From NCBI RefSeq assembly GCF_900104955.1, contig NZ_FNSI01000002.1, positions 62,001 to 126,000 on the forward strand: a stretch of 64,000 nucleotides of DNA. The letters are read 5' to 3'. The number at the start of each line of letters is the position of its first letter. Positions within the stretch are counted from its first letter, which is position 1. Position numbers and translations under genes: made by a program. Source of the stretch: Beijerinckia sp. 28-YEA-48. GTDB lineage: Bacteria > Pseudomonadota > Alphaproteobacteria > Rhizobiales > Beijerinckiaceae. The notes beneath the pieces were generated by a model, which saw nothing but the letters and a program-made list of their open reading frames with translations, did no database searches and was not told the origin of the DNA. This document shows, piece by piece, positions 1 through 64,000 of this stretch.

Positions 1-35
1 TCATCGTGCGCGATCAGGCTATTTTGGCCTTTTAG
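1..35 (+). CDS. 3' end of an upstream gene, probably part of the ABC operon (partial)
   Basis: A reading frame enters from the left edge and stops at TAG 33-35, giving a C-terminus ending ...DQAILAF. The stop overlaps the GGGAG ribosome-binding site of the next gene, as is usual inside an operon. In SsuB/TauB-type operons the gene before the permease is often the ATPase, but eleven codons cannot show this. The call rests only on position and spacing. Confidence 0.3.
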   Translation, partial: IVRDQAILAF

Positions 36-43
36 GGAGCTTA

Positions 44-790
44 ATGGATCGTCCCGGTATCACCCGCACGCTCTTCGTTCTGATGCTTCTCGCAGTTTGG
101 GAGATCGCTGGCCGCGCTTTCGGTGACCCATTGTTCATCGCCACACCACTACAGATTATCGTCGCTCTGCCGCAACTCATCACCGTTCCTGGAATAGCAC
201 CTGCGCTTCTCACCACCGGCTGGGAAGTGTTGATAGCGTTCGCCCTTGCCTTGTTCTTTGGCTTCTGCAGTGGGTTGCTTCTGGGTCGTATTGGTTTCGC
301 CCATCGCAGCCTGATGCCCATTGTCGTCATGCTTTACGCGCTGCCGCAGGTCACCATCATTCCGTTGTTTATGATGTCATTTGGCATTGGACCTGCTTCA
401 AAGATCGCTTACGGCGTGAGCCATGGAATTTTCCCCATCATTATAACCGTGTCGGCAAGCATGGGGAACGTGCCTTCCGTGCTCCTCAAAAGCGCCAGAT
501 CGATGGGAGCCAGCCGTTGGCAAACTCTCCTCAATGTGCTCTTGCCGCATTCCGCGCCCGGTCTATTCGCCGGCATGCGGCTCGGCCTCAATGCGACCTT
601 GCTCGGCGTCATCCTGGCGGAACTCTATGCATCCAAGACCGGTGTCGGTTATTTTGCGCAGAAATTTGCGATCAATTTTGAGCCGAAGCTGCTGTTCGCT
701 CTTGTCGCCTTGATCGCCGCGCTTGCGATTGTGCTCAACGAAGGCTTACGCCGGCTGGAAGCACGGATCAGTTTTTGGCGCGATGGATAG
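44..790 (+). CDS. ABC transporter permease, SsuC/TauC family
   Basis: Inner-membrane permease of a binding-protein-dependent importer of the sulfonate/nitrate/taurine class, 248 residues, the usual family length. Several hydrophobic segments are visible, the first beginning near residue 10. The cytoplasmic coupling (EAA) loop is seen around residues 143-165, where the chain reads ARSMGASRWQTLLNVLLPHS. The ATG has GGGAG four bases upstream and overlaps the end of the preceding frame. A matching binding protein follows 49 bases later. Substrate cannot be assigned; the sulfonate family name and the neighbouring sulfolactate-like operon make an organosulfonate plausible. That is inference. Confidence 0.85.
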   Translation: MDRPGITRTLFVLMLLAVWEIAGRAFGDPLFIATPLQIIVALPQLITVPGIAPALLTTGWEVLIAFALALFFGFCSGLLLGRIGFAHRSLMPIVVMLYALPQVTIIPLFMMSFGIGPASKIAYGVSHGIFPIIITVSASMGNVPSVLLKSARSMGASRWQTLLNVLLPHSAPGLFAGMRLGLNATLLGVILAELYASKTGVGYFAQKFAINFEPKLLFALVALIAALAIVLNEGLRRLEARISFWRDG

Positions 791-839
791 CCACCGGTAA
801 GCGCGGTTTGCCACTGAAAGCCTGGGAGGGACGGTCGGA

Positions 840-1871
840 ATGAACAAGATGCAGCAAGAGCCGATGTCGTTTGGCCCATGGATTTCATTCTTACGCACGG
901 CGCGCCGCAGTTTGCAGGCCGCGGCAATCGCGTCATGCGCCATTATCGGACTCTGCGCTCAGAATACGCCAGCGAGCGGCGCTGAGCGGATCACTGTGGC
1001 AAAAGCGGCCGACGACTTTGCGTTGGTGATTGCTGAGTTCGGCGTCGATCGCGGCATCTTTAAACGTCACAATCTTGATCTCGACGTCACCCTACTCACG
1101 CAAGCCAAGATGGTGCAGGCCGTCATAGCAGGCAGCATCGATATAGCTCTTGCCTCGGGAACCACCATCGCATTCGCGGCTAAAGGCGTCCCCTTCAAAG
1201 CTGTCGCAGCCATCGGCGGGCCGCCGCAATTGCTTGTTTTGTTGACGCGCGATGATGGTTCAATCAAGGACGTCTCAGCATTGAAGGGTCGTATAGCAGC
1301 CGTAACAAGTGCCGGCTCGCTCACCGATTGGGCCGTATCCCGGCTCGCGGTTCGCCAAGGTTGGACCGCAACTGATATTCGCCGCGTGTCCGTGGGTGAC
1401 ACGCCTGCTCGGATTGCCACGCTCCGGACAAAAGGCGCTGATGCCGCCGTCGTCGATATCAGTGTGGCGCTTGAACTTGAAACACGAGGAGAAGCCAGAA
1501 TCCTCGTGCGATTTGGCGATATAATCAAGGATTTCCAAAATCAGGTGGTCTTCGCCTCCGACAATATGATTGCTAAACGTCCCGAGGCAGTACGTTCGTT
1601 CCTGTCTGCGTGGCTAGAAACAATCGACTACGCTTACAAGAACCGAACTGAATCGGTTGCTTTCTCTGTGAAGGCTCTGCGCATCACACAGCCTGTGGCT
1701 GAGAAGATATACGACGAGCTGATGGGAAAGTCTTATCTCGTGCGAAATGGGCGTTTTAACAAAGACGCGTTGAGCGCCATGAGCAGCGACTTGTTGGAAC
1801 TGAAACTGCTCGACAAGCCGGACGATCTGTCAAAATATACCACCGAGGCCTTTTTGCCGACGCAAAAGTGA
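840..1871 (+). CDS. ABC transporter substrate-binding protein, NMT1/SsuA type
   Basis: Periplasmic binding protein of 343 residues. An N-terminal signal peptide ends near residue 48 (hydrophobic stretch, then NTPASGAE). The mature chain starts ITVAKAADDFALVIAEFGVD, the first strand and helix typical of NMT1/SsuA proteins, and continues with the usual segment of an expanding bilobal fold (GSIDIALASGTTIAFAAKG). It follows the permease in the same direction and probably serves it. The start at 840 has a GGAGGG about ten bases upstream. The ligand is unknown; nitrate, sulfonates, taurine and thiamine precursors are all bound by family members. Confidence 0.85.
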   Translation: MNKMQQEPMSFGPWISFLRTARRSLQAAAIASCAIIGLCAQNTPASGAERITVAKAADDFALVIAEFGVDRGIFKRHNLDLDVTLLTQAKMVQAVIAGSIDIALASGTTIAFAAKGVPFKAVAAIGGPPQLLVLLTRDDGSIKDVSALKGRIAAVTSAGSLTDWAVSRLAVRQGWTATDIRRVSVGDTPARIATLRTKGADAAVVDISVALELETRGEARILVRFGDIIKDFQNQVVFASDNMIAKRPEAVRSFLSAWLETIDYAYKNRTESVAFSVKALRITQPVAEKIYDELMGKSYLVRNGRFNKDALSAMSSDLLELKLLDKPDDLSKYTTEAFLPTQK

Positions 1872-1966
1872 CGCTTCTCATCAATCCTGCGGCATAACCG
1901 ATAGATGGCCCGTTCCGCACGCCTTCGGTAAAGGACGATGCGAGGGAGGTTCTGAGTATACCCCCG

Positions 1967-3025
1967 TCATTGCATCGGCGATGCCGCTGCTACGCCAAGA
2001 CGCTCGCTCAAGGTGAGCAATCGTTCAACCACATCTGAAGCAACCGGGACACCGCGATCACGCGCCGCGCGTTCGAGCGTCGCGGCACGCTGGCCGGGCA
2101 GACGTGCCGCCGGACCCGCGTTAGCCGCAAATTGCCGGGTCCAGTCGGTCGCCAAAGCGGCGTAGGTCAGGGTCTCCGTGGCGAGCGCGGGATTGATCAC
2201 AAGGAAGAAGGCGGTTTGCCCGCCAAGTGCCCCCGCCCCAAGGCTCGCCGCCGCCGCTGGTTGCATGCGCTCGCGATCGTCCATATCGGCCGCCAGGCTC
2301 CCCGCCAATATTTCTCCCAGCATTGCAATGCCGAGCCCCTTGTACCCGCCGAACGGCAATAACATGCCATCGCGGGCACTCTTCGCATCGGTGGTTGGGG
2401 TGCCGAATTCATCGACGGCCCAGCCTCCGGGGATGTCTTCGCCGCGCTCGACGGCAAGCAAAACATGGCCCCGTGCCGCGACACTGCACGCCATGTCAAA
2501 GACCAAAGGTTCGCTGTCTGGAATTGGCGCAGCAAACGCGATCGGATTATGTCCGATCAATGGACCGCTGGAACCAGGCATCGCCAGCAAGGGCGGCGTG
2601 CGCTGAATCGCAATCGCAACGAAACCGCGTTCAGCCGCAATCAGCGGATAGAGCCCGACCGCACCCAAATGGCCCAGATTGCGCGCGAAGCACAAGGTGA
2701 CGGCCTGTTCGCGCGCCAGCTCGCAACACTTCTCGATAGCGCGAAGCCCGGCGAGCTGACCCATCGCCCCATCGCCATCCAGCCGCACTGCTCCAGCTTT
2801 CATCGTATGCGTGATGTGCGCATGCGCATTATATTCGCCCGATTGAAGCTTTTCGACATAGCTGGGCAGCCTCGACAGCCCGTGCGTGACGACCCCGCGT
2901 GCTTCTGTGCGCACGATGAGACCGGCGATCGCGGCTGCATCCTGCGCCGCCAGGCCCGATACCACCAGTAGCCGTGTTGCCCAGCTCTCAAGACTGTCTA
3001 TCGACCACGTGGTAGCAGACATCAT
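1967..3025 (-). CDS. Ldh_2 family NAD(P)-dependent hydroxyacid dehydrogenase, ComC/YlbC-like
   Basis: Malate/L-lactate dehydrogenase superfamily enzyme (not the Rossmann-type LDH), 352 residues. Family marks are the THGLSR motif with His48, NLGHLGA with His119, and GYKGLGIAML in the C-terminal half. Family members oxidise or reduce 2-hydroxyacids such as malate, ureidoglycolate and sulfolactate. It overlaps the UxaA-type gene by four bases and ends the operon. Beside a split SuyA/SuyB-like lyase it resembles ComC, the sulfolactate dehydrogenase that helps interconvert the enantiomers before cleavage. That substrate is inferred from context; family membership is secure. Confidence 0.85.
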   Translation of the reverse strand: MMSATTWSIDSLESWATRLLVVSGLAAQDAAAIAGLIVRTEARGVVTHGLSRLPSYVEKLQSGEYNAHAHITHTMKAGAVRLDGDGAMGQLAGLRAIEKCCELAREQAVTLCFARNLGHLGAVGLYPLIAAERGFVAIAIQRTPPLLAMPGSSGPLIGHNPIAFAAPIPDSEPLVFDMACSVAARGHVLLAVERGEDIPGGWAVDEFGTPTTDAKSARDGMLLPFGGYKGLGIAMLGEILAGSLAADMDDRERMQPAAAASLGAGALGGQTAFFLVINPALATETLTYAALATDWTRQFAANAGPAARLPGQRAATLERAARDRGVPVASDVVERLLTLSERLGVAAASPMQ

Positions 3026-4218
3026 GAGCCTAGGTTCCGCCGGGCTTTCAAGAACGCCACATCGACACGGGAGATCGATATTTCCGTGTCGCCCAAGGTT
3101 TCGGAACGCGTCTGCACGCCGTTGGCCACAGAGAGAAGCGTCGCCTTCAGACGTTCGGCTGCGTCGTCCATGTCGGATTCGCCGGTGATGATGCCGCCAA
3201 GATCCACATCGATGTTATCCGCGAACGTCCGTGCGGTGCCGGGATTACCGGTGACCTTGATCGTCGGCACGAGGGGATGACCGATCGGATTGCCAACGCC
3301 GGTGGCGAATAAAATAACCTGCGCACCTCCGGCGGCGATGGCGGCGATGTTCTCGACGCCGGGCGCTGGCGCGTCCATGAAGATCAGGCCGCGTTGCGAG
3401 GGCCGCTCGCCATAGCCGACCACTTCCATCAATGGAGAGGTACCGCCTTTTCGCACGGCGCCCATCGACTTCTCCTCCATCGTCGACAGCCCGCCCATGA
3501 TATTGTCTTCACCGAGCGGCAAGAGCTGAATGCCCTGGAAACGCGCCTGTGCCTCCGCGTCAGCAACTGCGGTAAGCAACTGCTCCGACACTTCCGGCGC
3601 CGCCGCACGCTGGGACAGGAGATGTTCCGCGCCGATGATTTCATCCGTTTCCGAAAGGATCGCGGTGCCACCTGCGTCCACCACCAGATCAGCGACACGA
3701 CCGATGGCCGAATTGGCAGTGAGGCCTGACGTGGCATCCGACGCGCCACATTCAAGTCCGACAGTCAGCGCGGAAAGCGGCGTGGAAACACGCTCGATCA
3801 ACGCAGCCGCTGCCACCATCTTCGCCGCGCTCTCGATGCCGCAAGCGACGGCCTTGACGGTGCCCCCAAGCGATTGCACCGCGATCCATTCCACCGGCTT
3901 GCCGGCACCCGCAATGGCCCGAGCGAATCGCTCCGCCGTCACCGATTCGAGGCCGATGACCAATGTCGCGGCGACGTTCGGATGCATGCCGTAATGGATC
4001 AGCACGCGATCATGCTGATCGCGATCCTCCGCCACCATGCCGCGACCGTAAGCGACGCAGATGGGCACGGTTCCTGGCACCTGTGCGCAAATCCGACGCG
4101 CGACCGGATTGACATTGTCCATCACAGCGATGACCGCGACATGATTGCGCACGCCAATACGCCCATCCGGACGTGGATATCCAAGAAAGATGTCGTGCGC
4201 TGAAGAAGGCGTCGTCAT
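3022..4218 (-). CDS. UxaA/GarD-family lyase large subunit, SuyB-like
   Basis: 398-residue catalytic subunit of the altronate/galactarate dehydratase family (UxaA C-terminal domain). Visible family segments are GYPRPDGRIGVRNHVAV at the N-terminus, LECGASDATSGLTANSA near the middle, SETDEIIGAEHLL, and GLSTMEEKSMGAVRKGG. These enzymes are Fe-dependent lyases acting on sugar acids or on (R)-sulfolactate. The SAF domain is encoded separately just upstream, as in SuyA/SuyB; E. coli UxaA carries both in one chain of about 495 residues. The start shares a base with the SAF gene stop. With a ComC-like dehydrogenase and a TTT binding protein the best guess is sulfolactate sulfo-lyase; altronate or another hydroxyacid is possible. 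Confidence 0.8.
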   Translation of the reverse strand: MTTPSSAHDIFLGYPRPDGRIGVRNHVAVIAVMDNVNPVARRICAQVPGTVPICVAYGRGMVAEDRDQHDRVLIHYGMHPNVAATLVIGLESVTAERFARAIAGAGKPVEWIAVQSLGGTVKAVACGIESAAKMVAAAALIERVSTPLSALTVGLECGASDATSGLTANSAIGRVADLVVDAGGTAILSETDEIIGAEHLLSQRAAAPEVSEQLLTAVADAEAQARFQGIQLLPLGEDNIMGGLSTMEEKSMGAVRKGGTSPLMEVVGYGERPSQRGLIFMDAPAPGVENIAAIAAGGAQVILFATGVGNPIGHPLVPTIKVTGNPGTARTFADNIDVDLGGIITGESDMDDAAERLKATLLSVANGVQTRSETLGDTEISISRVDVAFLKARRNLGS

Positions 4219-4508
4219 TAGGAGCGATCTCCCCTGCCCCGATTGCTCTCGATATTGTGCAGATGCACGTGCTCGCCGGCGGCGATCGCCTGGGTGGCGC
4301 GCCCGACGACGACGCCATATTTAAGCACTGGAGCCCCAGCCGAGATATTGGTCAGCGCGAACTTATGACCAAACGGAATCGCAGAGCGCAACCGCACCTG
4401 CAACTGGCCCGACGCATCGACGATCTCGATCTCTGCGCCTGCGGCAAATTCCGCAAGACATGTCGCGACATTGTCTTGCGGATCTATCTTGAGCACTCGA
4501 TCCATCAC
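4218..4508 (-). CDS. SAF-domain small subunit, UxaA N-terminal / SuyA-like
   Basis: Small 96-residue protein consisting of one SAF domain, the equivalent of the N-terminal domain of UxaA. Diagnostic segments are IPFGHKFALTNISAGAPVLK and YGVVVGRATQAIAAGEHVH. It presumably forms a complex with the product of the next gene, whose start codon overlaps its stop by one base. SuyA of sulfolactate sulfo-lyase is a protein of this size and fold. It overlaps the end of the Bug binding-protein gene by four bases, so all are translated from one message. Confidence 0.8.
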   Translation of the reverse strand: MMDRVLKIDPQDNVATCLAEFAAGAEIEIVDASGQLQVRLRSAIPFGHKFALTNISAGAPVLKYGVVVGRATQAIAAGEHVHLHNIESNRGRGDRS

Positions 4509-5482
4509 TTCCTTCCCTGGCTGCTTTGCTCTTCATCACCAGCCGCGTTCAAGGCTTCGAGCGACAACCGAATCTGGGACGCCATGAGATCGGCAAGCGT
4601 CGCACCCTTGGCGAATCTCACGTCGATCGCCGCTTCGGCAAACTTGGCCTGCAGGTCTTTATCCGCCAGGGCCGTCCCGGTCTCCGCTTCCAGACGCTTC
4701 ACGATATCGACGGGCGTTTTCGGCGGTGAGAACAGAGCGATCCAAACAAGGAAATTGATCCCGCCGATGCCCGTCGCCTCGCGCACTGTCGGCGTATCGG
4801 GCAGCAGCCGGGTACGCTCCTCCTGCAGGACCACAAGCGGCTTCAGGACATTCCCGTTCACCTGCCCCAGCGCAGTCGGAAGCCCGATCGACACCATGTT
4901 CACGTGTCCGGCGGCAGCATCACTCACGGCCGGCGGACCGCCGTTGTACGGCACATGGAGCAGTTTCAGGTTGGCGCGTTGCTGCAACATTTCCATGGCG
5001 AGCAGCATCGCCGAACCCTGGCCGGGCGTCGCGAACGTTAAAGGCGAGTTGGCCGTGCGGGACTTCTCGATCAACTCCGGCAAAGTGCTGACCCCGAGCC
5101 CCGGATTGACCAACAGCGTCACCGGAATAACCCCGGTCAGAGCGATGGGCTCAAGTAAGCGATAGGGATTATTCTCAACGGTCGTGGTGCGCTGGATCTG
5201 TGTGTTCGTCCCCAAGAGCAGCGTATAACCGTCCGGCGGGATCGTCATCATGGTGTTCAATGCGATGGTGCCGAGTGCGCCCGGCCGATTTTCGACAATA
5301 AACGGTTGCCCCATTTGGGCGCCGAGTTTCTCCCCGAGAAGGCGGGCGACAATGTCCATCGAGCCACCGGCCGGGAAGCCGACGATGATGCGCACGGGCC
5401 GAGACGGATAGTCTTGTCCTGATGCCGCGCCCCCAGCGACGATCGCCCCAGCGAGCAGGATTATGCGAGCGAGAATTTTCAA
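4505..5482 (-). CDS. Bug/TctC-family periplasmic binding protein, TTG start
   Basis: Tripartite tricarboxylate transporter receptor family, about 325 residues. Mature features are YPSRPVRIIVGFPAGGSMDI after the signal peptide, IVENRPGALG, and PFTF-like lobe-2 segments. The open frame extends upstream, but a TTG at 5482-5480 is the best start: GGAGG lies seven bases before it, and from there the protein begins with a proper signal peptide (MKILARIILLAGAIVAGG). The TTG lies two bases beyond the stop of the upstream gene. No TctA or TctB membrane partner is in the window. By position it is the counterpart of SlcH in sulfolactate clusters. Ligand unproven. Confidence 0.85.
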   Translation of the reverse strand: MKILARIILLAGAIVAGGAASGQDYPSRPVRIIVGFPAGGSMDIVARLLGEKLGAQMGQPFIVENRPGALGTIALNTMMTIPPDGYTLLLGTNTQIQRTTTVENNPYRLLEPIALTGVIPVTLLVNPGLGVSTLPELIEKSRTANSPLTFATPGQGSAMLLAMEMLQQRANLKLLHVPYNGGPPAVSDAAAGHVNMVSIGLPTALGQVNGNVLKPLVVLQEERTRLLPDTPTVREATGIGGINFLVWIALFSPPKTPVDIVKRLEAETGTALADKDLQAKFAEAAIDVRFAKGATLADLMASQIRLSLEALNAAGDEEQSSQGRK

Positions 5483-5484
5483 GA

Positions 5485-5940
5485 TCACACCTCCGGTGAC
5501 TTTAACGAACTGCCGCCGGCCTGAAACATCGAGCGCGTGATCCGCTCGGCAAACCGCCAACCGGACGGTGTGAGCACGAACCTGTCGCGATACTCGCCAA
5601 TGGTTTCGGGACTGGAAAGTGGATACGGAGGCTGGAGCGTTGTCGCGCTATCGCCATGGTGTCGATAGACCGTGACCAGGCAACGCGAAACCGCGGTTTG
5701 CGTGCTGAGCACATCGATCGCGATGTTCGAGAGAATGTGGCAAGTGACACGATTTACCGGCCGCGCTGCATAAACTGCGCGCAAGCTTTCGATTCCGATA
5801 AACCGCTGACCGTCTCGATCCATCACGGCATTTTCATCGAACAAGCTAAGAGCGGCCTCATAGTCGCTATTGTCGGTGTAGTCAGCGAGAGCAACAATTA
5901 GTTTCGCGCAAGATTGCTCTATCTCATCAGCGGCCGCCAT
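5485..5940 (-). CDS. SnoaL/NTF2-like protein
   Basis: 151-residue protein of the nuclear transport factor 2-like superfamily (SnoaL_4 type): an N-terminal helical region (LIVALADYTDNSDYEAALSLF), an ENAVMDRDG strand-turn, and a C-terminal cone of strands including ITRSMFQ. Such proteins are small cytoplasmic enzymes (dehydratase, isomerase, hydrolase) or ring-hydroxylating dioxygenase beta subunits. No alpha subunit is nearby. It is the first gene of the operon, 213 bases from the divergent LysR gene. It may act on the same hydroxyacid substrate, but no catalytic residue set identifies the reaction. Confidence 0.65.
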   Translation of the reverse strand: MAAADEIEQSCAKLIVALADYTDNSDYEAALSLFDENAVMDRDGQRFIGIESLRAVYAARPVNRVTCHILSNIAIDVLSTQTAVSRCLVTVYRHHGDSATTLQPPYPLSSPETIGEYRDRFVLTPSGWRFAERITRSMFQAGGSSLKSPEV

Positions 5941-6103
5941 TTAGGTCATTACCCTTGCATGCAAACGAAATTATCGCCCCTGCGATTCCAGCTCTTTGGA
6001 CGTTTCGCCGATCCGGACAGGTATTCTTCACGTTGCGGCTTGCTCGATACCGCTGCGCCAAAAAGCCTCTGAAGCCTCGTCCGAGTACAAAACAGTCCGT
6101 GGC

Positions 6104-6125
6104 ATAATTCGTCAATTTGTATTAT
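6104..6125 (+). promoter_or_regulatory. LysR box (T-N11-A) upstream of the first LysR gene
   Basis: Between the divergent NTF2-like and LysR genes lies ATAAT-N12-ATTAT, containing T6109-N11-A6121. The 16 bases 6110-6125 recur exactly at 26675-26690, at the same 29-base distance from the start codon of the paralogous LysR gene. LysR proteins bind T-N11-A dyads, so this is a probable shared autoregulatory operator. Confidence 0.6.
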
Positions 6126-6153
6126 ATAAACCATTTATTATCAGAGATTATAA

Positions 6154-7080
6154 ATGAAAAAGACGCTTGCTAAGGCCGGTCTCAGTCTTGTCCGTATCCG
6201 GAGCTTCATCGCTGTTGCCGAAGAGATGCAATTCAAAAGGGCCTCAGAACGGCTGGCAATGACACAGCCGGCCGTTACCACTCATATCCAGGAACTGGAA
6301 GAATTTCTTGGGGTCGCATTGCTTCGCCGCACCACTCGACGAGTGGAGCTGACGGTGGAAGGGAAGCGCTTCTTAGCGCGCGCTACACGCGCCGTCGCCG
6401 AATTGGACGTAGGCGTACATGAGATGCGCGACCATGCCTCTCATCAACGAGGGCGCCTAGTCGTTGCCGCCGTGCCCTCGATCGCGTCGAAGGTCCTACC
6501 CCTCACTCTCGAACGTTTCGGACACCAACTCCCCAATGTGCGTGTCGAAATCATGGAACTGATGTCGAGCGAAATAGAGCGGGCAGTCTCCGAGGGCGAA
6601 GCGGATATAGGGATCGTTCCAAGGCCAGCAAAGAAAACGAACCTTGCATTTTCGCCCCTCATTGCGGACCAATTCGTCGCGGTCGTTCCAACTGCAAATG
6701 CATTGGCCAACCGAAAGTCGACGACACTGCAAGAACTCTCACATCAACCCATCATCGCAATAAAGCGGGGATCGAATATTCGAGACAGTGTTGAAGCGGC
6801 ATTTGCGAGGAGTAAGCAGAAGTTTACAATGCGCTACACCGTTGCACAGCCGGAAACGGCATTGGCGATGGTCGCCGCGGATCTTGGCGTGTCCATACTG
6901 CCGACTGTCTTCCTCAGCGGAAGCCTTCCGGTTTCCGTCGTGCAGATCAAGCCTGCTATTATTCGAGAGATAGGCGTTGTGAGCAGAAGAGGAGGACCCC
7001 TGTCGCAGATCGCGGTTGAGTTTCTTCGACACATGGAACAGGTCGTGCGAAGTCGTGGCAGCCGGCCCAAAACTATTTGA
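6154..7080 (+). CDS. LysR-family transcriptional regulator (paralogue 1)
   Basis: 308-residue LTTR. The winged helix-turn-helix covers about residues 10-70 (LVRIRSFIAVAEEMQF, then RLAMTQPAVTTHIQELEEFL and LLRRTTRRVELT). The effector-binding domain runs from about residue 95 (RGRLVVAAVPSIASKVLP) to about 300. It is divergent from the hydroxyacid operon and probably regulates it. A close paralogue lies at 26719-27636, with identical blocks such as KAGLSLVRIRSF and KRGSNIRDSVEAAF. Effector unknown. The ATG has no strong ribosome-binding site. Confidence 0.9.
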   Translation: MKKTLAKAGLSLVRIRSFIAVAEEMQFKRASERLAMTQPAVTTHIQELEEFLGVALLRRTTRRVELTVEGKRFLARATRAVAELDVGVHEMRDHASHQRGRLVVAAVPSIASKVLPLTLERFGHQLPNVRVEIMELMSSEIERAVSEGEADIGIVPRPAKKTNLAFSPLIADQFVAVVPTANALANRKSTTLQELSHQPIIAIKRGSNIRDSVEAAFARSKQKFTMRYTVAQPETALAMVAADLGVSILPTVFLSGSLPVSVVQIKPAIIREIGVVSRRGGPLSQIAVEFLRHMEQVVRSRGSRPKTI

Positions 7081-7125
7081 TAGACGATACCGCGCCTAGC
7101 CTATTCTTCAATTCGCGCTTGTCGG

Positions 7126-8490
7126 TTAGTAGTTACTCAGATCATCTCGAACACGATTTAGAAGCGAAAGGGGAGCACGAGCCCATTCCGAGCGGGTGTC
7201 GGTTTCGCCATCGCCCGGCCGCGTCGTGGCCACCATGCCGATTTTGGTCACGGTGAGATTTTCATGCACCGGATCGCACCGGTCCGCCTTGACATGCGGC
7301 ACGACAATCAAATCCTCGCCGCCGCGAAAACGCGCCGCGAGTGACCATTCCACCTCGCGCCAGTTTTCCGGATCGACATCGTCCTCGACCACGATCACCA
7401 GTTTGAGCAGGTTGACATGCCCCATGGCCAGCATGACGGCGCGCGCGCCTTCGCCAAGGCGCGGCTGATGCATGGAAATCACCGCATGCAGGCGGCCCAT
7501 GCCGCCTTCGGTGATGACGACGCGCCGCACGGCGGGAATCATGCGCTGCAGGGCCTGACACAGCGTCGCACCGATCGCGACGCCGCCGAGAAGGCAATGT
7601 TCGGCGGCATAGCCCGGCAAAATCGCCTGATAGATCGCATCGCGCCGATGCGTGACGCAGTGGATCGATCCCCCCATCCCAGGACCATAGTTGACGTAGA
7701 AACCATGGAATTCCGAGACCGGCCCTTCGTCGATCAACGCTTCCGGATCGAGATGGCCTTCCAGCACGATCTCGGCGTGAGCGGGAACTTCCAGATCGAC
7801 TGTCTTGCAGCGAACAAGCTGCAGTGCCTCGCCAAGCAGACCGCCGACCGTGTCGTATTCGTCATCGCCGAGCCCCAGATAGAGCTGCGAACCAAGCAGC
7901 ACCGCCGTGTGATTGCCGATGGCAACGGCGATTTCAAGCTTGCGGCCAAGCGCCTTGGCCTTCTCGGCCAGGATATAGAGGTGATGGTTCTTGGCGATGC
8001 CCGCCATGATCCGTCCGCCGCCTTCCAGGCGCAAACGGGCGATCGAGACGTTGCGGCGGCCGGTTTCCGGATCCTTGGCGATGATGACGCCGGCGGTGAT
8101 ATAGGGCGCGGTCTCGCGCTCGAACCAGGTCGGCACCGGCAGCAGGCCGGCCAGATCGATGTTGTCCGCGTGCACCACCTGCTGGACCGGCGCCGCATTG
8201 ACCAGAACCGGCTTGATCGGATGAGCCAGCGCCTGCCACAATTTCGCGTCCAGCTCTTCATGCTCCACGCCCAGGGCCTGCGCGAAGCGTTCGCGTGTCG
8301 CCAGGAGATTGCCGACCACCGGCATCGCATCGGCGGCGCCGACCTTTTCAAACAACAGGCCCGGGCCCCGATCCTTGAGCGCCATCACCGCGCCCAGCTC
8401 GAAGCGCGGGTCGACCAGCCGCTTCACACGGTGCAGCTCGCCCCTTTGCTCGAGGACGGAGATAAACCCGCGCATGCTTTGATCGGTCAT
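7126..8490 (-). CDS. UbiD-family prenylated-FMN decarboxylase
   Basis: 454-residue member of the UbiD (de)carboxylase family. These enzymes use prenylated FMN, Mn2+ and K+ to decarboxylate aromatic or alpha,beta-unsaturated acids. Family segments are visible: MRGFISVLEQRGELHRV at the N-terminus, NVSIARLRLEGGGRIMAGI with the cofactor-contacting Arg, PAHAEIVLEGHL with the conserved Glu, and DEGPVSEFHGFY. It is the last gene of the liv-hydantoin operon, 38 bases after the urocanase homologue. Its function there is not part of the known pathway. It needs a UbiX prenyltransferase from elsewhere. The substrate could be urocanate-like (an acrylic acid on a heterocycle), but nothing in the sequence shows this. 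Confidence 0.85.
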   Translation of the reverse strand: MTDQSMRGFISVLEQRGELHRVKRLVDPRFELGAVMALKDRGPGLLFEKVGAADAMPVVGNLLATRERFAQALGVEHEELDAKLWQALAHPIKPVLVNAAPVQQVVHADNIDLAGLLPVPTWFERETAPYITAGVIIAKDPETGRRNVSIARLRLEGGGRIMAGIAKNHHLYILAEKAKALGRKLEIAVAIGNHTAVLLGSQLYLGLGDDEYDTVGGLLGEALQLVRCKTVDLEVPAHAEIVLEGHLDPEALIDEGPVSEFHGFYVNYGPGMGGSIHCVTHRRDAIYQAILPGYAAEHCLLGGVAIGATLCQALQRMIPAVRRVVITEGGMGRLHAVISMHQPRLGEGARAVMLAMGHVNLLKLVIVVEDDVDPENWREVEWSLAARFRGGEDLIVVPHVKADRCDPVHENLTVTKIGMVATTRPGDGETDTRSEWARAPLSLLNRVRDDLSNY

Positions 8491-8528
8491 GGATTGCGTA
8501 CTCGCCTGTCTGAAATGCTTACAATGGC

Positions 8529-10181
8529 CTATTGCGGCGGCAACCGGAAATGCCGGATGTTCTTCTGGTGCGCTTCGTCCAAAGCCTCCTCATATCCGGC
8601 ATCGGCATAACGCATCACGCCCGTGGTCGTATCGTTGGTCAACGACAGGGAGAGACGCTCATCGGCCGCTTCCGAACCATCCGCCACCAAGGTAACGCCG
8701 GCACTTGTCATATAGCCCGAGTAACCGCCGCCGCCGGAATGAATGGCGACCAGATCGGCCTGCGAGGCGCAATGGACCATGGCGTTGAGCAGCGGCCAGT
8801 CGGCAATCGCATCCGATCCGTCGCGCATGTTCTCGGTCATGATATTGGGATGCGCCATGGCGCCGGCATCGAGATGATCGCGGGTGAACGCCACCGGACC
8901 CGATAATTTGCCATCGCGCACCATCTTGTTGACCGCGAGCCCCAGTTCCGTCCGCTCGCCATGGCCGAGCCAAGCGATGCGCGCCGGCAGCCCCTCGAAC
9001 GGCACGTGCTGGCGGGCCAGCCTGATCCAGTTCGAGACAATCTGATTGTCGCCGAAACGCTCGAGCACCAGGTCATCGATCTTGCGAATGTCTTCTGGAT
9101 CATTCGACAGAGCCACCCAGCGGAACGGGCCGATGGCGCGGGCGAACAGCGGCCGCAGGAAAGCTTCGGTAAAGATCGGAATATCGAACGCGTCGGCGAC
9201 GCCGCCGTTCTTGGCATGGGTGCGGATGAGATTGCCGTTGTCGAAGACAACCGCGCCCTTTTTCTGGAAGTCCAGCATCGCTGACACGTGGCGCACGATC
9301 GACTTGATCGATTCATCCATCAAAATCTTCGGATCGCCGTTGCGCATCTCACGTACATCTTCGAGGCTGCGGCCAGCAGGCACATAGCCATAGACGAGGT
9401 CATGCGCCGCCGTCTGGTCGGTCACCACATCGGGCACGATGCCGCGACGGACGATCTCCGGATAGACTTCGGCCGCATTGGCGCAGAGGCCCACCGACAA
9501 AGGCTTTTTCTCCACCTGCGCCTGGCGGATCATTTCCAGCGCTTCATCGAGCGACTTGGTTTTGACGTCGACAAAGCCAATCGCCATGCGCTTGTCGATG
9601 CGGGATTCATCGACATCGACGCACAGGATCGCCGCCTTCGCCATTTTTCCGGCGAGCGGCTGCGCCCCGCCCATGCCGCCCATGCCGGCGGTGAGCACGA
9701 AGCGCCCGGCCAGATCGCCGCCGAAATGTTTGGCCGCGATGCGCATGAAAATTTCATAGGTGCCCTGAATGACGCCCTGGGAGCCGATATATTGCCAGTC
9801 GCCGGCGGTGAGGCCGCCCCAGCAGATCAGATTCTTCTTCGCCAGCTCGTAGAAATTCTCGGCCTTCGCCCATTGGCCAACCATGTTGCAATTGGCCATG
9901 ATGATGACGGGCGCCTTGGCATGGGTCTTGATGACGCCGATCGGCTTGCCCGATTGCACCAGCAGGGTCTCGCCGTCCTCGATCGTCTTCAGCGTCTCGA
10001 CGATCTTGTCGTGCGAGGGCCAATCGCGCGCCGCACGGCCGAGCGCGGCGTAGACGACGAGATTGTCCGGGTCCTCGCCGACGGCCAGGACATTCTCCAG
10101 AAGACGCAGCAGTGCTTCCTGCCGCCAGCCCTTGCACCGCAATTGCCCACCGGAGGTGACCGAGAATGTACGCTTCGCCAT
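8529..10181 (-). CDS. Urocanate hydratase homologue, candidate thiourocanate hydratase
   Basis: 550-residue urocanase-family NAD-dependent hydratase, standard length. The NAD-binding GMGGMGGAQ lies at residues 167-174, and VYAALGRAARDW, QSGKPIGV and TDQTAAHD are conserved. The active-site region is altered. Where classical urocanases read PLFC, with the conserved cysteine, this protein reads PLFA (Ala347) before GPFRW. The usual FDYGNNIR is FDNGNLIR (313-320), and the usual HHGGGVG is HSGGGGY (481-487). No HutI, HutH or HutG is nearby. Instead the gene follows DUF917, carbamoylase and hydantoinase genes, fitting hydration of 2-thiourocanate in ergothioneine breakdown. Family is certain; the altered substrate is inference. 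Confidence 0.85.
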   Translation of the reverse strand: MAKRTFSVTSGGQLRCKGWRQEALLRLLENVLAVGEDPDNLVVYAALGRAARDWPSHDKIVETLKTIEDGETLLVQSGKPIGVIKTHAKAPVIIMANCNMVGQWAKAENFYELAKKNLICWGGLTAGDWQYIGSQGVIQGTYEIFMRIAAKHFGGDLAGRFVLTAGMGGMGGAQPLAGKMAKAAILCVDVDESRIDKRMAIGFVDVKTKSLDEALEMIRQAQVEKKPLSVGLCANAAEVYPEIVRRGIVPDVVTDQTAAHDLVYGYVPAGRSLEDVREMRNGDPKILMDESIKSIVRHVSAMLDFQKKGAVVFDNGNLIRTHAKNGGVADAFDIPIFTEAFLRPLFARAIGPFRWVALSNDPEDIRKIDDLVLERFGDNQIVSNWIRLARQHVPFEGLPARIAWLGHGERTELGLAVNKMVRDGKLSGPVAFTRDHLDAGAMAHPNIMTENMRDGSDAIADWPLLNAMVHCASQADLVAIHSGGGGYSGYMTSAGVTLVADGSEAADERLSLSLTNDTTTGVMRYADAGYEEALDEAHQKNIRHFRLPPQ

Positions 10182-10189
10182 CTGGAACC

Positions 10190-11278
10190 TCAGCTTAATG
10201 CGTAATCGGTGAGATTGAGGCCGAGCGCCTTTTCGACGATCGGATAGACCGACGGATCGGTGACGCTGGACGAGAGCGGAATCACATTCTTGGCGATCCG
10301 CAGCACCAGAAGCTCGTCGCCCTCACGGATTTCGCCGACGCTGGCGGGAACGCCGTTCTTATCCAGCGTGGTGATGACATCGGGGAAAGTGGCAAGGCGC
10401 GCGCCTTGCGCATCCTGTACCGCCATATATTCATTCATCACATGCAAGGTGATCGCCTTGGCGCCTTCGTTGATGGTAATGGTACCAATATCGAAGGCTT
10501 CATTGGTATATGTGACCGCCTTCTTCATCACCTTGCCCTGGCCGATGATCTCGCCCTTGGTTTCCCGGCAGATGGCGTCGATCACCGCCGCGCCGCCCTT
10601 GGCTTCCGCGTTCAAAATCGCTTCACCCAACGCCAACGCGATGGAAATGCCGCCGAGCGCCGCATGTTTTTTGACATAGGATGCGGGCACGGGATTGCGG
10701 CAGGAGGCGATGAAGCCCCCGGACATGTCCGAGGCCGTGCGCAGGATCGGCGAGATCTTGCCTGTCGCGCCACGCACCACTAGTTCGATATAGGCGTTCT
10801 TGCTGCGGTTGCCGCCGACCGCCGACTGGATCATCGGCACCGGCGAATTGGCGAGGCCGATCGAACCCATGTCGCCGGTCGGATGCGCGCGAATGTCGCC
10901 GACCGCATCGATGACCTTGGTGCCGAGAATGGCCGACGGCAGCCAGGCATTCATCGTGCTCGATTTGCCGTTCTGGCCGATGATCAGCCCATAGATCGGC
11001 GCGCCCAATTCCTTCTGCACCAGCTGCACGGCCTTGACGTAATCAACGCCGAGCATCTGCCATTCGGTGGTGCTGGCCGGCGCGCCGATGGCGGCGGCGG
11101 TAGCGATCCAGGCGTCATCAGGCACTTCATCCATCGACACCAGTTCGGGCTGGCCGGCATTGACCGCCGCCGTGCCCAGCATGCGGCCGTGATCGGCCCA
11201 GCCGCCGCCACCCGCTGCGAAAACCGCTCCGCCCTTGCCGGCGCATTCCACGTCGCGCGCGTTAAGAATCCGTCCCAT
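10190..11278 (-). CDS. DUF917 protein, candidate thiohydantoin desulfurase
   Basis: 362 residues, full-length DUF917 family, with a glycine-rich N-terminus (GKGGAVFAAGGGGWADHGRM) and the family segments GLIIGQNGKSSTMNAW and HPTGDMGS. Members have been linked to removal of sulfur from thiohydantoin or S-methylthiohydantoin derivatives, and others are found beside hydantoinases. Here it lies eight bases before the urocanase homologue and eleven after the carbamoylase. In the known ergothioneine pathway this is where 3-(5-oxo-2-thioxoimidazolidin-4-yl)propionate is converted to hydantoin-5-propionate. A role as hydantoinase-like subunit or acetone-type activator cannot be excluded. Confidence 0.7.
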   Translation of the reverse strand: MGRILNARDVECAGKGGAVFAAGGGGWADHGRMLGTAAVNAGQPELVSMDEVPDDAWIATAAAIGAPASTTEWQMLGVDYVKAVQLVQKELGAPIYGLIIGQNGKSSTMNAWLPSAILGTKVIDAVGDIRAHPTGDMGSIGLANSPVPMIQSAVGGNRSKNAYIELVVRGATGKISPILRTASDMSGGFIASCRNPVPASYVKKHAALGGISIALALGEAILNAEAKGGAAVIDAICRETKGEIIGQGKVMKKAVTYTNEAFDIGTITINEGAKAITLHVMNEYMAVQDAQGARLATFPDVITTLDKNGVPASVGEIREGDELLVLRIAKNVIPLSSSVTDPSVYPIVEKALGLNLTDYALS

Positions 11279-11289
11279 TTTCGGCTCCG

Positions 11290-12543
11290 TCAGCTGTTGT
11301 GTCCGTCGAGAAGCCGCACGGCTTCATACATGGCGGCGGCGCCCGCCGCGATCTGTTCCGGCTCGGTCCATTCCTCCGGCGCGTGGCTTTTGCCATCGCG
11401 ACAAGGAATGAACAGCATGGCGCTCGGCGCGATCTTGGCGACGAAGGCGGCATCGTGGCCAGCGCCCGAGGCCAGGGTCATCGCCGAAAAGTCATAGCGC
11501 TTCGCGCCCCGCCCAAGCAGGTCGCGCAGATGGCTGTCGCAAGCCGTCGGCTGCGTGTCAGAGAGAATGGCGTAGCGCTTCAATTCGACATTTTCCTGAG
11601 CGGCAAAGGCGCGGCTTCCGCGTTCCAGCGCCGATTTGAATTCCGCCACCAAAGCATAATCCTCGGCGCGGATGTCGAAAACGAGACGCGCTTCGCCGGG
11701 AACCACATTGGAGGCATTGGGATGAATGTCGATAATGCCCGTGGTGGCGACGAAATGGCCCTTGCCCTGCCCCGCCAGCTCCTTCGCCCGCCGGTTGACG
11801 AAGAGCAGAAGCTGCGCCGCCGCCAGGCTGGCGTCGCGCCGATAGCTCATCGGCGTCGCGCCGGCATGATCGGCCTCGCCCTTGAAGACGACCTCGATGC
11901 GGGTGATGCCGACGATCGCTGACACCAGGCCGAGATCGATCTTGTTGTTTTGCAGCACCAGGCCCTGCTCGATGTGCAGTTCGAGAAAGCCGGCAACATC
12001 GGAGCGGCGCGCCTGCGCCAGCCGGTCCGGATCACCCCCAACGCGGCGGATCGCGTCCGCCAGCTTTTCGCCAGCGGCATTGGTATAGGCCAGCATCTTG
12101 TCGTCGAGCGCGCCGACCATGGCGCGGCTGCCGACACAGGAAATGCCGTATTCGCTGGGCTCTTCGGCCAGAAAATCCACCACTTCGACCGGGTGGCGCG
12201 GCTGATAGCCCGCATCCTTCATGGCGCGGACGATTTCAAGCGCGACGATGACACCGGCAATGCCATCGAAGCGCCCGCCCGAGGGCACGGTGTCGGAATG
12301 TGATCCGAGCATGATCGGCGGCGCGGCCGCCTCCGTGCCTTCCACACGTCCGATCAGATTGGCCGCCTGATCGAGACGCACGCTCAATCCGGCTTCCTCG
12401 AAACGCTGGCGCAGCCACTCGCGTCCCTCAAGAAAACGCTGCGAGAAAGAGCGGCGCGTGTAAGGCCTGTCCGGATCGGTAATGGCCGCTAGGGCCATTA
12501 TATCGTTCCACATGCGGTCCTGATTGATCGGCAGCTTGTTCAT
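11290..12543 (-). CDS. Zn-dependent N-carbamoyl-L-amino-acid amidohydrolase (HyuC/AllC family, M20)
   Basis: 417-residue amidase of the M20 carbamoylase/allantoate amidohydrolase branch. Metal-site motifs are GSHSDTVPSGGRFDG and EEPSEYGISCVGSRAM, and LELHIEQG is the signature of this branch. The dimerisation lid domain follows (GEADHAGATPM). It would release NH3 and CO2 from an N-carbamoyl amino acid. With the hydantoinase immediately upstream (one-base overlap, TGATG) the expected substrate is the ring-opened hydantoin; in the ergothioneine route that is N-carbamoyl-L-glutamate, giving glutamate. Allantoate amidohydrolase is the alternative, but no ureidoglycolate or allantoin genes are present. 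Confidence 0.85.
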   Translation of the reverse strand: MNKLPINQDRMWNDIMALAAITDPDRPYTRRSFSQRFLEGREWLRQRFEEAGLSVRLDQAANLIGRVEGTEAAAPPIMLGSHSDTVPSGGRFDGIAGVIVALEIVRAMKDAGYQPRHPVEVVDFLAEEPSEYGISCVGSRAMVGALDDKMLAYTNAAGEKLADAIRRVGGDPDRLAQARRSDVAGFLELHIEQGLVLQNNKIDLGLVSAIVGITRIEVVFKGEADHAGATPMSYRRDASLAAAQLLLFVNRRAKELAGQGKGHFVATTGIIDIHPNASNVVPGEARLVFDIRAEDYALVAEFKSALERGSRAFAAQENVELKRYAILSDTQPTACDSHLRDLLGRGAKRYDFSAMTLASGAGHDAAFVAKIAPSAMLFIPCRDGKSHAPEEWTEPEQIAAGAAAMYEAVRLLDGHNS

Positions 12544-13931
12544 CAGGCTGCGGCCTCCGCCCGGCTCGCCAGAACCGGATGCACGAAGGTGCCGTTGCCC
12601 GGCGCGGCCAGAACGTTGGTGCCGTCGAAGATCGCCTTGCCGCGCAGGAAAGTCGCCACCGGACGATACGGCAGTTCGATGCCCTCATACGGGCTCCAGC
12701 CGACGAAGTTGTGACCGCTCGCGGCCGCATCGTAGCGGCCCGGGCGATGGGCCATCACCGTGATGTCGGCATCGCGGCCCGCTTCGAGCGCGCCTTTGCG
12801 ATGGCCGATGCGGAACAGGCGCGCCGGATTGGCGGCCAGGAGGCGCGCCGCCCAGGTGACATCAAGGCGACGTTCGGTCAGCCCCTTCAGCAGCAGCGCA
12901 TAGAGCACTTCGAGGCTCGGCACACCGGAGGCATTCTTCAGCATGTCCGGATTGGTCTTGCGATCTTCCGACCAACTCACATGATCGGTGGACACCACTG
13001 TCACATTGCCGGCGGCGAGATGACGCCAGAGCGCCTCGACTTCCCGGCGCGGGCGGAGCGGCGGATTGATCTTCGCTTTGCCGCCGAGCCGCGCCACGTC
13101 GTTTTCTTCGTCGAGGGTCAGGTAGTGGATGCAAGCTTCGATGGTGTGATCGAATCCCTGCGCCCGATAGCCCGCGCACAGGTCATAGCCGCGCCCGAGC
13201 GAACAATGGACGATGTGCCCGGAGCAGCCGGCATCGGCCGCCAGTTCGTAAACCTCCGCCATGGCCAGGGTTTCCGTCGCCGGCGGACGCGACATGGCGT
13301 GGGCGCGATAATCGCGGATGCCGGAGACTTCCACCGCCTGAATGGCGGCGCGCACCATTTCGTCGTTCTCGTTATGAACACCAGCGATCAGTCCATGGCG
13401 ACCGATTGCCTTGAAACAGGCATGAAGGGTCTGCGGGGGGATGCGCGGAAACCGCTTCGGATCGGTGCCAAAAGTCGAGAATTTGAACGAGGCGGCGCCC
13501 GCCGCGACCATTTCGTCGATCCGCTTGGCGCCTTCCTCGGGATCGATCGTGGCATAGAGCGCAAAGTCGACGCGCGCCTGCGCCCCCGCCTCGTCAGCCT
13601 TGCGGCGAACGTGCTCGCCGGAGGACACCAGAAACCCTTCATCATAAGGCATGTCGACGATGGTCGTGACACCGCCGGCGGCGGCTGAGCGGGTCGACCA
13701 GATGAAATCTTCCTGGTCTTTCTGCGAGCGCGAATGGACCTGGGAATCGATGGCGCCCGGCAGCACATAGGCGGCGCCAAAGTCGGCTCGTTCCCTGGCC
13801 TGCGGCGGCGTGCCAGCGCCGACCCGTTCAACGATGCCGCCGCGAACGGCGACATAGCCATTGTCGATCACATGGTCGGTGAGGACGACACGGCCGGTTA
13901 CGACAAGATCGAAATCACTCATCACAGTCAC
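12543..13931 (-). CDS. Hydantoinase/allantoinase-family cyclic amidohydrolase
   Basis: 462-residue amidohydrolase of the dihydropyrimidinase/allantoinase/dihydroorotase type. The binuclear site is recognisable: Asp62-x-Gln64-x-His66 where HxH is usual, Lys150 (SFKF, the carboxylated lysine), His186 (GVHNE), His242 (IVHCSLG) and Asp316 (STDHVSW). The first metal-binding His is thus replaced by Gln, a change also known in some dihydroorotase-like branches. Translation starts at GTG 13931, directly after the livF stop, or at ATG 13922 (MSDFDLVV). With the carbamoylase it forms a hydantoin-opening pair; hydantoin-5-propionate is the inferred substrate. Confidence 0.85.
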   Translation of the reverse strand: MTVMSDFDLVVTGRVVLTDHVIDNGYVAVRGGIVERVGAGTPPQARERADFGAAYVLPGAIDSQVHSRSQKDQEDFIWSTRSAAAGGVTTIVDMPYDEGFLVSSGEHVRRKADEAGAQARVDFALYATIDPEEGAKRIDEMVAAGAASFKFSTFGTDPKRFPRIPPQTLHACFKAIGRHGLIAGVHNENDEMVRAAIQAVEVSGIRDYRAHAMSRPPATETLAMAEVYELAADAGCSGHIVHCSLGRGYDLCAGYRAQGFDHTIEACIHYLTLDEENDVARLGGKAKINPPLRPRREVEALWRHLAAGNVTVVSTDHVSWSEDRKTNPDMLKNASGVPSLEVLYALLLKGLTERRLDVTWAARLLAANPARLFRIGHRKGALEAGRDADITVMAHRPGRYDAAASGHNFVGWSPYEGIELPYRPVATFLRGKAIFDGTNVLAAPGNGTFVHPVLASRAEAAA

Positions 13932-14628
<697 letters not shown>

Positions 14629-14642
<14 letters not shown>

Positions 14643-15390
14643 GATCGTCGGCCTTTCCTACATAGGCTTCGCGAACAGCCTGATTGGCCATCACTTCGGC
14701 CGGGGCTCCATCGGCGATGATCTTGCCGCCGTCCAGCACCAGCAAACGCTTGGAGACACGCACCAGTTCGCTCAGATTGTGTTCGATCAGAACGATGGTC
14801 AGCCCTTCCGCATTGAGCGCGGCAAGCGTATCGGCTTGCTGCTCCGCTTCGCGGTGGTTGAGGCCGGCCAGCGGCTCGTCGAGAATGATGACGGACGGAT
14901 CGAGCGCCAGGGCGCGCGCTACTTCCAGCCGCTTGAGATTGCCCAGAGGCAAGGCGCTGACATCACGGTGTTCCAGGCCGCCAAGGCCGACCTTGGCGAG
15001 CATTTCCGCGGCGCGAGACGTCTGCATTACCCGCCGCCAATGGAAGGCGGCGGTCAGCGGATTGGAGGTGATCTTATATCCCGCCGCCAGCGCCGTGTTG
15101 TCGAGCGCCGTCATCGAGCGGAACGGCCGCACGATCTGATGGGTGATCGCCAGCCCCTTGCGCACGCGCTTGGCCGTCGGCAGACGCGTTACATCAGCAC
15201 CTTCAAGCATGACGCGGCCAGTGTCGGGCGTCAGAATGCCGGCGATGATTTTCAACAAGGTCGTCTTACCGGCGCCGTTGGGGCCGATCAGGCCGACGAA
15301 CTCGCCCTTCTGGACGGAGAAATTGACATCCGTCAGGGCTTGAACGCCGCCGAAGCGGATGGAAACGGATTCGACTTGCAGCGTTGTCAT
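14629..15390 (-). CDS. livG: Branched-chain amino acid-type ABC transporter ATPase LivG
   Basis: 253-residue ATPase, LivG type. Walker A GPNGAGKTTLLK is near residue 36, PLGNLKRLEVARALALDP stands in the place of the signature motif, and Walker B reads VIILDEPLAGLN. The signature is atypical, with LGNLKRLE where LSGGQ or LSYGQQR is normal, an oddity that may lower ATPase activity. It overlaps livM by four bases and pairs with LivF to drive the LivHM permease. Confidence 0.88.
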
Positions 15391-16235
15391 GCCTTGCGCA
15401 GCCTCCGTGTGAGCGACGTCGCGATCCCGGCGAGACCGCCCGGAGCGAACCGCATGACCAGCATCAACACACCGCCGAAAATCAGCAGCCGATAGTCGTT
15501 GATGAAACGGAACGCCTCCGGCAGCAGTGTCAGAATGATCGCCGCGATCACCACGCCCCAGGTCGAGCCGATGCCGCCGATCACCACCATCGCCATCACC
15601 GTCACCGACAGAATGAAGGTGAAGGAATCGGGCACGATGAATTGGGTGAAATAGGTGTAGAGGCCGCCCGCCAGCCCGGCGATCGCCGTGCCGATGGCGA
15701 AGGCCAGCAGTTTATAAGTGGAGACGGGAATGGCGATCGTCCGCGCCGCCTGCTCATCATCGCCCACCGCGCGGAACGCGAAGCCGAGCCAGCTGCGGTT
15801 GAGATAGAGACACAACGCGATGGTGGCTGCGGCAAACAGCAGGATCATCACCGCATTGCCCTCGGGGCCGAGGCCGCTGGCGGGAATCTTGCTGATGCCC
15901 ATTTCGGCGCCGAGCCACTTTTGCTTGCGCACGAAGCCGACGAACAGAAAGCTGACGCCGATCGTCGTCACCACGAGAAAATCTTCGCGCAGCCGCACGG
16001 AGGCGAAGCCGACGATGAAGCCGAGCGCGCCGCCCACCGCCATGCCGGCCAGCAAAGCGACCGGCACGGGATAGCCCGCGACCGCGCACAGCGCCGCCGC
16101 ATAGGCGCCCGCGCCATAGAAAGCACCGTGGCCCAGGCTGAACTGACCGCAGAAGCCGCTGATCAGATTCAGGCTGACCGCCAGCATGATATTGATGCCG
16201 AGGATCGAGAGAAGACTGTAAGCATACAGGGTCAT
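15387..16235 (-). CDS. livM: Branched-chain amino acid-type ABC permease LivM
   Basis: 282-residue inner-membrane permease. Family segments are NIMLAVSLNLISGFCGQFSL followed by GHGAFYGAGAYAAALC at the N-terminus and the coupling-loop segment RAVGDDEQAARTIAIPVSTY. About eight hydrophobic spans are visible. It overlaps livH and livG by four bases each. Substrate follows the operon; here probably a hydantoin, thiourocanate or betaine-like compound instead of leucine. Confidence 0.9.
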   Translation of the reverse strand: MTLYAYSLLSILGINIMLAVSLNLISGFCGQFSLGHGAFYGAGAYAAALCAVAGYPVPVALLAGMAVGGALGFIVGFASVRLREDFLVVTTIGVSFLFVGFVRKQKWLGAEMGISKIPASGLGPEGNAVMILLFAAATIALCLYLNRSWLGFAFRAVGDDEQAARTIAIPVSTYKLLAFAIGTAIAGLAGGLYTYFTQFIVPDSFTFILSVTVMAMVVIGGIGSTWGVVIAAIILTLLPEAFRFINDYRLLIFGGVLMLVMRFAPGGLAGIATSLTRRLRKA

Positions 16236-17098
16236 GCACGTGCCCCGGTCAGGCCCTGGGGACGCACCATCAGGACGATAATTAGAAACAGGAAGGCCAG
16301 CGCGTCGCGGTCGAGATAGGAACCGACCCAGATCGTGCCGAAGGATTCGACCAGGCCGAGCGCCAGCGCCGCGATCAACGTGCCGCGCATGCTGCCCAGG
16401 CCGCCCAGGACGATAATGGCCAGCGCCTTATAGCTGACGACAAAGCCCATGGTCGGCTCGACGAAATTGTTCAGAAGCGCGATCAATGCTCCTGCCAGCG
16501 CCGCCAGGGCCGACCCGATCATGAAATTCAGGTAGCGCACCTTGATCGCGTCAACGCCGAAACTGGTGGCGATGACGGGATTGGACACTGTCGCGCGCCA
16601 GGCGATGCCCATGCGCGTGCGCGTCGTGAACAGGGCCAAGGCAACCAGGCAGACCGTCGACAGGACGATCATCGCGATCTGCACCGTGTTGATCGTCACG
16701 CCGAACACATCGTAGATCTGCGTCGGATAGGGATTGCGCGTGAAGGTCAGCCCCTGTTCACCGAACACGATGCGGAACGCATCTTCCATAAAGATGAGCA
16801 GGCCGATCGAAGCGATCATCGCCACATAGGGCGGATGACTGAGCAGCGGCTGGTAGAGCACGCGATAGACGCCCATGCCGAAGATGGCCGACACGACGAT
16901 GGCCACCACGATGCCGAGCGCGATACTGCCGGTGGCATTGGCGACGATCACGGTGATGAAGGCGCCCAGCGCATAGACGATGGCGTGCGCGATATGAAGA
17001 ATCCGCAGCAGGCCATAGACCAGCGTCAGGCCGATGGCCATCAGCGCGTACATGCTGCCGAAGATCAGGCCGTTGAGAAGAAGATCGACGTAATACAC
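16232..17098 (-). CDS. livH: Branched-chain amino acid-type ABC permease LivH
   Basis: 288-residue inner-membrane permease. It has LLLNGLIFGSMYALMAIGL at the N-terminus, YGLLRILHIAHAIVYALGAF, and the coupling loop ATVSNPVIATSFGVDAIKVR, all LivH-type. The start appears to be GTG 17098. A 96-base gap with a strong hairpin separates it from livK, a layout that commonly lets the binding protein be made in excess. Confidence 0.9.
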   Translation of the reverse strand: MYYVDLLLNGLIFGSMYALMAIGLTLVYGLLRILHIAHAIVYALGAFITVIVANATGSIALGIVVAIVVSAIFGMGVYRVLYQPLLSHPPYVAMIASIGLLIFMEDAFRIVFGEQGLTFTRNPYPTQIYDVFGVTINTVQIAMIVLSTVCLVALALFTTRTRMGIAWRATVSNPVIATSFGVDAIKVRYLNFMIGSALAALAGALIALLNNFVEPTMGFVVSYKALAIIVLGGLGSMRGTLIAALALGLVESFGTIWVGSYLDRDALAFLFLIIVLMVRPQGLTGARA

Positions 17099-17138
17099 AA
17101 ATGTGATCCCACAGGAGAGACCGGATATCGAGACCGAT

Positions 17139-17176
17139 CGTCAGGGCCCGGGCTTGCGCCCGCATTGGCCCTGACG
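17139..17176 (-). terminator. Hairpin between livK and livH (attenuator or mRNA stabiliser)
   Basis: A perfect 10-base inverted repeat, CGTCAGGGCC (17139-17148) and GGCCCTGACG (17167-17176), encloses a second smaller stem (CGGGC/GCCCG). No U-run follows, so partial termination or protection of livK mRNA is more likely than full termination. Confidence 0.65.
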
Positions 17177-17194
17177 TTACCCGGGTGAACCGCC

Positions 17195-18367
17195 TTATTC
17201 GGTCGGCGGCGCGAGCAGTTTCAGATCATCGATCCAGGTGAAGTGGCGGAACTGCCCGTCCTTCACAATATTGACGTTCATCGGCATGTTGATTTCGCGC
17301 AGCGGATTGAAGCTGACCAGTTTGCCAGCAAGATGCGGGAAGTCCTTCGTGTTCGCGAGCGCGTCGCGCACCTTGGCCTGATCCAGCGTACCGGCACGGT
17401 TGATGGCGTCAGCCATCAGAACGATCGCCGAATAGACGGTCGCGCCGACATTTTCACCAGGATAGCCGGCGCGCTTCTGGAAATCGGCCAGATAGGTCTT
17501 CAGCTCTTCGTTCGACGGGTCGCGGTTGAGGCCGCCGACGATATAGACGCCTTCCACCGCAGGACCGGCGATTTCGATGAGCTTTTGCGCATCGAAGGCC
17601 TGCGAGCCGATGATCGGCACGGTGATGCCGGCGGCGCGGAGCTGCGTCACCAGCGGACCGCCAGTGAAGAAATAGCCGGTGATATAGACCGCTTCCGGAT
17701 TGTCGCGCTTGACGCTGGCGACGATCGAACCGAACTGCCGGTCGCGCAGCGGGTAAGAATATTCACCGAGAACTTTTATGCCGAACGTATCGACCGCGCT
17801 TTTGAAACCTTCGAGCGTCGCCTGGCCATAGTCGTTGTCCATCGAGATGACGGAAATCCGCTTCTTGCCGAGGGTGTCGCCGATGAATTTGGCGGCGGCG
17901 CGGCCCTGCGGCTGGCCAAGATGGACGGTGCGGAAGGCATATTCGCCGGTGCGCGTGATATCGGGATGCACGCCATAAGCGGAGATGAACGGCACTTTGG
18001 CGTTCTGGAAGATCGGCGCGGCGGCGCGGCCGGAGGCGGAATAGCTGCCCGACACGGCGAATTTCACGCCGTCCTGGCCGATCAGCTTATTGGCCGTGAA
18101 GACCGCGTCTTCGGTCTTGGCCTGATCGTCATAGGTCACCAGCTCGGCCTTCTGGCCGAGAATGCCGCCCTTGGCGTTGATGCGCTCGATCGCCAGCTCG
18201 GAGGCCACTTTGGCGGAGACGCCATCGGTGGCGGCCGGACCCGTCAGGGGAGCCTGGAAACCGATCTTAACCTGAGCGGCTGCCGGAAAGGCCGCCAGCG
18301 TACCGATCGCCAGGGCTGCGGCGCCTATTAAGGCGGAAGCGGAAACATAGGAAAAATGAGCTTTCAT
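17195..18367 (-). CDS. livK: Branched-chain amino acid-type periplasmic binding protein LivK
   Basis: 390-residue periplasmic binding protein of the Leu/Ile/Val-BP family (peripla_BP_6). A signal peptide ends near residue 31 (AALAIGTLAAFPAAAQ). The mature chain begins VKIGFQAPLTGPAATDG and contains INAKGGILGQKAELVTYDDQ, both typical. It is the first gene of the operon, divergent from the tandem-LysR gene across 181 bases. The ATG has GAGGG upstream. The family binds diverse ligands (amino acids, amides, urea, aromatics), so a hydantoin or thiourocanate-like ligand is possible. Confidence 0.9.
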   Translation of the reverse strand: MKAHFSYVSASALIGAAALAIGTLAAFPAAAQVKIGFQAPLTGPAATDGVSAKVASELAIERINAKGGILGQKAELVTYDDQAKTEDAVFTANKLIGQDGVKFAVSGSYSASGRAAAPIFQNAKVPFISAYGVHPDITRTGEYAFRTVHLGQPQGRAAAKFIGDTLGKKRISVISMDNDYGQATLEGFKSAVDTFGIKVLGEYSYPLRDRQFGSIVASVKRDNPEAVYITGYFFTGGPLVTQLRAAGITVPIIGSQAFDAQKLIEIAGPAVEGVYIVGGLNRDPSNEELKTYLADFQKRAGYPGENVGATVYSAIVLMADAINRAGTLDQAKVRDALANTKDFPHLAGKLVSFNPLREINMPMNVNIVKDGQFRHFTWIDDLKLLAPPTE

Positions 18368-18481
18368 CGTCTTACCCTCTACCTAGGACGGAGCCGTTTT
18401 CGGCATTGCGCTCGGATCGTGCCGCCTTCGTCAAAAGCGGCAATTCTGCGGCAGAGTAAGCAGCCCCGCGCGCATCGACCA

Positions 18482-18505
18482 ATATCGATTGAGAATGACG
18501 GATAT
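18482..18505 (+). promoter_or_regulatory. Candidate operator dyad between livK and the tandem-LysR gene
   Basis: ATATC-N14-GATAT lies 44 bases before the chosen ATG of the LysR-type gene and 115 bases from livK. It lies within the longer open frame, which supports a downstream start. The spacing differs from a classical T-N11-A box, perhaps because the regulator carries two DNA-binding domains in one chain. Confidence 0.35.
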
Positions 18506-18548
18506 CAGATTTTCCTATACCATCCTTCCGCGCGAAGGGTTGAAATTC

Positions 18549-20366
18549 ATGGATTTTCGGCAGGTACAGTATTTCACGGCGGCGGTTGAGCAGCGCAGCA
18601 TGAGCGCCGCGGCCGCAGCCTGCCAGGTGACGCAGCCGACTTTGAGCACGCAGATCCGTCAGCTTGAGATCGAATTGAACGATGTGCTCTTCGGGCGCAC
18701 GCCGATTGGCCTGCGGCCGACCAAATCGGCGCAGCGTCTGTATCGAAAAGTATCGCCGCTGCTCGATGCCGCCATGCACGGCCTCCATTATGTTCGCGCC
18801 GCCGAGACCGCGCCGATCAGGACGCTGCGCGTTCAAATTCCCTATTCGGCGGCGAGCTTATTGATGCGGGCCTGCCGCCAAGCCGGCCAAGCCCTCGCGG
18901 TCAAAGCCCCGCAGATCAGAACCACTTATTTCCCCTCGGAGATCGGCCCCGCGCCGCGCGACGAGCTGATACAGATCGATCACGATATAGATCTCGCAGG
19001 AGACGGCACCGCGATCTCCGACCAATGGCTGCTGATCAGCATAGGCGGACCGGCGCAGGATCGCCGCGCGCAGCCGCGCGTCGAGACCCTGGATGGAGAC
19101 ATTAATCTTCCCGCCCTGCCACTCAGGGTGCGCGAAGCCTTGAAGAAATGGCCCATCGGCGGCGAATATGTTTTTCATCACCATGCCGAGGATGCGGATG
19201 AATTGATCGCCGTTCTGCTGGCACAAAACAGCGGACGGATTCTTGCGCCGCGCCTGGCGATCAATCCACGAATTCTGCAACATCCCCGGTTGCTCGTGCG
19301 CGATGTCACGAAAGTGCTTCCGCCGCTGCGCCTCACGATCACCTGCGATGATCAGGGCCGCCCCGAGCAGCGCGCCTATTGCGCGGTGTTGAAAGCGCAA
19401 ATCGTCAAAGCCAAGCGAAACCCTGAAGAAACAAGTGAAACCCAGGCGCCTCCCGAGACGCGGCAATTGCGCTATTTCCTGCGTGCTTTCGAGGAGGGGT
19501 CCATGACCCGGGTCGCGGCAAAACTCAATGTCGTTCAACCGGCCGTCAGCATGCAGATCCGGACGCTGGAACAGAGCCTTGGCGGCACCCTTTTCACGCG
19601 CACGTCGCAAGGCATTCACCCAACGGCGCTCGCCTATACAGTGCGTGAGATCTACGCGCCGATCCTGGAAGCGCTGCGCCAGGAAGGACGCAACCCCACG
19701 GCAAAACCGCTGCGCGCACGCACCACCCTGCGCGTCGGTGTTCTGCCGGGACTAGACGAGGACAGTCTTCTTGTTCGCGCGATGACCGCCACGATCCTGC
19801 AATGGCAGAAGGCCTTTGCGAACGTCGAACTCAAGATCGTTGAATCGCACAGCGGCGTCCTGCTGGACTGGCTGGCCGAAAACGTGGTCGACATCGCCAT
19901 CGTCGAGGATCTGCACACCCATACCGCGCTCAAGGAAACGGTGTTGTTTGCCGAACCGCTCTCGATTCTGACCGCAGCCGGACAATCGATTTGCCCGACA
20001 GGGCCCATCAAAATGGCCGACATCGGCAAGCTCGATCTTGTTTTGCCATCGCAGCGCCATGGCCTGCGCGCACTTCTGGATCGCAAATTCGCCGACGCCG
20101 GCCTGCCGCTCGTGCCGAAACTGGAGCTTGATTCCATGGCCGCCGCCATCCGCCTGGTGAAATCAGGCGGCTGGGCCACGGCCATGCCCGCATCGGCGGT
20201 GCGGCGCAGTCTCGAAACTCAGGTCCTTGAAGCCCACGCGATCGTGCGCCCCTCGATCCTCCGCCAGCTGCGTGCGGTCCGACTTTCTCGCCACCAGAAT
20301 CGTCCGTGGGAAGGCAAGTTCAGCGATCTTCTGCGGGCGCAGCTGGCGCAGTTGACGAGCGTTTAG
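18549..20366 (+). CDS. Tandem double LysR-type regulator
   Basis: 605-residue protein made of two LysR-type regulators joined head to tail. The first DNA-binding domain is at residues 1-60 (MDFRQVQYFTAAVEQRSMS, then VTQPTLSTQIRQLE), followed by an effector-like region to about 285. The second DNA-binding domain is at 303-365 (RQLRYFLRAFEEGSM, then VVQPAVSMQIRTLE), followed by a second effector domain (RTTLRVGVLPGLD to about 600). Normal LTTRs are about 300 residues. The frame opens upstream, but ATG 18549 has AAGGG nearby and gives the canonical LTTR N-terminus. It is divergent from the liv-hydantoin operon and probably controls it. The first effector half is poorly conserved and may serve structure only. 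Confidence 0.9.
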   Translation: MDFRQVQYFTAAVEQRSMSAAAAACQVTQPTLSTQIRQLEIELNDVLFGRTPIGLRPTKSAQRLYRKVSPLLDAAMHGLHYVRAAETAPIRTLRVQIPYSAASLLMRACRQAGQALAVKAPQIRTTYFPSEIGPAPRDELIQIDHDIDLAGDGTAISDQWLLISIGGPAQDRRAQPRVETLDGDINLPALPLRVREALKKWPIGGEYVFHHHAEDADELIAVLLAQNSGRILAPRLAINPRILQHPRLLVRDVTKVLPPLRLTITCDDQGRPEQRAYCAVLKAQIVKAKRNPEETSETQAPPETRQLRYFLRAFEEGSMTRVAAKLNVVQPAVSMQIRTLEQSLGGTLFTRTSQGIHPTALAYTVREIYAPILEALRQEGRNPTAKPLRARTTLRVGVLPGLDEDSLLVRAMTATILQWQKAFANVELKIVESHSGVLLDWLAENVVDIAIVEDLHTHTALKETVLFAEPLSILTAAGQSICPTGPIKMADIGKLDLVLPSQRHGLRALLDRKFADAGLPLVPKLELDSMAAAIRLVKSGGWATAMPASAVRRSLETQVLEAHAIVRPSILRQLRAVRLSRHQNRPWEGKFSDLLRAQLAQLTSV

Positions 20367-20538
20367 CTGCAGATGCCGTACCTGACAGTGAAGACTTGGA
20401 CGAGACAGTATTGCCTTAGCTCAATCTGAGTTGAAGCGACCTTTCGGCTGGCAATTGATTCATTCCGTGAATCAATGCCATGACATGATTCAAAGAACGA
20501 ATTGGACTGCCGACCCGAGACCGACGAGATTCCTTGGC

Positions 20539-20937
20539 ATGTCCAACGATCTCGATTTTTCCATCCATCTTCGTCGCATAGACCATAGCCGCAACATGGC
20601 GCGCTTCTATTCGATCTCGCTGCAGCCCACCCTTTTCAGTTCGGCTTCGGTCGTTCGACAGTGGGGGCGAATTGGAACAATCGGACGACGTCGTATCGAT
20701 CTCTATGACACGACGCAGGAAGCGAATCTGGAGCTGACGAAACTCCTGCGCCAAAAATGCCGCCGCGGTTACGTCGAGGTAGGCGGTCGCTTTCGAGCCT
20801 CGCCCACATTTTCGCATCCTCCTCGGCCCGGAGCGATCCTTCCCGACACTGCCGGAGCGAGCGAATTCACCATCCATAACTCCGTTCAAGTGCGCGCCAA
20901 GGGCCGCCGTACATCCTCGCCACCCAGAACGAGATGA
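20539..20937 (+). CDS. WGR-domain protein
   Basis: Small protein of 132 residues from ATG 20539, or longer from an upstream start at 20431. It contains one WGR domain: HLRRIDHSRNMARFYSISL, VVRQWGRIGTIGR with the WGR core, and ANLELTKLLRQKCRRGYVEV. WGR domains occur in PARPs and in small stand-alone rhizobial proteins; they bind DNA ends in eukaryotic PARPs. The tail is basic and proline-rich (RAKGRRTSSPPRTR). It is not in an operon with its neighbours. No function is known for the stand-alone form. Confidence 0.7.
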   Translation: MSNDLDFSIHLRRIDHSRNMARFYSISLQPTLFSSASVVRQWGRIGTIGRRRIDLYDTTQEANLELTKLLRQKCRRGYVEVGGRFRASPTFSHPPRPGAILPDTAGASEFTIHNSVQVRAKGRRTSSPPRTR

Positions 20938-21073
20938 AACGTCCCTTTCCCGCCTTAAGGATCAGAGGACAGCTTCCAGCCAACAACCGTGCAAATTGCC
21001 CAAGACTCCCAAAAGTGCACTATTGCCTTCCGGCATTCCTTGATCACCATTGTTCTCGATTGACGTTTAAGGA

Positions 21074-21115
21074 CAACTTGCGTTGAACAAAAATTGCAAC
21101 TTGCATTTCAGTTGC
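21074..21115 (+). promoter_or_regulatory. Repeated CAACTTGC and dyad upstream of the histidine kinase
   Basis: CAACTTGC occurs at 21074-21081 and 21097-21104, 23 bases apart (about two helical turns). The second copy overlaps an inverted repeat GCAACT-N8-AGTTGC (21096-21115). The site lies 26-67 bases before the kinase start and is a candidate binding site for the cognate regulator. Confidence 0.4.
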
Positions 21116-21140
21116 GCGGGAAAACTGCAAGAATGCTCCG

Positions 21141-22679
21141 ATGATACGTGCTAATCGCCCTTTCCTTGAAAGCCCTCTCAAGCTGGTCGCCGTTGGGTGT
21201 TTTCTGTTGCTTGCTGCTGTCGGCACGCTTGCGATCATTCAGCGCCATACGCTGGCTGCCGAACTGGAGCAGGAAAGCATCATTCTGCATCGGCTCGCGT
21301 CCCAACGCGCCGACCAGCACGATGCGCACCTGACGGCATTGTCCGCAATTGCGGTCGCCGCGGAAGAAAAAGGACACGACCTGTTTCTTGATGTTGCCGC
21401 AACGATTTCGCGCTTTTATCCGCGCATCGATGAAGTGCAGCTCGTTCCTCTCGATCCCTCAGGACAAACAGTCGGTACGGAACCACTCGATCCGGTTGCC
21501 GCGGAGCTTGTCCGTTCGGCCGCCAAAGCCTCCGATGGGCGGATCGCCCTATTGCCGCATCCCCGGCGGACGCATCATTACATTATGGTCAAGCGCAGTC
21601 CCAATTCGGATGCAGCGCGTTACGGGTTGATGCTGGGTATTGATGCGGAAAAGCTGCTTGGCGAAGCGGAACCGTTCTGGTCGCGCCCTGGCGTCGTGCT
21701 TAGCCTGTCGTTGCCAGATGGCCATCCGCTTATTGGCCAAGTTGGGACGCCCGCGACAGTTCGCTTTTCAAAGGCGCTCGGCAGTGCGTCCCAGCCGTTG
21801 CCCTTTGAAACCGGAATGAAAATCGGACTTGCCGACCTCTATCCTCCCGTGCAGACAGGCTTGGTACTCATCGCTGTCTGCGTGGCCTATTTTGCTGCGC
21901 TCTTGGCCCTGCGCCAGCGAGCGCGTACCCGTGCGGCGATAGAGCAGGCACGGCTCAGCGCATTGGATTCGCGCCTCGCTCATGCTTCGCGTGTCAATGC
22001 CTTGGGCGAAATGGCAAGCGGCCTCACGCATGAGTTGACGCAGCCGCTAACCGCCATCCTTGCACAGGCGCAGGCCGGACGACGGATACTCGGCCGGGGA
22101 GATATAACGGCGTTGGTTCCAGTGCTGGACGACACTGTGGCCCAGGCACGCCGGGCATCCGCGATCCTGGAGCGGTTTCGCAACTGGTCGCGCCCGCAGA
22201 CGGCACCGGCATCGGCGTTCGATCTACGTGAGACCCTGAGCAATGTACGCGCGCTGCTGGCGCCGCAAGCGGCCGCGCACGGTGCGCGGCTTGAGTTCGA
22301 TATTCCGAGGGAGCCTGTTTCCGTGATCGCCAATCCCGTCGAGATGGAACAGGTGGTGTTCAACCTCGTGCGTAATGCCATCGAGGCGGCGAGCGATGGG
22401 GACGATGCGGGTCATGTCGCAGTTACTCTGCGGCAGGATGAGCGACAAACCGTACTTGAGGTTATCGACAACGGCCCCGGCGTATCCGAGGCGTTGCGGC
22501 CACGTCTCTTCACGCCATTCATGACGACCCGCGTCGAGGGCACCGGCCTTGGCCTGGCGCTGAGCCAGCGTCTGGTGGAACGCACCGGCGGAGAAATCGC
22601 GCTGATCAACGATGGGCCCGGCGCCACCTTCCAGGTCGTGCTGCCGCGCAAGGAGAGTGCCAAGGAGGTACGACAATGA
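21141..22679 (+). CDS. Membrane sensor histidine kinase
   Basis: 512-residue sensor kinase. Transmembrane segments lie at about residues 13-33 and 238-257, enclosing a periplasmic sensor domain of about 200 residues with no motif I recognise. The H-box GLTHELTQPLTAILAQA places the phospho-acceptor at His297. The ATPase domain shows FNLVRNAIEA (N-box, 407-416), DNGPG (443-447) and GTGLGLAL (467-474). The catalytic half resembles DctB/FixL/TtrS-type kinases that pair with FixJ-type regulators. It overlaps the response-regulator gene by four bases. The signal may involve the secreted GlcG-like protein encoded after the regulator. Confidence 0.9.
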   Translation: MIRANRPFLESPLKLVAVGCFLLLAAVGTLAIIQRHTLAAELEQESIILHRLASQRADQHDAHLTALSAIAVAAEEKGHDLFLDVAATISRFYPRIDEVQLVPLDPSGQTVGTEPLDPVAAELVRSAAKASDGRIALLPHPRRTHHYIMVKRSPNSDAARYGLMLGIDAEKLLGEAEPFWSRPGVVLSLSLPDGHPLIGQVGTPATVRFSKALGSASQPLPFETGMKIGLADLYPPVQTGLVLIAVCVAYFAALLALRQRARTRAAIEQARLSALDSRLAHASRVNALGEMASGLTHELTQPLTAILAQAQAGRRILGRGDITALVPVLDDTVAQARRASAILERFRNWSRPQTAPASAFDLRETLSNVRALLAPQAAAHGARLEFDIPREPVSVIANPVEMEQVVFNLVRNAIEAASDGDDAGHVAVTLRQDERQTVLEVIDNGPGVSEALRPRLFTPFMTTRVEGTGLGLALSQRLVERTGGEIALINDGPGATFQVVLPRKESAKEVRQ

Positions 22680-23284
22680 GCCGCCCGGTTTATCTGGTCG
22701 ATGACGACGAGGCGGTGCGTCGGGCCCTCGGCTTGCTTCTGTCCACCGTCGGGATCGAAACCATCAGCTTCGGCGACCCGCAAGCGTTTCTAGCCCAAGT
22801 TCCAAAGCTGAAGCCCGGCTGCCTGATCCTCGACATTCGCATGCCCGCGATTTCCGGGCTAAAGCTGCAGGAGCAGCTCACTGCATGCGGCATCGATTGG
22901 CCGGCCATCGTGATTTCTGGCCATGGTGACATCGAAGCCTGTCGCCGCGCGTTTCGCAACGGTGCGGTCGACTTTCTGTCCAAGCCGATCGACGAGCAGG
23001 ACTTGATCGACGCGATCCAGAAGGGGCAAGGCGCGCTGGAGCGTATACTCAGCCGCCGCGCCGAGAAGGCGGAGACGCTGGCATTGCTCTCAGCGTTGAC
23101 ACCGCGTGAACGCGAGGTCCTCGATCGGATCGCCGAAGGTTTTACGACGCGCCAGATCGCCGAGGGCCTCGGCCTGTCGCCGCGCACGGTAGAAAGCCAT
23201 CGCGCCGCCATCGGCGCCAAGCTCGGCACGACCTCGCAGGCGGAGATAACGCGCTTTTGGCTCGAGGGGCGCGAAAATCCGTAG
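22676..23284 (+). CDS. FixJ/TtrR-type response regulator
   Basis: 202 residues: a receiver domain at 1-120 with acidic pocket DDDE (9-12), phospho-acceptor Asp53 and Lys103, then a LuxR-type helix-turn-helix (LTPREREVLDRIAEGFTTRQ and IAEGLGLSPRTVESHRAAIG). The start overlaps the kinase stop (ATGA), so the pair is translationally coupled. The FixJ-like architecture fits activation of a few nearby promoters; the GlcG-like gene 87 bases downstream is the obvious candidate. Confidence 0.92.
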   Translation: MSRPVYLVDDDEAVRRALGLLLSTVGIETISFGDPQAFLAQVPKLKPGCLILDIRMPAISGLKLQEQLTACGIDWPAIVISGHGDIEACRRAFRNGAVDFLSKPIDEQDLIDAIQKGQGALERILSRRAEKAETLALLSALTPREREVLDRIAEGFTTRQIAEGLGLSPRTVESHRAAIGAKLGTTSQAEITRFWLEGRENP

Positions 23285-23371
23285 AACTACGGATGTTGCC
23301 GCAAGGCCTACGAATACCGGACACGTCGCGGCCGGATTAGCTTCCTTCCATTGATTGGAAAGGAGATCCTG

Positions 23372-23857
23372 ATGATCCGCAACCTCGTACTGGCAATCAC
23401 GTTTCTTGCTCCGCTTGCTGCCACCGCGCAGGAACTGCCGACCGCGCCTTACCTGCCGCTCGACCTCGCGACCAAGGCCGCGGATGCTGCGCTGAAGGCC
23501 TGTGTCTCCCAGGGCCACAATGTCAGCGTCGCCGTCGTGGCGCGCGACGGCTCGACCAAAGTGCTGCTGAAGGCCGATAATTCCGGTCCGCATACGGCGA
23601 CGAGCGCGCAGGGCAAGGCTTTCACCTCCGCCGCCATGGGTCGTGACACGGCCGGTCTTGCCGAGTTCATTGCCACGAAGCCAGCCAACGCGGGCCTGCG
23701 CGACATGGATGCGCGCATGGTCATTCAGGCTGGCGGTCTGCCGCTTAAGCTCGGCAAGGCTCTGGTCGCCGGCATTGGCGTTGGCGGCGCACCGTCCGGT
23801 GACATAGATGCCGGTTGCGCTGCCGCCGGTCTGAAGGCGATCGACGCGGCTCAGTAA
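23372..23857 (+). CDS. Secreted GlcG/HbpS-like (DUF336) protein
   Basis: 161-residue GlcG/HbpS family protein with a signal peptide (MIRNLVLAITFLAPLAATAQ). The core shows SVAVVARDGSTKVLLKAD and AQGKAFTSAAMGRDTAGLAE, typical of the family. ATG 23372 is chosen because AAGGAGA precedes it; a TTG further up is open but lacks one. In Streptomyces the related HbpS is an extracellular haem-binding partner of a sensor kinase (SenS-SenR). Here the gene also follows a kinase-regulator pair, so an accessory sensing role is plausible. Haem binding is not proven by the sequence. Confidence 0.8.
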   Translation: MIRNLVLAITFLAPLAATAQELPTAPYLPLDLATKAADAALKACVSQGHNVSVAVVARDGSTKVLLKADNSGPHTATSAQGKAFTSAAMGRDTAGLAEFIATKPANAGLRDMDARMVIQAGGLPLKLGKALVAGIGVGGAPSGDIDAGCAAAGLKAIDAAQ

Positions 23858-23876
23858 GCCAAACATGCAACACTAT

Positions 23877-23901
23877 GCGGCCCGCCCCCGCGGTGGGCCG
23901 C
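23877..23901. terminator. Bidirectional terminator hairpin between convergent genes
   Basis: GCGGCCC (23877-23883) and GGGCCGC (23895-23901) form a perfect seven-base GC stem with an 11-base loop between the convergent ends of the GlcG-like and Bug genes. No U-run; suited to either direction. Confidence 0.6.
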
Positions 23902-23903
23902 GC

Positions 23904-24917
23904 CTACTCCGTTTGGACCTGAATACCAGCTTTTGAAACAACATCCTTCCACATTTTGATGTTGTCTTTGATAAATGCCTTGAAATCGATGGATCGCGCA
24001 TCCATCAAATCGGCGCCCACCTGTTTGAACTGCGTCTGCAGCTCCGGGTTTGCCTTGATGCGCTCGCTGGTCTCTTTCAACGCTTTTGTGACGCCATCGG
24101 GCAAATTGGCCGGCCCGAGGAGGCCAAACCAGCTCCCCACCACAAAATCGCCGTAGCCGGCTTCGACCATTGTCGGCACATTCGGCAGCAAAGGCGATCT
24201 CATTTGCCCCGTTTGCGCAATGGCGGAAATCGATCCCGCCTGGACGAACGGCAGAATGACAGTGGGCGAGGTGGTCGTCATCTCAATCTGGCCGGAAATC
24301 AGATCGCTGATGGCCTGCGAGCCGCCTTTGTAAGGCACGTGCGTCAGTTTGATGCCAATGCGAGTCTCCAGAAGCGCCGTTGCCAGATGCGCGACCGACC
24401 CAACACCTGGCGACCCATAGTTGATCTTGCCCGGATTGGCTTTCGCATAACGAACGAAATCCGCGACGCTTTTGGCCGGGATGCTCGGATGAAGCGCGTA
24501 GACAAAAGGAGCGGCAGCAAAGAGCGTGATCGGCGTAAGGTCTTTTTCGGCATTGTAGGGAAGGTTCGTTCGAATGGCTGGCAACACCGCCAATCCGTCG
24601 GCTGAGCCCCATAGGAGAGTGTATCCATCGGCCGGCGATTTAGCGACGATATCGATGCCGAATGCCGATCCCGCACCGGGGCGATTCTCGACAACAACGG
24701 ATTGGCCAATGGATTGAGAGAAGGCCTGCGCGAATATGCGCCCCAACGCATCGGTCGTTCCACCCGCGGCGAAAGGAACCACCAGTTTGATGGGTTTATC
24801 TGGATACGCCTGCGCAACGGCCTGCGATGCATAGAAGACCGGCAGCGCCATAAGAGCGGGAAGCGCCAATCTCAAGAGCGGTTTCGCGCTTTCGAACACA
24901 GAAACATCTCCCCTCAT
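23904..24917 (-). CDS. Bug/TctC-family periplasmic binding protein
   Basis: 337-residue periplasmic receptor of the tripartite tricarboxylate transporter family. A signal peptide ends near residue 36 (FYASQAVAQA). The mature chain begins YPDKPIKLVVPFAAGGTTDA, followed by VVENRPGAG and THVPYKGGSQAISDLISGQI, all diagnostic. It lies 29 bases downstream of a flavin monooxygenase gene in one operon, so the ligand is probably an aromatic acid attacked by that enzyme. No TctAB membrane proteins are encoded nearby. Confidence 0.88.
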   Translation of the reverse strand: MRGDVSVFESAKPLLRLALPALMALPVFYASQAVAQAYPDKPIKLVVPFAAGGTTDALGRIFAQAFSQSIGQSVVVENRPGAGSAFGIDIVAKSPADGYTLLWGSADGLAVLPAIRTNLPYNAEKDLTPITLFAAAPFVYALHPSIPAKSVADFVRYAKANPGKINYGSPGVGSVAHLATALLETRIGIKLTHVPYKGGSQAISDLISGQIEMTTTSPTVILPFVQAGSISAIAQTGQMRSPLLPNVPTMVEAGYGDFVVGSWFGLLGPANLPDGVTKALKETSERIKANPELQTQFKQVGADLMDARSIDFKAFIKDNIKMWKDVVSKAGIQVQTE

Positions 24918-24946
24918 TTTTCCGCTTCGCGGTTATATGGGTCAGG

Positions 24947-26566
24947 TCAGACCGCCCTGCCCGACGCGCCCCTGATGCGATCGATGACTTCGATCCCGTT
25001 GGACGGAAGACTGTCGGATCGCCAAGCCACGTGCCCGTCGGGGCGAACAAGAACATATTTTCTCTCGTAGAGAGCAGCGACATGCTCTTCGCCAACGTCA
25101 ACGACGCGCAGCGGAACATTTCGCGCTTTTGCGGCCTCAACCAACGCGATTGGGTTCTCGCTTCCCGGAAATCTGAGAAGAACGAAGCCAGCCCCGAAGG
25201 CATCGATGATCGACGACCCATCCGTCAGCCAGGCATGGGGCGCCCTATGCCCGGGCCGCGCGGTTTGCACATAGGCCGACGCGTCATCCGCAGGCATAGG
25301 TGTTCCGTCGGGAATGCAGATCGATGAATTCTCATATCGATAGCCGAGATTAACACCGATGGTTTCCCATTCCGTCATCGTGGCGGTGGTGATCTCCGCG
25401 CCAATTCGATCTCTGGTGCTTTGACCCTGCGCGTTCTCATCGAGAATGTTCCGGCAATTCGCTGCGGAGGTGAGATGAAAATAGTTCTGGGTCGCAACGC
25501 CGGCATTGCGCGTGCCGACCGGCTGACGTTCCAGGCTGTAGCTCGACAGAAGATGCTCACCAGCCCAGCCGCGAAGCGCCGCTTCGAGCTTCCAGGAGAG
25601 GTCGATCGCATCGCCAGCGCCCGTATTAAAGCCGAAACCGCCGGTCGGCGACATCGTGTGCGCGGAATCGCCCGCGATGAAAACACGGCCCTCCCCGTAA
25701 GACTCCGCCACAAGGCTTGCCCGTCGCCACGGCATGGTATCGATAATCTCAAATGGAATATCGTCGGAGCCGAGCGCCTTGCGCATCCAGCCGGCAGGGT
25801 CGAAGCTGCCCATGTCGATATGATCCTGCGCTCCAAGTACAGTCAGACGCCAAAGATCGCTGCCATTGACTGCTGTTAAATTGCCCCACGTTCCCGCTGG
25901 CCCCACAAAAATGTATCGCTCGGCATCACCCTTCGCGTGGGCCTGCCGCAGTCCTGGGATCCGGACCAATACGGCGACCGAATAGTCGAGCGCTTTACGA
26001 CCTTGCAGTTCGATGCCGAGGGCCTCCCGCACGCCGCTCGCAGCGCCATCGCAACCGACCAGATAATCAGCTTCGATCGTAAAATCGCGATCAGAAGCCA
26101 GGTCCCTGACCGACACCTTCACGCCGTTCTCGTCCTGCTGCAGAGCTCGATATTCAGTGCGGTAGAGAAAAGTTACCTTGCCGCTTTTTCTCGCCCAGGA
26201 CGCCAAAATCGGATCGAAGAACAATTGCGGCGACCGCTGTTTCTTCTCCGGCGACTGCGGCGGCATCACGTCCGCATCCATGCTGGGATAGACGTGCGTC
26301 CCCAGATTGTGGCCGACGATCGACGTGCAGAACACCATGCTGAGGCCGTAATCGCGTGGAAACCCACATTGCCGGATGTCTTCGGCGATTCCCCAGCGCC
26401 GGCAGAATTCCATGGTGCGGTTGGAGAGCGACCCCGCCTTGGGATGCTTCACAGCACCATCCGTCCGTTCGACGATAACGGAGGGGATGTCGCGATAGGC
26501 AAGATCAATCGCCAGGCAAAGCCCCACCGGCCCCGAGCCGATGATCAAAACAGGTGTCCTCTCCAT
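24947..26566 (-). CDS. FAD-dependent aromatic monooxygenase, PheA/MhpA type
   Basis: About 539 residues from ATG 26566 (MERTPVLIIG); the frame is open further upstream, but the FAD-binding GSGPVG would then be far from the N-terminus. Group A flavoprotein hydroxylase motifs are GSGPVG (about 10-15), the DG motif GCDGAASGVR, and the GD motif FIAGDSAHTMSPTGGFGFNT. A C-terminal thioredoxin-like domain follows, as in phenol hydroxylase and MhpA. It would hydroxylate a phenolic or heteroaromatic acid with NAD(P)H and O2 in the cytoplasm. It is divergent from the LysR paralogue at 26719, which probably controls it. Substrate unknown. Confidence 0.88.
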   Translation of the reverse strand: MERTPVLIIGSGPVGLCLAIDLAYRDIPSVIVERTDGAVKHPKAGSLSNRTMEFCRRWGIAEDIRQCGFPRDYGLSMVFCTSIVGHNLGTHVYPSMDADVMPPQSPEKKQRSPQLFFDPILASWARKSGKVTFLYRTEYRALQQDENGVKVSVRDLASDRDFTIEADYLVGCDGAASGVREALGIELQGRKALDYSVAVLVRIPGLRQAHAKGDAERYIFVGPAGTWGNLTAVNGSDLWRLTVLGAQDHIDMGSFDPAGWMRKALGSDDIPFEIIDTMPWRRASLVAESYGEGRVFIAGDSAHTMSPTGGFGFNTGAGDAIDLSWKLEAALRGWAGEHLLSSYSLERQPVGTRNAGVATQNYFHLTSAANCRNILDENAQGQSTRDRIGAEITTATMTEWETIGVNLGYRYENSSICIPDGTPMPADDASAYVQTARPGHRAPHAWLTDGSSIIDAFGAGFVLLRFPGSENPIALVEAAKARNVPLRVVDVGEEHVAALYERKYVLVRPDGHVAWRSDSLPSNGIEVIDRIRGASGRAV

Positions 26567-26673
26567 CTTTCGCAACGCTTCCCCTGAATACTGTTCGCCT
26601 CGCGCAGGAAAGCCGGTTGGCAATCTGTCTACGCGCCTGCCTTGACGCAGTAAGGAACGGCGGATGGGCAAAA

Positions 26674-26690
26674 TCGTCAATTTGTATTAT
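26674..26690 (+). promoter_or_regulatory. LysR box (T-N11-A) upstream of the second LysR gene
   Basis: T26674-N11-A26686 is embedded in CGTCAATTTGTATTAT (26675-26690). The same 16 bases occur at 6110-6125, again 29 bases before the LysR start codon. Coding paralogy does not require such noncoding conservation, so it is probably an operator. Confidence 0.6.
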
Positions 26691-26718
26691 GTAATTCATT
26701 GATCAGCAGAGGTTATCA

Positions 26719-27636
26719 ATGTCCAAAGCGCCTGCCAAAGCCGGCCTCAGTCTTGTGCGCATCCGCAGCTTCATGGTCGTGGCGGAGGAGATGCAGTTCA
26801 GACGGGCGTCCAAGCGCCTGGGGCTGACGCAGCCCGCCATTAGCGCACATCTGCAGGAGCTTGAGGAATTCCTGGGCGTATCCCTGCTTCGCCGCACCAC
26901 CCGGCAGGTCGAACTGACGGCGGAGGGAAAGCGGTTTCTCGTTCACGCAACCCGTGCCGTAGATCATCTCGACGTGGGCGTGCATGAAATGCGCGACTAC
27001 GGCTCTCTCCAACGGGGGCGCCTCGTGATCGCCGCCGTCCCCTCGATCACCAGCAAAGTACTGCCGTTTGCGCTCGAAGCCTATGGCGCACAATACCCCA
27101 GCGTCCACGTCGAGGTCATGGAGATGATGGCCAGCGAAATCGAACGGGCTGTTCAAGACGGCGAAGCGGACATGGGCTTCATGCCCAAACCCGCGGGCCG
27201 GATGAGCCTGGCTTTCTCACCCCTGATCATGGACCGCTTCGCCGTGGTCGTTCCACAGTCGCACCCCCTGTCGAGACGCAGGACAGTGACGCTTCAGGAC
27301 ATTTCCGGCCAACCTCTGATTACGATGAAAAGAGGCTCGAACATTCGCGACAGTGTCGAAGCAGCATTCATCCGTCGCCGGCGGAAATTCGTGGCCCGTT
27401 TTACGGTCGCGCAGCCCGAAACCGCATTGGCGATGGTATCGGCCAATCTCGGCGTCACCGTTCTGCCGACCATCTATCTAAACGGCGATCTGCCGGTCGC
27501 CGTCGTCGCGATCGAACCGGCCATTCCGCGGGAAGTCGGGGTCGTCCGGCGCAAGGGTGGCCCTCTGTCGCGCACTGCGGCGGAATTTATCAAGCTCACC
27601 GAAAAGATCGTCAGAAACCGTAGATTGATCGGATAG
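26719..27636 (+). CDS. LysR-family transcriptional regulator (paralogue 2)
   Basis: 305-residue LTTR, closely similar throughout to the regulator at 6154-7080 (by eye roughly two-thirds identical). Shared blocks include AKAGLSLVRIRSF, LQELEEFLGV-type recognition-helix flank, LLRRTTR, and KRGSNIRDSVEAAF. The DNA-binding domain is at residues 10-70, the effector domain at 95-300. It is divergent from the flavin monooxygenase and Bug operon. Both paralogues therefore sit beside an operon containing a Bug binding protein, suggesting duplication of a regulator-transport module with new enzymes. Confidence 0.9.
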   Translation: MSKAPAKAGLSLVRIRSFMVVAEEMQFRRASKRLGLTQPAISAHLQELEEFLGVSLLRRTTRQVELTAEGKRFLVHATRAVDHLDVGVHEMRDYGSLQRGRLVIAAVPSITSKVLPFALEAYGAQYPSVHVEVMEMMASEIERAVQDGEADMGFMPKPAGRMSLAFSPLIMDRFAVVVPQSHPLSRRRTVTLQDISGQPLITMKRGSNIRDSVEAAFIRRRRKFVARFTVAQPETALAMVSANLGVTVLPTIYLNGDLPVAVVAIEPAIPREVGVVRRKGGPLSRTAAEFIKLTEKIVRNRRLIG

Positions 27637-27672
27637 AGCTCATTGGCAACCCACCAACTCTCCCAATGAGCT
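27637..27672 (+). terminator. Hairpin directly after the second LysR gene
   Basis: AGCTCATTGG (27637-27646) and CCAATGAGCT (27663-27672) form a perfect ten-base stem starting at the base after the LysR stop codon. There is no clear U-run. The remaining gap to 27903 holds nothing I can identify. Confidence 0.6.
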
Positions 27673-27903
27673 TCGCCAAGTCGCTAAAAGTTATGAACAC
27701 GACAAGTACACTAAAAAAGATCGCGTCCCCATCGACCATGACGGCGTCAGACTCTTTCGAAATGATCAAAACCTATCAATTTCCTCTGCCAGAATGACCC
27801 AGTTCGCTTCCAATCGCATAGGCGACGGCTTTCCTTGCCAGCATCCGCCGATTCATTTGGTTGGACATGCGCCCCTTGGAGCTCAGCGGATCAAGGCTTC
27901 TCT

Positions 27904-28371
27904 CTAACCTTTACTTTCGTCGGCCAGAACTTTGGCACGCTCGATCAAAATATCGAGCTTCTCGATCAGGGCGCGCGTTTCCTTGGCGGAAAAACCTTCC
28001 AGCAACGTATTGTTGCGCTCGACCGCCGCCACCGTCAGATCGGCGTGCAGCGAACGGCCGGCCGCCGTCAGGGTCAATTTGGCCTCGCGGCGATCCTCCG
28101 GGCTTTGACGGCGCGAGACAAGGCCGCGCTTGGCCAGCGCCGCGACAGCGCGGCTGACCTGGGCCGCGTCAAGCAAAGCGTGAAAGGTCAATTCGCGGAT
28201 CGAGATCGGCTGAAACACGCCGAGCAAGGTGACGACCTGCCACTCCACCTGCCCGAGCTCAAAGTTGCTCCGCGCTTGGTTCACCGCCGCGCGAGTCAGA
28301 TATTTGGACAGGGTATTGACATGCGGCGCAATCAGATCGGCCGCGGGAAAAGAAGTTCGGGGGGCGCTCAT
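27904..28371 (-). CDS. MarR-family transcriptional regulator
   Basis: 155 residues from ATG 28371 (MSAPRTSFPAADL). The winged helix-turn-helix is seen in LGQVEWQVVTLLGVFQPISI, then LLDAAQVSRAVAALAKRGLV and the wing RRQSPEDRREAKLTLTAAGR. A helical dimerisation tail follows. The open frame runs much further upstream, but that part overlaps the coding sequence of the amidohydrolase in another frame and lacks any LysR/MarR feature. It is the last gene of the uptake-deaminase operon, 29 bases after it, and likely controls that operon. Confidence 0.88.
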   Translation of the reverse strand: MSAPRTSFPAADLIAPHVNTLSKYLTRAAVNQARSNFELGQVEWQVVTLLGVFQPISIRELTFHALLDAAQVSRAVAALAKRGLVSRRQSPEDRREAKLTLTAAGRSLHADLTVAAVERNNTLLEGFSAKETRALIEKLDILIERAKVLADESKG

Positions 28372-28400
28372 GCCGTCTCTGCTTAAAAGGCGAACAAGCA

Positions 28401-29774
28401 CTAGTAATGGCCGATCGGCGTTAAACTGTCGAGATCGCTGAACGCTGGCAAGGCGGCGGTCGAGCGGCGGCCGTTTCGGATCACGATGCGGTCGGCTTGC
28501 GGACGCCGCAGCCATTCGCCCATGCTTCGGGCGTTGAAAACAATCAGATCCGCCGACCCGCCCGGTCGCAACCGGCTGTCGAACCCCATCGCGGCCGCCG
28601 GCTGCGTCGTCACCGCCGCCGACCAGGCCGCCAGATTTGGCAGGTGCGCCGTCCGCGCCGTCTCGCGCAACACTTCCAGCAGGTCGTAATCGCCATAGGG
28701 GTGGAAGGGGTCGCCGCAATTATCGCTCGCCAGCGCATGGTCAATGCCGCAGGCAGCGATTTCCTGCAATGGCGGCAGACCGCGCCAGCGCGGCGTGCGG
28801 CCCTCGCCGCGATCCTGCAGAAAGGTGTTGATCAGCGGCAGGCTGACGATGCGCACCCCCGCCTGCCCGCACAGCGCGAGGATCGCCTCCCGTTTCGGGT
28901 CGTCGTGGATCGAAAGACTGCAGCAATGGCCGCAGGTGACGCGGCCAGACCAGTCATGGCGCAGGGTCGCCGCCGCCACAGCCTCCAACCCATTCGCCTG
29001 CGTGTCGAGCGTTTCATCTACATGCAGATCGACATCGAGATCATAGAGCCTGGCCAGCGCGAACAGAGCGTCGAGGGCGCGCGCTTGCACATTCGCCTCC
29101 TCTTCCGGCGGGAGCCCCATCACCCTGACCACGCCACCGAGCAATCCGCCGGCCGCCGCAACGCGCGCGCCCAGTCCTTTGGCGCCGTCCTGCAGATAGA
29201 ATTCTATTGGCACCATAGCGACGAGTTGCAGCTTGATCCGATCGGCCCATTGCCGACGCAAACCGTCCATCACGCGCCAGGACCGCTCCGCTTGCGGCCC
29301 GAGCGAATCGAGATGGCTGCGCATGAAGGCGGTGCCGTGAGCCTCCGCGCAACGCAGAGCGAAGGTGGCACGGTCATGCAAATCCTGTTCGGTCCAATGG
29401 ACGTAATCGCCGCGCGTTGCCTCCACCGCGCCCCACAAGGTGCCGCGCCGATTGTCGGCACGATGAGCGATATAGGTTTTGTCGAGGTGGGTGTGGAGAT
29501 CGGCGAACACCGGCAAGACCAGGGCGCCGCCCATCGATGGGGCGTCGCTGCCTTCGCGCGCCGGTGCGATCGCCACGATCTGACGACCTTGGATATCGAT
29601 ATTGACGGCCGCCAGACCATCGCGCGTCGGCCGCACGTCGGTGGCTGCCAGCGCCCCAACGGGCACCTGGCAGTTGGACAGGCGAAGCGGGCCATCGGCC
29701 CGCTCCAAGTCTTTCAGCATCGAATCTTGCAGCATGAAGTCTTGCAGCATGTGTTGCAGCGGATGCCCCATCAT
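28401..29774 (-). CDS. CodA-like amidohydrolase (cytosine/creatinine-deaminase family)
   Basis: 457-residue amidohydrolase of the cytosine-deaminase branch. Metal and catalytic marks are ADLHTHLDKTY (His94, His96), VDLHVDETLDT (His and catalytic Glu), CGHCCSLS, and LASDNCGDPFHPYGD (metal Asp). It would deaminate a pyrimidine, imidazolone or similar ring in the cytoplasm. The N-terminus carries an unusual Met/Leu/Gln-rich stretch encoded by 15-base tandem repeats, and the true start could be one of several Met codons. The stop lies 29 bases before MarR and the start overlaps the permease by four bases, so the substrate is probably the ligand imported by this ABC system. Confidence 0.85.
   Translation of the reverse strand: MMGHPLQHMLQDFMLQDSMLKDLERADGPLRLSNCQVPVGALAATDVRPTRDGLAAVNIDIQGRQIVAIAPAREGSDAPSMGGALVLPVFADLHTHLDKTYIAHRADNRRGTLWGAVEATRGDYVHWTEQDLHDRATFALRCAEAHGTAFMRSHLDSLGPQAERSWRVMDGLRRQWADRIKLQLVAMVPIEFYLQDGAKGLGARVAAAGGLLGGVVRVMGLPPEEEANVQARALDALFALARLYDLDVDLHVDETLDTQANGLEAVAAATLRHDWSGRVTCGHCCSLSIHDDPKREAILALCGQAGVRIVSLPLINTFLQDRGEGRTPRWRGLPPLQEIAACGIDHALASDNCGDPFHPYGDYDLLEVLRETARTAHLPNLAAWSAAVTTQPAAAMGFDSRLRPGGSADLIVFNARSMGEWLRRPQADRIVIRNGRRSTAALPAFSDLDSLTPIGHY
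29709..29760. repeat. 15-base imperfect tandem repeat in the CodA-like gene start
   Basis: Three consecutive 15-base units (29709-29723, 29724-29738, 29739-29753) plus a partial fourth share the core CTTGCAGCAT. They encode a Met-Leu-Gln-rich repeat in the first 22 residues. Because the unit is five codons, gain or loss of a copy keeps frame. Confidence 0.7.
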
Positions 29775-30562
29775 TTCTCCCGCACCAATGCGCTCTCATG
29801 CCAGCGGCTCAGCAGCAGATGCGACATATACGTGGTCACCAAGAAAATCGCCACGCCGGTGAGCGAAATCAGAAACAGGGCGGCGAACATGCGCGGCGTC
29901 TGCAACTGATAGCTGGCCTCGAGAATGCGATACGCCAGGCCCGACGCTTGTCCGCTGGTGCCGGCGACGAATTCGGCCACCACTGCCCCGGTCAGCGATA
30001 AACCACCGGAGATGCGCACGCCCGTCAGGAAATACGGCATGGCGGCGGGGATGCGCAGGCTCAACAAGGTCTGGCTTTGCGTCGCGCCATAAAGGCGGAA
30101 CATATCGCGCAGATTATGATCGACACTGTTGAGACCCACGGTCGCATTGGACAGAACCGGAAAGAAGGCGACCAACCAGGCACAGGCCAACAATGCCAGA
30201 TAAACATTGTCGATCCAGATGATGAGCAGCGGCGCCACGGCGACGACCGGCGTCACCTGCATGATGACCGCATAGGGGAACAGTGTCGTCTCGATGGTCT
30301 TCGACAGGCTGAAGAAGACAGCGATGAGGCCGCCACCAACAACGGCGCAGACGAAGGCCATCGCCGTGATCTCCAATGTCACCAGCAAGGCGTGCGACAG
30401 GAGCCCCCAATCGCGGATCAGAGCTTCGATGATTTTCACCGGCCCGGGGAAAATGAACGGCGAGACATCGAAAGTCCGCACGATCACTTCCCACAGGACG
30501 ATACAGATGATGCCGAGGCCGACAGGCAGGGCAATCCGGCGTATGTTTTTTGAATCGTTCAT
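29771..30562 (-). CDS. ABC transporter permease, SsuC/ThiX type
   Basis: 263-residue inner-membrane permease with about six spans and the coupling-loop segment MFRLYGATQSQTLLSLRIPA. It overlaps its ATPase gene and the deaminase gene by four bases each. The family imports sulfonates, nitrate or thiamine pyrimidine precursors. With a CodA-like deaminase in the operon, a pyrimidine-like substrate is the best guess. Confidence 0.88.
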   Translation of the reverse strand: MNDSKNIRRIALPVGLGIICIVLWEVIVRTFDVSPFIFPGPVKIIEALIRDWGLLSHALLVTLEITAMAFVCAVVGGGLIAVFFSLSKTIETTLFPYAVIMQVTPVVAVAPLLIIWIDNVYLALLACAWLVAFFPVLSNATVGLNSVDHNLRDMFRLYGATQSQTLLSLRIPAAMPYFLTGVRISGGLSLTGAVVAEFVAGTSGQASGLAYRILEASYQLQTPRMFAALFLISLTGVAIFLVTTYMSHLLLSRWHESALVREK

Positions 30563-31320
30563 GCTGCTATCGCTTTTTCAAGGGCATGGGACGCTTTGCG
30601 ACACAGATCGGCATAAGCAGCCGACGTGCGGAATTCCTCGCCACGGGCCGACGGCGCTTCAATGGTGAGATCATCGAAGACGCGCCCGGGGCGCCGGGCC
30701 ATTACCACCACCCGCTCCGACAGATAGACGGATTCGAAGACCGAATGGGTGACGAAGATGGCGGTGAATCTCTGGCTTTCCCAAAGCTGCGCCAGATCGT
30801 TGTTCAGCCGGAAGCGCGTGATTTCATCGAGCGCCGCGAACGGCTCATCGAGCAGCAGAACCTCCGGCTCGGTGACCATGGCGCGAGCCAGGGACACACG
30901 CATCTTCATGCCGCCGGACAATTCACGCGGATAGGCGTTCTCGAAACCCGCCAGCCCGACTTTGGCCAGCGCATCGGCAGCGCGGGCCCGGCGCTCGGCC
31001 TTGGGAACACCCGCCAGTTTCAAAGGCAGCATAACATTCTCAAGCGCTGCCGCCCACGGCATCAAGGTCGGTTCCTGAAACACGAAGCCGATGCGCCCTG
31101 CCCCGCCCACACCGCTGATCGTGCCCGTGGTCGGCTCGATCAGGCGGGCAATCATCCGTAGCACCGTGCTTTTGCCGCAGCCCGATGGACCAAGCAGGCT
31201 GACGAAGCTGCCGGAGCGGATGTCGAGATCGAGATTTTCGACGGCCGTCGTTCCCGAATTGAATGTCTTGGAAATGCCACGCAGTTCCAGCGTGCGGCCC
31301 TCCTTCACCACGTCGGTCAT
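30559..31320 (-). CDS. ABC transporter ATPase, SsuB/TauB type
   Basis: 253 residues from ATG 31320 (MTDVVKEGRTLEL), which overlaps the stop of the binding-protein gene (ATGA); the longer open frame lies inside that gene. Walker A is GPSGCGKST, the signature LSGGMKMRVSLARAMV, and Walker B VLLLDEPFAALD. It drives the neighbouring permease. Confidence 0.9.
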   Translation of the reverse strand: MTDVVKEGRTLELRGISKTFNSGTTAVENLDLDIRSGSFVSLLGPSGCGKSTVLRMIARLIEPTTGTISGVGGAGRIGFVFQEPTLMPWAAALENVMLPLKLAGVPKAERRARAADALAKVGLAGFENAYPRELSGGMKMRVSLARAMVTEPEVLLLDEPFAALDEITRFRLNNDLAQLWESQRFTAIFVTHSVFESVYLSERVVVMARRPGRVFDDLTIEAPSARGEEFRTSAAYADLCRKASHALEKAIAA

Positions 31321-32327
31321 TTCAACCCCACCCGCTTGTTGACGAACTGCAGGGTGTAAGCCTTGGACACATCGACATTGCCCGGCAGAACGCCACTGTC
31401 GACCAGAGCCTTGTAATAGTCCTTCCAACGCTCGTCGGTCATGGCGCCGATGCCGAGCTGGCGTGCATCGCCCGCTTCGACGAAACCATCGCGGCGCATC
31501 ACATCCATCGCGAAACGGATATGGTCGTCGGACATGTCCGGGTTGTTCTGCTTGATGAGATCATTGCCCGGCTTCGCGTCACCGTTAAGATAGTCAGCCC
31601 AACCTTCGATCGAGGCATCGACGAATTTTTGAACAAAGTCTGGCCGGCTGGCGATCGTCTTGTGTGTCGCCGCTATGGTCACGGCATAGGGCCGATAGCC
31701 ATAGTCATCGAGCAGGAACATGACCGGCTTTTCCATGCCGGCCTTCTGTAACGCATAGGGTTCGGTCGTCGCCAGGCCTTGCTGGATCGACGCCTTGTCG
31801 GCAAGGAAAGGCGCGATGGAGAACGTGTAGGGTTTGACGTTGCGATCCTTGAAGCCGAAACGTTGGCGCAGAAACGGCCAGAACGTCGCCATGCCCAAAG
31901 CACCGATATAGGCGGTGCGATCGACCATATCTTCCAGCTTGGCGTAGCCTTGGCCGGGATGGCCGAGGAGAACGCGCGGGTCCTTCTGAAAGATTGCGGC
32001 GATGGCGGTGATCGGCGCGCCCTCACGCGCCGCGTTGAGCGCCGAACCGCTGCTGCCGATCGAGAATGTCACCTTGCCGGAGATCAGCAATGGCGCCGGA
32101 TTGCTTTGCGGATTGCCGAGTTGGATATCGACCTGCAGACCGTGCTTTCTATAGATGCCCTTGGCCACGGCCTGGAAAAAGCCGCCGAACTCCGCCTCGG
32201 CGCGCCAGCCGATATAAAGCGAGGCTTTTTCCAGCGGCGCCGTCTCCGGCGTCTGAGCCGATGCGCCAAAAGGCGCGCCGGCCAGCAGGAGAGCCGCGAA
32301 GCTCGCCTGGATCAATCGTTGTGTCAT
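31317..32327 (-). CDS. ABC transporter substrate-binding protein, NMT1/THI5-like
   Basis: About 336 residues from the second of two adjacent ATGs (32327), which is preceded by GAGGGAAGG. It has a signal peptide (LIQASFAALLLAGAPFGASAQ) and the mature start KASLYIGWRAEAEFGGFFQA. Family segments are GIYRKHGLQVDIQLGNPQSN and GKVTFSIGSSG. This is the exported receptor of the operon. Similar folds bind pyrimidine precursors of thiamine, sulfonates and riboflavin. A slightly longer start at 32342 is possible. Confidence 0.85.
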   Translation of the reverse strand: MTQRLIQASFAALLLAGAPFGASAQTPETAPLEKASLYIGWRAEAEFGGFFQAVAKGIYRKHGLQVDIQLGNPQSNPAPLLISGKVTFSIGSSGSALNAAREGAPITAIAAIFQKDPRVLLGHPGQGYAKLEDMVDRTAYIGALGMATFWPFLRQRFGFKDRNVKPYTFSIAPFLADKASIQQGLATTEPYALQKAGMEKPVMFLLDDYGYRPYAVTIAATHKTIASRPDFVQKFVDASIEGWADYLNGDAKPGNDLIKQNNPDMSDDHIRFAMDVMRRDGFVEAGDARQLGIGAMTDERWKDYYKALVDSGVLPGNVDVSKAYTLQFVNKRVGLK

Positions 32328-32352
32328 CATCCCTTCCCTCATTGTCTCGTCT

Positions 32353-33273
32353 TCAAGCGTCGAAAAAGCCGCTGCAGTCGATGGGCTTCTCCAGGAGGCC
32401 CGCACCATGCAAAACGCGGACCCAGCCGGCGTACATGTTCTGCACGTCCGGTGCGTTCAGCGGAAAAGCGTGGAAGAGCGTGGTCTGAAAACCAATCTCC
32501 CTGAGAATGCCGATCTGTTGTCCAGTCTGGCGTGCCATGGCGTCGAGCGCGGCGGATGGATCGTCATAAATGGCGGCGATCGCCTCGTTCAGAATGTCAT
32601 TGGTGGCGATGAAAAGCTCGGGATTTTCGGCATAAGTCTTCTTCGTCGTCCACCAGTTGGAGACAAGCGAAGGATTGCCCGTCGCCGCCATGGCAAGGGA
32701 ACCAGCTCCGAAAACCTCGTCCACCTCCCGCCCCAGACCGCGCCGGCGCATGATGGTGATGAACGGCTCGACGCAGATGGCGACATCCACCTCGCCCGCC
32801 GCCAGCGCGTCCGGCATTTTGTGGAACGGCATGGTCTTCCACGCGATCTTGTTCGTATCGACGCCATGGTTGTTGAACAGATAGAGCGGCGCCGAATGGG
32901 TGATGCCGCCATCAAGCGCGAAGGCCGCCAAGGTCTTGTTCTCAAAATCCTGCGGCTTTTCGATCTGAATGCCATCGCGCGCGACGATATTCATGAAATC
33001 AGCCGTATGACCGTTCATCGAGCCGCGCAGCGCCGCCGCCGAGACGAACTTGGTGTCGAGCCCGAAGCGCTCGCGCGCCATGATGGTCAAGGTTGGGCCA
33101 GAGAAGGAAATATCCATCTGGCCGGCGCGCATGTCCTCGATCGCCTGTACATTGGTGCGGTCGACGAAGACGGGATCGATCCCGCGCTTGCGGAACAAGC
33201 CGAAGTCAATCGCACAAAAGAGCGGCAGAAGCCCCATCATCGGATCGGGATGATTGTCGATTCTCAATTTCAT
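32353..33273 (-). CDS. NMT1/THI5-like protein without signal peptide
   Basis: 306-residue protein with the NMT1-like fold but no signal peptide: it begins MKLRIDNHPDPMMGLLPLF, directly on the first strand. It contains MDISFSGPTLTIMARERFG and DALAAGEVDVAICVEPFI, matching the ligand-cleft segments of binding proteins. It is the first gene of the operon, 25 bases before the exported binding protein. Without a signal it is probably cytoplasmic, as an enzyme (THI5 or phthalate-decarboxylase-like families use this fold) or a ligand carrier. Function unknown. Confidence 0.75.
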   Translation of the reverse strand: MKLRIDNHPDPMMGLLPLFCAIDFGLFRKRGIDPVFVDRTNVQAIEDMRAGQMDISFSGPTLTIMARERFGLDTKFVSAAALRGSMNGHTADFMNIVARDGIQIEKPQDFENKTLAAFALDGGITHSAPLYLFNNHGVDTNKIAWKTMPFHKMPDALAAGEVDVAICVEPFITIMRRRGLGREVDEVFGAGSLAMAATGNPSLVSNWWTTKKTYAENPELFIATNDILNEAIAAIYDDPSAALDAMARQTGQQIGILREIGFQTTLFHAFPLNAPDVQNMYAGWVRVLHGAGLLEKPIDCSGFFDA

Positions 33274-33565
33274 GATTGTCTAGTCTCACTCAGATAAACG
33301 ACCTGCGCCGCAGGCGTTTCTTTTGACGTCATACGCGCGGCAACACCGCACGCGAGCCCCTCGGCCGCGACGTTGTCTGCGCACCCTCCACCACATCTGA
33401 AAGCAACGCCGTGAGGCGATCGCTTCTCCTCGTGCTTGTCGCCTCGCTTTCAGCCGCGTTGACCCACAGAGAATTGCATGACATTATCATGTAAATTTTC
33501 GCTGTCAAAAATTTTTAGATCGCCAGGCAGGGGCGTGTGTGGACCTGCTCAAAAAAGGGGGACCG
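33274..33565. promoter_or_regulatory. Divergent promoter region between ABC operon and porin
   Basis: 292 bases without a gene. The 3' part (33470-33530) is AT-rich and contains a dyad, CATGA-N5-TCATG (33477-33491), about 75 bases before the porin start. It probably holds the promoters of both the porin and the uptake operon; exact -35/-10 elements are not clear. Confidence 0.35.
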
Positions 33566-35080
33566 ATGACGAGATTAGCTGTGGTGTTGACCAGCGGAGC
33601 GGCCATGCTGCTGCCCGTTGCCGCGCAGGCGGCGGATTTGCCGGGCCGCAAATCCGCGCCCGTCGAATATGTGCGCGTGTGCGACGCCTATGGTGCAGGC
33701 TTCTATTGGATTCCTGGCACCGACACCTGCCTGAAGATTGGCGGGCGCGTTCGTGTCGATAGCTGGTACACGCCGGCCAAGAATGCGGTGCAAATGCGCT
33801 CTGCCGGTGGCCCGGCCTATGCCGGGCCTCCCGGCGGCGGCAATGCCAGCGCCACTTTCGTCAGCGCCAATGCGGTTGATTCCATAGGCTGGTATGCGCG
33901 CGCGATCCTGACCATGGATGCGCGCACGCAATCGGCATGGGGAACGGTGCAGACCGCGATGACCTTGCGTTTCGCGGCACAATCCGGCCTGGCGCAAACA
34001 GCGCCCTATCTTGGCTACGCCTCCGGCCTTTTCGCCAATGCGGGCACGAATGCGCCGACCTTCATCGAAGCCGCCTATATCCGTTTCGCCGGCTTCACCA
34101 TCGGCCAAGCGGCGACTAATTTCCAGTTCCTCACGGTCTTTCCGCTGCATACGCCATGGTTCGGTAGCTTCCCCGGCGGCACACGCCAGATCGCTTACAC
34201 GGCATCGTTTGGCAGCGGTCTGTCCGCGACGCTGGCGCTGGAAAACCGGGGCGACATGCCACAGTCCGGCACGGCTGGCGCGCTCGGCTTCAATCCCTGG
34301 TCGGCGACAGCCGCCACGGCGACGGGCAACGGGCCGCAGCGTCTGCCAGCCGTTGTCGCCAATGTTCGTCTCGACCAGTCGTGGGGCGCGGCGATGGTGT
34401 CGGGCGCGGTGCTCGAAAACACCGCGAATTTCGCCACGCCGGCCGTGCAGGCCACGACGGGCGGAACCGGCCCGATGATGCGCAAGACAGGCTGGGCCGT
34501 CGGCGCAGGTTTGCGCGTCAACCTGCCGATGATCGCCGCCGGCGATCATTTTCAGGGCTGGATCTCTTATGGCGTCGGCGCGTTGGATTATGTGGCGTTC
34601 ACCGGGATCAACAGCAATCTCGGCTTCACCGCGAGCTATCTCGGTGGCTTCCTGCGGGCGGACCGCAACATGACGATCTATTGCCCCAGCGCTGGCTGCA
34701 CGCGCCCCGGCGCGGAACAGACCGGCGCGTTCAACATCGCCGGCATCTTCACCCACTATTGGACGCCATCCCTGCGCTCGCATTTCTTTGCCTCGTTGGT
34801 CCGGCTCACGCCAGGCACCGTGACCCGCAACACCGACTGGACGAACGGCGGCCTTTCGACCGTCACCAGCTGGTCGACGCAGGGCAGCTTGATCTGGTCG
34901 CCGGTCCGCAATTTCGATCTCGGCGTGGAGCTCTCTTATGCGCGCCTGTCGCAGCGTCTGGCCGGCTTCGCCGGTGGTGCACCCACCGCCGTGCCCTGCG
35001 CACCCGCCTCCCCCATGTGCCTGGCCAATATCAGCCCCGGCAACTGGACCGTGCGGATGCGTGCCGAGCGGGTTTTCTAG
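33566..35080 (+). CDS. Outer-membrane porin, Porin_2 family (Rhizobiales type)
   Basis: 504-residue beta-barrel porin. ATG 33566 has GGGGGA just upstream; the signal peptide (LTSGAAMLLPVAAQAADLPG) is followed by PVEYVRVCDAYGAGFYWIPG and TDTCLKIGGRVR, with two cysteines, which marks the Hyphomicrobiales porins. Aromatic strand ends recur to the C-terminal MRAERVF, where the terminal Phe fits the Bam recognition signal. General diffusion pore. It is a single gene flanked by a promoter region and a strong terminator. Confidence 0.92.
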   Translation: MTRLAVVLTSGAAMLLPVAAQAADLPGRKSAPVEYVRVCDAYGAGFYWIPGTDTCLKIGGRVRVDSWYTPAKNAVQMRSAGGPAYAGPPGGGNASATFVSANAVDSIGWYARAILTMDARTQSAWGTVQTAMTLRFAAQSGLAQTAPYLGYASGLFANAGTNAPTFIEAAYIRFAGFTIGQAATNFQFLTVFPLHTPWFGSFPGGTRQIAYTASFGSGLSATLALENRGDMPQSGTAGALGFNPWSATAATATGNGPQRLPAVVANVRLDQSWGAAMVSGAVLENTANFATPAVQATTGGTGPMMRKTGWAVGAGLRVNLPMIAAGDHFQGWISYGVGALDYVAFTGINSNLGFTASYLGGFLRADRNMTIYCPSAGCTRPGAEQTGAFNIAGIFTHYWTPSLRSHFFASLVRLTPGTVTRNTDWTNGGLSTVTSWSTQGSLIWSPVRNFDLGVELSYARLSQRLAGFAGGAPTAVPCAPASPMCLANISPGNWTVRMRAERVF

Positions 35081-35140
35081 ACTTCGATCTCATCGGCGGA
35101 CATTTGCCTCAGCACAGAAAACCCACACCCTGAAGCGGCC

Positions 35141-35175
35141 AATGAGCGAAGGGCCAGACTGGCCTTTCGCTCATT
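35141..35175 (+). terminator. Strong terminator hairpin after the porin gene
   Basis: A 16-base stem (35141-35156 with 35160-35175) with a three-base loop GAC and a single G-U pair, 60 bases after the porin stop. Followed by ATTACTC and not by a clean U-run, but the stem is long and stable. The rest of the gap to 35315 holds nothing identified. Confidence 0.75.
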
Positions 35176-35315
35176 ACTCAAGCATCAGTTTCGGCATGGA
35201 TATTTTCTCTCACGCAGCGTGTCCTTCCCTACGTCCACCTCCATCAAGATAGACCCTAAATCATGGCTGACGCCGTCGTCATTTCTCAATCGATTCATCA
35301 ATCGCGGGGTGCGTT

Positions 35316-36239
35316 TTAGAAGCCACTTTCTTTAAGAAACCGAAGCACCTGGGGGCCAATCACGCCACCATAACTGGTCTGATCCACAGGATCGGTGACA
35401 AAGAAATGACCGGCGCCGGGGACAGCAATGGCTCGCACGTAAATACCTGCCTGCTTCAAGGCTAATAAGAAAGCATCGCTCTGACTCGCAGGATCAACCA
35501 CGTTATCCTCCTTGCCGTAAACGAGCATGAAACGGATGCCCCTCTTATCGACCGTCGCATAGTTGAGAGGTGATGATTCATAATAGACTTTGCGATTGAC
35601 GTAGAGTGGCGCGCCCAGAAATACCTCGGTCATATTCTCGTAAGGACGCGTTGTCTGATAGCGTTGCCACATCGCCGGCATGTCATAGATGCCATAGAAG
35701 CCGACGACGGCTTTCACTTTTGTCGACATATCGGCGTGAGGATCGGATCGATACGCGCTCGAATAGAGTGGCTCCTCGCCTGCCAGCCCGACCAGGGCTG
35801 CCAAGTGCGCGCCGGAGCTGTCCCCGATCAAGCCGATTCGATCTGGATCGACACCCAGGCTTGCCGCATTGGCCCGCACATATTGGATAGCCGCCTTGAT
35901 ATCATGGATTGCGCCCGGATAGCTGCGCGCACCTGGCTTGTTGAGGCGATATTCAACGGAGAACACCGCATAACCATTCTTGGCCAGATAGGGGCCCCAT
36001 GTCAGGTAATATTTGCGATCACCCATGATCCAGCCGCCGCCATGCAGAGCGATGAGCACCGGCGCTTTCTCAAGGCCCTGCGGCATATAGAGATCGCCGA
36101 CGAGCTTCTCCTTATCGTGCTCGACGAAGGCGATGTCGTTGCGCGTCGTCACCGCATATTCGGCTCGCGCGGCGTCGAGCGGACCGACGACAATGATAGC
36201 TAAGCCGATTAGGGAAAGAATATGCCGTAGTCTGAACAT
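35316..36239 (-). CDS. Exported alpha/beta hydrolase (BD-FAE/carboxylesterase type)
   Basis: 307-residue esterase from ATG 36239 with GGAGGAG six bases upstream. The signal peptide is MFRLRHILSLIGLAIIVVG through DAARAEYA. The oxyanion motif is LHGGGWIMGD and the nucleophile elbow GDSSGAHLA; an Asp in EDNVVDPASQ and a His in VPGAGHFF complete a plausible triad. It would act on esters in the periplasm. It follows the Tat-exported amidohydrolase by 31 bases, in one operon with an orphan binding protein, suggesting extracytoplasmic processing before uptake. Substrate unknown. Confidence 0.85.
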   Translation of the reverse strand: MFRLRHILSLIGLAIIVVGPLDAARAEYAVTTRNDIAFVEHDKEKLVGDLYMPQGLEKAPVLIALHGGGWIMGDRKYYLTWGPYLAKNGYAVFSVEYRLNKPGARSYPGAIHDIKAAIQYVRANAASLGVDPDRIGLIGDSSGAHLAALVGLAGEEPLYSSAYRSDPHADMSTKVKAVVGFYGIYDMPAMWQRYQTTRPYENMTEVFLGAPLYVNRKVYYESSPLNYATVDKRGIRFMLVYGKEDNVVDPASQSDAFLLALKQAGIYVRAIAVPGAGHFFVTDPVDQTSYGGVIGPQVLRFLKESGF

Positions 36240-36270
36240 ATGAATCTCCTCCAAAATGATCAGGTGCGGA

Positions 36271-37764
36271 TCAGGCCGGATCGACGAAAGCCGCGAGGCG
36301 TGCGTTCGTTTCCCGGATGTCGCTCAGCAGCTTGCGACGATCGACACTGGTCAACTCGCCGCCCTTCGCGAGCACGCGGCCATCGGCCATCACCAGCGAA
36401 ACATTGCGCGGATGGGCATGCAGCACGAGCGTGTCCCACGGGTTGGTCATGGGCCCGGTGTTGAAATCGTCGATACTGACCAGGATCAGATCGGCACGCT
36501 TGCCGACGGTGAGGGAGCCGATGGTCTTTTCGAGGCCCAGAACCTTCGCACCTTCGATGGTTGCCAATTGCAGCAGCCGTTTGGTGGTGAGAAGGTTGCG
36601 CTCGCCATAGCCCAGCCGATGCCGATCATATTTGTACATGATGCGCACGATGGCGAAGAAGTCGGTATTGCCGGCCACTGTTTCGTCGATGCCGAAACCG
36701 CATTGCACGCCGGAATGCAGCAACTCATTGAGCTGAATCTCGCCACCTTCCGGCGTGATGCCGCGTCCGGCGCTCTTCTCGATATCGACCCGTGGCCGCT
36801 GGGCCTCGCCGGTCGGCGCGCAGCAGAAGGCCGTGCCGCGGCTCTTGAGAATGGCGCGCTCTTCCTCCACCGTGAACATCGGATGAAAGAGCTCCACATC
36901 GGGGCCCAGCAGGTTGTTCTTCTCCAATTCGAAGACAAGCCCTGCCGGCGAAGCGTGCAGAGTGATCGGCAGGCCGAGTTCGCGCGCGCCGCCCCAATCT
37001 CGTTTAGCGATGTCGTAAGTGATGGCCGAGCGCAGGCTCTGGCCTGAGACGAGATTACGCGAGCAGATGCCCAGAGACAGCCGATTGTCGGTTGCTGCAG
37101 GATCGGAGAACCACTCCTTCTTGGTTCGCGCCAGACCGGCCAGATCCATCGGTTGATCGGAGCGGCCTTGCTGCGGCCCGCCGTAAGAGAAACGGCCGCG
37201 AATGCCCATGTCGCGCATGGCGCTCAATTCCGCATCGGCCCATTCGGGACCACGTGTGTTGTGGCAGAAATTGTTGAGGGTCGTGACGCCGGAGAGGATG
37301 CCATCGGCCAGTGCCCAGCGTGCGGTCCGATAGGCATCCAGCGGCGTCGTGCGGGCGCCGATGCGGGTCGTCACCGGAAAATTGTCATAGCGGATGTCAT
37401 CGGTACGCAACCACTGCCGGCAATTCGTGACCCACAAATGCCAATGGGTGTCGACAAAGCCGGGCATACAGATCGTCTCAGCCCCGTTGATTACTTCCGC
37501 TTGCGGCGCGTTGAGATTGGGGCCAATGGCAACGATGACGCCATCGCGCACATGCAAATCGCCCGATGGAATTTCGTTATGCTGGCTGTCCATGGTCAGC
37601 AGGTAGGCATTGCGAATGATGTATTCGCCGCGTCGGGGTAGCTGTCCGGCAGGTGCCTTGGAGGCCGCATATTCCGGAGCCTGCTGAGATTGGACGCTTC
37701 GTGTGGTGACAAGACCGATGCCAGCGGCGCCGGCAGCGAGAACTGTCCGTCGATTGACTTGCAT
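36271..37764 (-). CDS. Tat-exported amidohydrolase (SsnA/AtzA-like)
   Basis: 497 residues from ATG 37764, preceded by a G-run ribosome-binding site. The N-terminus MQVNRRTVLAAGAAGIGLV is a twin-arginine signal, so the folded metalloenzyme is probably exported. Metal-site marks are FVDTHWHLWV (HxH), ITLHASPAG, ELFHPMF and GFGIDETVAGN (Asp). This branch contains chlorohydrolases, deaminases and hydrolases of amidine or aminated rings, usually cytoplasmic; a Tat-exported member is less common. Sits between an orphan binding protein and an exported esterase. Confidence 0.85.
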   Translation of the reverse strand: MQVNRRTVLAAGAAGIGLVTTRSVQSQQAPEYAASKAPAGQLPRRGEYIIRNAYLLTMDSQHNEIPSGDLHVRDGVIVAIGPNLNAPQAEVINGAETICMPGFVDTHWHLWVTNCRQWLRTDDIRYDNFPVTTRIGARTTPLDAYRTARWALADGILSGVTTLNNFCHNTRGPEWADAELSAMRDMGIRGRFSYGGPQQGRSDQPMDLAGLARTKKEWFSDPAATDNRLSLGICSRNLVSGQSLRSAITYDIAKRDWGGARELGLPITLHASPAGLVFELEKNNLLGPDVELFHPMFTVEEERAILKSRGTAFCCAPTGEAQRPRVDIEKSAGRGITPEGGEIQLNELLHSGVQCGFGIDETVAGNTDFFAIVRIMYKYDRHRLGYGERNLLTTKRLLQLATIEGAKVLGLEKTIGSLTVGKRADLILVSIDDFNTGPMTNPWDTLVLHAHPRNVSLVMADGRVLAKGGELTSVDRRKLLSDIRETNARLAAFVDPA

Positions 37765-37867
37765 GAATTCCCCCCCTCGCCTCTGCAAACGCTTCGTCAC
37801 CACCGGGAGGCCGAACGCCGAAGGATGACGATTATGTGCATATCCAAGTTCTGAACTTTGGATGTCG

Positions 37868-38863
37868 TCAGCGTTCGATATTGCGGTAGATGTCGGATGG
37901 TTTGATGTTCTCGCCAGTATTGAACATCCTGCGGAACAGAATGAGACTTTCCTGGATGCGACTTGGCTGGATATCGCCCCGATTCATATCGAGTGCTAGC
38001 TGCTTTCGATCGAAAATTGCAGCCACCTCTTTAATCTGGGCGATCAGAATGCTCTTCTGCAGCGTCGGATACTGTTTGAGAATCAGATCGGCAGCTTCAT
38101 CAGGCGCGGCAAAAGCAGCGTCAAAGCCTTTGAAAGAGGCTTCAATGAACTTCCCAGCGATCTGTGGTCGCTTCTTCAAAAACTCTTCGCTAGCTACGAT
38201 TCCGCCGCCGTACGTGTCGTAGCCGGATTCGCGATAGCGAATGACGCCGATCTTCTTGCCCGCCTGGGCCGCCTGCTCGACGAGCAGCGGAAGACTGTTC
38301 CCCTCCCAGCAATCGGCGAGATCGATCTTGCCTTCAAGCAGCGAGGTATTAACCACGCCAGGGCTGACGCGCAGGACTTTAAGATAGTTTCGAGGCAGCT
38401 TATTTAGCTCGAGCCAGATCGGAATGACATTCTGCATAACCGAAGTAGCGCCAGCCCCGACCGATTTACCCGCCAGATCCGCCAACGTCAGATCCCGGTC
38501 GCCCTTCAGGTAGCAGATCGCTCCAGCATTAGAGTTGCTGATCGCAGAGATGTATAAGGTGTTGCCGCCGTTGACGCGGTTGAGAAACACGCTCAACGGG
38601 TCGCCGTAACCGAAATCGAACATCCCCTGCGCAACCTCGTTGACCGTGCGCTGACCGCCGTAACCTTGATAAATGGTGACCTCAAGACCGACGTCGGAAT
38701 AGAAGCCTTTGGCATTAGCAACGAGAAAACCGCTTTGGCTTCCCTGCGGAAGCCAAGACATGTTGAAGGTGACTTTTTCAGAAGCCGAAATCGGCGATGC
38801 GAAGACCCAAAAAAAGGTAGCCAGAACGAAGCTGCGCAGCGTCTTCCTCGATTGGACTGTCAT
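37868..38863 (-). CDS. Orphan ABC substrate-binding protein, NMT1/SsuA type
   Basis: 331-residue periplasmic binding protein with a signal peptide (LRSFVLATFFWVFASPISAS) and mature start KVTFNMSWLPQGSQSGFLVA. Further segments are GFYSDVGLEVTIYQG and MFDFGYGDPLSVFLNR. No permease or ATPase lies in this operon. It is first in the operon with the two exported hydrolases and could borrow another importer in the genome, such as the systems at 44-1871 or 29771-32327. Confidence 0.85.
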   Translation of the reverse strand: MTVQSRKTLRSFVLATFFWVFASPISASEKVTFNMSWLPQGSQSGFLVANAKGFYSDVGLEVTIYQGYGGQRTVNEVAQGMFDFGYGDPLSVFLNRVNGGNTLYISAISNSNAGAICYLKGDRDLTLADLAGKSVGAGATSVMQNVIPIWLELNKLPRNYLKVLRVSPGVVNTSLLEGKIDLADCWEGNSLPLLVEQAAQAGKKIGVIRYRESGYDTYGGGIVASEEFLKKRPQIAGKFIEASFKGFDAAFAAPDEAADLILKQYPTLQKSILIAQIKEVAAIFDRKQLALDMNRGDIQPSRIQESLILFRRMFNTGENIKPSDIYRNIER

Positions 38864-39095
38864 ACAAGCCCCCCAAACGAATTCGTGCAGCGGTTGGGTC
38901 CGCCCGACAGCGGCGACCGCCCTCCCATCAAACGTTCAGAATAATTTTCTGTGTATGCATTGACCTGCTTTAGGTACACATATACATTATTTAGTATGGA
39001 CGTAAATATAAATTGCATATTCAAGGTCGAAAGATTTTGGCCCGCGAAAAGGGCTGACGACGGGAAACAGCCGTCCTAATCATGGGTGAGGGGTG
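38864..39095. promoter_or_regulatory. AT-rich divergent promoter region with candidate operator
   Basis: 232 bases between the orphan binding protein (minus) and the GST gene (plus). The section 38940-39030 is far more AT-rich than its surroundings and contains the imperfect palindrome GTACACATATAC (38974-38985). This resembles operators of GntR-type regulators but matches no site elsewhere in the window exactly. Confidence 0.35.
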
Positions 39096-39701
39096 ATGAT
39101 CGATTTGTATTACGCCCCTACCGGCAACGGTTATCGTGCGTGCATCATTCTGAGAGAGGCCGAGCTGGAGTTTCGGCCGCATCGCATCCATTTCACCGCC
39201 AAACCGGAAGAGCTGTTCAAGCTCAACCCCAGCGGAACCATTCCAGTCATCCGCGATTCCGAAGGGCTGGATGGTCGACCATTGGTACTGTCGCAGTCTG
39301 GCGCGATCCTTGAGTACGTTGCTTTGAAGACAGGACGGTTTTGGCCGGCCGATTTAGGCCGCCGGGCGATGGCCTTGCAGTGGTTCGCGCATGCCCTCTC
39401 GGATGTCTCGGCATCGAGCAGCGCGTTTCATATGAGCCAGAATGACGTTCCCGAAAGATCGGAAGCCAACACGCGGTTTTGGGAGCAGTGGCTTTTGAAC
39501 ATGCTTGGCGCATGCGATCGGCAGCTCGAAGGTCGTGACTATCTGGCCGAAGAGGTCTCTCTGGCCGACTTCGCATTATATCCCGCAGTGATGCGCCGTC
39601 TGGGCGTCATCGAACGGCACGGCGGCATGGTCCATCTCAATCGATGGCTCGAACGAATGAGTGCGCGGCCAGGCGTCGCCGCCGGCATGGCTATGAAGTA
39701 G
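39096..39701 (+). CDS. Glutathione S-transferase family protein
   Basis: 201 residues. N-terminal thioredoxin-like domain (MIDLYYAPTGNGYRACIILR, FKLNPSGTIPVI with the cis-Pro, LSQSGAILEYVA with the Ser/Gln glutathione contacts) and an all-helical C-terminal domain including RDYLAEEVSLADFALYP. ATG 39096 is preceded by GAGGGG; a GTG one codon earlier is possible. Start of a three-gene group with a flavoreductase and a VOC protein. A role in ring-cleavage product isomerisation or dehalogenation is possible. Confidence 0.88.
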   Translation: MIDLYYAPTGNGYRACIILREAELEFRPHRIHFTAKPEELFKLNPSGTIPVIRDSEGLDGRPLVLSQSGAILEYVALKTGRFWPADLGRRAMALQWFAHALSDVSASSSAFHMSQNDVPERSEANTRFWEQWLLNMLGACDRQLEGRDYLAEEVSLADFALYPAVMRRLGVIERHGGMVHLNRWLERMSARPGVAAGMAMK

Positions 39702-39741
39702 CGCGTTCCAACGCCATCTGCGTTAGAAGCCCGGAGGGGGA

Positions 39742-40779
39742 ATGTCGTTTACGATTACAAATCGGTCCACGGGACACAGCTTTCCGGCTATCCCTGGTGC
39801 AAGCGTGCTGCAAGCTGCCTTGAGCGCCGGCTATGTGCTACGGCATTCGTGCCGGACGGGCCTTTGCCAGACATGCAAGACCCCGGTTCTCAGCGGCACC
39901 GTTACCTATGAAGGCAGCCTCTATGGCGACTCGCACCTCTCCGAGCAGGACCGTGCAGATGGTTTCGCACTTTTGTGTCAAGCACGAGCAAAGTCGGATC
40001 TCCTCATAGACACCGACGAGCTCTCCGGTATCGAATCATTCCCGATCAAGACCGTTCCCTGTCGCGTAATCGGGCTCGACAAGGTCGCTCCCGACGTCAT
40101 GCTCGTTCGGCTTCGACTACCATCAATGGAGAATATGCGTTATGCGCCAGGCCAGCATATCGGCCTCATCATCGATGACAAAACGCAGCGCACCTATTCG
40201 ATTGCCAATGACTGCAAACCCGAGGGTGTGACCGAGCTTGAGCTCCAGGTTCGCCATATGCCCGGCGGATTGTTCACAGACAAACTTTTTAATGGCCTGC
40301 GTGTTGGCCAGCTTTTGAAATTTGAAGGCCCTCTCGGTACTTTCTTTCTGCAGGAAAAAAGCAATAAGCCGATTATCTTTCTCGCCAGCGGCACCGGCTT
40401 TTCACCCATCAAAGCGATGATGGAGCACATCATCAAAAGGGGCATCCACAGGAGCCGAAAAATAGATCTCTATTGGGGTGGCCGACGGCGCGCCGACCTC
40501 TACCTCTTCGATCTTGCACAGAGGTGGAGCGAAGAACATGAAAGTATTCGCTTCGTGCCGGTCTTGTCGGAACCAAGCGACGCCTGTGCCTGGAGTGGCT
40601 CGACGGGCCTTGTACATGCACAGGTAATGAAGGACCACCCTGATCTTAGCGGCCATCAGGTCTATGCCTGCGGAGCACCCCTTATGATCCGCGCCGCACG
40701 CTCCGACTTCGCCACAAAATGCAACATGGACGCGAGAGACTTTCTCGCCGACGAATTTCTGTCCCAGTCGGACAGATAA
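39742..40779 (+). CDS. 2Fe-2S ferredoxin/FAD/NAD(P) reductase of an oxygenase system
   Basis: 345-residue electron-transfer protein with domains in the order plant-type ferredoxin (Cys37, Cys42, Cys45, Cys79), FAD (QRTYSIAN, the RxYS motif) and NAD(P) (SGTGFSPIKAM and YACGAPLMIRAA). Related proteins are the reductases of phenol hydroxylase, methane monooxygenase, benzoate and naphthalene dioxygenases, and CDP-glucoseen reductase. GGAGGGGG precedes the ATG. No terminal oxygenase is present within the window, so the partner is elsewhere or the protein serves another reduction. Confidence 0.88.
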   Translation: MSFTITNRSTGHSFPAIPGASVLQAALSAGYVLRHSCRTGLCQTCKTPVLSGTVTYEGSLYGDSHLSEQDRADGFALLCQARAKSDLLIDTDELSGIESFPIKTVPCRVIGLDKVAPDVMLVRLRLPSMENMRYAPGQHIGLIIDDKTQRTYSIANDCKPEGVTELELQVRHMPGGLFTDKLFNGLRVGQLLKFEGPLGTFFLQEKSNKPIIFLASGTGFSPIKAMMEHIIKRGIHRSRKIDLYWGGRRRADLYLFDLAQRWSEEHESIRFVPVLSEPSDACAWSGSTGLVHAQVMKDHPDLSGHQVYACGAPLMIRAARSDFATKCNMDARDFLADEFLSQSDR

Positions 40780-40802
40780 CGGATCTTCGATAGGAGCAGA
40801 GT

Positions 40803-41309
40803 ATGAGCTTGATCAGGGAAAAAATCTTCGAACCGTTCGTCGATACCACGCCAAAGAAGGACGCGATCTTACAAACCTATATGCTATCCCATGGCACGCT
40901 GATGTGCCGGGATATGGCAAATTCCAGAAAGTTTTATGAGGAATTCCTCGGCTTCGAATGCGCTCAGCACGCACAACGGGCGATGTGTATTCGTCACGGC
41001 CTCAAGCTCCATATCGTAGTGGTCCAGGTCGGCGATCAGGTGAAGCCAAACTCCATCCTTCATCATTGGGGTCTCGAAGCCCCCACGCAAGAATATGTCG
41101 ATGATGCCTATAAGATGTGCCTGGAGTACAAGGATAAATACGGCATTCTCGAAATCAAGCCACCGCAAATGTCTCACGGATCATACGGATTTTATTTTGA
41201 AGATCTCGATCATAACTGGTGGGAAATTCTCCACCATGCCGAGTTTTTCCACGACGATGCCTTTGATTTCGGCGATCGCTTTCCACAACTGAGAACACCT
41301 GCCAGTTGA
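40803..41309 (+). CDS. VOC-family metalloprotein (glyoxalase/extradiol dioxygenase-like)
   Basis: 168-residue vicinal oxygen chelate protein. Paired beta-alpha-beta modules are visible: SHGTLMCRDMANSRKFYEEF with a candidate His ligand, NSILHHWGLEAPT with a central His, and the C-terminal FEDLDHNWWEIL with the metal-binding Glu. Single-module pairs of this size include extradiol dioxygenases, glyoxalases and fosfomycin-type transferases. Located 23 bases after the reductase, so ring cleavage is the favoured role. AGGAGC precedes the ATG. Confidence 0.8.
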   Translation: MSLIREKIFEPFVDTTPKKDAILQTYMLSHGTLMCRDMANSRKFYEEFLGFECAQHAQRAMCIRHGLKLHIVVVQVGDQVKPNSILHHWGLEAPTQEYVDDAYKMCLEYKDKYGILEIKPPQMSHGSYGFYFEDLDHNWWEILHHAEFFHDDAFDFGDRFPQLRTPAS

Positions 41310-41602
41310 AAGCACTAGACCCGCTATTCGCATCGTCGCGAGACACTGCGTTATCAATAATCGGTTGCGCGCGGTCTTCAATGGCGTTGGCGCACTGTCG
41401 ATGCCGGTGCTGGCCTATGCAGAGGGCTGCCCGGTTGCTTGAATATCTGGCTGGCGGCGGCTAAGGCGATCCAGGAACGGATCATGAATCTCAGCTTATA
41501 GCGTTTTCGAACGAAGTGGACACCCGCTCGCGTGAAGAAACGCGTCAACATAAAAATCTGAAGTCTTTCACCGCTTCCGTGAAACGGTGAAAGACTTGAG
41601 TC
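41310..41602. repeat. Gene-free region with rhizobial-type intergenic palindrome
   Basis: No gene is seen. Bases 41501-41560 (GCGTTTTCGAACGAAGTGGA to the run AAAAATCTG) resemble a repeat family I know from Rhizobiales intergenic DNA; its ends pair as GCGTTT/AAACGC. Only one copy was seen in this window. The rest, 41330-41500, looks like decayed sequence with short frames. Confidence 0.5.
41561..41597. terminator. 13-base perfect hairpin downstream of TetR and VOC genes
   Basis: AAGTCTTTCACCG (41561-41573) pairs exactly with CGGTGAAAGACTT (41585-41597) around an 11-base loop. It lies five bases past the TetR stop and downstream of the convergent VOC gene, so it can end both transcripts. Confidence 0.7.
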
Positions 41603-42307
41603 TCACACATCGCCGTTCGTCAGATAGTGCAAACTGGCCAGCCATCGCGCCTTGCGCTGGCTGCGCGGCTCCGACTGCTGAATCAATGCTTCGCCAAAGA
41701 TGAGCGAATACAGAAGACGTGCCCGCATACGCGTGTCGGCCTCGGAAAAGCCCATCGCCTGAAACTGGCGGAACAGAAAATCCAGGCGGCGCTCGTCAAC
41801 GGCCCGCACGACTTGCGCAACCTTATCGTCCTGGATCGCCCATTGCCGCACCGCCAGTTCAGCGCGGAAGTTCACTGTGCCAGCATTGGCTTTCTCGAAC
41901 AGCCGTTTCACGGCTTCGACGGGCGAGCTGGTCTGCGCCTCGATCTCGTCGATGATCGCCTGGGTCTCCTTATACTGCCAATGCGCCAACATCTGTTCTA
42001 GAAAATCGGCGCGCGATTTGAAGTGCCAGTAGAAACTGCCCTTGGTAACATTGAGGCCAGAGCACAGTCGCTCAATGCGGACCGCATCGGGCCCGGATTC
42101 GCCTAAAAGCCAGGCGCCATGGTCGACCCAATCCTGACGGGAGAGCTGGCGCGTCTCCGCAGTCTTTCGGCCGGTCGTCTCGCTCGTTTTCGCACTCACG
42201 GAATCATTCATGGGCCCATCATTTCGACCTGCGGGCGGCCGACGCAACGCCTTGCCCCGGCCAGACATCGATTTATCCGCTGTGATTTTGCTCAAACTTG
42301 GCTTCAT
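41603..42307 (-). CDS. TetR-family transcriptional regulator
   Basis: 234 residues from ATG 42307, chosen because AAGGAG stands six bases upstream and because the longer open frame would run through the operator. A basic N-terminal extension precedes the DNA-binding domain: LSRQDWVDHGAWLLGESGPD, then RIERLCSGLNVTKGSFYWHF with the usual TKGSFYWHF recognition-helix end. The C-terminal helical domain would bind the inducer, probably a CoA thioester or the aromatic substrate. It is divergent from the acyl-CoA dehydrogenase gene and shares the palindrome between them. Confidence 0.9.
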   Translation of the reverse strand: MKPSLSKITADKSMSGRGKALRRPPAGRNDGPMNDSVSAKTSETTGRKTAETRQLSRQDWVDHGAWLLGESGPDAVRIERLCSGLNVTKGSFYWHFKSRADFLEQMLAHWQYKETQAIIDEIEAQTSSPVEAVKRLFEKANAGTVNFRAELAVRQWAIQDDKVAQVVRAVDERRLDFLFRQFQAMGFSEADTRMRARLLYSLIFGEALIQQSEPRSQRKARWLASLHYLTNGDV

Positions 42308-42317
42308 GCCGATCTCC

Positions 42318-42345
42318 TTGACAGCGGCCATGGAATTTCTACACT
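42318..42345 (+). promoter_or_regulatory. Promoter of the acyl-CoA dehydrogenase operon
   Basis: TTGACA (42318-42323), 16 bases, then TACACT (42340-42345). The -10 runs into the TetR palindrome, so repressor binding would block RNA polymerase. Overlaps the ribosome-binding site of the divergent TetR gene. Confidence 0.55.
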
Positions 42346-42370
42346 CCATACCAAACAGAATGGTATGGAG
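42344..42370. promoter_or_regulatory. TetR operator: perfect 10+7+10 inverted repeat
   Basis: CTCCATACCA (42344-42353) and TGGTATGGAG (42361-42370) are exact inverted repeats separated by AACAGAA. The site lies between the divergent TetR and acyl-CoA dehydrogenase genes and overlaps the -10 and probable transcription start of the latter. Symmetry and location are typical of a TetR operator. Confidence 0.8.
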
Positions 42371-42379
42371 GCTAGGGGC

Positions 42380-43525
42380 GTGAATTTCGGCATCCCAAGG
42401 ACGGTTTACGACGAAGAGCACGAGATTCTGCGCGGTTCAATCGCACGCTTCCTGCGCGAGGAAGTGCTGCCGGAGTACGAAAGCTGGGAAGAGGCCGGCG
42501 CCACGCCCGCGGCGATCTGGCGACGCGCCGGTGAGATCGGCCTCCTCGGCACCAGCATTCCTGTGGAATATGGCGGCTCCGGCGGCGACTTCCGCCACGA
42601 TGCCATCGTTCTGGAAGAGCTCGGCCGCTACGGCATCGCCGCCCCTGCCTGGGACATGCACAGCTACATCATCGCGCCCTTCCTGATGGCCTTTGGCACA
42701 GAAGAGCAAAAGCAGCGCTGGCTGCCGAAGATGGCCAGCGGCGAGATGATCTCGGCCATCGGTCTGACGGAACCTGGCGTCGGCAGCGACCTCAAGCAAT
42801 TGCGCACCCGCGCCGTGCGCGACGGCGACAATTACGTTATCAATGGCGCCAAGACTTTCATCACCAACGGCCATATCGCCGATCATATCCTGCTGGCGAC
42901 AAAGACCTCACCGGAACTGGGCGCCAAAGGCGTCACCATGTTCTGGGTCGATCTCAATTCGCCCGGCATCCGGCGTGGTCGCAATCTGAAGAAGATCGGC
43001 AACAAGGCGCAGGACACCGCCGAATTGTTCTTCGAGGACGTGCGCGTGCCCGCCGAAAACATCGTCGGCGGCGAGAACGAAGGCTGGAAAGTGCTCATGC
43101 ACGGCCTCGTGCGCGAACGCCTGGTCGTTGCCGTGCGCTCGGTCGTCATCGCCGAAGCGGCACTCGATCAGACCATCGAATATACCAAGACACGTAAGGC
43201 TTTCGGCCATACGGTCTTCGACTTTCAGAACACCCAGTTCGAACTCGCCGGCATCGCCGCCGAGGTGGAAGTGGCCCGCCCGTTCGTCGATCGTTGCATC
43301 GAATTGCATGCGACGGACGAACTGAGCATGGATGTCGCGGCCAAGGCGAAACTCTGGACCACGGAGCTCGCCGACCGGGTGCTGGACAAATGCCTACAGT
43401 TGCATGGCGGCTACGGCTATATGTGGGAATTCCCCATCGCGCGGGCTTGGGCGGACGCGCGGGTGCATCGTATCTATGCGGGCACCAATGAAGTGATGAA
43501 ATATATTATAGGCAGGAAATTGTAA
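42380..43525 (+). CDS. Acyl-CoA dehydrogenase (IVD/LCAD-like catalytic Glu)
   Basis: 381 residues from GTG 42380, preceded by GGAGG; an ATG at 42365 lies inside the operator and is less likely. FAD and substrate marks are IGLTEPGVGSDLKQLRTRA and KTFITNGHIADHI. The C-terminus reads RIYAGTNEVMKYIIGRKL: the Glu of the common YEGT motif is Ala, but VRERLVVAV (Glu247) matches the alternative catalytic Glu position of isovaleryl- and long-chain enzymes. It oxidises an acyl-CoA at C2-C3, passing electrons to ETF. First gene of the NicX-like operon, seven bases before the CoA ligase. Confidence 0.88.
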   Translation: MNFGIPRTVYDEEHEILRGSIARFLREEVLPEYESWEEAGATPAAIWRRAGEIGLLGTSIPVEYGGSGGDFRHDAIVLEELGRYGIAAPAWDMHSYIIAPFLMAFGTEEQKQRWLPKMASGEMISAIGLTEPGVGSDLKQLRTRAVRDGDNYVINGAKTFITNGHIADHILLATKTSPELGAKGVTMFWVDLNSPGIRRGRNLKKIGNKAQDTAELFFEDVRVPAENIVGGENEGWKVLMHGLVRERLVVAVRSVVIAEAALDQTIEYTKTRKAFGHTVFDFQNTQFELAGIAAEVEVARPFVDRCIELHATDELSMDVAAKAKLWTTELADRVLDKCLQLHGGYGYMWEFPIARAWADARVHRIYAGTNEVMKYIIGRKL

Positions 43526-43532
43526 GATCACC

Positions 43533-45122
43533 GTGTCAGAATCTGTCATGTCCGGGTTGTCTTTGACGTCTTTCTCCCTTGAGCACGGCACCATCCCGGC
43601 AATGGTGCTGTCGACTTGCCGTTGGACAGCGCATGAGCCACTGCTGTGCGAAGGCGATCTACGGCTGACGGGCGCCGAGACCCATGCCCGCATCGGCCCG
43701 CTGCGCGAGGCTCTGATCCAACAGGGCATCGGCCACGGTTCGACGATCGCCCTGCTCGGCGGCAGCACGATCGCGCTGGCGATCACACTGTTCGCCGCCC
43801 TGGAGCTAGGCGCGGTCTGCTGCTTCATCCACGCCTATGAGCGCGAGGATCACAATGCGGCGGTGCTGCGCCAGATCGAGGCGCGGCTGCTCATCGTCGG
43901 GCCACAAGACCTCTATCGCACCAAGGGCGCACGCATCGCCGAAAGCGCTGGCGTGCCTGTGGGGATCGTCCAGTCCGATGCCACCGCCATCGACTTCGGC
44001 GGCACTGTCGCCGCGACAGCACCGACCGCCCTTCGCCCCGTGACTTCGGACGATCCAGCCATGCTGCTGTTATCGTCCGGGACGACGGGGAAGCCGAAAG
44101 CCATCCTGCACAGCCATCGCAGCCTGTTGGCGACAGCCGCTTCAGGCCCCGCGATCTACGGGCAATGTAGCGCCCGCGACAGCGTCGCCATCGGCATGCA
44201 ACCGTCCTTCGCCGCATGGATATTCACCATGCTGCCGTTCTTCGCGGCGCGAGCGCGCATCTGCTTTTCAGAATGGACGAGCGCGCAGGATTATCTGGCC
44301 CTGCTGGCGCGCGAAAAGATCACTATCGCGGCTTTGGTGCCCACGGTGTGGCGCATGGTCGTCGCCGCGGAGCCCGAACAACACGATCTCTCGGCCCTGC
44401 AGGTGGCTTTCTTTTCCGGTGAGCCGGGATCCTCGCGCCTGATCGATGCTCTGGCGGTGATCGCGCCTGATGTGCGCACTGCCTATCTCGCATCCGAGAT
44501 CGGCTGCGCCTGCGGCATTGCCGGCGGTCTCGATGTATTGGCCCAACCGGGCAAGGCCGCGTCTGTCGGCCGCCCGGTTCCCAATGCGGACCTGCGTCTC
44601 GTCGATCCCGAAAGCGACGTATTGCGCGATGTCGCGCCAGGCGAAACCGGCGAGATCGCCATACGCGGCGCTTCGCTCGCTCGCGGCTATTGGAAGAACG
44701 ACGAACTGACAACGGCGCGTTTCATCGACGGCTGGTGGCGCAGCGGCGATCTCGGCCTGATCGATGCCGATGGCTATGTCTTCGTCAAAGGGCGCATCGA
44801 CAACCGCATCAACAGTGGCGGCGTCAAGATCCATGCCGAGGAAGTGGAAGCCGCCCTGCTCACCCACCCGGATATCGCCATGGCCGCCGTGGTCGGCGAG
44901 CCCGATCCGCAATGGGGCGAGCGCGTCGTCGCCCATGTGGTGTCGCGCAATGTCAATCTGACGGCCGCCGCCATCGGTGAATTCTGCGTCAGCGCCGGCC
45001 TGCTGTCCGGCCGGAAGATTCCTAAAGCAATCTATTTCCACGACCGCCTGCCGACCGGACCAACGAACAAACTCTATCGGCAGGCGCTGCGGCAAAAAGG
45101 GGGGCCTTCCGATGCTCAATGA
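43533..45122 (+). CDS. AMP-binding acyl/aryl-CoA synthetase
   Basis: 529-residue class I adenylate-forming enzyme. Motifs are MLLLSSGTTGKPKAILHSHR (phosphate loop), the A5-like segment TAYLASEIGCACG, WRSGDLGLIDADGYVFVKGR (A7-A8 hinge) and the C-terminal GPTNKLYRQAL with the probable catalytic Lys. It would convert a carboxylic acid to its CoA thioester for the preceding dehydrogenase. GTG at 43533 is used; ATG 43548 is an alternative. It overlaps the NicX-like gene by 11 bases. Confidence 0.88.
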   Translation: MSESVMSGLSLTSFSLEHGTIPAMVLSTCRWTAHEPLLCEGDLRLTGAETHARIGPLREALIQQGIGHGSTIALLGGSTIALAITLFAALELGAVCCFIHAYEREDHNAAVLRQIEARLLIVGPQDLYRTKGARIAESAGVPVGIVQSDATAIDFGGTVAATAPTALRPVTSDDPAMLLLSSGTTGKPKAILHSHRSLLATAASGPAIYGQCSARDSVAIGMQPSFAAWIFTMLPFFAARARICFSEWTSAQDYLALLAREKITIAALVPTVWRMVVAAEPEQHDLSALQVAFFSGEPGSSRLIDALAVIAPDVRTAYLASEIGCACGIAGGLDVLAQPGKAASVGRPVPNADLRLVDPESDVLRDVAPGETGEIAIRGASLARGYWKNDELTTARFIDGWWRSGDLGLIDADGYVFVKGRIDNRINSGGVKIHAEEVEAALLTHPDIAMAAVVGEPDPQWGERVVAHVVSRNVNLTAAAIGEFCVSAGLLSGRKIPKAIYFHDRLPTGPTNKLYRQALRQKGGPSDAQ

Positions 45123-46158
45123 CCGGATCGAGGAACGGTGGATCGCCGCCTTCGAGAAAGTGTTCACGCTCAGCAAGATCGGCGCGGGCGACGATGTCGC
45201 CATTCTGGCGGAAAGCCAATCGCGCGCGCTCAACATCCACCTGACCGAGCTGGCCCTGTTGCGCATGGGCGCGCGGCCCTTTCACGTGAGCGTGCCGACG
45301 CCGGCGCAAAAGATCCGCGTGCCGATCCGTTCCACCGGCGCCAGCGCCGCCATCGGCGGCCAGCGCCCGGTGATCGAAGCGCTGAAAGCCTGCCCCGTCG
45401 TCATCGATCTAACGGTCGAAGGGCTGATGCATGCGCCGGAAACCCGCGAAATCCTGCAGGCCGGCACGCGCATTCTCAACATCAGCAACGAACATCCCGA
45501 TGCGCTCGAACGGCTGGTGCCGGATGAGACGATCCGGCAGCGTTGCCTGCGCGCGCGCGAACTGTGCAAGAACGCCAGCCGCATGACGGTGACATCGGCC
45601 GCCGGTACAAACCTCGACATCGATCTGGTTAAAACCGTGCACGTGCCGATCTGGGGCTATACCGACAAGCCCGGCACATTGGCACATTGGCCCGGCGGGC
45701 TTATCGTCAATTTCCCGCGCGCCAACACCGTCAACGGCACTTTGGTGATCGATGCCGGAGACATCAATCTCACCTTCAAACGCTATCTCGACTCGCCCGT
45801 GACATTAACCCTTGAGAACGATTTCGTCGTTGATATCGCCGGGCAAGGTACAGACGCCGAACTGATGCGCCGCTATCTGGCGGTGTGGGGCGACAGGAAT
45901 GCCTATGCAGTCGCTCATGTCGGCATTGGCCTGCATCCGGATGCGCGCTACGAGGCGCTGACCATGTACGACCAGCGCGACACCAACGGCACGGAGCTGC
46001 GCGCCTTCGCCGGCAACTTCCTGTTCTCTACCGGCGCCAACGAATTCGCTGACCGGTTCACCCTCGGCCATTTCGACATTCCCGTGCGCGGCTGCACCAT
46101 CAAGGTGGACGATACGGTGCTCGTGGAAGCCGGCGCGTTGACGCAGGTGCTAGCATGA
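45112..46158 (+). CDS. NicX-like ring-cleaving dioxygenase (2,5-dihydroxypyridine dioxygenase family)
   Basis: 348 residues, the length of NicX. The family is related to M29 aminopeptidases but acts as an Fe(II) extradiol-type dioxygenase. Matching blocks are GTLVIDAGDINLTFKRYL, VAHVGIGLHPDARY, RAFAGNFLFSTGANEF and LGHFDIPVRGCTIKVDD. His269, His320 and Asp322 fall where I recall the iron ligands of Pseudomonas NicX. It would open a hydroxylated pyridine or related ring. It overlaps the CoA ligase by 11 bases and the alpha/beta hydrolase by four. Substrate is unproven and the context differs from nicotinate clusters. Confidence 0.8.
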   Translation: MLNDRIEERWIAAFEKVFTLSKIGAGDDVAILAESQSRALNIHLTELALLRMGARPFHVSVPTPAQKIRVPIRSTGASAAIGGQRPVIEALKACPVVIDLTVEGLMHAPETREILQAGTRILNISNEHPDALERLVPDETIRQRCLRARELCKNASRMTVTSAAGTNLDIDLVKTVHVPIWGYTDKPGTLAHWPGGLIVNFPRANTVNGTLVIDAGDINLTFKRYLDSPVTLTLENDFVVDIAGQGTDAELMRRYLAVWGDRNAYAVAHVGIGLHPDARYEALTMYDQRDTNGTELRAFAGNFLFSTGANEFADRFTLGHFDIPVRGCTIKVDDTVLVEAGALTQVLA

Positions 46159-46937
46159 CCGAGCTTGCAGCCAACACACTCGCCGCAAAGACGCGCGGCC
46201 GAGGCCAGCCCATCGTGTTCCTGCATGGCCTCGGCGGCAGCAGCGAAAGCTGGGTGCCGCAATTGCGCACGCTCGGCGATCATTACCATTGCATCGCGCC
46301 CGATCTGCCGGGCTATGGCGCCTCGCCGGAAACGACGCCGATGAGCCTGTCGGCCTGGGCCGATGCCTTGGCGCGTCTCTTCGATGCCATGAAGCTCGAC
46401 AAGGTCATTCTTGTCGGCCATTCGCTGGGCGGCATGCTGGCGCAGGAATTCATGATCGACCATGCGGCGCGCGTGTCGAAACTCGTGCTCTCCTGCACCA
46501 GCCCGGCCTTCGGCCGCAAGGATGGCGAATTTCAAAAGCAGTTCGTCTCGGCCCGGCTGCGCAAGCTGGAAGAAGGCGGCACGATGCGCGATGTCGCCGA
46601 AGAAGCGACCCCGACCTTGTTCAGCCCCGCCGCCAGCCACGAGGCCGTCGATTCGGCCATTGTCACCATGTGGCAAGTGCCGGAAAAGACCTATCGCGCC
46701 GCGCTCGACTGCCTGGTCGGCTTCGACCGCAAGGAAGAATTGACGAAGATCGCCGTGCCGACCCTGCTTCTGTCAGCCGAGCACGATCGCGCCGCGCCTC
46801 TCATCGTGATGGAGCGCATGGCGGAGAAAATCCCGCACGCCCGCCATGTATCGATGCCGGGCCTCGGCCACCTGCCCAACATCGAAGCGCCGGAACGCTT
46901 CGACCATGCGCTGACCACGTTTATCAAAGCGGTTTGA
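46155..46937 (+). CDS. Alpha/beta hydrolase, NicD/PcaD-like
   Basis: 260-residue alpha/beta-fold hydrolase. The oxyanion segment is FLHGLGGSSESW, the nucleophile elbow VGHSLGGMLAQEF, an Asp lies in SAEHDRAAP and the His in MPGLGHLPNIEAP. Relatives are 3-oxoadipate enol-lactonases and NicD, the N-formylmaleamate deformylase that acts directly after NicX. Because the gene overlaps the NicX-like gene, hydrolysis of the ring-cleavage product is the likely role. Last gene of the operon. Confidence 0.82.
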   Translation: MTELAANTLAAKTRGRGQPIVFLHGLGGSSESWVPQLRTLGDHYHCIAPDLPGYGASPETTPMSLSAWADALARLFDAMKLDKVILVGHSLGGMLAQEFMIDHAARVSKLVLSCTSPAFGRKDGEFQKQFVSARLRKLEEGGTMRDVAEEATPTLFSPAASHEAVDSAIVTMWQVPEKTYRAALDCLVGFDRKEELTKIAVPTLLLSAEHDRAAPLIVMERMAEKIPHARHVSMPGLGHLPNIEAPERFDHALTTFIKAV

Positions 46938-47321
46938 GGCGGGATCGCGGTTCTGGAAACGCGATAGAGAGGCCTCGGTGTCATCCCCGACGCCTGCGCG
47001 GCAGGCGATCGGGGATCCAGGGCAACCACTTTATTCTTATGGAGCGCATCGCGCGCATCCATCACGCAGCCGTTCGTCACACAGGCCAAACATAATTCCG
47101 CCGCCCCACTTTCCTATTCTAGAAGACGGAAGGTCCTCGCTGAGCGCACCTTCTGGGGTCCGAAGAGCCCTCAGGGAGGGGGTGTCCCGCGATTCTGAGG
47201 AACAACCCCATGGAAGGACACTGTCAAGCGGGCAAAAAGCGCAAATGCGGGACAACCGTATATGCCATAAATAGCTGCGGCACAGTGCTAACCTGAAACG
47301 CCAGCACCGCGCCCCTTGTCC
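46938..47321. repeat. Gene-free region with palindromic repeat
   Basis: 384 bases between two operons. A strong composite hairpin lies at 46983-47016 (ATCCCCG...CGGGGAT enclosing CGCCTGC/GCAGGCG, separated by GCG) followed by ATCCAGGGC, like dispersed palindromes in Rhizobiales. On the minus strand 47037-47255 is a short open frame ending FGLCDERLRDGCARCAP, a sequence I associate with repeats and not with a real protein. It may act as terminator for both convergent operons. Confidence 0.5.
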
Positions 47322-48314
47322 TTATGGCACGGTGAGAACGATCTTGCCGATATGCGTCGAGGTTTCCATCAGCGCGTGCGCCTCAGCCGCCTCTTCCAGC
47401 GTGAAGACTTGGTGAACGGCCGACTTGATCCGCCCCGCTTCGATCAACGGCCAGATCTTGGCGCGCAGCGTCGTCGCGATCGCCGCCTTGAAGGCAACGG
47501 GGCGAGCCCGCAACGTCGAACCGGTGATCCAGGCACGCTTAAGCATCAGCGGCATGATGTCGATCGGCGCCTGCGAACCCCCGAGGAAAGCGATCAGCAC
47601 GATACGGCCTTCCAAGGCCACGCAGGCGATTTCGCGCTTCAGATAATCGCCACCGACCATGTCGAGAATGACGTCGGCGCCCTTGCCTTCGGTCGCCTGT
47701 TTCACCACTTTGACGAAATCCTGCGTCTTGTAATTGATCGTCACGTCGGCGCCGAAGTCCTGGCAGGCGCGGCATTTGTCGTCGCTACCCGCAGTGGTGA
47801 TGACGCGGCTGCCCAGCGCTTTCGCCATCTGAATGGCGGTAACGCCGATGCCCGAAGAACCGCCTTGGATCAGCAAGGTTTCGCCGGCCGTCAACCGACC
47901 GCGATCGAACACATTGCTCCACACGGTGAAGAAGGTTTCCGGCAAGGATGCCGCTTCGATCAGGCTGAGACCCTTTGGCACCGGCAAGCATTGACCAGCT
48001 GGCACCGCGCAATATTCAGCGTAACCGCCGCCTGTGACCAAGGCGCAGACTTCATCGCCGACCTTCCAACCCGATACGGCCCCGCCGACCTGTTCGATGC
48101 GGCCGGCGATTTCAAGGCCGGGAATGTCGCTCGCGCCGGGCGGTGGCGGATAGACACCGCTGCGCTGCGCCACGTCCGGCCGATTGACGCCGGCAGCCGC
48201 CACGCGCACGAGCACGTCGTCGGCCGCTATCGTCGGCACCGGCCGCGTCGTCATCCGCAGCACGTCGGGACCGCCCGGTTGCGTGATTTCGACAGCCTGC
48301 ATCGTCTTTGTCAT
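47322..48314 (-). CDS. NAD(P)H:quinone oxidoreductase, PIG3/QOR family (MDR)
   Basis: 330-residue medium-chain reductase without the structural zinc. Marks are MQAVEITQPGGPDVLRM at the N-terminus, GVNRPDVAQRSGVYPPPPGA, and the nucleotide-binding LIQGGSSGIGVTAIQMAKAL. These enzymes reduce quinones or enones with NAD(P)H; some act as enoyl reductases. Third gene of the GntR operon, 27 bases after the PaaK-like gene. Could reduce an unsaturated ring-fission intermediate. Confidence 0.88.
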   Translation of the reverse strand: MTKTMQAVEITQPGGPDVLRMTTRPVPTIAADDVLVRVAAAGVNRPDVAQRSGVYPPPPGASDIPGLEIAGRIEQVGGAVSGWKVGDEVCALVTGGGYAEYCAVPAGQCLPVPKGLSLIEAASLPETFFTVWSNVFDRGRLTAGETLLIQGGSSGIGVTAIQMAKALGSRVITTAGSDDKCRACQDFGADVTINYKTQDFVKVVKQATEGKGADVILDMVGGDYLKREIACVALEGRIVLIAFLGGSQAPIDIMPLMLKRAWITGSTLRARPVAFKAAIATTLRAKIWPLIEAGRIKSAVHQVFTLEEAAEAHALMETSTHIGKIVLTVP

Positions 48315-48341
48315 GCGCTTCTCATTGGTAGGTGAGGATGG

Positions 48342-49604
48342 TCAGGCGCGCCAAAGCCGCCGCGACTTCATCTCGTAGCGTGGCAGCGTATGGGGCGGCA
48401 GCAGAGTAATCTCGCTCGGAACCTGCAGCCGTTCAGCGAAAGCCAAGGCCAAACGCCGCTCGAGGTGAGCGACATCGCTGACGTCGAGACCGTATTCGGC
48501 GCGCAGATGCAGACGGTCATCGTTCTGCCGGTGGACAATTTCGAACGCCAAGGTCGTTTCGGGATTGAACGCAGCAACCACGGCCTGCACCTGCGAAGGC
48601 AGGATGCGGCGATCTTCGATGACGATCGCATCATCGATGCGGCCGAGGCAAGTCAGGCGCGGCGTCGTGCGCCCGCACGGACAGGCCGACAGATGGGCGC
48701 GCACGATGTCGCCGGTGCGCAGCCGCACCACAGGCGTGCATTCGCGTGTCAGGTGGGTGGCCACCAGTTCTCCTTCGATACCATCTTCAAAAGGCAGAAC
48801 ACGCCCCGTCAACGGATCGACCAATTCGAGCAGCAGGCCGTTGGTCGCCACCAGATGATTGCCTTCCGACAGGCCGCAGCGCGCACCGTAAACCGGCAGG
48901 AGATCGGCATTGCCAAGACCCTCGACCGCCGGAACGCCAGTGACGCGCTCAATGACGCGGCGCAATTCCGGAATGCTGCCGCCCGGCTCGGCGCCGAGCA
49001 GAATGCCGCGCAAGGTCGGGATGTTCAGCCCGTCCGCGCCGAGATAATCGGTCAAGTGATCGATATAGGACGGCGTGCAGATCATGAAGTTGATGCGCGT
49101 GTCGTTGGCGATGCGCAACAGGTGTTGCGGATCGACCGGGCCGGCGGGCACCACTGTCGCCCCGAGCCGCTGAAACCCAGCCGCGATCGGCAAGCCGCCA
49201 GTGAACATGCCGAAGCCGAGCGCGTCGAGCACGACATCGCCCTCGCCCACGCCATTGATGGAGAAGCATTCCTGCGCCGTCGCCACCCAGCTTTCCCAGT
49301 CGCGCGCCGTGATGCCGACATAGTGCGGCGGCGCGGTCGTGCCCGACGATGAATGAATGAAGCGCACATCTTTCAGATCGGCAACGGCATGGTGGCCGAG
49401 CGGCGGCGCCTGCGTCTGGCTCAGGCGGATTTCCGACAGGACCATCATCGGCAGATCGGCAATGTCGCGCATATGATCGAGTTTCGCGACGGCTACGCCC
49501 TTGAGCTTCTGCGCATAGAAAGGCGAGCGCGCCACGAGGCGCTGCAATTGCGCCTGTAGCACTGCGACATCCGGATCGGCGCAGTAGAATCGGGCCGCAG
49601 CCAT
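48342..49604 (-). CDS. Phenylacetate-CoA ligase-like adenylating enzyme
   Basis: 420-residue PaaK-like member of the adenylate-forming family, with the N-terminal FYAQKLKGV segment, RLRTGDIVRAH hinge, and ACPCGRTTPRL Zn/Cys motif typical of PaaK. The phosphate-binding loop reads HSSSGTTAPPHYVG where GTTGKPT is normal, so the conserved Gly-Lys is absent. It presumably makes an aryl-CoA or acyl-CoA. The ATG overlaps the GntR stop by one base (TGATG). Confidence 0.82.
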   Translation of the reverse strand: MAAARFYCADPDVAVLQAQLQRLVARSPFYAQKLKGVAVAKLDHMRDIADLPMMVLSEIRLSQTQAPPLGHHAVADLKDVRFIHSSSGTTAPPHYVGITARDWESWVATAQECFSINGVGEGDVVLDALGFGMFTGGLPIAAGFQRLGATVVPAGPVDPQHLLRIANDTRINFMICTPSYIDHLTDYLGADGLNIPTLRGILLGAEPGGSIPELRRVIERVTGVPAVEGLGNADLLPVYGARCGLSEGNHLVATNGLLLELVDPLTGRVLPFEDGIEGELVATHLTRECTPVVRLRTGDIVRAHLSACPCGRTTPRLTCLGRIDDAIVIEDRRILPSQVQAVVAAFNPETTLAFEIVHRQNDDRLHLRAEYGLDVSDVAHLERRLALAFAERLQVPSEITLLPPHTLPRYEMKSRRLWRA

Positions 49605-50308
49605 CAGCTATCGGCACCATGTTCGAAAAGCAGATGGGCCTTCATCAGCTCCACCGCACGTTCGCTGTCGCCCTCCTCCACCGCGCGCGCAATCGCTTCG
49701 TGCTGGGCATGGCATTCGATGACCCAGGCACGATCCTGGACACGCGGACTGATCGAGGTCCGGATCGGCCGGACTAACTCCGCCAGGAAATAGCCGAACA
49801 GTGGATTGGCGGCGAGATGAGCGAGCGTGATGTGGAAGTCTGTGAGCGCGTTGATCGCCCGCGCCGGGGTTAAGTTCGGATTGGCCGAATGGGACAGGGC
49901 CGTGCGTAGATCAAGCAGATCGCGCGGCGAGCGGCAGGCAACCGTCCGCATCAACCCGGGCTCGATGCTGAGGCGCACTTCAAGCAACTGACCATCGTCC
50001 GTCACCGGCAGAGCGACGCTGTTCCGCGATGGCCGGAATTCATCTGGCACGCGCTCGGAAACGAAGGTGCCACCAGCCGAGCCGCGACGAACTTCCAGAT
50101 AACCACGGGTCTCCAGCACCCTGACGGCCTCGCGGATAACCGTACGAGAGACGCCGAAGCTCTCCGCCAGTCGCGGCTCGGACGGCAATTTCGCGCCAGG
50201 ACCGAGATCGCCGCGGTTGATCGCATCGCGCATCTGCTGGACGACGGATTCCGATTTGCGCCCCTGACGGATCACTTCGATGTTCTTCAGGAGTGGGCTT
50301 GATGGCAT
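49604..50308 (-). CDS. GntR-family regulator, FadR/FCD subgroup
   Basis: 234 residues. Winged helix at about 20-85 (SVVQQMRDAINRGDLGPGAK, LPSEPRLAESFGVSRTVIRE, AVRVLETRGYLEVRRG) and an FCD effector domain (DFHITLAHLAANPLF and ECHAQHEAIARAVEEGD, containing the His/Asp metal positions). First gene of its operon, divergent from the MHS transporter across 422 bases. The perfect palindrome at 50454-50472 is its probable operator. Inducer likely a carboxylate. Confidence 0.9.
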   Translation of the reverse strand: MPSSPLLKNIEVIRQGRKSESVVQQMRDAINRGDLGPGAKLPSEPRLAESFGVSRTVIREAVRVLETRGYLEVRRGSAGGTFVSERVPDEFRPSRNSVALPVTDDGQLLEVRLSIEPGLMRTVACRSPRDLLDLRTALSHSANPNLTPARAINALTDFHITLAHLAANPLFGYFLAELVRPIRTSISPRVQDRAWVIECHAQHEAIARAVEEGDSERAVELMKAHLLFEHGADS

Positions 50309-50422
50309 GGAGGCTTCACTATCTGGCTCGGCATGCGGCCGGATGGCCGCCCGAATGGTTCATACCCGCCTCCCGCAGTTCGTACCATTTGTAATCCCTG
50401 TATCGGGAACCACTGAACAGGC

Positions 50423-50452
50423 TTGACTCGGACGGCAAGGCATATGTCTAAT
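50423..50452 (+). promoter_or_regulatory. Promoter of the transporter-amidohydrolase operon
   Basis: TTGACT (50423-50428), 18 bases, then TCTAAT (50447-50452): each box is one base from consensus. The palindromic operator begins two bases after the -10. Confidence 0.6.
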
Positions 50453-50453
50453 G

Positions 50454-50472
50454 TCTAACATATAATGTTAGA
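50454..50472. promoter_or_regulatory. GntR operator: perfect 8+3+8 inverted repeat
   Basis: TCTAACAT (50454-50461), ATA, ATGTTAGA (50465-50472). Placed directly after the -10 of the transporter promoter and 146 bases from the GntR start, so binding would repress the plus-strand operon. Confidence 0.75.
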
Positions 50473-50730
50473 TGCGGGAGGGGATTGGCAACAGAAAGTT
50501 TCGGCCGTCGGCACCAGACCGAACGGCAAGGGGGACGTCAACGGACGCAACGGAGGGGACCGGCCCATGAATGGCCGGGAAAGCCAGCGGCAAACGGCCC
50601 CAAGAGGCCGGGCGCCGACAGAAGAGTCCTGATGCCCAACCTTGCCCGAGAGGCACTGCTGCGGGCGCCGCCTGCACCGCATCGGCCACGGGCGCCGGGC
50701 GCGGCCAGCATCATCTCGGGGGAGCACATC

Positions 50731-52035
50731 ATGACGCAAGTGAACACCACGGCCGCGGCCGCACCACGAACATCCAACATGTTTCGGGTCGCATTGGCCT
50801 CGTGCATCGGCACGGCCATCGAATATTATGATTACCTTGCCTTCGGCATCGCCGCGGCGTTGATCTTCAACCAATTGTTCTTTCCGGCGCAGGACCCGCT
50901 GACCGGCACCCTGCTCGCTTTCGCCGCCTTCGGCACAGGCTTCATCGTGCGACCACTGGGCGGCATCATCATCGGCCATTTCGGCGATCGCATCGGCCGC
51001 AAACGCATGCTGGTGCTGACGCTGGTGTTGATGGGTGGCGCCACGTTCCTCATCGGCTGCTTGCCAACTTATGAACAGATCGGCATCTGGGCACCGATCG
51101 CGCTTGTGCTCCTGCGGCTGATCCAGGGCTTTTCGGCGGGCGGAGAATGGGCCGGCGCGGTGTTGATGGCGGTCGAACATGCGCCGCCGAACCGGCGCGG
51201 CTTTTACGGTAGCTGGGCCATGCTGGGCATTGGTCTGGGAAGCCTTCTCGCACTCCTGGCTTTTGCGGCGCTGGGTGGCCTCGATCCGCAGGCTTTCCGC
51301 GATTGGGGCTGGCGCGTGCCTTTCCTCATCAGCGCGATCTTGATTCCAGTCGGTCTATATATTCGCCTGCGCATCGCGGAGTCGCCATCGTTCGATGAAT
51401 TGCGCAAGCGCAATGCGGTCTTACGCGTTCCCATTCTCGATGCGATCCGCAACTATCCGAAGGCCATCCTGCTCACGGCAGGCACCAATCTCGGCTACAA
51501 TACCTTCATCTATCTTGTTTTCACTTTCACACTCACTTATGCGACGCAACAGTTGAAGCTGCCGCGCAGCCTGATTTTGAATGCATCAATGGCCGGCGCG
51601 GTGCTGCAAATGCTGTCGGTGCTGCTGTTCGCCGCCATCTCAGACAAGGTCGGCCGCAAACCGGTGCTGATGGTCGGAGCGGTAGCGATCGCGGCCTACG
51701 CTTTCATCTTCTTCCGTATTCTCGATATCGGTACGCCGACGGCGGTCTATGTCGCGATTTGCATGGCTTATGTCGTGTCCGCCATCATGTTCGGACCGAT
51801 CGGCGCCTTCTTCTGCGAGCATTTCGGCACGCAGGTTCGCTACAGCGGCGCGTCACTGGGCTATCAGCTCGGCGCGGTGCTTGGCGGCGGCCTCGCCCCG
51901 ACCCTGGCGGTGGCGCTCTACAGCATGAGCAACAATCAGACATGGTCGGTGTCGCTCTACGTCGCGATCGTTGCAGCCATCAGCCTCGTCTGCCTGATGT
52001 TGTTGCGCGAAACGGCGCACGAGGAGCAAAAATAG
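50731..52035 (+). CDS. MFS transporter, metabolite:H+ symporter (MHS) family
   Basis: 434-residue inner-membrane symporter with about 12 spans, from ATG 50731 preceded by GGGGAG. Family marks are ALASCIGTAIEYYDYLAFGI at the start, the loop 2-3 motif GHFGDRIGRKRMLVLTLVLM, and LIQGFSAGGEWAGAVLM in span 4. MHS carriers import shikimate, alpha-ketoglutarate, betaines and aromatic acids. A second uptake route, the Bug protein, follows. Substrate probably shared with the downstream amidohydrolase. Confidence 0.9.
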   Translation: MTQVNTTAAAAPRTSNMFRVALASCIGTAIEYYDYLAFGIAAALIFNQLFFPAQDPLTGTLLAFAAFGTGFIVRPLGGIIIGHFGDRIGRKRMLVLTLVLMGGATFLIGCLPTYEQIGIWAPIALVLLRLIQGFSAGGEWAGAVLMAVEHAPPNRRGFYGSWAMLGIGLGSLLALLAFAALGGLDPQAFRDWGWRVPFLISAILIPVGLYIRLRIAESPSFDELRKRNAVLRVPILDAIRNYPKAILLTAGTNLGYNTFIYLVFTFTLTYATQQLKLPRSLILNASMAGAVLQMLSVLLFAAISDKVGRKPVLMVGAVAIAAYAFIFFRILDIGTPTAVYVAICMAYVVSAIMFGPIGAFFCEHFGTQVRYSGASLGYQLGAVLGGGLAPTLAVALYSMSNNQTWSVSLYVAIVAAISLVCLMLLRETAHEEQK

Positions 52036-52126
52036 TCGGCATCGGCCTCTCCGGACTGGTATCGCTTCTGCGTCCAGTCTGGGGAGTGTAATAAAGTATC
52101 GTAGAAAACTTCAGAGGGAGACATGA

Positions 52127-53095
52127 ATGTGCTTATCACTTCGGCATACGGCCCTCGCGGCTGCATTTCTCCTGCACATCATCGCAAGTCCGGCAAATGC
52201 TCAACAGCAAACCGTACGCCTCTTCGTCGGCCTTCCCGCTGGCGGATCGGTCGACGTGCTGGCCCGGTTGCTCGCCGATAAACTGCAGGCGAGCCTGGGC
52301 AAGAGTGTAATCGTCGAAAATCGGCCAGGCGCATCGGCACGTATTGCCGTACAGGCCGTCAAATCGTCCCCGCCCGATGGCAGTGCCCTCTTGGTCACGC
52401 CCGGCGCCATTGTTCATCTCTATCCGCACGTCTTCAAAAATCTCGGCTACGACCCCTTCAAAGATCTGACGCCGATCTCGAAGCTGGTGACCTGGGACTT
52501 CGGCTTCGCCGTACCCGCCAATTCCTCCATCAAGACGGTGCGGGATTTTATCGATGCCGCAAAAGCCAACCCGAAAGCCGCCTTCTACGGCTCGCCGTCG
52601 AGCGGCAGCCCGCAACATCTGCTCGGCGTGCAGATGGCCAGCGTACTCGGCGTACCCCTGCAACATGTCTGGTTCAAAGGCGCTGCCGATGCCGTCAATG
52701 CGCTGTTGAGCGATGCCGTGCCTTCGGCCGTGCTGGCGCTCGGTGATCTGAGCCAACAGCATAAAGCTGGCACGCTCCGCGTTCTGGCAACGTTTAGCAA
52801 GGAACGCTCCATCCTCATGCCCGACGTGCCGACGATGACGGAACTCGGCTATCCGGAGCTACAGGCGACGGGCGGGGTTGCCTTCTACGGTCCAGGAGGC
52901 ATGAGCCGCGAGCTTAGTGAAAGCCTGAGCCGAGCAGCTCAGGCCGCACTGGATGATCCCATTGTGAAAGATCGCATCCAAAAGATGGATATCATCCCAG
53001 TCAGCAGCACGTCGAGGGAATTGCAGGAGTATGATCTTCGCGAACTCGATCGCTGGCACGACAGCGCCAAGGCATCCGGCTTTTTCGCCGACTAA
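52127..53095 (+). CDS. Bug/TctC-family periplasmic binding protein
   Basis: 322-residue TTT-family receptor with a signal peptide (ALAAAFLLHIIASPANAQ), mature QTVRLFVGLPAGGSVDVLAR, VIVENRPGASARIAV, and HVWFKGAADAVNALLSDAVP. GAGGGAG precedes the ATG. Lies between the MHS carrier and the amidohydrolase; no TctAB. Third orphan Bug protein of the window. A weak hairpin (GACTGG/CCAGTC, 52054-52079) separates it from the carrier. Confidence 0.88.
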   Translation: MCLSLRHTALAAAFLLHIIASPANAQQQTVRLFVGLPAGGSVDVLARLLADKLQASLGKSVIVENRPGASARIAVQAVKSSPPDGSALLVTPGAIVHLYPHVFKNLGYDPFKDLTPISKLVTWDFGFAVPANSSIKTVRDFIDAAKANPKAAFYGSPSSGSPQHLLGVQMASVLGVPLQHVWFKGAADAVNALLSDAVPSAVLALGDLSQQHKAGTLRVLATFSKERSILMPDVPTMTELGYPELQATGGVAFYGPGGMSRELSESLSRAAQAALDDPIVKDRIQKMDIIPVSSTSRELQEYDLRELDRWHDSAKASGFFAD

Positions 53096-53215
53096 TGTCG
53101 CGATCCGCCTTGTGGACAGCGCCAGACCGTCTTTCTGCGTTTTGGGCTTGGCGAACGTGCGCCGCGCTCCCATAAGTTTGCTCACCTGATACAAGCCAAC
53201 CTGACTGAGTGAGAC

Positions 53216-54913
53216 ATGTCCGACGCCATTCGCCATTCCGCCTCCGAAGCCGCTTTCCTCGACGGCAATATCATTCTGCCCAATGGACAAGCGCGCGCGC
53301 TGTTAACGCGTGGATCGCGGATCGCCGCCATTGGCTCGGTCGCGGAGATCCGGCAAGCCATGGCGGCAAACGCCCGGGTGATCGATCTCAAAAATCGCAC
53401 GGTGATCGCCGGTCTCATCGATGGCCATGCCCATATGGATCGCGAAGGCATGAAGAGCATCCTGCCACCGCTCGCCGATGCGACCAGTGTTGAACAGGTG
53501 GTGGATAAGATCGCGGCACTTGCAGCAACCAGACAGCCGGGCGAGTGGATCGTCACCAATCCGCTCGGCCTACCGCCCACCTTCGACAACTTGCCGGGTA
53601 CGCTTGCCGAGAAACGCTATCCGAACCGCTGGGACCTCGACCGCGCTGCTCCTGATAATCCAGTCTACATCCGCTCCATCTGGGGTTATTGGCGCCCGTC
53701 CCTGCCGCTGGTGTCCGTCGCCAACAGCGCCGCCCTGAAATTGGCCGGCATTACCCGCGACAGCAAGGCGCCGGTGGAAAGCGTCCAGATCGGTGTAGAT
53801 CCCTCGACCAGTGAACCGGACGGCATCTTCTATGAATGGAACAAGATGCCGGTGGTTGAACATACGCTGATGCGCAGCGCCCCGAATTTTACGCGTGATC
53901 AACGCATTGCGGGACTGCGGGAGTCGATGCGCATCTACAATAGCTTCGGTACGACCGGTGTATTTGAAGGCCACGGTGCGTCGACGGATGTTATCGCCAC
54001 CTACAAACATCTGCGTGCCAGCAATGCGTTGACTGTCCGCGCCGGTTTGATGTTCAGTCCGGCCTGGCGCTCCTCAAATCTGGCCGATTGCGTTGATGTT
54101 CTGAAATCGTGGGGCCAGTGGCTCGCCGGGCGAGGCCTCGGTGACGAATGGCTGCGCGTGCAGGGCATGTTCTGCGAGGCGGACGACTCACCTGAGCAAA
54201 AGTTGCGCGCCGCCGCTTTCCCGCAGACCGGCTGGGCGGGCTTTCACTGCTCGGCCTTGCCGGAAACGATCCTGCAGCCGTTGCTCGTCGAAGCGGCGCG
54301 CGCCGGCATTCGCGTCACCGGCATCTGGCCCAGCAACTTGCGCCTTTTCGCTGAGGTTGACAAAATCGCTCCCATTGCCGGGCAACGCTGGGTCCTCGGC
54401 CATATCATGAGCTTGGACGCGGACGACATTCGCCTGATCAAGGATCTTGGCCTTGTCATCACCACGCACACCAGCGCTTTTCTCTACAAGCAGGGTTTGC
54501 AGCAGAAGGCGACACTGGGCCAGGCACGCGAAAGCGAGATCGTGCCACTGCGAGCCCTAATCGATGCGGGCGTTCCCGTATCTCTCGGCAGCGACAACGT
54601 TCCTCCGACCCTATTCGCCTCGATCGGCCACTGCATCTCACGGCGCGAACGCAGCGGCGCTATCGTGGCTGCCGACCAGGCGATCAGCCGTCGTGAAGCC
54701 CTTCACTGCGCGACGGCAGGCGGTGCCTATCTCACGTTCGAGGAAGACGAACGCGGCACGCTGGAAGTCGGCAAGCTCGCCGACTTCGCCGTGCTCTCCG
54801 AGAATCTCCTCACCTGTCCCGAAGATCGGATTGGTCATATCCTTGCCGACATGACCGTAGTCGGCGGCGCGGTCGTCTATGAGCGGGCGATAGCGCAACC
54901 ACATGCAAGTTGA
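53216..54913 (+). CDS. Amidohydrolase family 3 protein (YtcJ-like)
   Basis: 565-residue metal-dependent amidohydrolase. IDGHAHMDREG (HxH), WAGFHCSALPE, RWVLGHIMSLD and LGSDNVPPT (Asp) mark the metal site; the C-terminal LEVGKLADFAVLSENLLTCP is typical of the YtcJ group. Cytoplasmic (no signal). Group members hydrolyse or deaminate N-heterocyclic and amide compounds, but few are characterised. The GAG ribosome-binding site and ATG lie 121 bases after the Bug gene. Likely acts on the compound imported by the two carriers. Confidence 0.85.
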   Translation: MSDAIRHSASEAAFLDGNIILPNGQARALLTRGSRIAAIGSVAEIRQAMAANARVIDLKNRTVIAGLIDGHAHMDREGMKSILPPLADATSVEQVVDKIAALAATRQPGEWIVTNPLGLPPTFDNLPGTLAEKRYPNRWDLDRAAPDNPVYIRSIWGYWRPSLPLVSVANSAALKLAGITRDSKAPVESVQIGVDPSTSEPDGIFYEWNKMPVVEHTLMRSAPNFTRDQRIAGLRESMRIYNSFGTTGVFEGHGASTDVIATYKHLRASNALTVRAGLMFSPAWRSSNLADCVDVLKSWGQWLAGRGLGDEWLRVQGMFCEADDSPEQKLRAAAFPQTGWAGFHCSALPETILQPLLVEAARAGIRVTGIWPSNLRLFAEVDKIAPIAGQRWVLGHIMSLDADDIRLIKDLGLVITTHTSAFLYKQGLQQKATLGQARESEIVPLRALIDAGVPVSLGSDNVPPTLFASIGHCISRRERSGAIVAADQAISRREALHCATAGGAYLTFEEDERGTLEVGKLADFAVLSENLLTCPEDRIGHILADMTVVGGAVVYERAIAQPHAS

Positions 54914-55027
54914 GTTCTAATCGACTGTCCAGCAAGTACGCGATCAGAATAAATTTCTTAGACTGCCGAGAGCAAGAATGTAGCGCTTATGCTGCTTATA
55001 CTCCAGTCTGTAACAACGCTGTCGCTT

Positions 55028-57220
55028 CTAAGTTTGCACGTCCTTACGAGACGACTGGGTGGAAATGCTGGTTGCGTTCTGGTGAGCACACACAGCCCGA
55101 CGTTCCACGACCTCTCGATTTCCCTTAAGCACCTTGAAAAGCGTGTCTTTGCCGTCCCGCCAGAAGCGGATATCGAAGCTTTTCTTTCCCAGTCTCAGGT
55201 CAGTCAATGTTATGTCCAGCAGCCAGTCAGGCAGCGCGGGATCGACATATAATTTGCCCCGCGGTGCGTCCTGCTCGAGACCCAACATTGCCTGCAATAG
55301 CATGAATGGAGATCCGGCGGCCCAGGCCTGTGGCACGTTGGCACCAAGATACTGCACCGGAAAATTTGTGGGGTCGCGTTGTAAACCGGCATATAGCTCC
55401 GGCAATTGGTTCAGCAGGAAATAGCGCGCGGCTCCGCTGATATCGCGTGCCACCTTTGCCGCCTCCGCCGCAAAGCCGTAACGGCGCATGCCGAATGCTA
55501 TCAGCGAATTGTCATGCGGCCAAACCGCCCCGGTTTGGTAATTGTACGGATTGAACGAAGGATGATTCGCCGACAGCGTTCGAATGCCCCAGCCGCTCCA
55601 CATATCTTTTTGCATCAGCCGCTTGACCACGATGGCTGCACGTTCCGGCGCGATGATGCCTGACCACAGGCAGTGGCCGACATTGGAGGTCACCGATAGA
55701 ACCTTTTTCTTGTCACCATCCAATGCATAGGCATAGAAGCCCGTTTTCTCATCCCAGAAGTCATCGTTGAACTTCTTGAACAGCGCCGCCGCTTTTTTTC
55801 GCAGCGCATTGGCGCGTCGTCTGTTCCCCAGTTCGTCGTAGATCTCGGCCATCCGCAGCCACGCGTCATAAACATAGCCCTGTAATTCGCATAACGCTTT
55901 GGGCCCGCGGACCAGCGAGCCGTCGGCATACATGACGGCATCTCCAGAATCCTTCCACGACATGTTCTCATAGCCAGCGGTCGATCGCGTCTGGTATTCT
56001 TGGAAACCGTCGCCGTCTCGATCGCCGTATTTGTCGATCCAGGTAAGGCAGGCCTCGGCGTTGGGCAGTTGGCGTTTTATGAGCGCGGCATCGCCGGTGG
56101 CGCGCCAGGCAGCGTGCAGCGCTACAAGATATAGAGGCGTCGCATCTGCGGTGCCGTAGTAAGGGGTGTGTGGGATCAACTTGAAATGTGCCAGCTCGCC
56201 ATAACGCAGCTCGTGCAATATTTTCCCGGGCTCGGCGTCGCGGTAGTCGTCGCGCTGTGTCGCCTGATATCGCCCCAGGACTTCCAGTGCTCCGGCCGCG
56301 AACTCCGGATAGACGATCATCGTCTGCAAAGAGACGATAAGGGTATCGCGGCCAAACAACGCCAGGAACCACGGCAATCCGGCGGCCGGTACAAACACCA
56401 TATGATCCGTACCCTGCAACGGAAGCCGCAAGGCCGCCATATCCTGTATACCCTGACTATAGCAGCGATAGAACTCCTCATTGCTGGAGGTAATTTTCAA
56501 AACCGTACGCTGCCATTCGTCCATCTTGTCGGCATGGTCCGATGGTCCGTGATGGCATTCCTTCGGGCCCCGAATAAGTTTCGAGCCGTCCACTAGGCCA
56601 TAAATGAGGCAACGATGCCAGGCTTGCCCGGGCTTCAGCGCGATATCGAAACTCAGACGCCCGTTGGCGTTCACCGTCGGCTTGCCCACTCCCTCGCTCG
56701 TGCGGATGATCACTTCCCGACAAAAATCCTTATTGCGATAGGTGATACGGAGTATCTCCCGCTTGGCTGACCACGCGGTGGTGATGCGGCCTCGCCGAAC
56801 GATGTCCTCACCCTTCACCTCGAAAATGTCAGCGAAATCAGCGCGGATCGCGATCTCCAGGTTGAAACGTACTGGCTGCTGACTGTTGTTGGTGATGTCG
56901 AGGTCTTCATGCAGTCCGCCATCGATATGACGGCCGATCACCAAGCCCAGTGTACGCGCCGCGATCGGGCCACCTTCGGTTACGAACGCGCCGTTGGTCA
57001 GGAATATCCGCGCCGCGTGGGGAGCAACGGCGCCGCCGTTCAGCAAGTCCCACGGTTCGCCGTTGGCATAGATCGCCCAAGCACTGATGACCCTCGTATC
57101 GCGGAAATATAGACCGCGTTTGCTGGGCCAGTTGATCTGGCCGTCGGGCTCGGTCACCAAAACCGTGTGCCCCTGATGGATCGCGATCTGGTCTGGGCCA
57201 ACCTGAACCCTGAACGCCAT
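55028..57220 (-). CDS. Glycogen-debranching enzyme (amylo-alpha-1,6-glucosidase type)
   Basis: About 730 residues from ATG 57220 (MAFRVQVGPDQIAIHQG); the open frame extends 28 codons further. N-terminal GDE beta-sandwich domain (GQINWPSKRGLYFRDTRVIS), then an (alpha/alpha)6 glucosidase domain with GLPWFLALFGRDTLIVSLQT and DSGDAVMYADGSLVRGPKAL, and GAVWPHDNSLIAFGM. It would remove alpha-1,6 branches in storage glucan or process related oligosaccharides. Cytoplasmic. Forms the left edge of a carbohydrate block that is divergent here from zwf. Confidence 0.85.
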   Translation of the reverse strand: MAFRVQVGPDQIAIHQGHTVLVTEPDGQINWPSKRGLYFRDTRVISAWAIYANGEPWDLLNGGAVAPHAARIFLTNGAFVTEGGPIAARTLGLVIGRHIDGGLHEDLDITNNSQQPVRFNLEIAIRADFADIFEVKGEDIVRRGRITTAWSAKREILRITYRNKDFCREVIIRTSEGVGKPTVNANGRLSFDIALKPGQAWHRCLIYGLVDGSKLIRGPKECHHGPSDHADKMDEWQRTVLKITSSNEEFYRCYSQGIQDMAALRLPLQGTDHMVFVPAAGLPWFLALFGRDTLIVSLQTMIVYPEFAAGALEVLGRYQATQRDDYRDAEPGKILHELRYGELAHFKLIPHTPYYGTADATPLYLVALHAAWRATGDAALIKRQLPNAEACLTWIDKYGDRDGDGFQEYQTRSTAGYENMSWKDSGDAVMYADGSLVRGPKALCELQGYVYDAWLRMAEIYDELGNRRRANALRKKAAALFKKFNDDFWDEKTGFYAYALDGDKKKVLSVTSNVGHCLWSGIIAPERAAIVVKRLMQKDMWSGWGIRTLSANHPSFNPYNYQTGAVWPHDNSLIAFGMRRYGFAAEAAKVARDISGAARYFLLNQLPELYAGLQRDPTNFPVQYLGANVPQAWAAGSPFMLLQAMLGLEQDAPRGKLYVDPALPDWLLDITLTDLRLGKKSFDIRFWRDGKDTLFKVLKGNREVVERRAVCAHQNATSISTQSSRKDVQT

Positions 57221-57756
57221 GCGCGCAATCCTTCTCGAAGCTACCCGTTCACGGCCACTGAAGACCGGCGTCTTTGACGTCGCAAATCCAGCAAGGCCTC
57301 CCACATGCTGATTAAAGGGAGGACTGCGATCGAATCCGGATACTCAAATCGCGCTTATCTTATCGCCAAGATGTTCCCTATCGCAGGCTTGGAAACTAAA
57401 CTTCTTTACAGGCAAACCCAGTCGGATTCGGGAGTTGGTTAAACAGCACGATAGCCGGATCTAAGTAGTTTCCGAGTCTGCTACTGCAGACGCCCCAATG
57501 TTTATCATATTTCCGTCGCCTGGGCCGGAACTTTAAGGCGTAGGCGTAAGTTCAACTGTCGGTACAGGGACGACATATGTCGATCGAGGCCGATCGAGGA
57601 TCTCCTGCTAAAATTTGAATTTACGCCGAAAAATGTGCTCGGTCACGCGCTTCGAGCTTCGGCGGTCACATTGAAGGCAACGGTCCTATCCACCCCTTGG
57701 CGAAAGCCAAGAAGTCGCAACGACGAGCATCCGCGCAAGAGGCAGCGGAGTAGCGC
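57221..57756. promoter_or_regulatory. Divergent control region, debranching enzyme to zwf
   Basis: 536 bases without a gene; more AT-rich than the coding DNA. It must carry promoters for both operons. An EcfG-like element for the zwf direction is listed separately. No riboswitch or small gene is recognised. Confidence 0.45.
57527..57552 (+). promoter_or_regulatory. EcfG (general stress) sigma-like promoter upstream of zwf
   Basis: GGAAC (57527-57531), then 17 bases, then AGTT (57549-57552). Alphaproteobacterial EcfG promoters follow GGAAC-N16/17-CGTT, so this differs by one base. It lies 205 bases before zwf. Stress control of a glycogen/pentose-phosphate operon would be sensible, but the match is short. 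Confidence 0.35.
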
Positions 57757-59364
57757 ATGCCAGGCAACCGTTCAGGTCCGGCCCCGCCGGTGACAGCGTC
57801 TCCACCGCAACGCCAGCTCAGCCAAGCTGATCCCTGTGCCATGGTGATTTTCGGCGCTACTGGTGATCTGACCAAGCGGCTCGTCATACCAGCGCTTTAT
57901 AATCTCGCCCGCACCAAGCTGCTGCCGGAAAAGTTTGCGCTGATCGGTGTAGCTCGGTCGGCAGGAACCGTCGAAAGCTGGAGGCATCATCTTTACGACA
58001 CGCTGAAAAGCTTTGTCGGCAATATGGCGACGGAGTTCAATGTTGATCACATTGACGAGGTTGCGTGGAAGCAACTTTCCGACAAGATGTCCTATGTCCA
58101 GGGCGACCTGACCAAGCCTGAATTGTACGAGACACTTCGCGGCAGCCTTGACGAAGCCGAAAAGGTGCACGGCACGGCGGCCAATGTCGTCTTCTATCTC
58201 GCGGTTGCCGATAGGCTCTTCGGCACGGTGGTAGACCAGCTCGGCAAAGCGAAGCTCACCAATCAAGATGAGCATCAAACCGATAAGCGCAAGTTCTGGC
58301 GACGCGTCGTGATCGAGAAACCGTTCGGTCATAGCCTAGACTCAGCGCGCGAATTGAATGAGCGCATCAAGCGCACACTGAGCGAAGACCAGATCTTCCG
58401 GATCGATCACTTTCTTGGAAAGGAAACGGTCCAGAGTATTATGGCCTTCCGTTTCGCCAATGGGTTGTTTGAGCCGATCTGGAATCGTGATCGGATCGAT
58501 CATGTGCAGATCACTGTGGCTGAGACCGTTGGCGTGGAGGAGCGCGGCACGTTCTACGAGGCGACCGGTGCACTGCGCGACATGGTCCCGAACCACGTGT
58601 TTTCTCTGATTTCAATGGTGGCCATGGACCCACCGACCGGATTCGGTGCTGCCGCTATTCGCAACAAGAAGGCGGAGGTACTGGCCTCAATGCCTGTCGC
58701 TCGGCCGCAATGCGCTGTGCGCGGCCAGTATGGCGCCGGCACAATACTGGGCAAGGAAGTAAAAGCCTATCGGCAAGAGCCTGATGTGGCTTCGGATTCG
58801 AAGGTGGAAACCTACATCGCCATGGCGCTTGAGATCGACAACTGGCGATGGGCCGGAGTGCCTTTTTATATCCGTACCGGCAAGCACCTGTCGCAACGCC
58901 TTACGGAGATCGCAATCTGCTTCAAGCAGGCGCCTTACGCGTCATTCAAGGATACACCCGTCGGCTCTTTGCGGCCCAATTGGCTGATCCTGACCATTTC
59001 CCCAAACGAAGGGATTTCCCTACAACTTGAGATCAAACGTCCCGGCCCAGTGGTTGACCTTGCTGCTGTTAAAATGGACTTTCGATATACCGACTGGTTC
59101 CCCGAGGAGCCAAATGTTGGATACGAAACGTTGATCTATGACGTGATGATCGGCGATCCCACTTTATTTATGCGGGCAGACATGGTGGAGGAAACTTGGC
59201 GCATCGTGCAGCCAGTTCTTGATGCATGGGCCGCAGACCGCATGACAGTGTTACCGACCTATCCCGCAGGAAGCTCTGGACCGAGCGAAGCGGACGCGCT
59301 TTTGAAGAGCGATAACCGTCACTGGCGAAACATCGATGGAACTGACGCAGGAAGCTCTTCATGA
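57757..59364 (+). CDS. zwf: Glucose-6-phosphate 1-dehydrogenase
   Basis: 535 residues. NADP-binding FGATGDLTKRLVIPALYNL lies near residue 32, the substrate motif RIDHFLGKETVQ at about 213-224, and EKPFGHSLDSARELN precedes it. It oxidises glucose-6-phosphate to 6-phosphogluconolactone, feeding the pentose-phosphate and Entner-Doudoroff routes with NADPH. A proline-rich N-terminal extension of about 25 residues precedes the domain. GCGGAG precedes the ATG. It overlaps the first HAD gene by four bases. No pgl or edd is adjacent, so it may be a second copy. Confidence 0.93.
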   Translation: MPGNRSGPAPPVTASPPQRQLSQADPCAMVIFGATGDLTKRLVIPALYNLARTKLLPEKFALIGVARSAGTVESWRHHLYDTLKSFVGNMATEFNVDHIDEVAWKQLSDKMSYVQGDLTKPELYETLRGSLDEAEKVHGTAANVVFYLAVADRLFGTVVDQLGKAKLTNQDEHQTDKRKFWRRVVIEKPFGHSLDSARELNERIKRTLSEDQIFRIDHFLGKETVQSIMAFRFANGLFEPIWNRDRIDHVQITVAETVGVEERGTFYEATGALRDMVPNHVFSLISMVAMDPPTGFGAAAIRNKKAEVLASMPVARPQCAVRGQYGAGTILGKEVKAYRQEPDVASDSKVETYIAMALEIDNWRWAGVPFYIRTGKHLSQRLTEIAICFKQAPYASFKDTPVGSLRPNWLILTISPNEGISLQLEIKRPGPVVDLAAVKMDFRYTDWFPEEPNVGYETLIYDVMIGDPTLFMRADMVEETWRIVQPVLDAWAADRMTVLPTYPAGSSGPSEADALLKSDNRHWRNIDGTDAGSSS

Positions 59365-60233
59365 TAACGCATAAGCGAACTCCCTCGCCTAAAATTTCCG
59401 CCGTTGTGTCGGACGTCGATGGAACGCTGGTGGCCGACGATAAGACTTTGACAACGCGTGCCCGGTCAGCCGTTGCAAAGCTACATGCCAGCGGCGTCAT
59501 ATTTGGCGTCATCAGCGCCCGGCCACCACGCGGCCTGTTCATGCTTGTCGAGCCTCTCAAAATTAAGACGCCGTTGATCGGGTTCAATGGTGGGATGTTG
59601 ACGGACCCAGATCTTAGGATAATCGTGGAGCATCCGCTGCCCCCCGACGTCGCCCATCGTGCGGTCGAACAGCTCGATATGCTCGGCGCGCAGGTATGGG
59701 TTTTTAGTGATCGGGATTGGCTGCTGCGCGATCCTGAGGAGCCCTATGCCGCGCTCGAGCAACGTACCGTTGGCTTCCGACCGACAGTCGTCGACGATTT
59801 TGGATCCGCGCTTAATTCCGCGTCGAAGATCGTCGGTGTCAGCAGGGATTCCGCGCTCCTTACAAAATGTGAGGCTGATGTCTCAGCCCTGCTCGCCGGC
59901 CAAGTCTCTGTCGTGCGTTCGCAGACTTACTACCTCGACATTACACACCTGCTAGCGAACAAGGGTGCGGCGCTATCGGAATTCGCGAAGCTGTCAGCCA
60001 TTCCGCTGGCGGAAATCGCCGTCATTGGTGACGGTAGCAATGACGTCACGATGTTTGAAAGGAGTGGTCTGAGTATTGCCATGGGAAATGCTGCACCGGC
60101 GGTGCAGCGGGCTGCGGATTTTGTGACCAATAGCAATGGTGACGATGGATTTGCCAATGCGATCGAGAGATTCGTCCTCGGGGGCCATCGTTCCGACGCT
60201 TCGGTGGGAGCCGGTGGAGGAATAAACGTATGA
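59361..60233 (+). CDS. HAD-superfamily Cof-type phosphatase (copy 1)
   Basis: 290-residue HAD subclass IIB hydrolase. Motif I is DVDGTLV, motif II ISARPP, motif III Lys in ANKGAAL, and motif IV IGDGSNDVTMF. The C2 cap lies between motifs II and III. Substrate probably a sugar phosphate. Overlaps zwf and the next HAD gene by four bases each. The tail (VGAGGGINV) is glycine-rich. Confidence 0.9.
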   Translation: MITHKRTPSPKISAVVSDVDGTLVADDKTLTTRARSAVAKLHASGVIFGVISARPPRGLFMLVEPLKIKTPLIGFNGGMLTDPDLRIIVEHPLPPDVAHRAVEQLDMLGAQVWVFSDRDWLLRDPEEPYAALEQRTVGFRPTVVDDFGSALNSASKIVGVSRDSALLTKCEADVSALLAGQVSVVRSQTYYLDITHLLANKGAALSEFAKLSAIPLAEIAVIGDGSNDVTMFERSGLSIAMGNAAPAVQRAADFVTNSNGDDGFANAIERFVLGGHRSDASVGAGGGINV

Positions 60234-61066
60234 CAGACTCTGCTCGCGCTGCGGCGAAAATTGCGCTTGTCCTCGCCGATGTTGACGGCACTCTTCTTAC
60301 CCCGGAGAAAGTGCTGACCTCCGAGGCGGTGATGGCCGTGAAGGACCTTCAATCCGCAGGCATCGTGTTTGCCATCACCAGCGGCAGGCCGCCGCGCGGA
60401 ATGGCAATGTTGATCGATCCGTTGGCGCTGCGAACTCCTATAGCCGGCTTCAATGGCGGCATCTTTGTCAAACCTGACTTCTCGGTCATCGACAGCCACA
60501 CGCTTGATCCCACTGCAGCAAAACAGACTCTGAAACTCTTTCTCGATCAGGGACTAGATGCATGGGTTTATACGAAAACAGATTGGCTGATCCGCGACCA
60601 GAATGCGCCGCATGTTGCGCGGGAAACCTGGACGGTCAAGTTCAATGCTAGGATCGTGTCCGCCTTCACCGATTCGGATTTAGCGGATGCGGTGAAGATC
60701 GTTGGGGTTTCTGATGATCTTGGCCGGGTCGCAGCCTGCGAGAAGCTGGCGCAGAGCGTACTCGACGGTGAAGTTAGTGCGACACGCTCGCAGCCGTACT
60801 ATCTCGACGTCACCCATCCGCAAGCCAACAAAGGTGCGGTCGTGACAAACCTTTCTAAATTTCTGGACATTCCTCCCGAGCATATCGCCACGATCGGGGA
60901 CATGCCTAATGACGTTCTCATGTTTCGCAAGAGCGGATTTTCCATCGCTATGGGAAACTCAAGCGACGATGTTAAGGCACAGGCGAATGCGGTCACCGAC
61001 AGCAACGAGGACGAAGGTTTTGCCAAGGCGCTGCGGAAATTTGTCCTCCGCTCGGTAGATACTTGA
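60230..61066 (+). CDS. HAD-superfamily Cof-type phosphatase (copy 2)
   Basis: 278-residue paralogue of the preceding gene with the same order of motifs: DVDGTLL, TSGRPPRGMAML, ANKGAVV and IGDMPNDVLMF. Shared cap segments (TPIAGFNGG against TPLIGFNGG; RSQPYYLD against RSQTYYLD) point to a tandem duplication. It may dephosphorylate a sugar phosphate of the pentose-phosphate branch, or form a heterodimer with copy 1. Confidence 0.9.
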   Translation: MTDSARAAAKIALVLADVDGTLLTPEKVLTSEAVMAVKDLQSAGIVFAITSGRPPRGMAMLIDPLALRTPIAGFNGGIFVKPDFSVIDSHTLDPTAAKQTLKLFLDQGLDAWVYTKTDWLIRDQNAPHVARETWTVKFNARIVSAFTDSDLADAVKIVGVSDDLGRVAACEKLAQSVLDGEVSATRSQPYYLDVTHPQANKGAVVTNLSKFLDIPPEHIATIGDMPNDVLMFRKSGFSIAMGNSSDDVKAQANAVTDSNEDEGFAKALRKFVLRSVDT

Positions 61067-61166
61067 TCCCGGGAGGTCTGCTGCGATCCAACAGGCTGCC
61101 TGCGGCGCGGATTAACGAAGCCGATGTCACATGGGGCCGATCTACGGGCCCGACAGGAGGAAGATG

Positions 61167-62090
61167 ATGAGACCGCGCGTAAAGGAAATCCTGGGCTGGT
61201 ATGGTGCAGACAATCCCGGGACGCTGACAAACCTCGCGAAACTGTTGAACCACGGCCGGCTGGCGGGCACCGGGAAGCTGGTCATTCTACCGGTCGATCA
61301 GGGGTTCGAACACGGGCCGGCACGTTCGTTCGCGCCCAATCCGCCGGCTTACGATCCGCGTTATCATTTCGAACTCGCGATCGAAGCCGGCTGCAATGCC
61401 TATGCGGCCCCGCTCGGTTTTCTGGAGGCGGGAGCGCGAGATTTTGCGGGAGAAATCCCGCTCATTCTCAAAGCGAACAACAATGACAGCCTGCGGGATG
61501 AAAAAGATCCAAACCAGGCCCTGACGGGAAGTGTGCAAGACGCGCTTCGTCTTGGTTGCAGCGCTATCGGATACACCATCTATCCAGGATCGGTACACGA
61601 GCTTGAGATGTACGAGCAGCTTCGTGCGTCCGCCGAGGAAGCGAAGCGCAACGGGCTCGTGGTTGTCGTCTGGTCATATCCGCGCGGGTCGGGCCTGAAC
61701 CAGGAGGGGGAAACAGCGATCGACGTAGTTGGTTATGCCGTCCAGATCGCAGCTCAACTCGGGGCGCATATCATCAAGGTAAAGCTACCAACGGCGCACA
61801 TCGAGCAGGAAGCAGCTCGAAAGGTCTATAACGAACGGCGCATTCCGATCGCAACCCTGGCTGAGCGGGTTCGTCATGTGGTCGATTGTGCTTTCGCAGG
61901 CCGCCGTATCGTCATCTTCTCCGGGGGAGCCGCCATCTTTGATGATGACAAATTGCTCGATGAAATTCGCGCTATCCATTCTGGAGGCGGGTTTGGCTCT
62001 ATCATTGGCCGCAATTCGTTCCAACGCCCCAAGGAGGCGGCGCTCCGAATGCTGGGAGAGGTCATAGATATCTACGCAGCCGCAGCCTAG
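61167..62090 (+). CDS. fbaB: Class I fructose-bisphosphate aldolase, DhnA/FbaB type
   Basis: 307 residues from ATG 61167, six bases after AGGAGG (adjacent ATG 61164 possible). The archaeal-type class I family shows ILPVDQGFEHGPARSF, LILKANNNDSL, GLVVVVWSYPRGS, and the Schiff-base Lys region HIIKVKLPTAH. C-terminal phosphate loop: IIGRNSFQRP. It cleaves or forms fructose-1,6-bisphosphate in the cytoplasm. Last gene of the carbohydrate block, 100 bases after HAD copy 2. Confidence 0.9.
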   Translation: MRPRVKEILGWYGADNPGTLTNLAKLLNHGRLAGTGKLVILPVDQGFEHGPARSFAPNPPAYDPRYHFELAIEAGCNAYAAPLGFLEAGARDFAGEIPLILKANNNDSLRDEKDPNQALTGSVQDALRLGCSAIGYTIYPGSVHELEMYEQLRASAEEAKRNGLVVVVWSYPRGSGLNQEGETAIDVVGYAVQIAAQLGAHIIKVKLPTAHIEQEAARKVYNERRIPIATLAERVRHVVDCAFAGRRIVIFSGGAAIFDDDKLLDEIRAIHSGGGFGSIIGRNSFQRPKEAALRMLGEVIDIYAAAA

Positions 62091-62154
62091 TAGCATCAGG
62101 CTCCGCGAGCGCTGACATACTATGCCACGGCATGGAACGACCAGAAAATCCGGT

Positions 62155-63339
62155 TCAGGAGAGTTCGAGAATGGTGGGCTCGATCGTTCCCAGCCGCTGA
62201 GCACCCGCTAGAGTAATCATCACGGAATCACCCCAGACAACATCGGCGTAGCCATCACGGATCACCATAGGTTTAATGATAAAGGATGCGTTCTCCTCCA
62301 GAACCCACCGTTTGATCTCGTCGGCAGCGGAAAAGACATAGATCGGTGCATCGTCGCCGAGGCCGCGCCCATGCATCAGGAAACGAATGCGACAAGGCGT
62401 ATTTTTCGCGATCGCCTCCGTGCGCGTCGCCAATTCACCAAGAGTAATGCCTGGCTTCGCCCATTCGCTGCAAAGTGCGACCGCCTCCTGTTGCAGCTGC
62501 CACAGATCGTTGTAGCCGGGAGGGATTTGCCCCAACACCGCCATCTGCGTGACCTGCCCGCAATAGCCGGCGTAGCGGCTTTCGACCTCGACGCGAATGA
62601 AATCGCCTGGCTCAAAGCGCCGTGCTGTAGGCAGACCAGCCGAGACAAGCGCCTCAGGCCTCCCCGCCGACCACATGATCATCGCCGGAACTTCGCTGCC
62701 ACGCGCGACCATAGCAGCCAGCATCGCAGCATAGACTTCATTCTCGCTTATGCCAGGTCGGGCCGTCGCCTGCAGCGCAGCAATCGCCGCCTCCGCTTGG
62801 ACAACGCCGCCGCGGAGGAACTCTATTTCTTCGGGGCCCTTTGTGTAACGGGCAACATCGAGAAGACGCGTACAGTCACAGAGCACGGCATTTGGAAAGG
62901 CCTGGCGCAGTTTCTCGTAGAAAGCGTGCGTCACGAGACCGTCCGCGAAACGCGGCACACCCGTAAGCCCTGCCAAGCCAATGCGGGAACGGTCGAGCCC
63001 CAATTCCTTTAGACGGGTGATAATTCCATCGCCAAAGGCGCGCCCGTGGCTTCGAATATCGGTGACCCAATCCTGTTGCGCGTGCCACTTCCGTGGGGCC
63101 ACGTCGGGGACCACGATCGCCGTGACCGTGCCGTCAAGGGGAAACACCGCACCGACCTCCAAAGAATAGCCACCAAGCCCCGTCAGATAACGCGAATAGG
63201 CCGAGAAATGATCGTGATGCCCCGTATGCGGTGTCGCGACAATCACATCCATGCCATCACGGGCCATCAGCTCGCGAACGCGGGCCCAGCGACGATCGCG
63301 CTCAGCCATTGAAAAGCGCGGTACGTCGATATTTGGCAT
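62155..63339 (-). CDS. M24-family protein with degenerate metal site (creatinase-like)
   Basis: 394-residue pita-bread-fold protein with a creatinase-type N-terminal domain (MAERDRRWARVRELMARDGM) and C-terminal domain. Of the five metal ligands of M24 peptidases, four are replaced: RVEVES (Glu251 for Asp), CGQVTQ (Gln262 for Asp), FIIKPM (Lys356 for Glu) and VWGDSV (Gly370 for Glu). His323 in FLMHGRGLG remains. It is therefore unlikely to be a metallo-aminopeptidase; creatinase itself works without metal, so a C-N hydrolase of that kind is the better guess. A MarR gene follows upstream. Confidence 0.8.
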   Translation of the reverse strand: MPNIDVPRFSMAERDRRWARVRELMARDGMDVIVATPHTGHHDHFSAYSRYLTGLGGYSLEVGAVFPLDGTVTAIVVPDVAPRKWHAQQDWVTDIRSHGRAFGDGIITRLKELGLDRSRIGLAGLTGVPRFADGLVTHAFYEKLRQAFPNAVLCDCTRLLDVARYTKGPEEIEFLRGGVVQAEAAIAALQATARPGISENEVYAAMLAAMVARGSEVPAMIMWSAGRPEALVSAGLPTARRFEPGDFIRVEVESRYAGYCGQVTQMAVLGQIPPGYNDLWQLQQEAVALCSEWAKPGITLGELATRTEAIAKNTPCRIRFLMHGRGLGDDAPIYVFSAADEIKRWVLEENASFIIKPMVIRDGYADVVWGDSVMITLAGAQRLGTIEPTILELS

Positions 63340-63421
63340 GGCTCAATTCCTCCGTGGCCTCTATCGCGAGACGCCATTTTTGACGCTTATGTCGGTGTTA
63401 ATGGCTCGATGCTGGTTTGAA

Positions 63422-63919
63422 TCAGAAATCCTCGATATCAAGCCGCTCCGACAGTTTCTCCAAAAGCTTCATCGCTGCCTTCAGTTCGGCGGCCGTGCAA
63501 TCATGGGCAATCACATTGGAGAAGGCAGCGTAACGGGCGTTGAGTTGCAGAATAGTTTTGCGGCCGAGGGCTGTTGGCGCCAACAATTTCGAACTCTTGT
63601 GCCGCTCATTGTCTTTGAACTTGGCCAGTCCGTCGCCGACCAGAGAATTGGCGATCTGCTGCACTGATTGACGCGCCAGGCCCCGCTCCCGCGCGATCTG
63701 CGGCACCGATTTTGGCGCCGGCAAGATCGATCCCAGCACACGCCAGCGCGCACCGGTGAGACCGCTGCCGGCCGAGAAGCGATCCCCCCAAATGTTGATG
63801 CGACTGTTGATCCGGAATATTTCGAACATTAACGCGGTATAGGCAGCGCCGCTCGGGGTTTGGGCTTCGATCTTCGCATCCACCTCTGCCCGGTCCGCCC
63901 GTTTCGAACTCTTGCTCAT
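63422..63919 (-). CDS. MarR-family transcriptional regulator
   Basis: 165 residues. The winged helix appears in GARWRVLGSILPAPKSVPQI, ARERGLARQSVQQIANSLVG and GLAKFKDNERHKSSKLLAPT; helices at both ends form the dimer interface. Its start overlaps the stop of an upstream gene (ATGA), and the M24 gene follows 82 bases downstream, so all three may share a transcript. Confidence 0.88.
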   Translation of the reverse strand: MSKSSKRADRAEVDAKIEAQTPSGAAYTALMFEIFRINSRINIWGDRFSAGSGLTGARWRVLGSILPAPKSVPQIARERGLARQSVQQIANSLVGDGLAKFKDNERHKSSKLLAPTALGRKTILQLNARYAAFSNVIAHDCTAAELKAAMKLLEKLSERLDIEDF

Positions 63920-64000
63920 GTTTCCGTCTTGATCCTATCTCCAAAACCAAAGGTGGCCTCGACGGCCCGCTTGATTTCCGCTTCGTCCGCAGCCTTACCG
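63916..64000 (-). CDS. 3' end of a gene entering from the right edge (partial)
   Basis: An open frame on the minus strand ends at TGA 63918-63916, overlapping the MarR start codon (ATGA). The visible C-terminus is about 27 residues ending FGFGDRIKTET. It matches no family I can name. The overlap indicates it is co-transcribed with MarR. Confidence 0.5.
   Translation of the reverse strand, partial: GKAADEAEIKRAVEATFGFGDRIKTET

Follow-up and report, generated by a model that had tools for sequence, protein, structure and literature searches.

Which compound is processed by the ten genes found at 7126-18367 of the window (the entire 64,000-nucleotide stretch of Beijerinckia sp. 28-YEA-48 DNA analyzed), and what is the role of the UbiD-family gene lying among them? 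Thiourocanate is a breakdown product of ergothioneine, a mushroom antioxidant, and the sequence-only reading had assigned the genes to a co-directional operon of the late ergothioneine (thiourocanate) pathway. The operon is borne out. Ten open reading frames reside on the minus strand, with gaps of -14 to +96 bases, in the transcription order livK, livH, livM, livG, livF, ErtD, ErtE, ErtC, ErtB, UbiD (gaps from livK to UbiD: 96, -4, -4, -14, 0, -1, 11, 8 and 38 bases). Pfam domains were searched in six of the ten genes, and UbiD, urocanase, S-Me-THD (DUF917), M20, amidohydrolase and Peripla_BP_6 were all found. A LysR gene marks either flank, both on the plus strand (Table 1). Two HTH_1 stretches, as in the divergent regulator, are also featured by the four similar LysR-type proteins scanned beside UbiD modules (L113, L135, L138, L160). 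Promoter matches were below shuffled expectation, terminator matches at shuffled expectation.

Table 1. Genes of the operon, in transcription order, and flanking regulators
Gene product	Position	Strand	Model score
livK-type periplasmic substrate-binding protein	17195..18367	-	Pfam Peripla_BP_6 220 bits
livH-type ABC permease	16232..17098	-	best NCBIfam: UrtB 147, LivH 143 bits, both below cut-off (family membership only)
livM-type ABC permease	15387..16235	-	LivM 151 bits, below cut-off
livG-type ABC ATPase	14629..15390	-	LivG 190 bits, below cut-off
livF-type ABC ATPase	13932..14642	-	LivF 204 bits, below cut-off
ErtD, hydantoin-5-propionate amidohydrolase (hydantoinase)	12543..13931	-	NF058538 778 bits, curated cut-off 600
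ErtE, N-carbamyl-L-glutamate amidohydrolase (M20 carbamoylase)	11290..12543	-	NF058540 587 bits, curated cut-off 520
ErtC, thiohydantoin desulfurase (DUF917 / S-Me-THD fold)	10190..11278	-	NF058529 609 bits, curated cut-off 440
ErtB, thiourocanate hydratase (urocanase homologue)	8529..10181	-	NF058530 1034 bits, curated cut-off 930
UbiD-family enzyme, clade found near ErtD/ErtE genes	7126..8490	-	TIGR00148 308 bits, cut-off 245
Divergent tandem LysR regulator, two HTH_1 stretches and one LysR_substrate	18489..20366	+	Pfam
LysR regulator beyond the operon 3' end	6154..7080	+	Pfam HTH_1 and LysR_substrate

The assignment to the late ergothioneine pathway is supported by the NCBIfam equivalogs, whose curated cut-offs are passed by all four enzymes, and which are the best-scoring models for each. 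ErtB also passes the broad hutU model (722 bits, cut-off 375), and has 7ned as best solved chain (835 bits). ErtE passes, with lower scores, Zn-dependent hydrolase NF009531 (550, cut-off 486), the subfamily 'allantoate amidohydrolase' NF006771 (404, cut-off 399) and the hydantoinase/carbamoylase subfamily TIGR01879 (367, cut-off 204). In the NCBIfam scan of the operon proteins the dihydropyrimidinase and allantoinase models were both under cut-off (allantoinase versus ErtD, 257 bits, cut-off 358); homology to allantoin or pyrimidine enzymes, a check suggested earlier, is outscored by the ergothioneine equivalogs. The S-methyl thiourocanate route features the same folds, but ErtB scores 764 bits with its hydratase model NF058531 (cut-off 880), and ErtC 272 bits with its desulfurase model NF058532 (cut-off 450). 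The methylated urocanate, previously listed among the substrates, was dropped because both models were missed. Clusters of the S-methyl route (L114, L161) encode a Liv transporter related to that of the window (52-70% identity).

According to family membership, the uptake system and the four enzymes should convert thiourocanate to glutamate. ErtB would add water to thiourocanate to give thiohydantoin propionate, ErtC would swap sulfur for oxygen, releasing sulfide, ErtD would open the ring of hydantoin-5-propionate, and ErtE would liberate L-glutamate. Later steps of the ergothioneine catabolic pathway are reportedly found in Burkholderia sp. HME13. The same four equivalog families of that pathway (HME13; ert NCBIfam models) are here in one operon, which differs from the HME13 system in including a Liv-type transporter and UbiD, and in that the genome searches turned up no ergothionase.

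The sequence-only reading had noted that ergothionase is missing from the window. The search was extended to the whole genome, which is 99.6% complete, taking a lyase devoid of the MIO motif as the mark of ergothionase. PF00221 has only two matches, both with GASGDL, hence of the MIO type, one above the hutH cut-off, the other HutH-like but below it. Neither PF00221 nor the ergothionase profile revealed an ergothionase in the genome, and no profile score fell in the ergothionase range; an unlinked classical ergothionase was accordingly dropped. This result favours the earlier guess of an imported acid, for example thiourocanate, as the expected starting compound. The Liv-type ABC transporter would import thiourocanate or a close relative. 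LivK has 11 matches of low similarity (108-125 bits) to solved sequences at E 1e-25 or better, all Leu/Ile/Val-type or other amino-acid binding proteins, a point against the imported-acid account.

The nearest solved chain of the operon UbiD is 6h6v (294 bits), named polyprenyl-hydroxybenzoate-decarboxylase-related protein in the match list, which we take to be HmfF, the furan-2,5-dicarboxylate (FDCA) decarboxylase. A catalytic Arg-Glu-Glu triad marks prFMN-dependent UbiD decarboxylases, and R152/E255/E260 are kept in 33/33 rows of the clade to which the window UbiD belongs (support 100/99 in the UbiD tree). HmfF R304, presumably involved in binding of the second carboxylate, is replaced by Ile in 33/33 clade rows (Ile306 in the window), and an FDCA-like dicarboxylate was therefore ruled out as substrate. 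The genome context is also unlike that of HmfF. HmfF is nevertheless the closest solved UbiD, and the triad is kept along with the His at chain position 296 (H297 in PMC7976604). With the clade profile, 6h6v scores 383 bits, and no chain named Fdc1 exceeds 159. L005, L120, L147 and the contig-split G017 copy were not among the rows passing the coverage filter of the tree, and L015 was omitted as a duplicate of L117.

With slightly more confidence than doubt, the operon is read as an ergothionase-free ergothioneine pathway fed by an imported acid, in which UbiD provides a second entry by decarboxylation. Using prenylated FMN (prFMN) supplied by the UbiX of the genome (242 bits, cut-off 109), UbiD would most likely decarboxylate a carboxylated heteroaromatic relative of thiourocanate, with loss of the ring or extra carboxylate and retention of the side chain, and its product would join the pathway at or above hydantoin-5-propionate. 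Literature searches yielded no relevant paper linking ergothioneine with UbiD, or combining any two of urocanase, UbiD and hydantoinase. The classical ergothioneine route works without UbiD and we know of no carboxylated thiourocanate; both are counted against the second entry.

The distribution of the clade was analyzed in 81 rows, the window and the top 80 among 221 related loci. Of the 18 searched genomes having both the hydratase and a clade UbiD, 17 lack ergothionase; in these, UbiD scores 630 bits or more in 16 and is split over two contigs in one (G017). The ergothionase profile gave no match in the ergothionase range in any of the 17, and the loops of 19 of the 21 lyases matched in these genomes showed the MIO motif. 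Among 56 ergothionase-bearing genomes, clade UbiD was found in one, G078, where the hydratase, the ergothionase and a UbiD of 551 bits coexist, UbiD in a separate cluster. Neither an ergothionase, by the criteria used, nor a clade UbiD was found in 7 of the 81 rows. The ergothionase call relies on score alone in G014 and G016. No lyase match of any kind, HutH included, was obtained in four of the 17 genomes (G002, G017, G020, G022), hence some of them are incomplete or fragmented, and incompleteness may contribute to the exclusion pattern. The kinship-corrected test had too few pairs to be significant (of 5 usable pairs, 0 went the same way and 2-3 the opposite way, with no difference in the remainder; median p 0.25); with G078 counted as UbiD-bearing, 0-1 pairs go the same way. 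Herbaspirillum and Pandoraea carry UbiD instead of ergothionase and are nested among ergothionase-bearing relatives in the hydratase tree, which was built quickly, with SH-aLRT as the sole support measure and with proteins over 570 aa trimmed to the last 560 residues. Hydratase and clade UbiD are found also in G119, G1086 and Thalassospira marina, in the latter in one cluster; these and the L006 genome lie outside the ergothionase-searched set.

ErtD and/or ErtE homologues reside near 29 of the 33 clade members in the tree. Elsewhere, clade UbiD clusters with ErtD, ErtE, often UbiX, and various lyases, with no hydratase or desulfurase in the cluster; it adjoins lyases in L118, L130-L134, L137, L138, L160 and L162. 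In Rhizobium tropici CIAT 899 (L159), genes for UbiD, UbiX and a lyase homologue are neighbours. UbiD is thus not simply a stand-in for ergothionase, and strict lyase replacement was rejected, since some of the lyases next to clade members have the MIO motif and others lack it. The ErtD cut-off is passed by four of the five ErtDs scanned from UbiD clusters lacking the hydratase, and by L119 ErtD, scanned separately. Members from such clusters intermingle with others in the ErtD tree. Both observations indicate that the side-chain carboxylate of the UbiD substrate is probably kept, and the data suggest that clade UbiD and its ErtD/ErtE neighbours make up a module delivering hydantoin-5-propionate. 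A role as prFMN desulfonase of urocanate-2-sulfonate was rejected by reasoning, since the urocanate produced would leave ErtD and ErtE roleless. Gene calls in the fetched stretches were made by a simple script, which may miss genes or starts. Four of the 29 plasmid records with a UbiD match (25 listed), and four of the 23 with an ErtD match, were inspected. A tblastn search of plasmids with the S-methyl hydratase, at a very strict limit, gave no match, missing even the S-methyl hydratase gene of plasmid L161.

UbiD is unlikely to be a non-decarboxylating prFMN enzyme, hydrating or rearranging 2-oxo- or 2-thio-urocanate to hydantoin propionate, with prFMN in the role played by NAD+ in the urocanase mechanism. 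To our knowledge no prFMN hydration or rearrangement of this kind exists; ErtB is also present in the window, and the decarboxylation residues are conserved throughout the clade. The formation of a covalent prFMN adduct with imidazole in HudA, described in PMC7976604, speaks for this chemistry, as do a lyase and ErtD found beside UbiD without ErtB and ErtC in L130-L132, L137, L138 and L160. In each of the genomes of L130-L132 a single urocanase was found, with a HutU-like score of 678-689 bits (G763 has a further 26-bit scrap), and none was found in those of L133 and L134. On the other hand, G119 and G1086 encode a thiourocanate hydratase elsewhere in the genome, and G1144 an apparent one, in two adjoining pieces. 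It is likewise improbable that the UbiD clade with ErtD, ErtE and often UbiX forms an unrecognised urocanase-free module turning imidazole acrylates into hydantoin-5-propionate. Parallel to the thio branch in the window, it would use prFMN chemistry other than side-chain decarboxylation, on lyase-made or imported inputs, such as 2-oxo-urocanate from 2-oxo-histidine or oxidised ergothioneine.

An ordinary ergothioneine operon, with the lyase unlinked or of an unrecognised family, appears distinctly unlikely. Ergothionase lies outside the fetched stretch in G012, G013 and G014, and lyase loops without the MIO triad are found in L161, L142 and L143 (of 51 in-cluster lyases, one was compared with solved structures), but the genome of the window has only the two GASGDL homologues. 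Very unlikely is also the decarboxylation by UbiD of thiourocanate itself to vinyl thioimidazole, as overflow or side route. Thiourocanate is an aryl acrylate, and acrylic acids are substrates of Fdc1-type UbiDs (PMC7976604); the reaction would however compete with ErtB, the clade profile favours 6h6v over Fdc1, and the conservation of ErtD points to a side chain that keeps its carboxylate. There is similarly little chance that UbiD is a hitch-hiker whose substrate is an unrelated aromatic acid. Genomes often have several UbiD paralogues (nine matches in this one), and ErtD/ErtE were not seen in the fetched stretch for 4 of the 33 clade members, but members of one and the same clade accompany ErtD/ErtE in a variety of gene arrangements. 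Histidine, allantoin, hydantoin or pyrimidine catabolism can be practically dismissed. The folds are common to these pathways, urocanase homology to the Hut pathway included, and broad hutU and M20 models pass with lower scores, but the ergothioneine equivalogs rank first, HutI and HutG are absent among the ten operon genes, and the genome has, outside the operon, a HutH and a second urocanase whose score is in the HutU range.

The pathway is already known; its UbiD-bearing, ergothionase-free form is new. This form suggests that what ergothioneine users leave behind, rather than ergothioneine itself, sustains some bacteria, and thiourocanate may thus serve as a shared nutrient in habitats other than the gut. 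The usual partners of UbiD point to hydantoin-5-propionate as product or near-product, a clue to the function of the clade. As far as we know, prFMN serves only (de)carboxylation; if the UbiD step is new chemistry, it would add a further reaction to the repertoire of this cofactor.

The operon found in the window (Table below) had been described in the sequence-only reading as ten co-directional genes with overlaps or gaps under 100 bases. This layout holds, as all ten ORFs lie on the same strand, and intergenic gaps measure, in transcription order, 96, -4, -4, -14, 0, -1, 11, 8 and 38 bases. The six genes scanned with Pfam encode Peripla_BP_6, amidohydrolase, M20, S-Me-THD (DUF917), urocanase and UbiD proteins. 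The four other transporter genes match Liv/Urt-type NCBIfam models, all below cut-off, and are assigned to the family by models which do not name the substrate. LysR genes, both on the plus strand, reside at the two operon ends. Tandem LysR proteins similar to the upstream one are encoded beside the UbiD modules L113, L135, L138 and L160.

Coordinates of the operon, its flanking genes and related loci
Location	Coordinates	Strand	Content
Window	18367-7126	minus	ten-ORF operon
Window	7126-8490	minus	UbiD of the operon
Window	18489-20366	plus	LysR-type protein with two HTH stretches (Pfam), upstream
Window	3022-5940	minus	downstream: UxaA-type dehydratase C-terminal part and SnoaL-like protein (Pfam); TctC-like binding protein (name read from sequence) in between
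L084 (own genome, contig C1)	7307-13154		HutH-like GASGDL lyase between M20 gene passing the allantoate amidohydrolase model and permease-like gene; preceded by PuuE-type allantoinase-like gene (this and permease named from sequence)
L161 (Agrobacterium plasmid pAt15955)	1-17711		Liv transporter, S-methyl thiohydantoin desulfurase, GST, ErtE homologue, S-methyl thiourocanate hydratase, molybdopterin S/N-oxide reductase, ErtD homologue (78% to the window's), betaine transporter, lyase with shortened MIO loop
L041 (Raoultella genome G026 with hydratase cluster, contig C2)	319781-321390		ergothionase-like gene, split

The thiourocanate route is already known, and NCBIfam holds equivalog models for ergothioneine/thiourocanate pathway enzymes. 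The whole ergothioneine route has reportedly been reconstituted in vitro. The urocanase homologue (ErtB, thiourocanate hydratase) scores 1034 bits with the thiourocanate hydratase model (cut-off 930) and 722 bits with the broad hutU model (cut-off 375). The DUF917 protein (ErtC) scores 609 bits with the thiohydantoin desulfurase model (cut-off 440), the hydantoinase 778 bits with the model of ErtD, the hydantoin-5-propionate amidohydrolase (cut-off 600), and the carbamoylase 587 bits with that of ErtE, the N-carbamyl-L-glutamate amidohydrolase (cut-off 520); broader M20 models are also passed by the carbamoylase, with lower scores. Scores with the S-methyl hydratase model (urocanase homologue, 764 bits, cut-off 880) and the S-methyl desulfurase model (DUF917 protein, 272 bits, cut-off 450) fall short. 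Among solved structures, the urocanase homologue best matches chain 7ned (835 bits), the other ten listed scoring 637 bits or less. A second urocanase elsewhere in the genome scores 720 bits with the thiourocanate model, in the HutU range, and HutH is also encoded elsewhere. The late ergothioneine (thiourocanate) pathway proposed earlier for the operon is therefore a well supported prediction, since all four enzymes exceed equivalog cut-offs, S-methyl models are not matched at theirs, and a HutU-range urocanase and HutH reside outside the operon. The gene content of the L161 cluster suggests a pathway for ergothioneine that has been S-alkylated or oxidised.

Passages of PMC13405746 cite Muramatsu 2013, Maurer 2019, Yan 2022, Zhou 2025 and Feng 2025, report cross-feeding of gut bacteria on thiourocanic acid, and describe ergothionase, the ammonia-lyase-type first enzyme of the pathway, as devoid of MIO. 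PMC7976604 deals with HudA. Literature searches, mostly outside subscription journals, returned nothing relevant linking UbiD to ergothioneine, urocanase or hydantoinase, which argues weakly for novelty of the UbiD link.

The search for an ergothionase proposed in the sequence-only reading revealed none in the source genome. Two PF00221 homologues were found, one above the hutH cut-off, the other HutH-like and below it, and both feature the MIO triad motif GASGDL. Among the best 80 of 221 loci with hydratase relatives, 51 carry, inside the fetched stretch, a lyase homologue without detected GASGDL. One of these (L041) is split by a frame change; another (L055) best matches, among solved structures, ergothionase 6s7j. 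A profile built from 15 of the 51 lyases gave 439-759 bits with the seven unbroken ergothionases met in genome searches, and at most 338 bits with lyases of UbiD genomes. Ergothionases outside the fetched stretch were found in five more genomes (G012, G013, G014, G016, G030), for a total of 56.

The operon UbiD belongs to a clade supported 100/99 against six paralogues. At a threshold of E 1e-110 or better, clade members mark 4 of 385 genomes searched in the class, 2 of 398 in the phylum and 10 of 397 in the order, own genome counted each time; neighbourhoods were fetched for all 12 other clade-bearing genomes. ErtD and/or ErtE homologues lie near 29 of the 33 clade members, the others being L111, L112, L113 and L159 (L111 and L113 are contigs below 10 kb). 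UbiX is encoded nearby in 15 of 33 (L011, where it was named from sequence, L109, L118, L119, L130, L133-L138, L157, L159, L160, L162). A PEP-mutase-like protein is found in the UbiD-UbiX-Dpp-ErtD clusters (L109, L119, L135, L136, L162), and TIGR02444/DUF2390 in L109, L135 and L162. Relatives (54%) of the L084 lyase adjoin UbiD in L133 and L134.

Gene content of clusters with clade UbiDs
Cluster	Genes
L130	ErtD, lyase without MIO motif, UbiD, UbiX, ErtE
L131, L132	as L130, no UbiX called
L137, L138	UbiD, UbiX, ErtD, ErtE, lyase with GACGDL
L133, L134	UbiD, UbiX, GASGDL lyase; more distant ErtD and Liv transporter
L119, L135, L136, L109 (of G078)	UbiD, UbiX, Dpp transporter, PEP mutase, ErtD
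L118	UbiD, UbiX, ErtE, lyases without motif
L120	UbiD, lyase without motif
L162 (Agrobacterium vitis)	Dpp type (UbiD-UbiX-Dpp-PEP mutase-ErtD), GASGDL lyase
Rhizobium jaguaris	ErtD, ErtE, UbiD, UbiX, relative (70%) of an L118 lyase; OpuAC betaine-binding protein nearby
Ensifer canadensis	ErtD, ErtE, UbiD, UbiX; no lyase or hydratase in stretch
Thalassospira marina	ErtD, ErtE, ErtC, ErtB, UbiD, TRAP transporter
L111, L114 (two genomes)	UbiD near S-methyl thiourocanate hydratase and GST; in L114 also S-methyl desulfurase and a Liv transporter sharing 59-70% identity with that of the window

Catalytic Arg-Glu-Glu residues are conserved in 33/33 clade UbiDs, so that, on a conservative reading, the enzyme would decarboxylate a carboxylate other than the side-chain one. 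UbiX is encoded in the source genome. The nearest solved UbiD structure is 6h6v, which we take to be HmfF; its Arg304 is replaced by Ile in all 33 clade members, whereas four of the six paralogues keep Arg. Where UbiD clusters lack hydratase, their ErtDs passed the ErtD cut-off in 4 of 5 cases in one scan, that of L133 falling under it (588 vs 600), and L119 passes in another; in a tree of 93 ErtDs they are intermixed with the others. Should these ErtDs still act on hydantoin-5-propionate, the side-chain carboxylate cannot be the group that UbiD takes off. A point against this argument is that thiourocanate hydratase is encoded elsewhere in G119 and G1086, and seemingly, as two pieces, in G1144, so that ErtD may also serve the usual route there.

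A profile made from six cluster UbiDs was searched in whole genomes. Clade-type UbiDs are present in 18 of 81 hydratase rows, window included. In 13 UbiD lies within the hydratase cluster; in L050 its start lies some 2.2 kb away from the hydratase gene and a contig end breaks it, and in L008, L009, L012 and L028 it resides on a different contig. Scores range from 630 to 824 bits in 16 genomes, the G017 UbiD is in two pieces (262 and 243 bits), and other UbiDs score at most 342 bits, G078 (551 bits) excepted. Ergothionase was searched for in 17 of the 18 genomes (all except that of L006), and an ergothionase-range match was found in none. MIO motifs were read in 19 of their 21 lyase matches; L087 and a 39-bit piece in G031, both fragments, make up the rest. 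Of the 56 ergothionase genomes, 1 (G078) hosts a UbiD clade relative, in a separate cluster; if it is counted, 18 searched genomes combine hydratase and clade UbiD, and 17 of them lack ergothionase. By the criteria used, seven rows (L017, L033, L034, L036, L044, L059, L069) have neither gene; L017 and L069 are not clean negatives, because G021 (L017) encodes a MIO-less lyase (386 bits) and G029 (L069) two lyases with another loop.

On the hydratase tree 6 changes of UbiD state are required, 4 being forced by starred branches, and Herbaspirillum and Pandoraea nest among ergothionase carriers. Applied to 5 pairs, a kinship-corrected test counted 0 in which the two traits changed the same way and 2-3 in which they changed in opposite directions, with a median p of 0.25. 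Mutual exclusion of clade UbiD and ergothionase is thus suggestive, not proven. Four of the 17 UbiD genomes (G002, G017, G020, G022) gave no lyase match at all; incomplete assembly may matter there, and trust in the best explanation is slightly lowered on this account. This explanation, still somewhat favoured, is that the operon dispenses with ergothionase and would be fed by an imported acid, UbiD providing a second entry.
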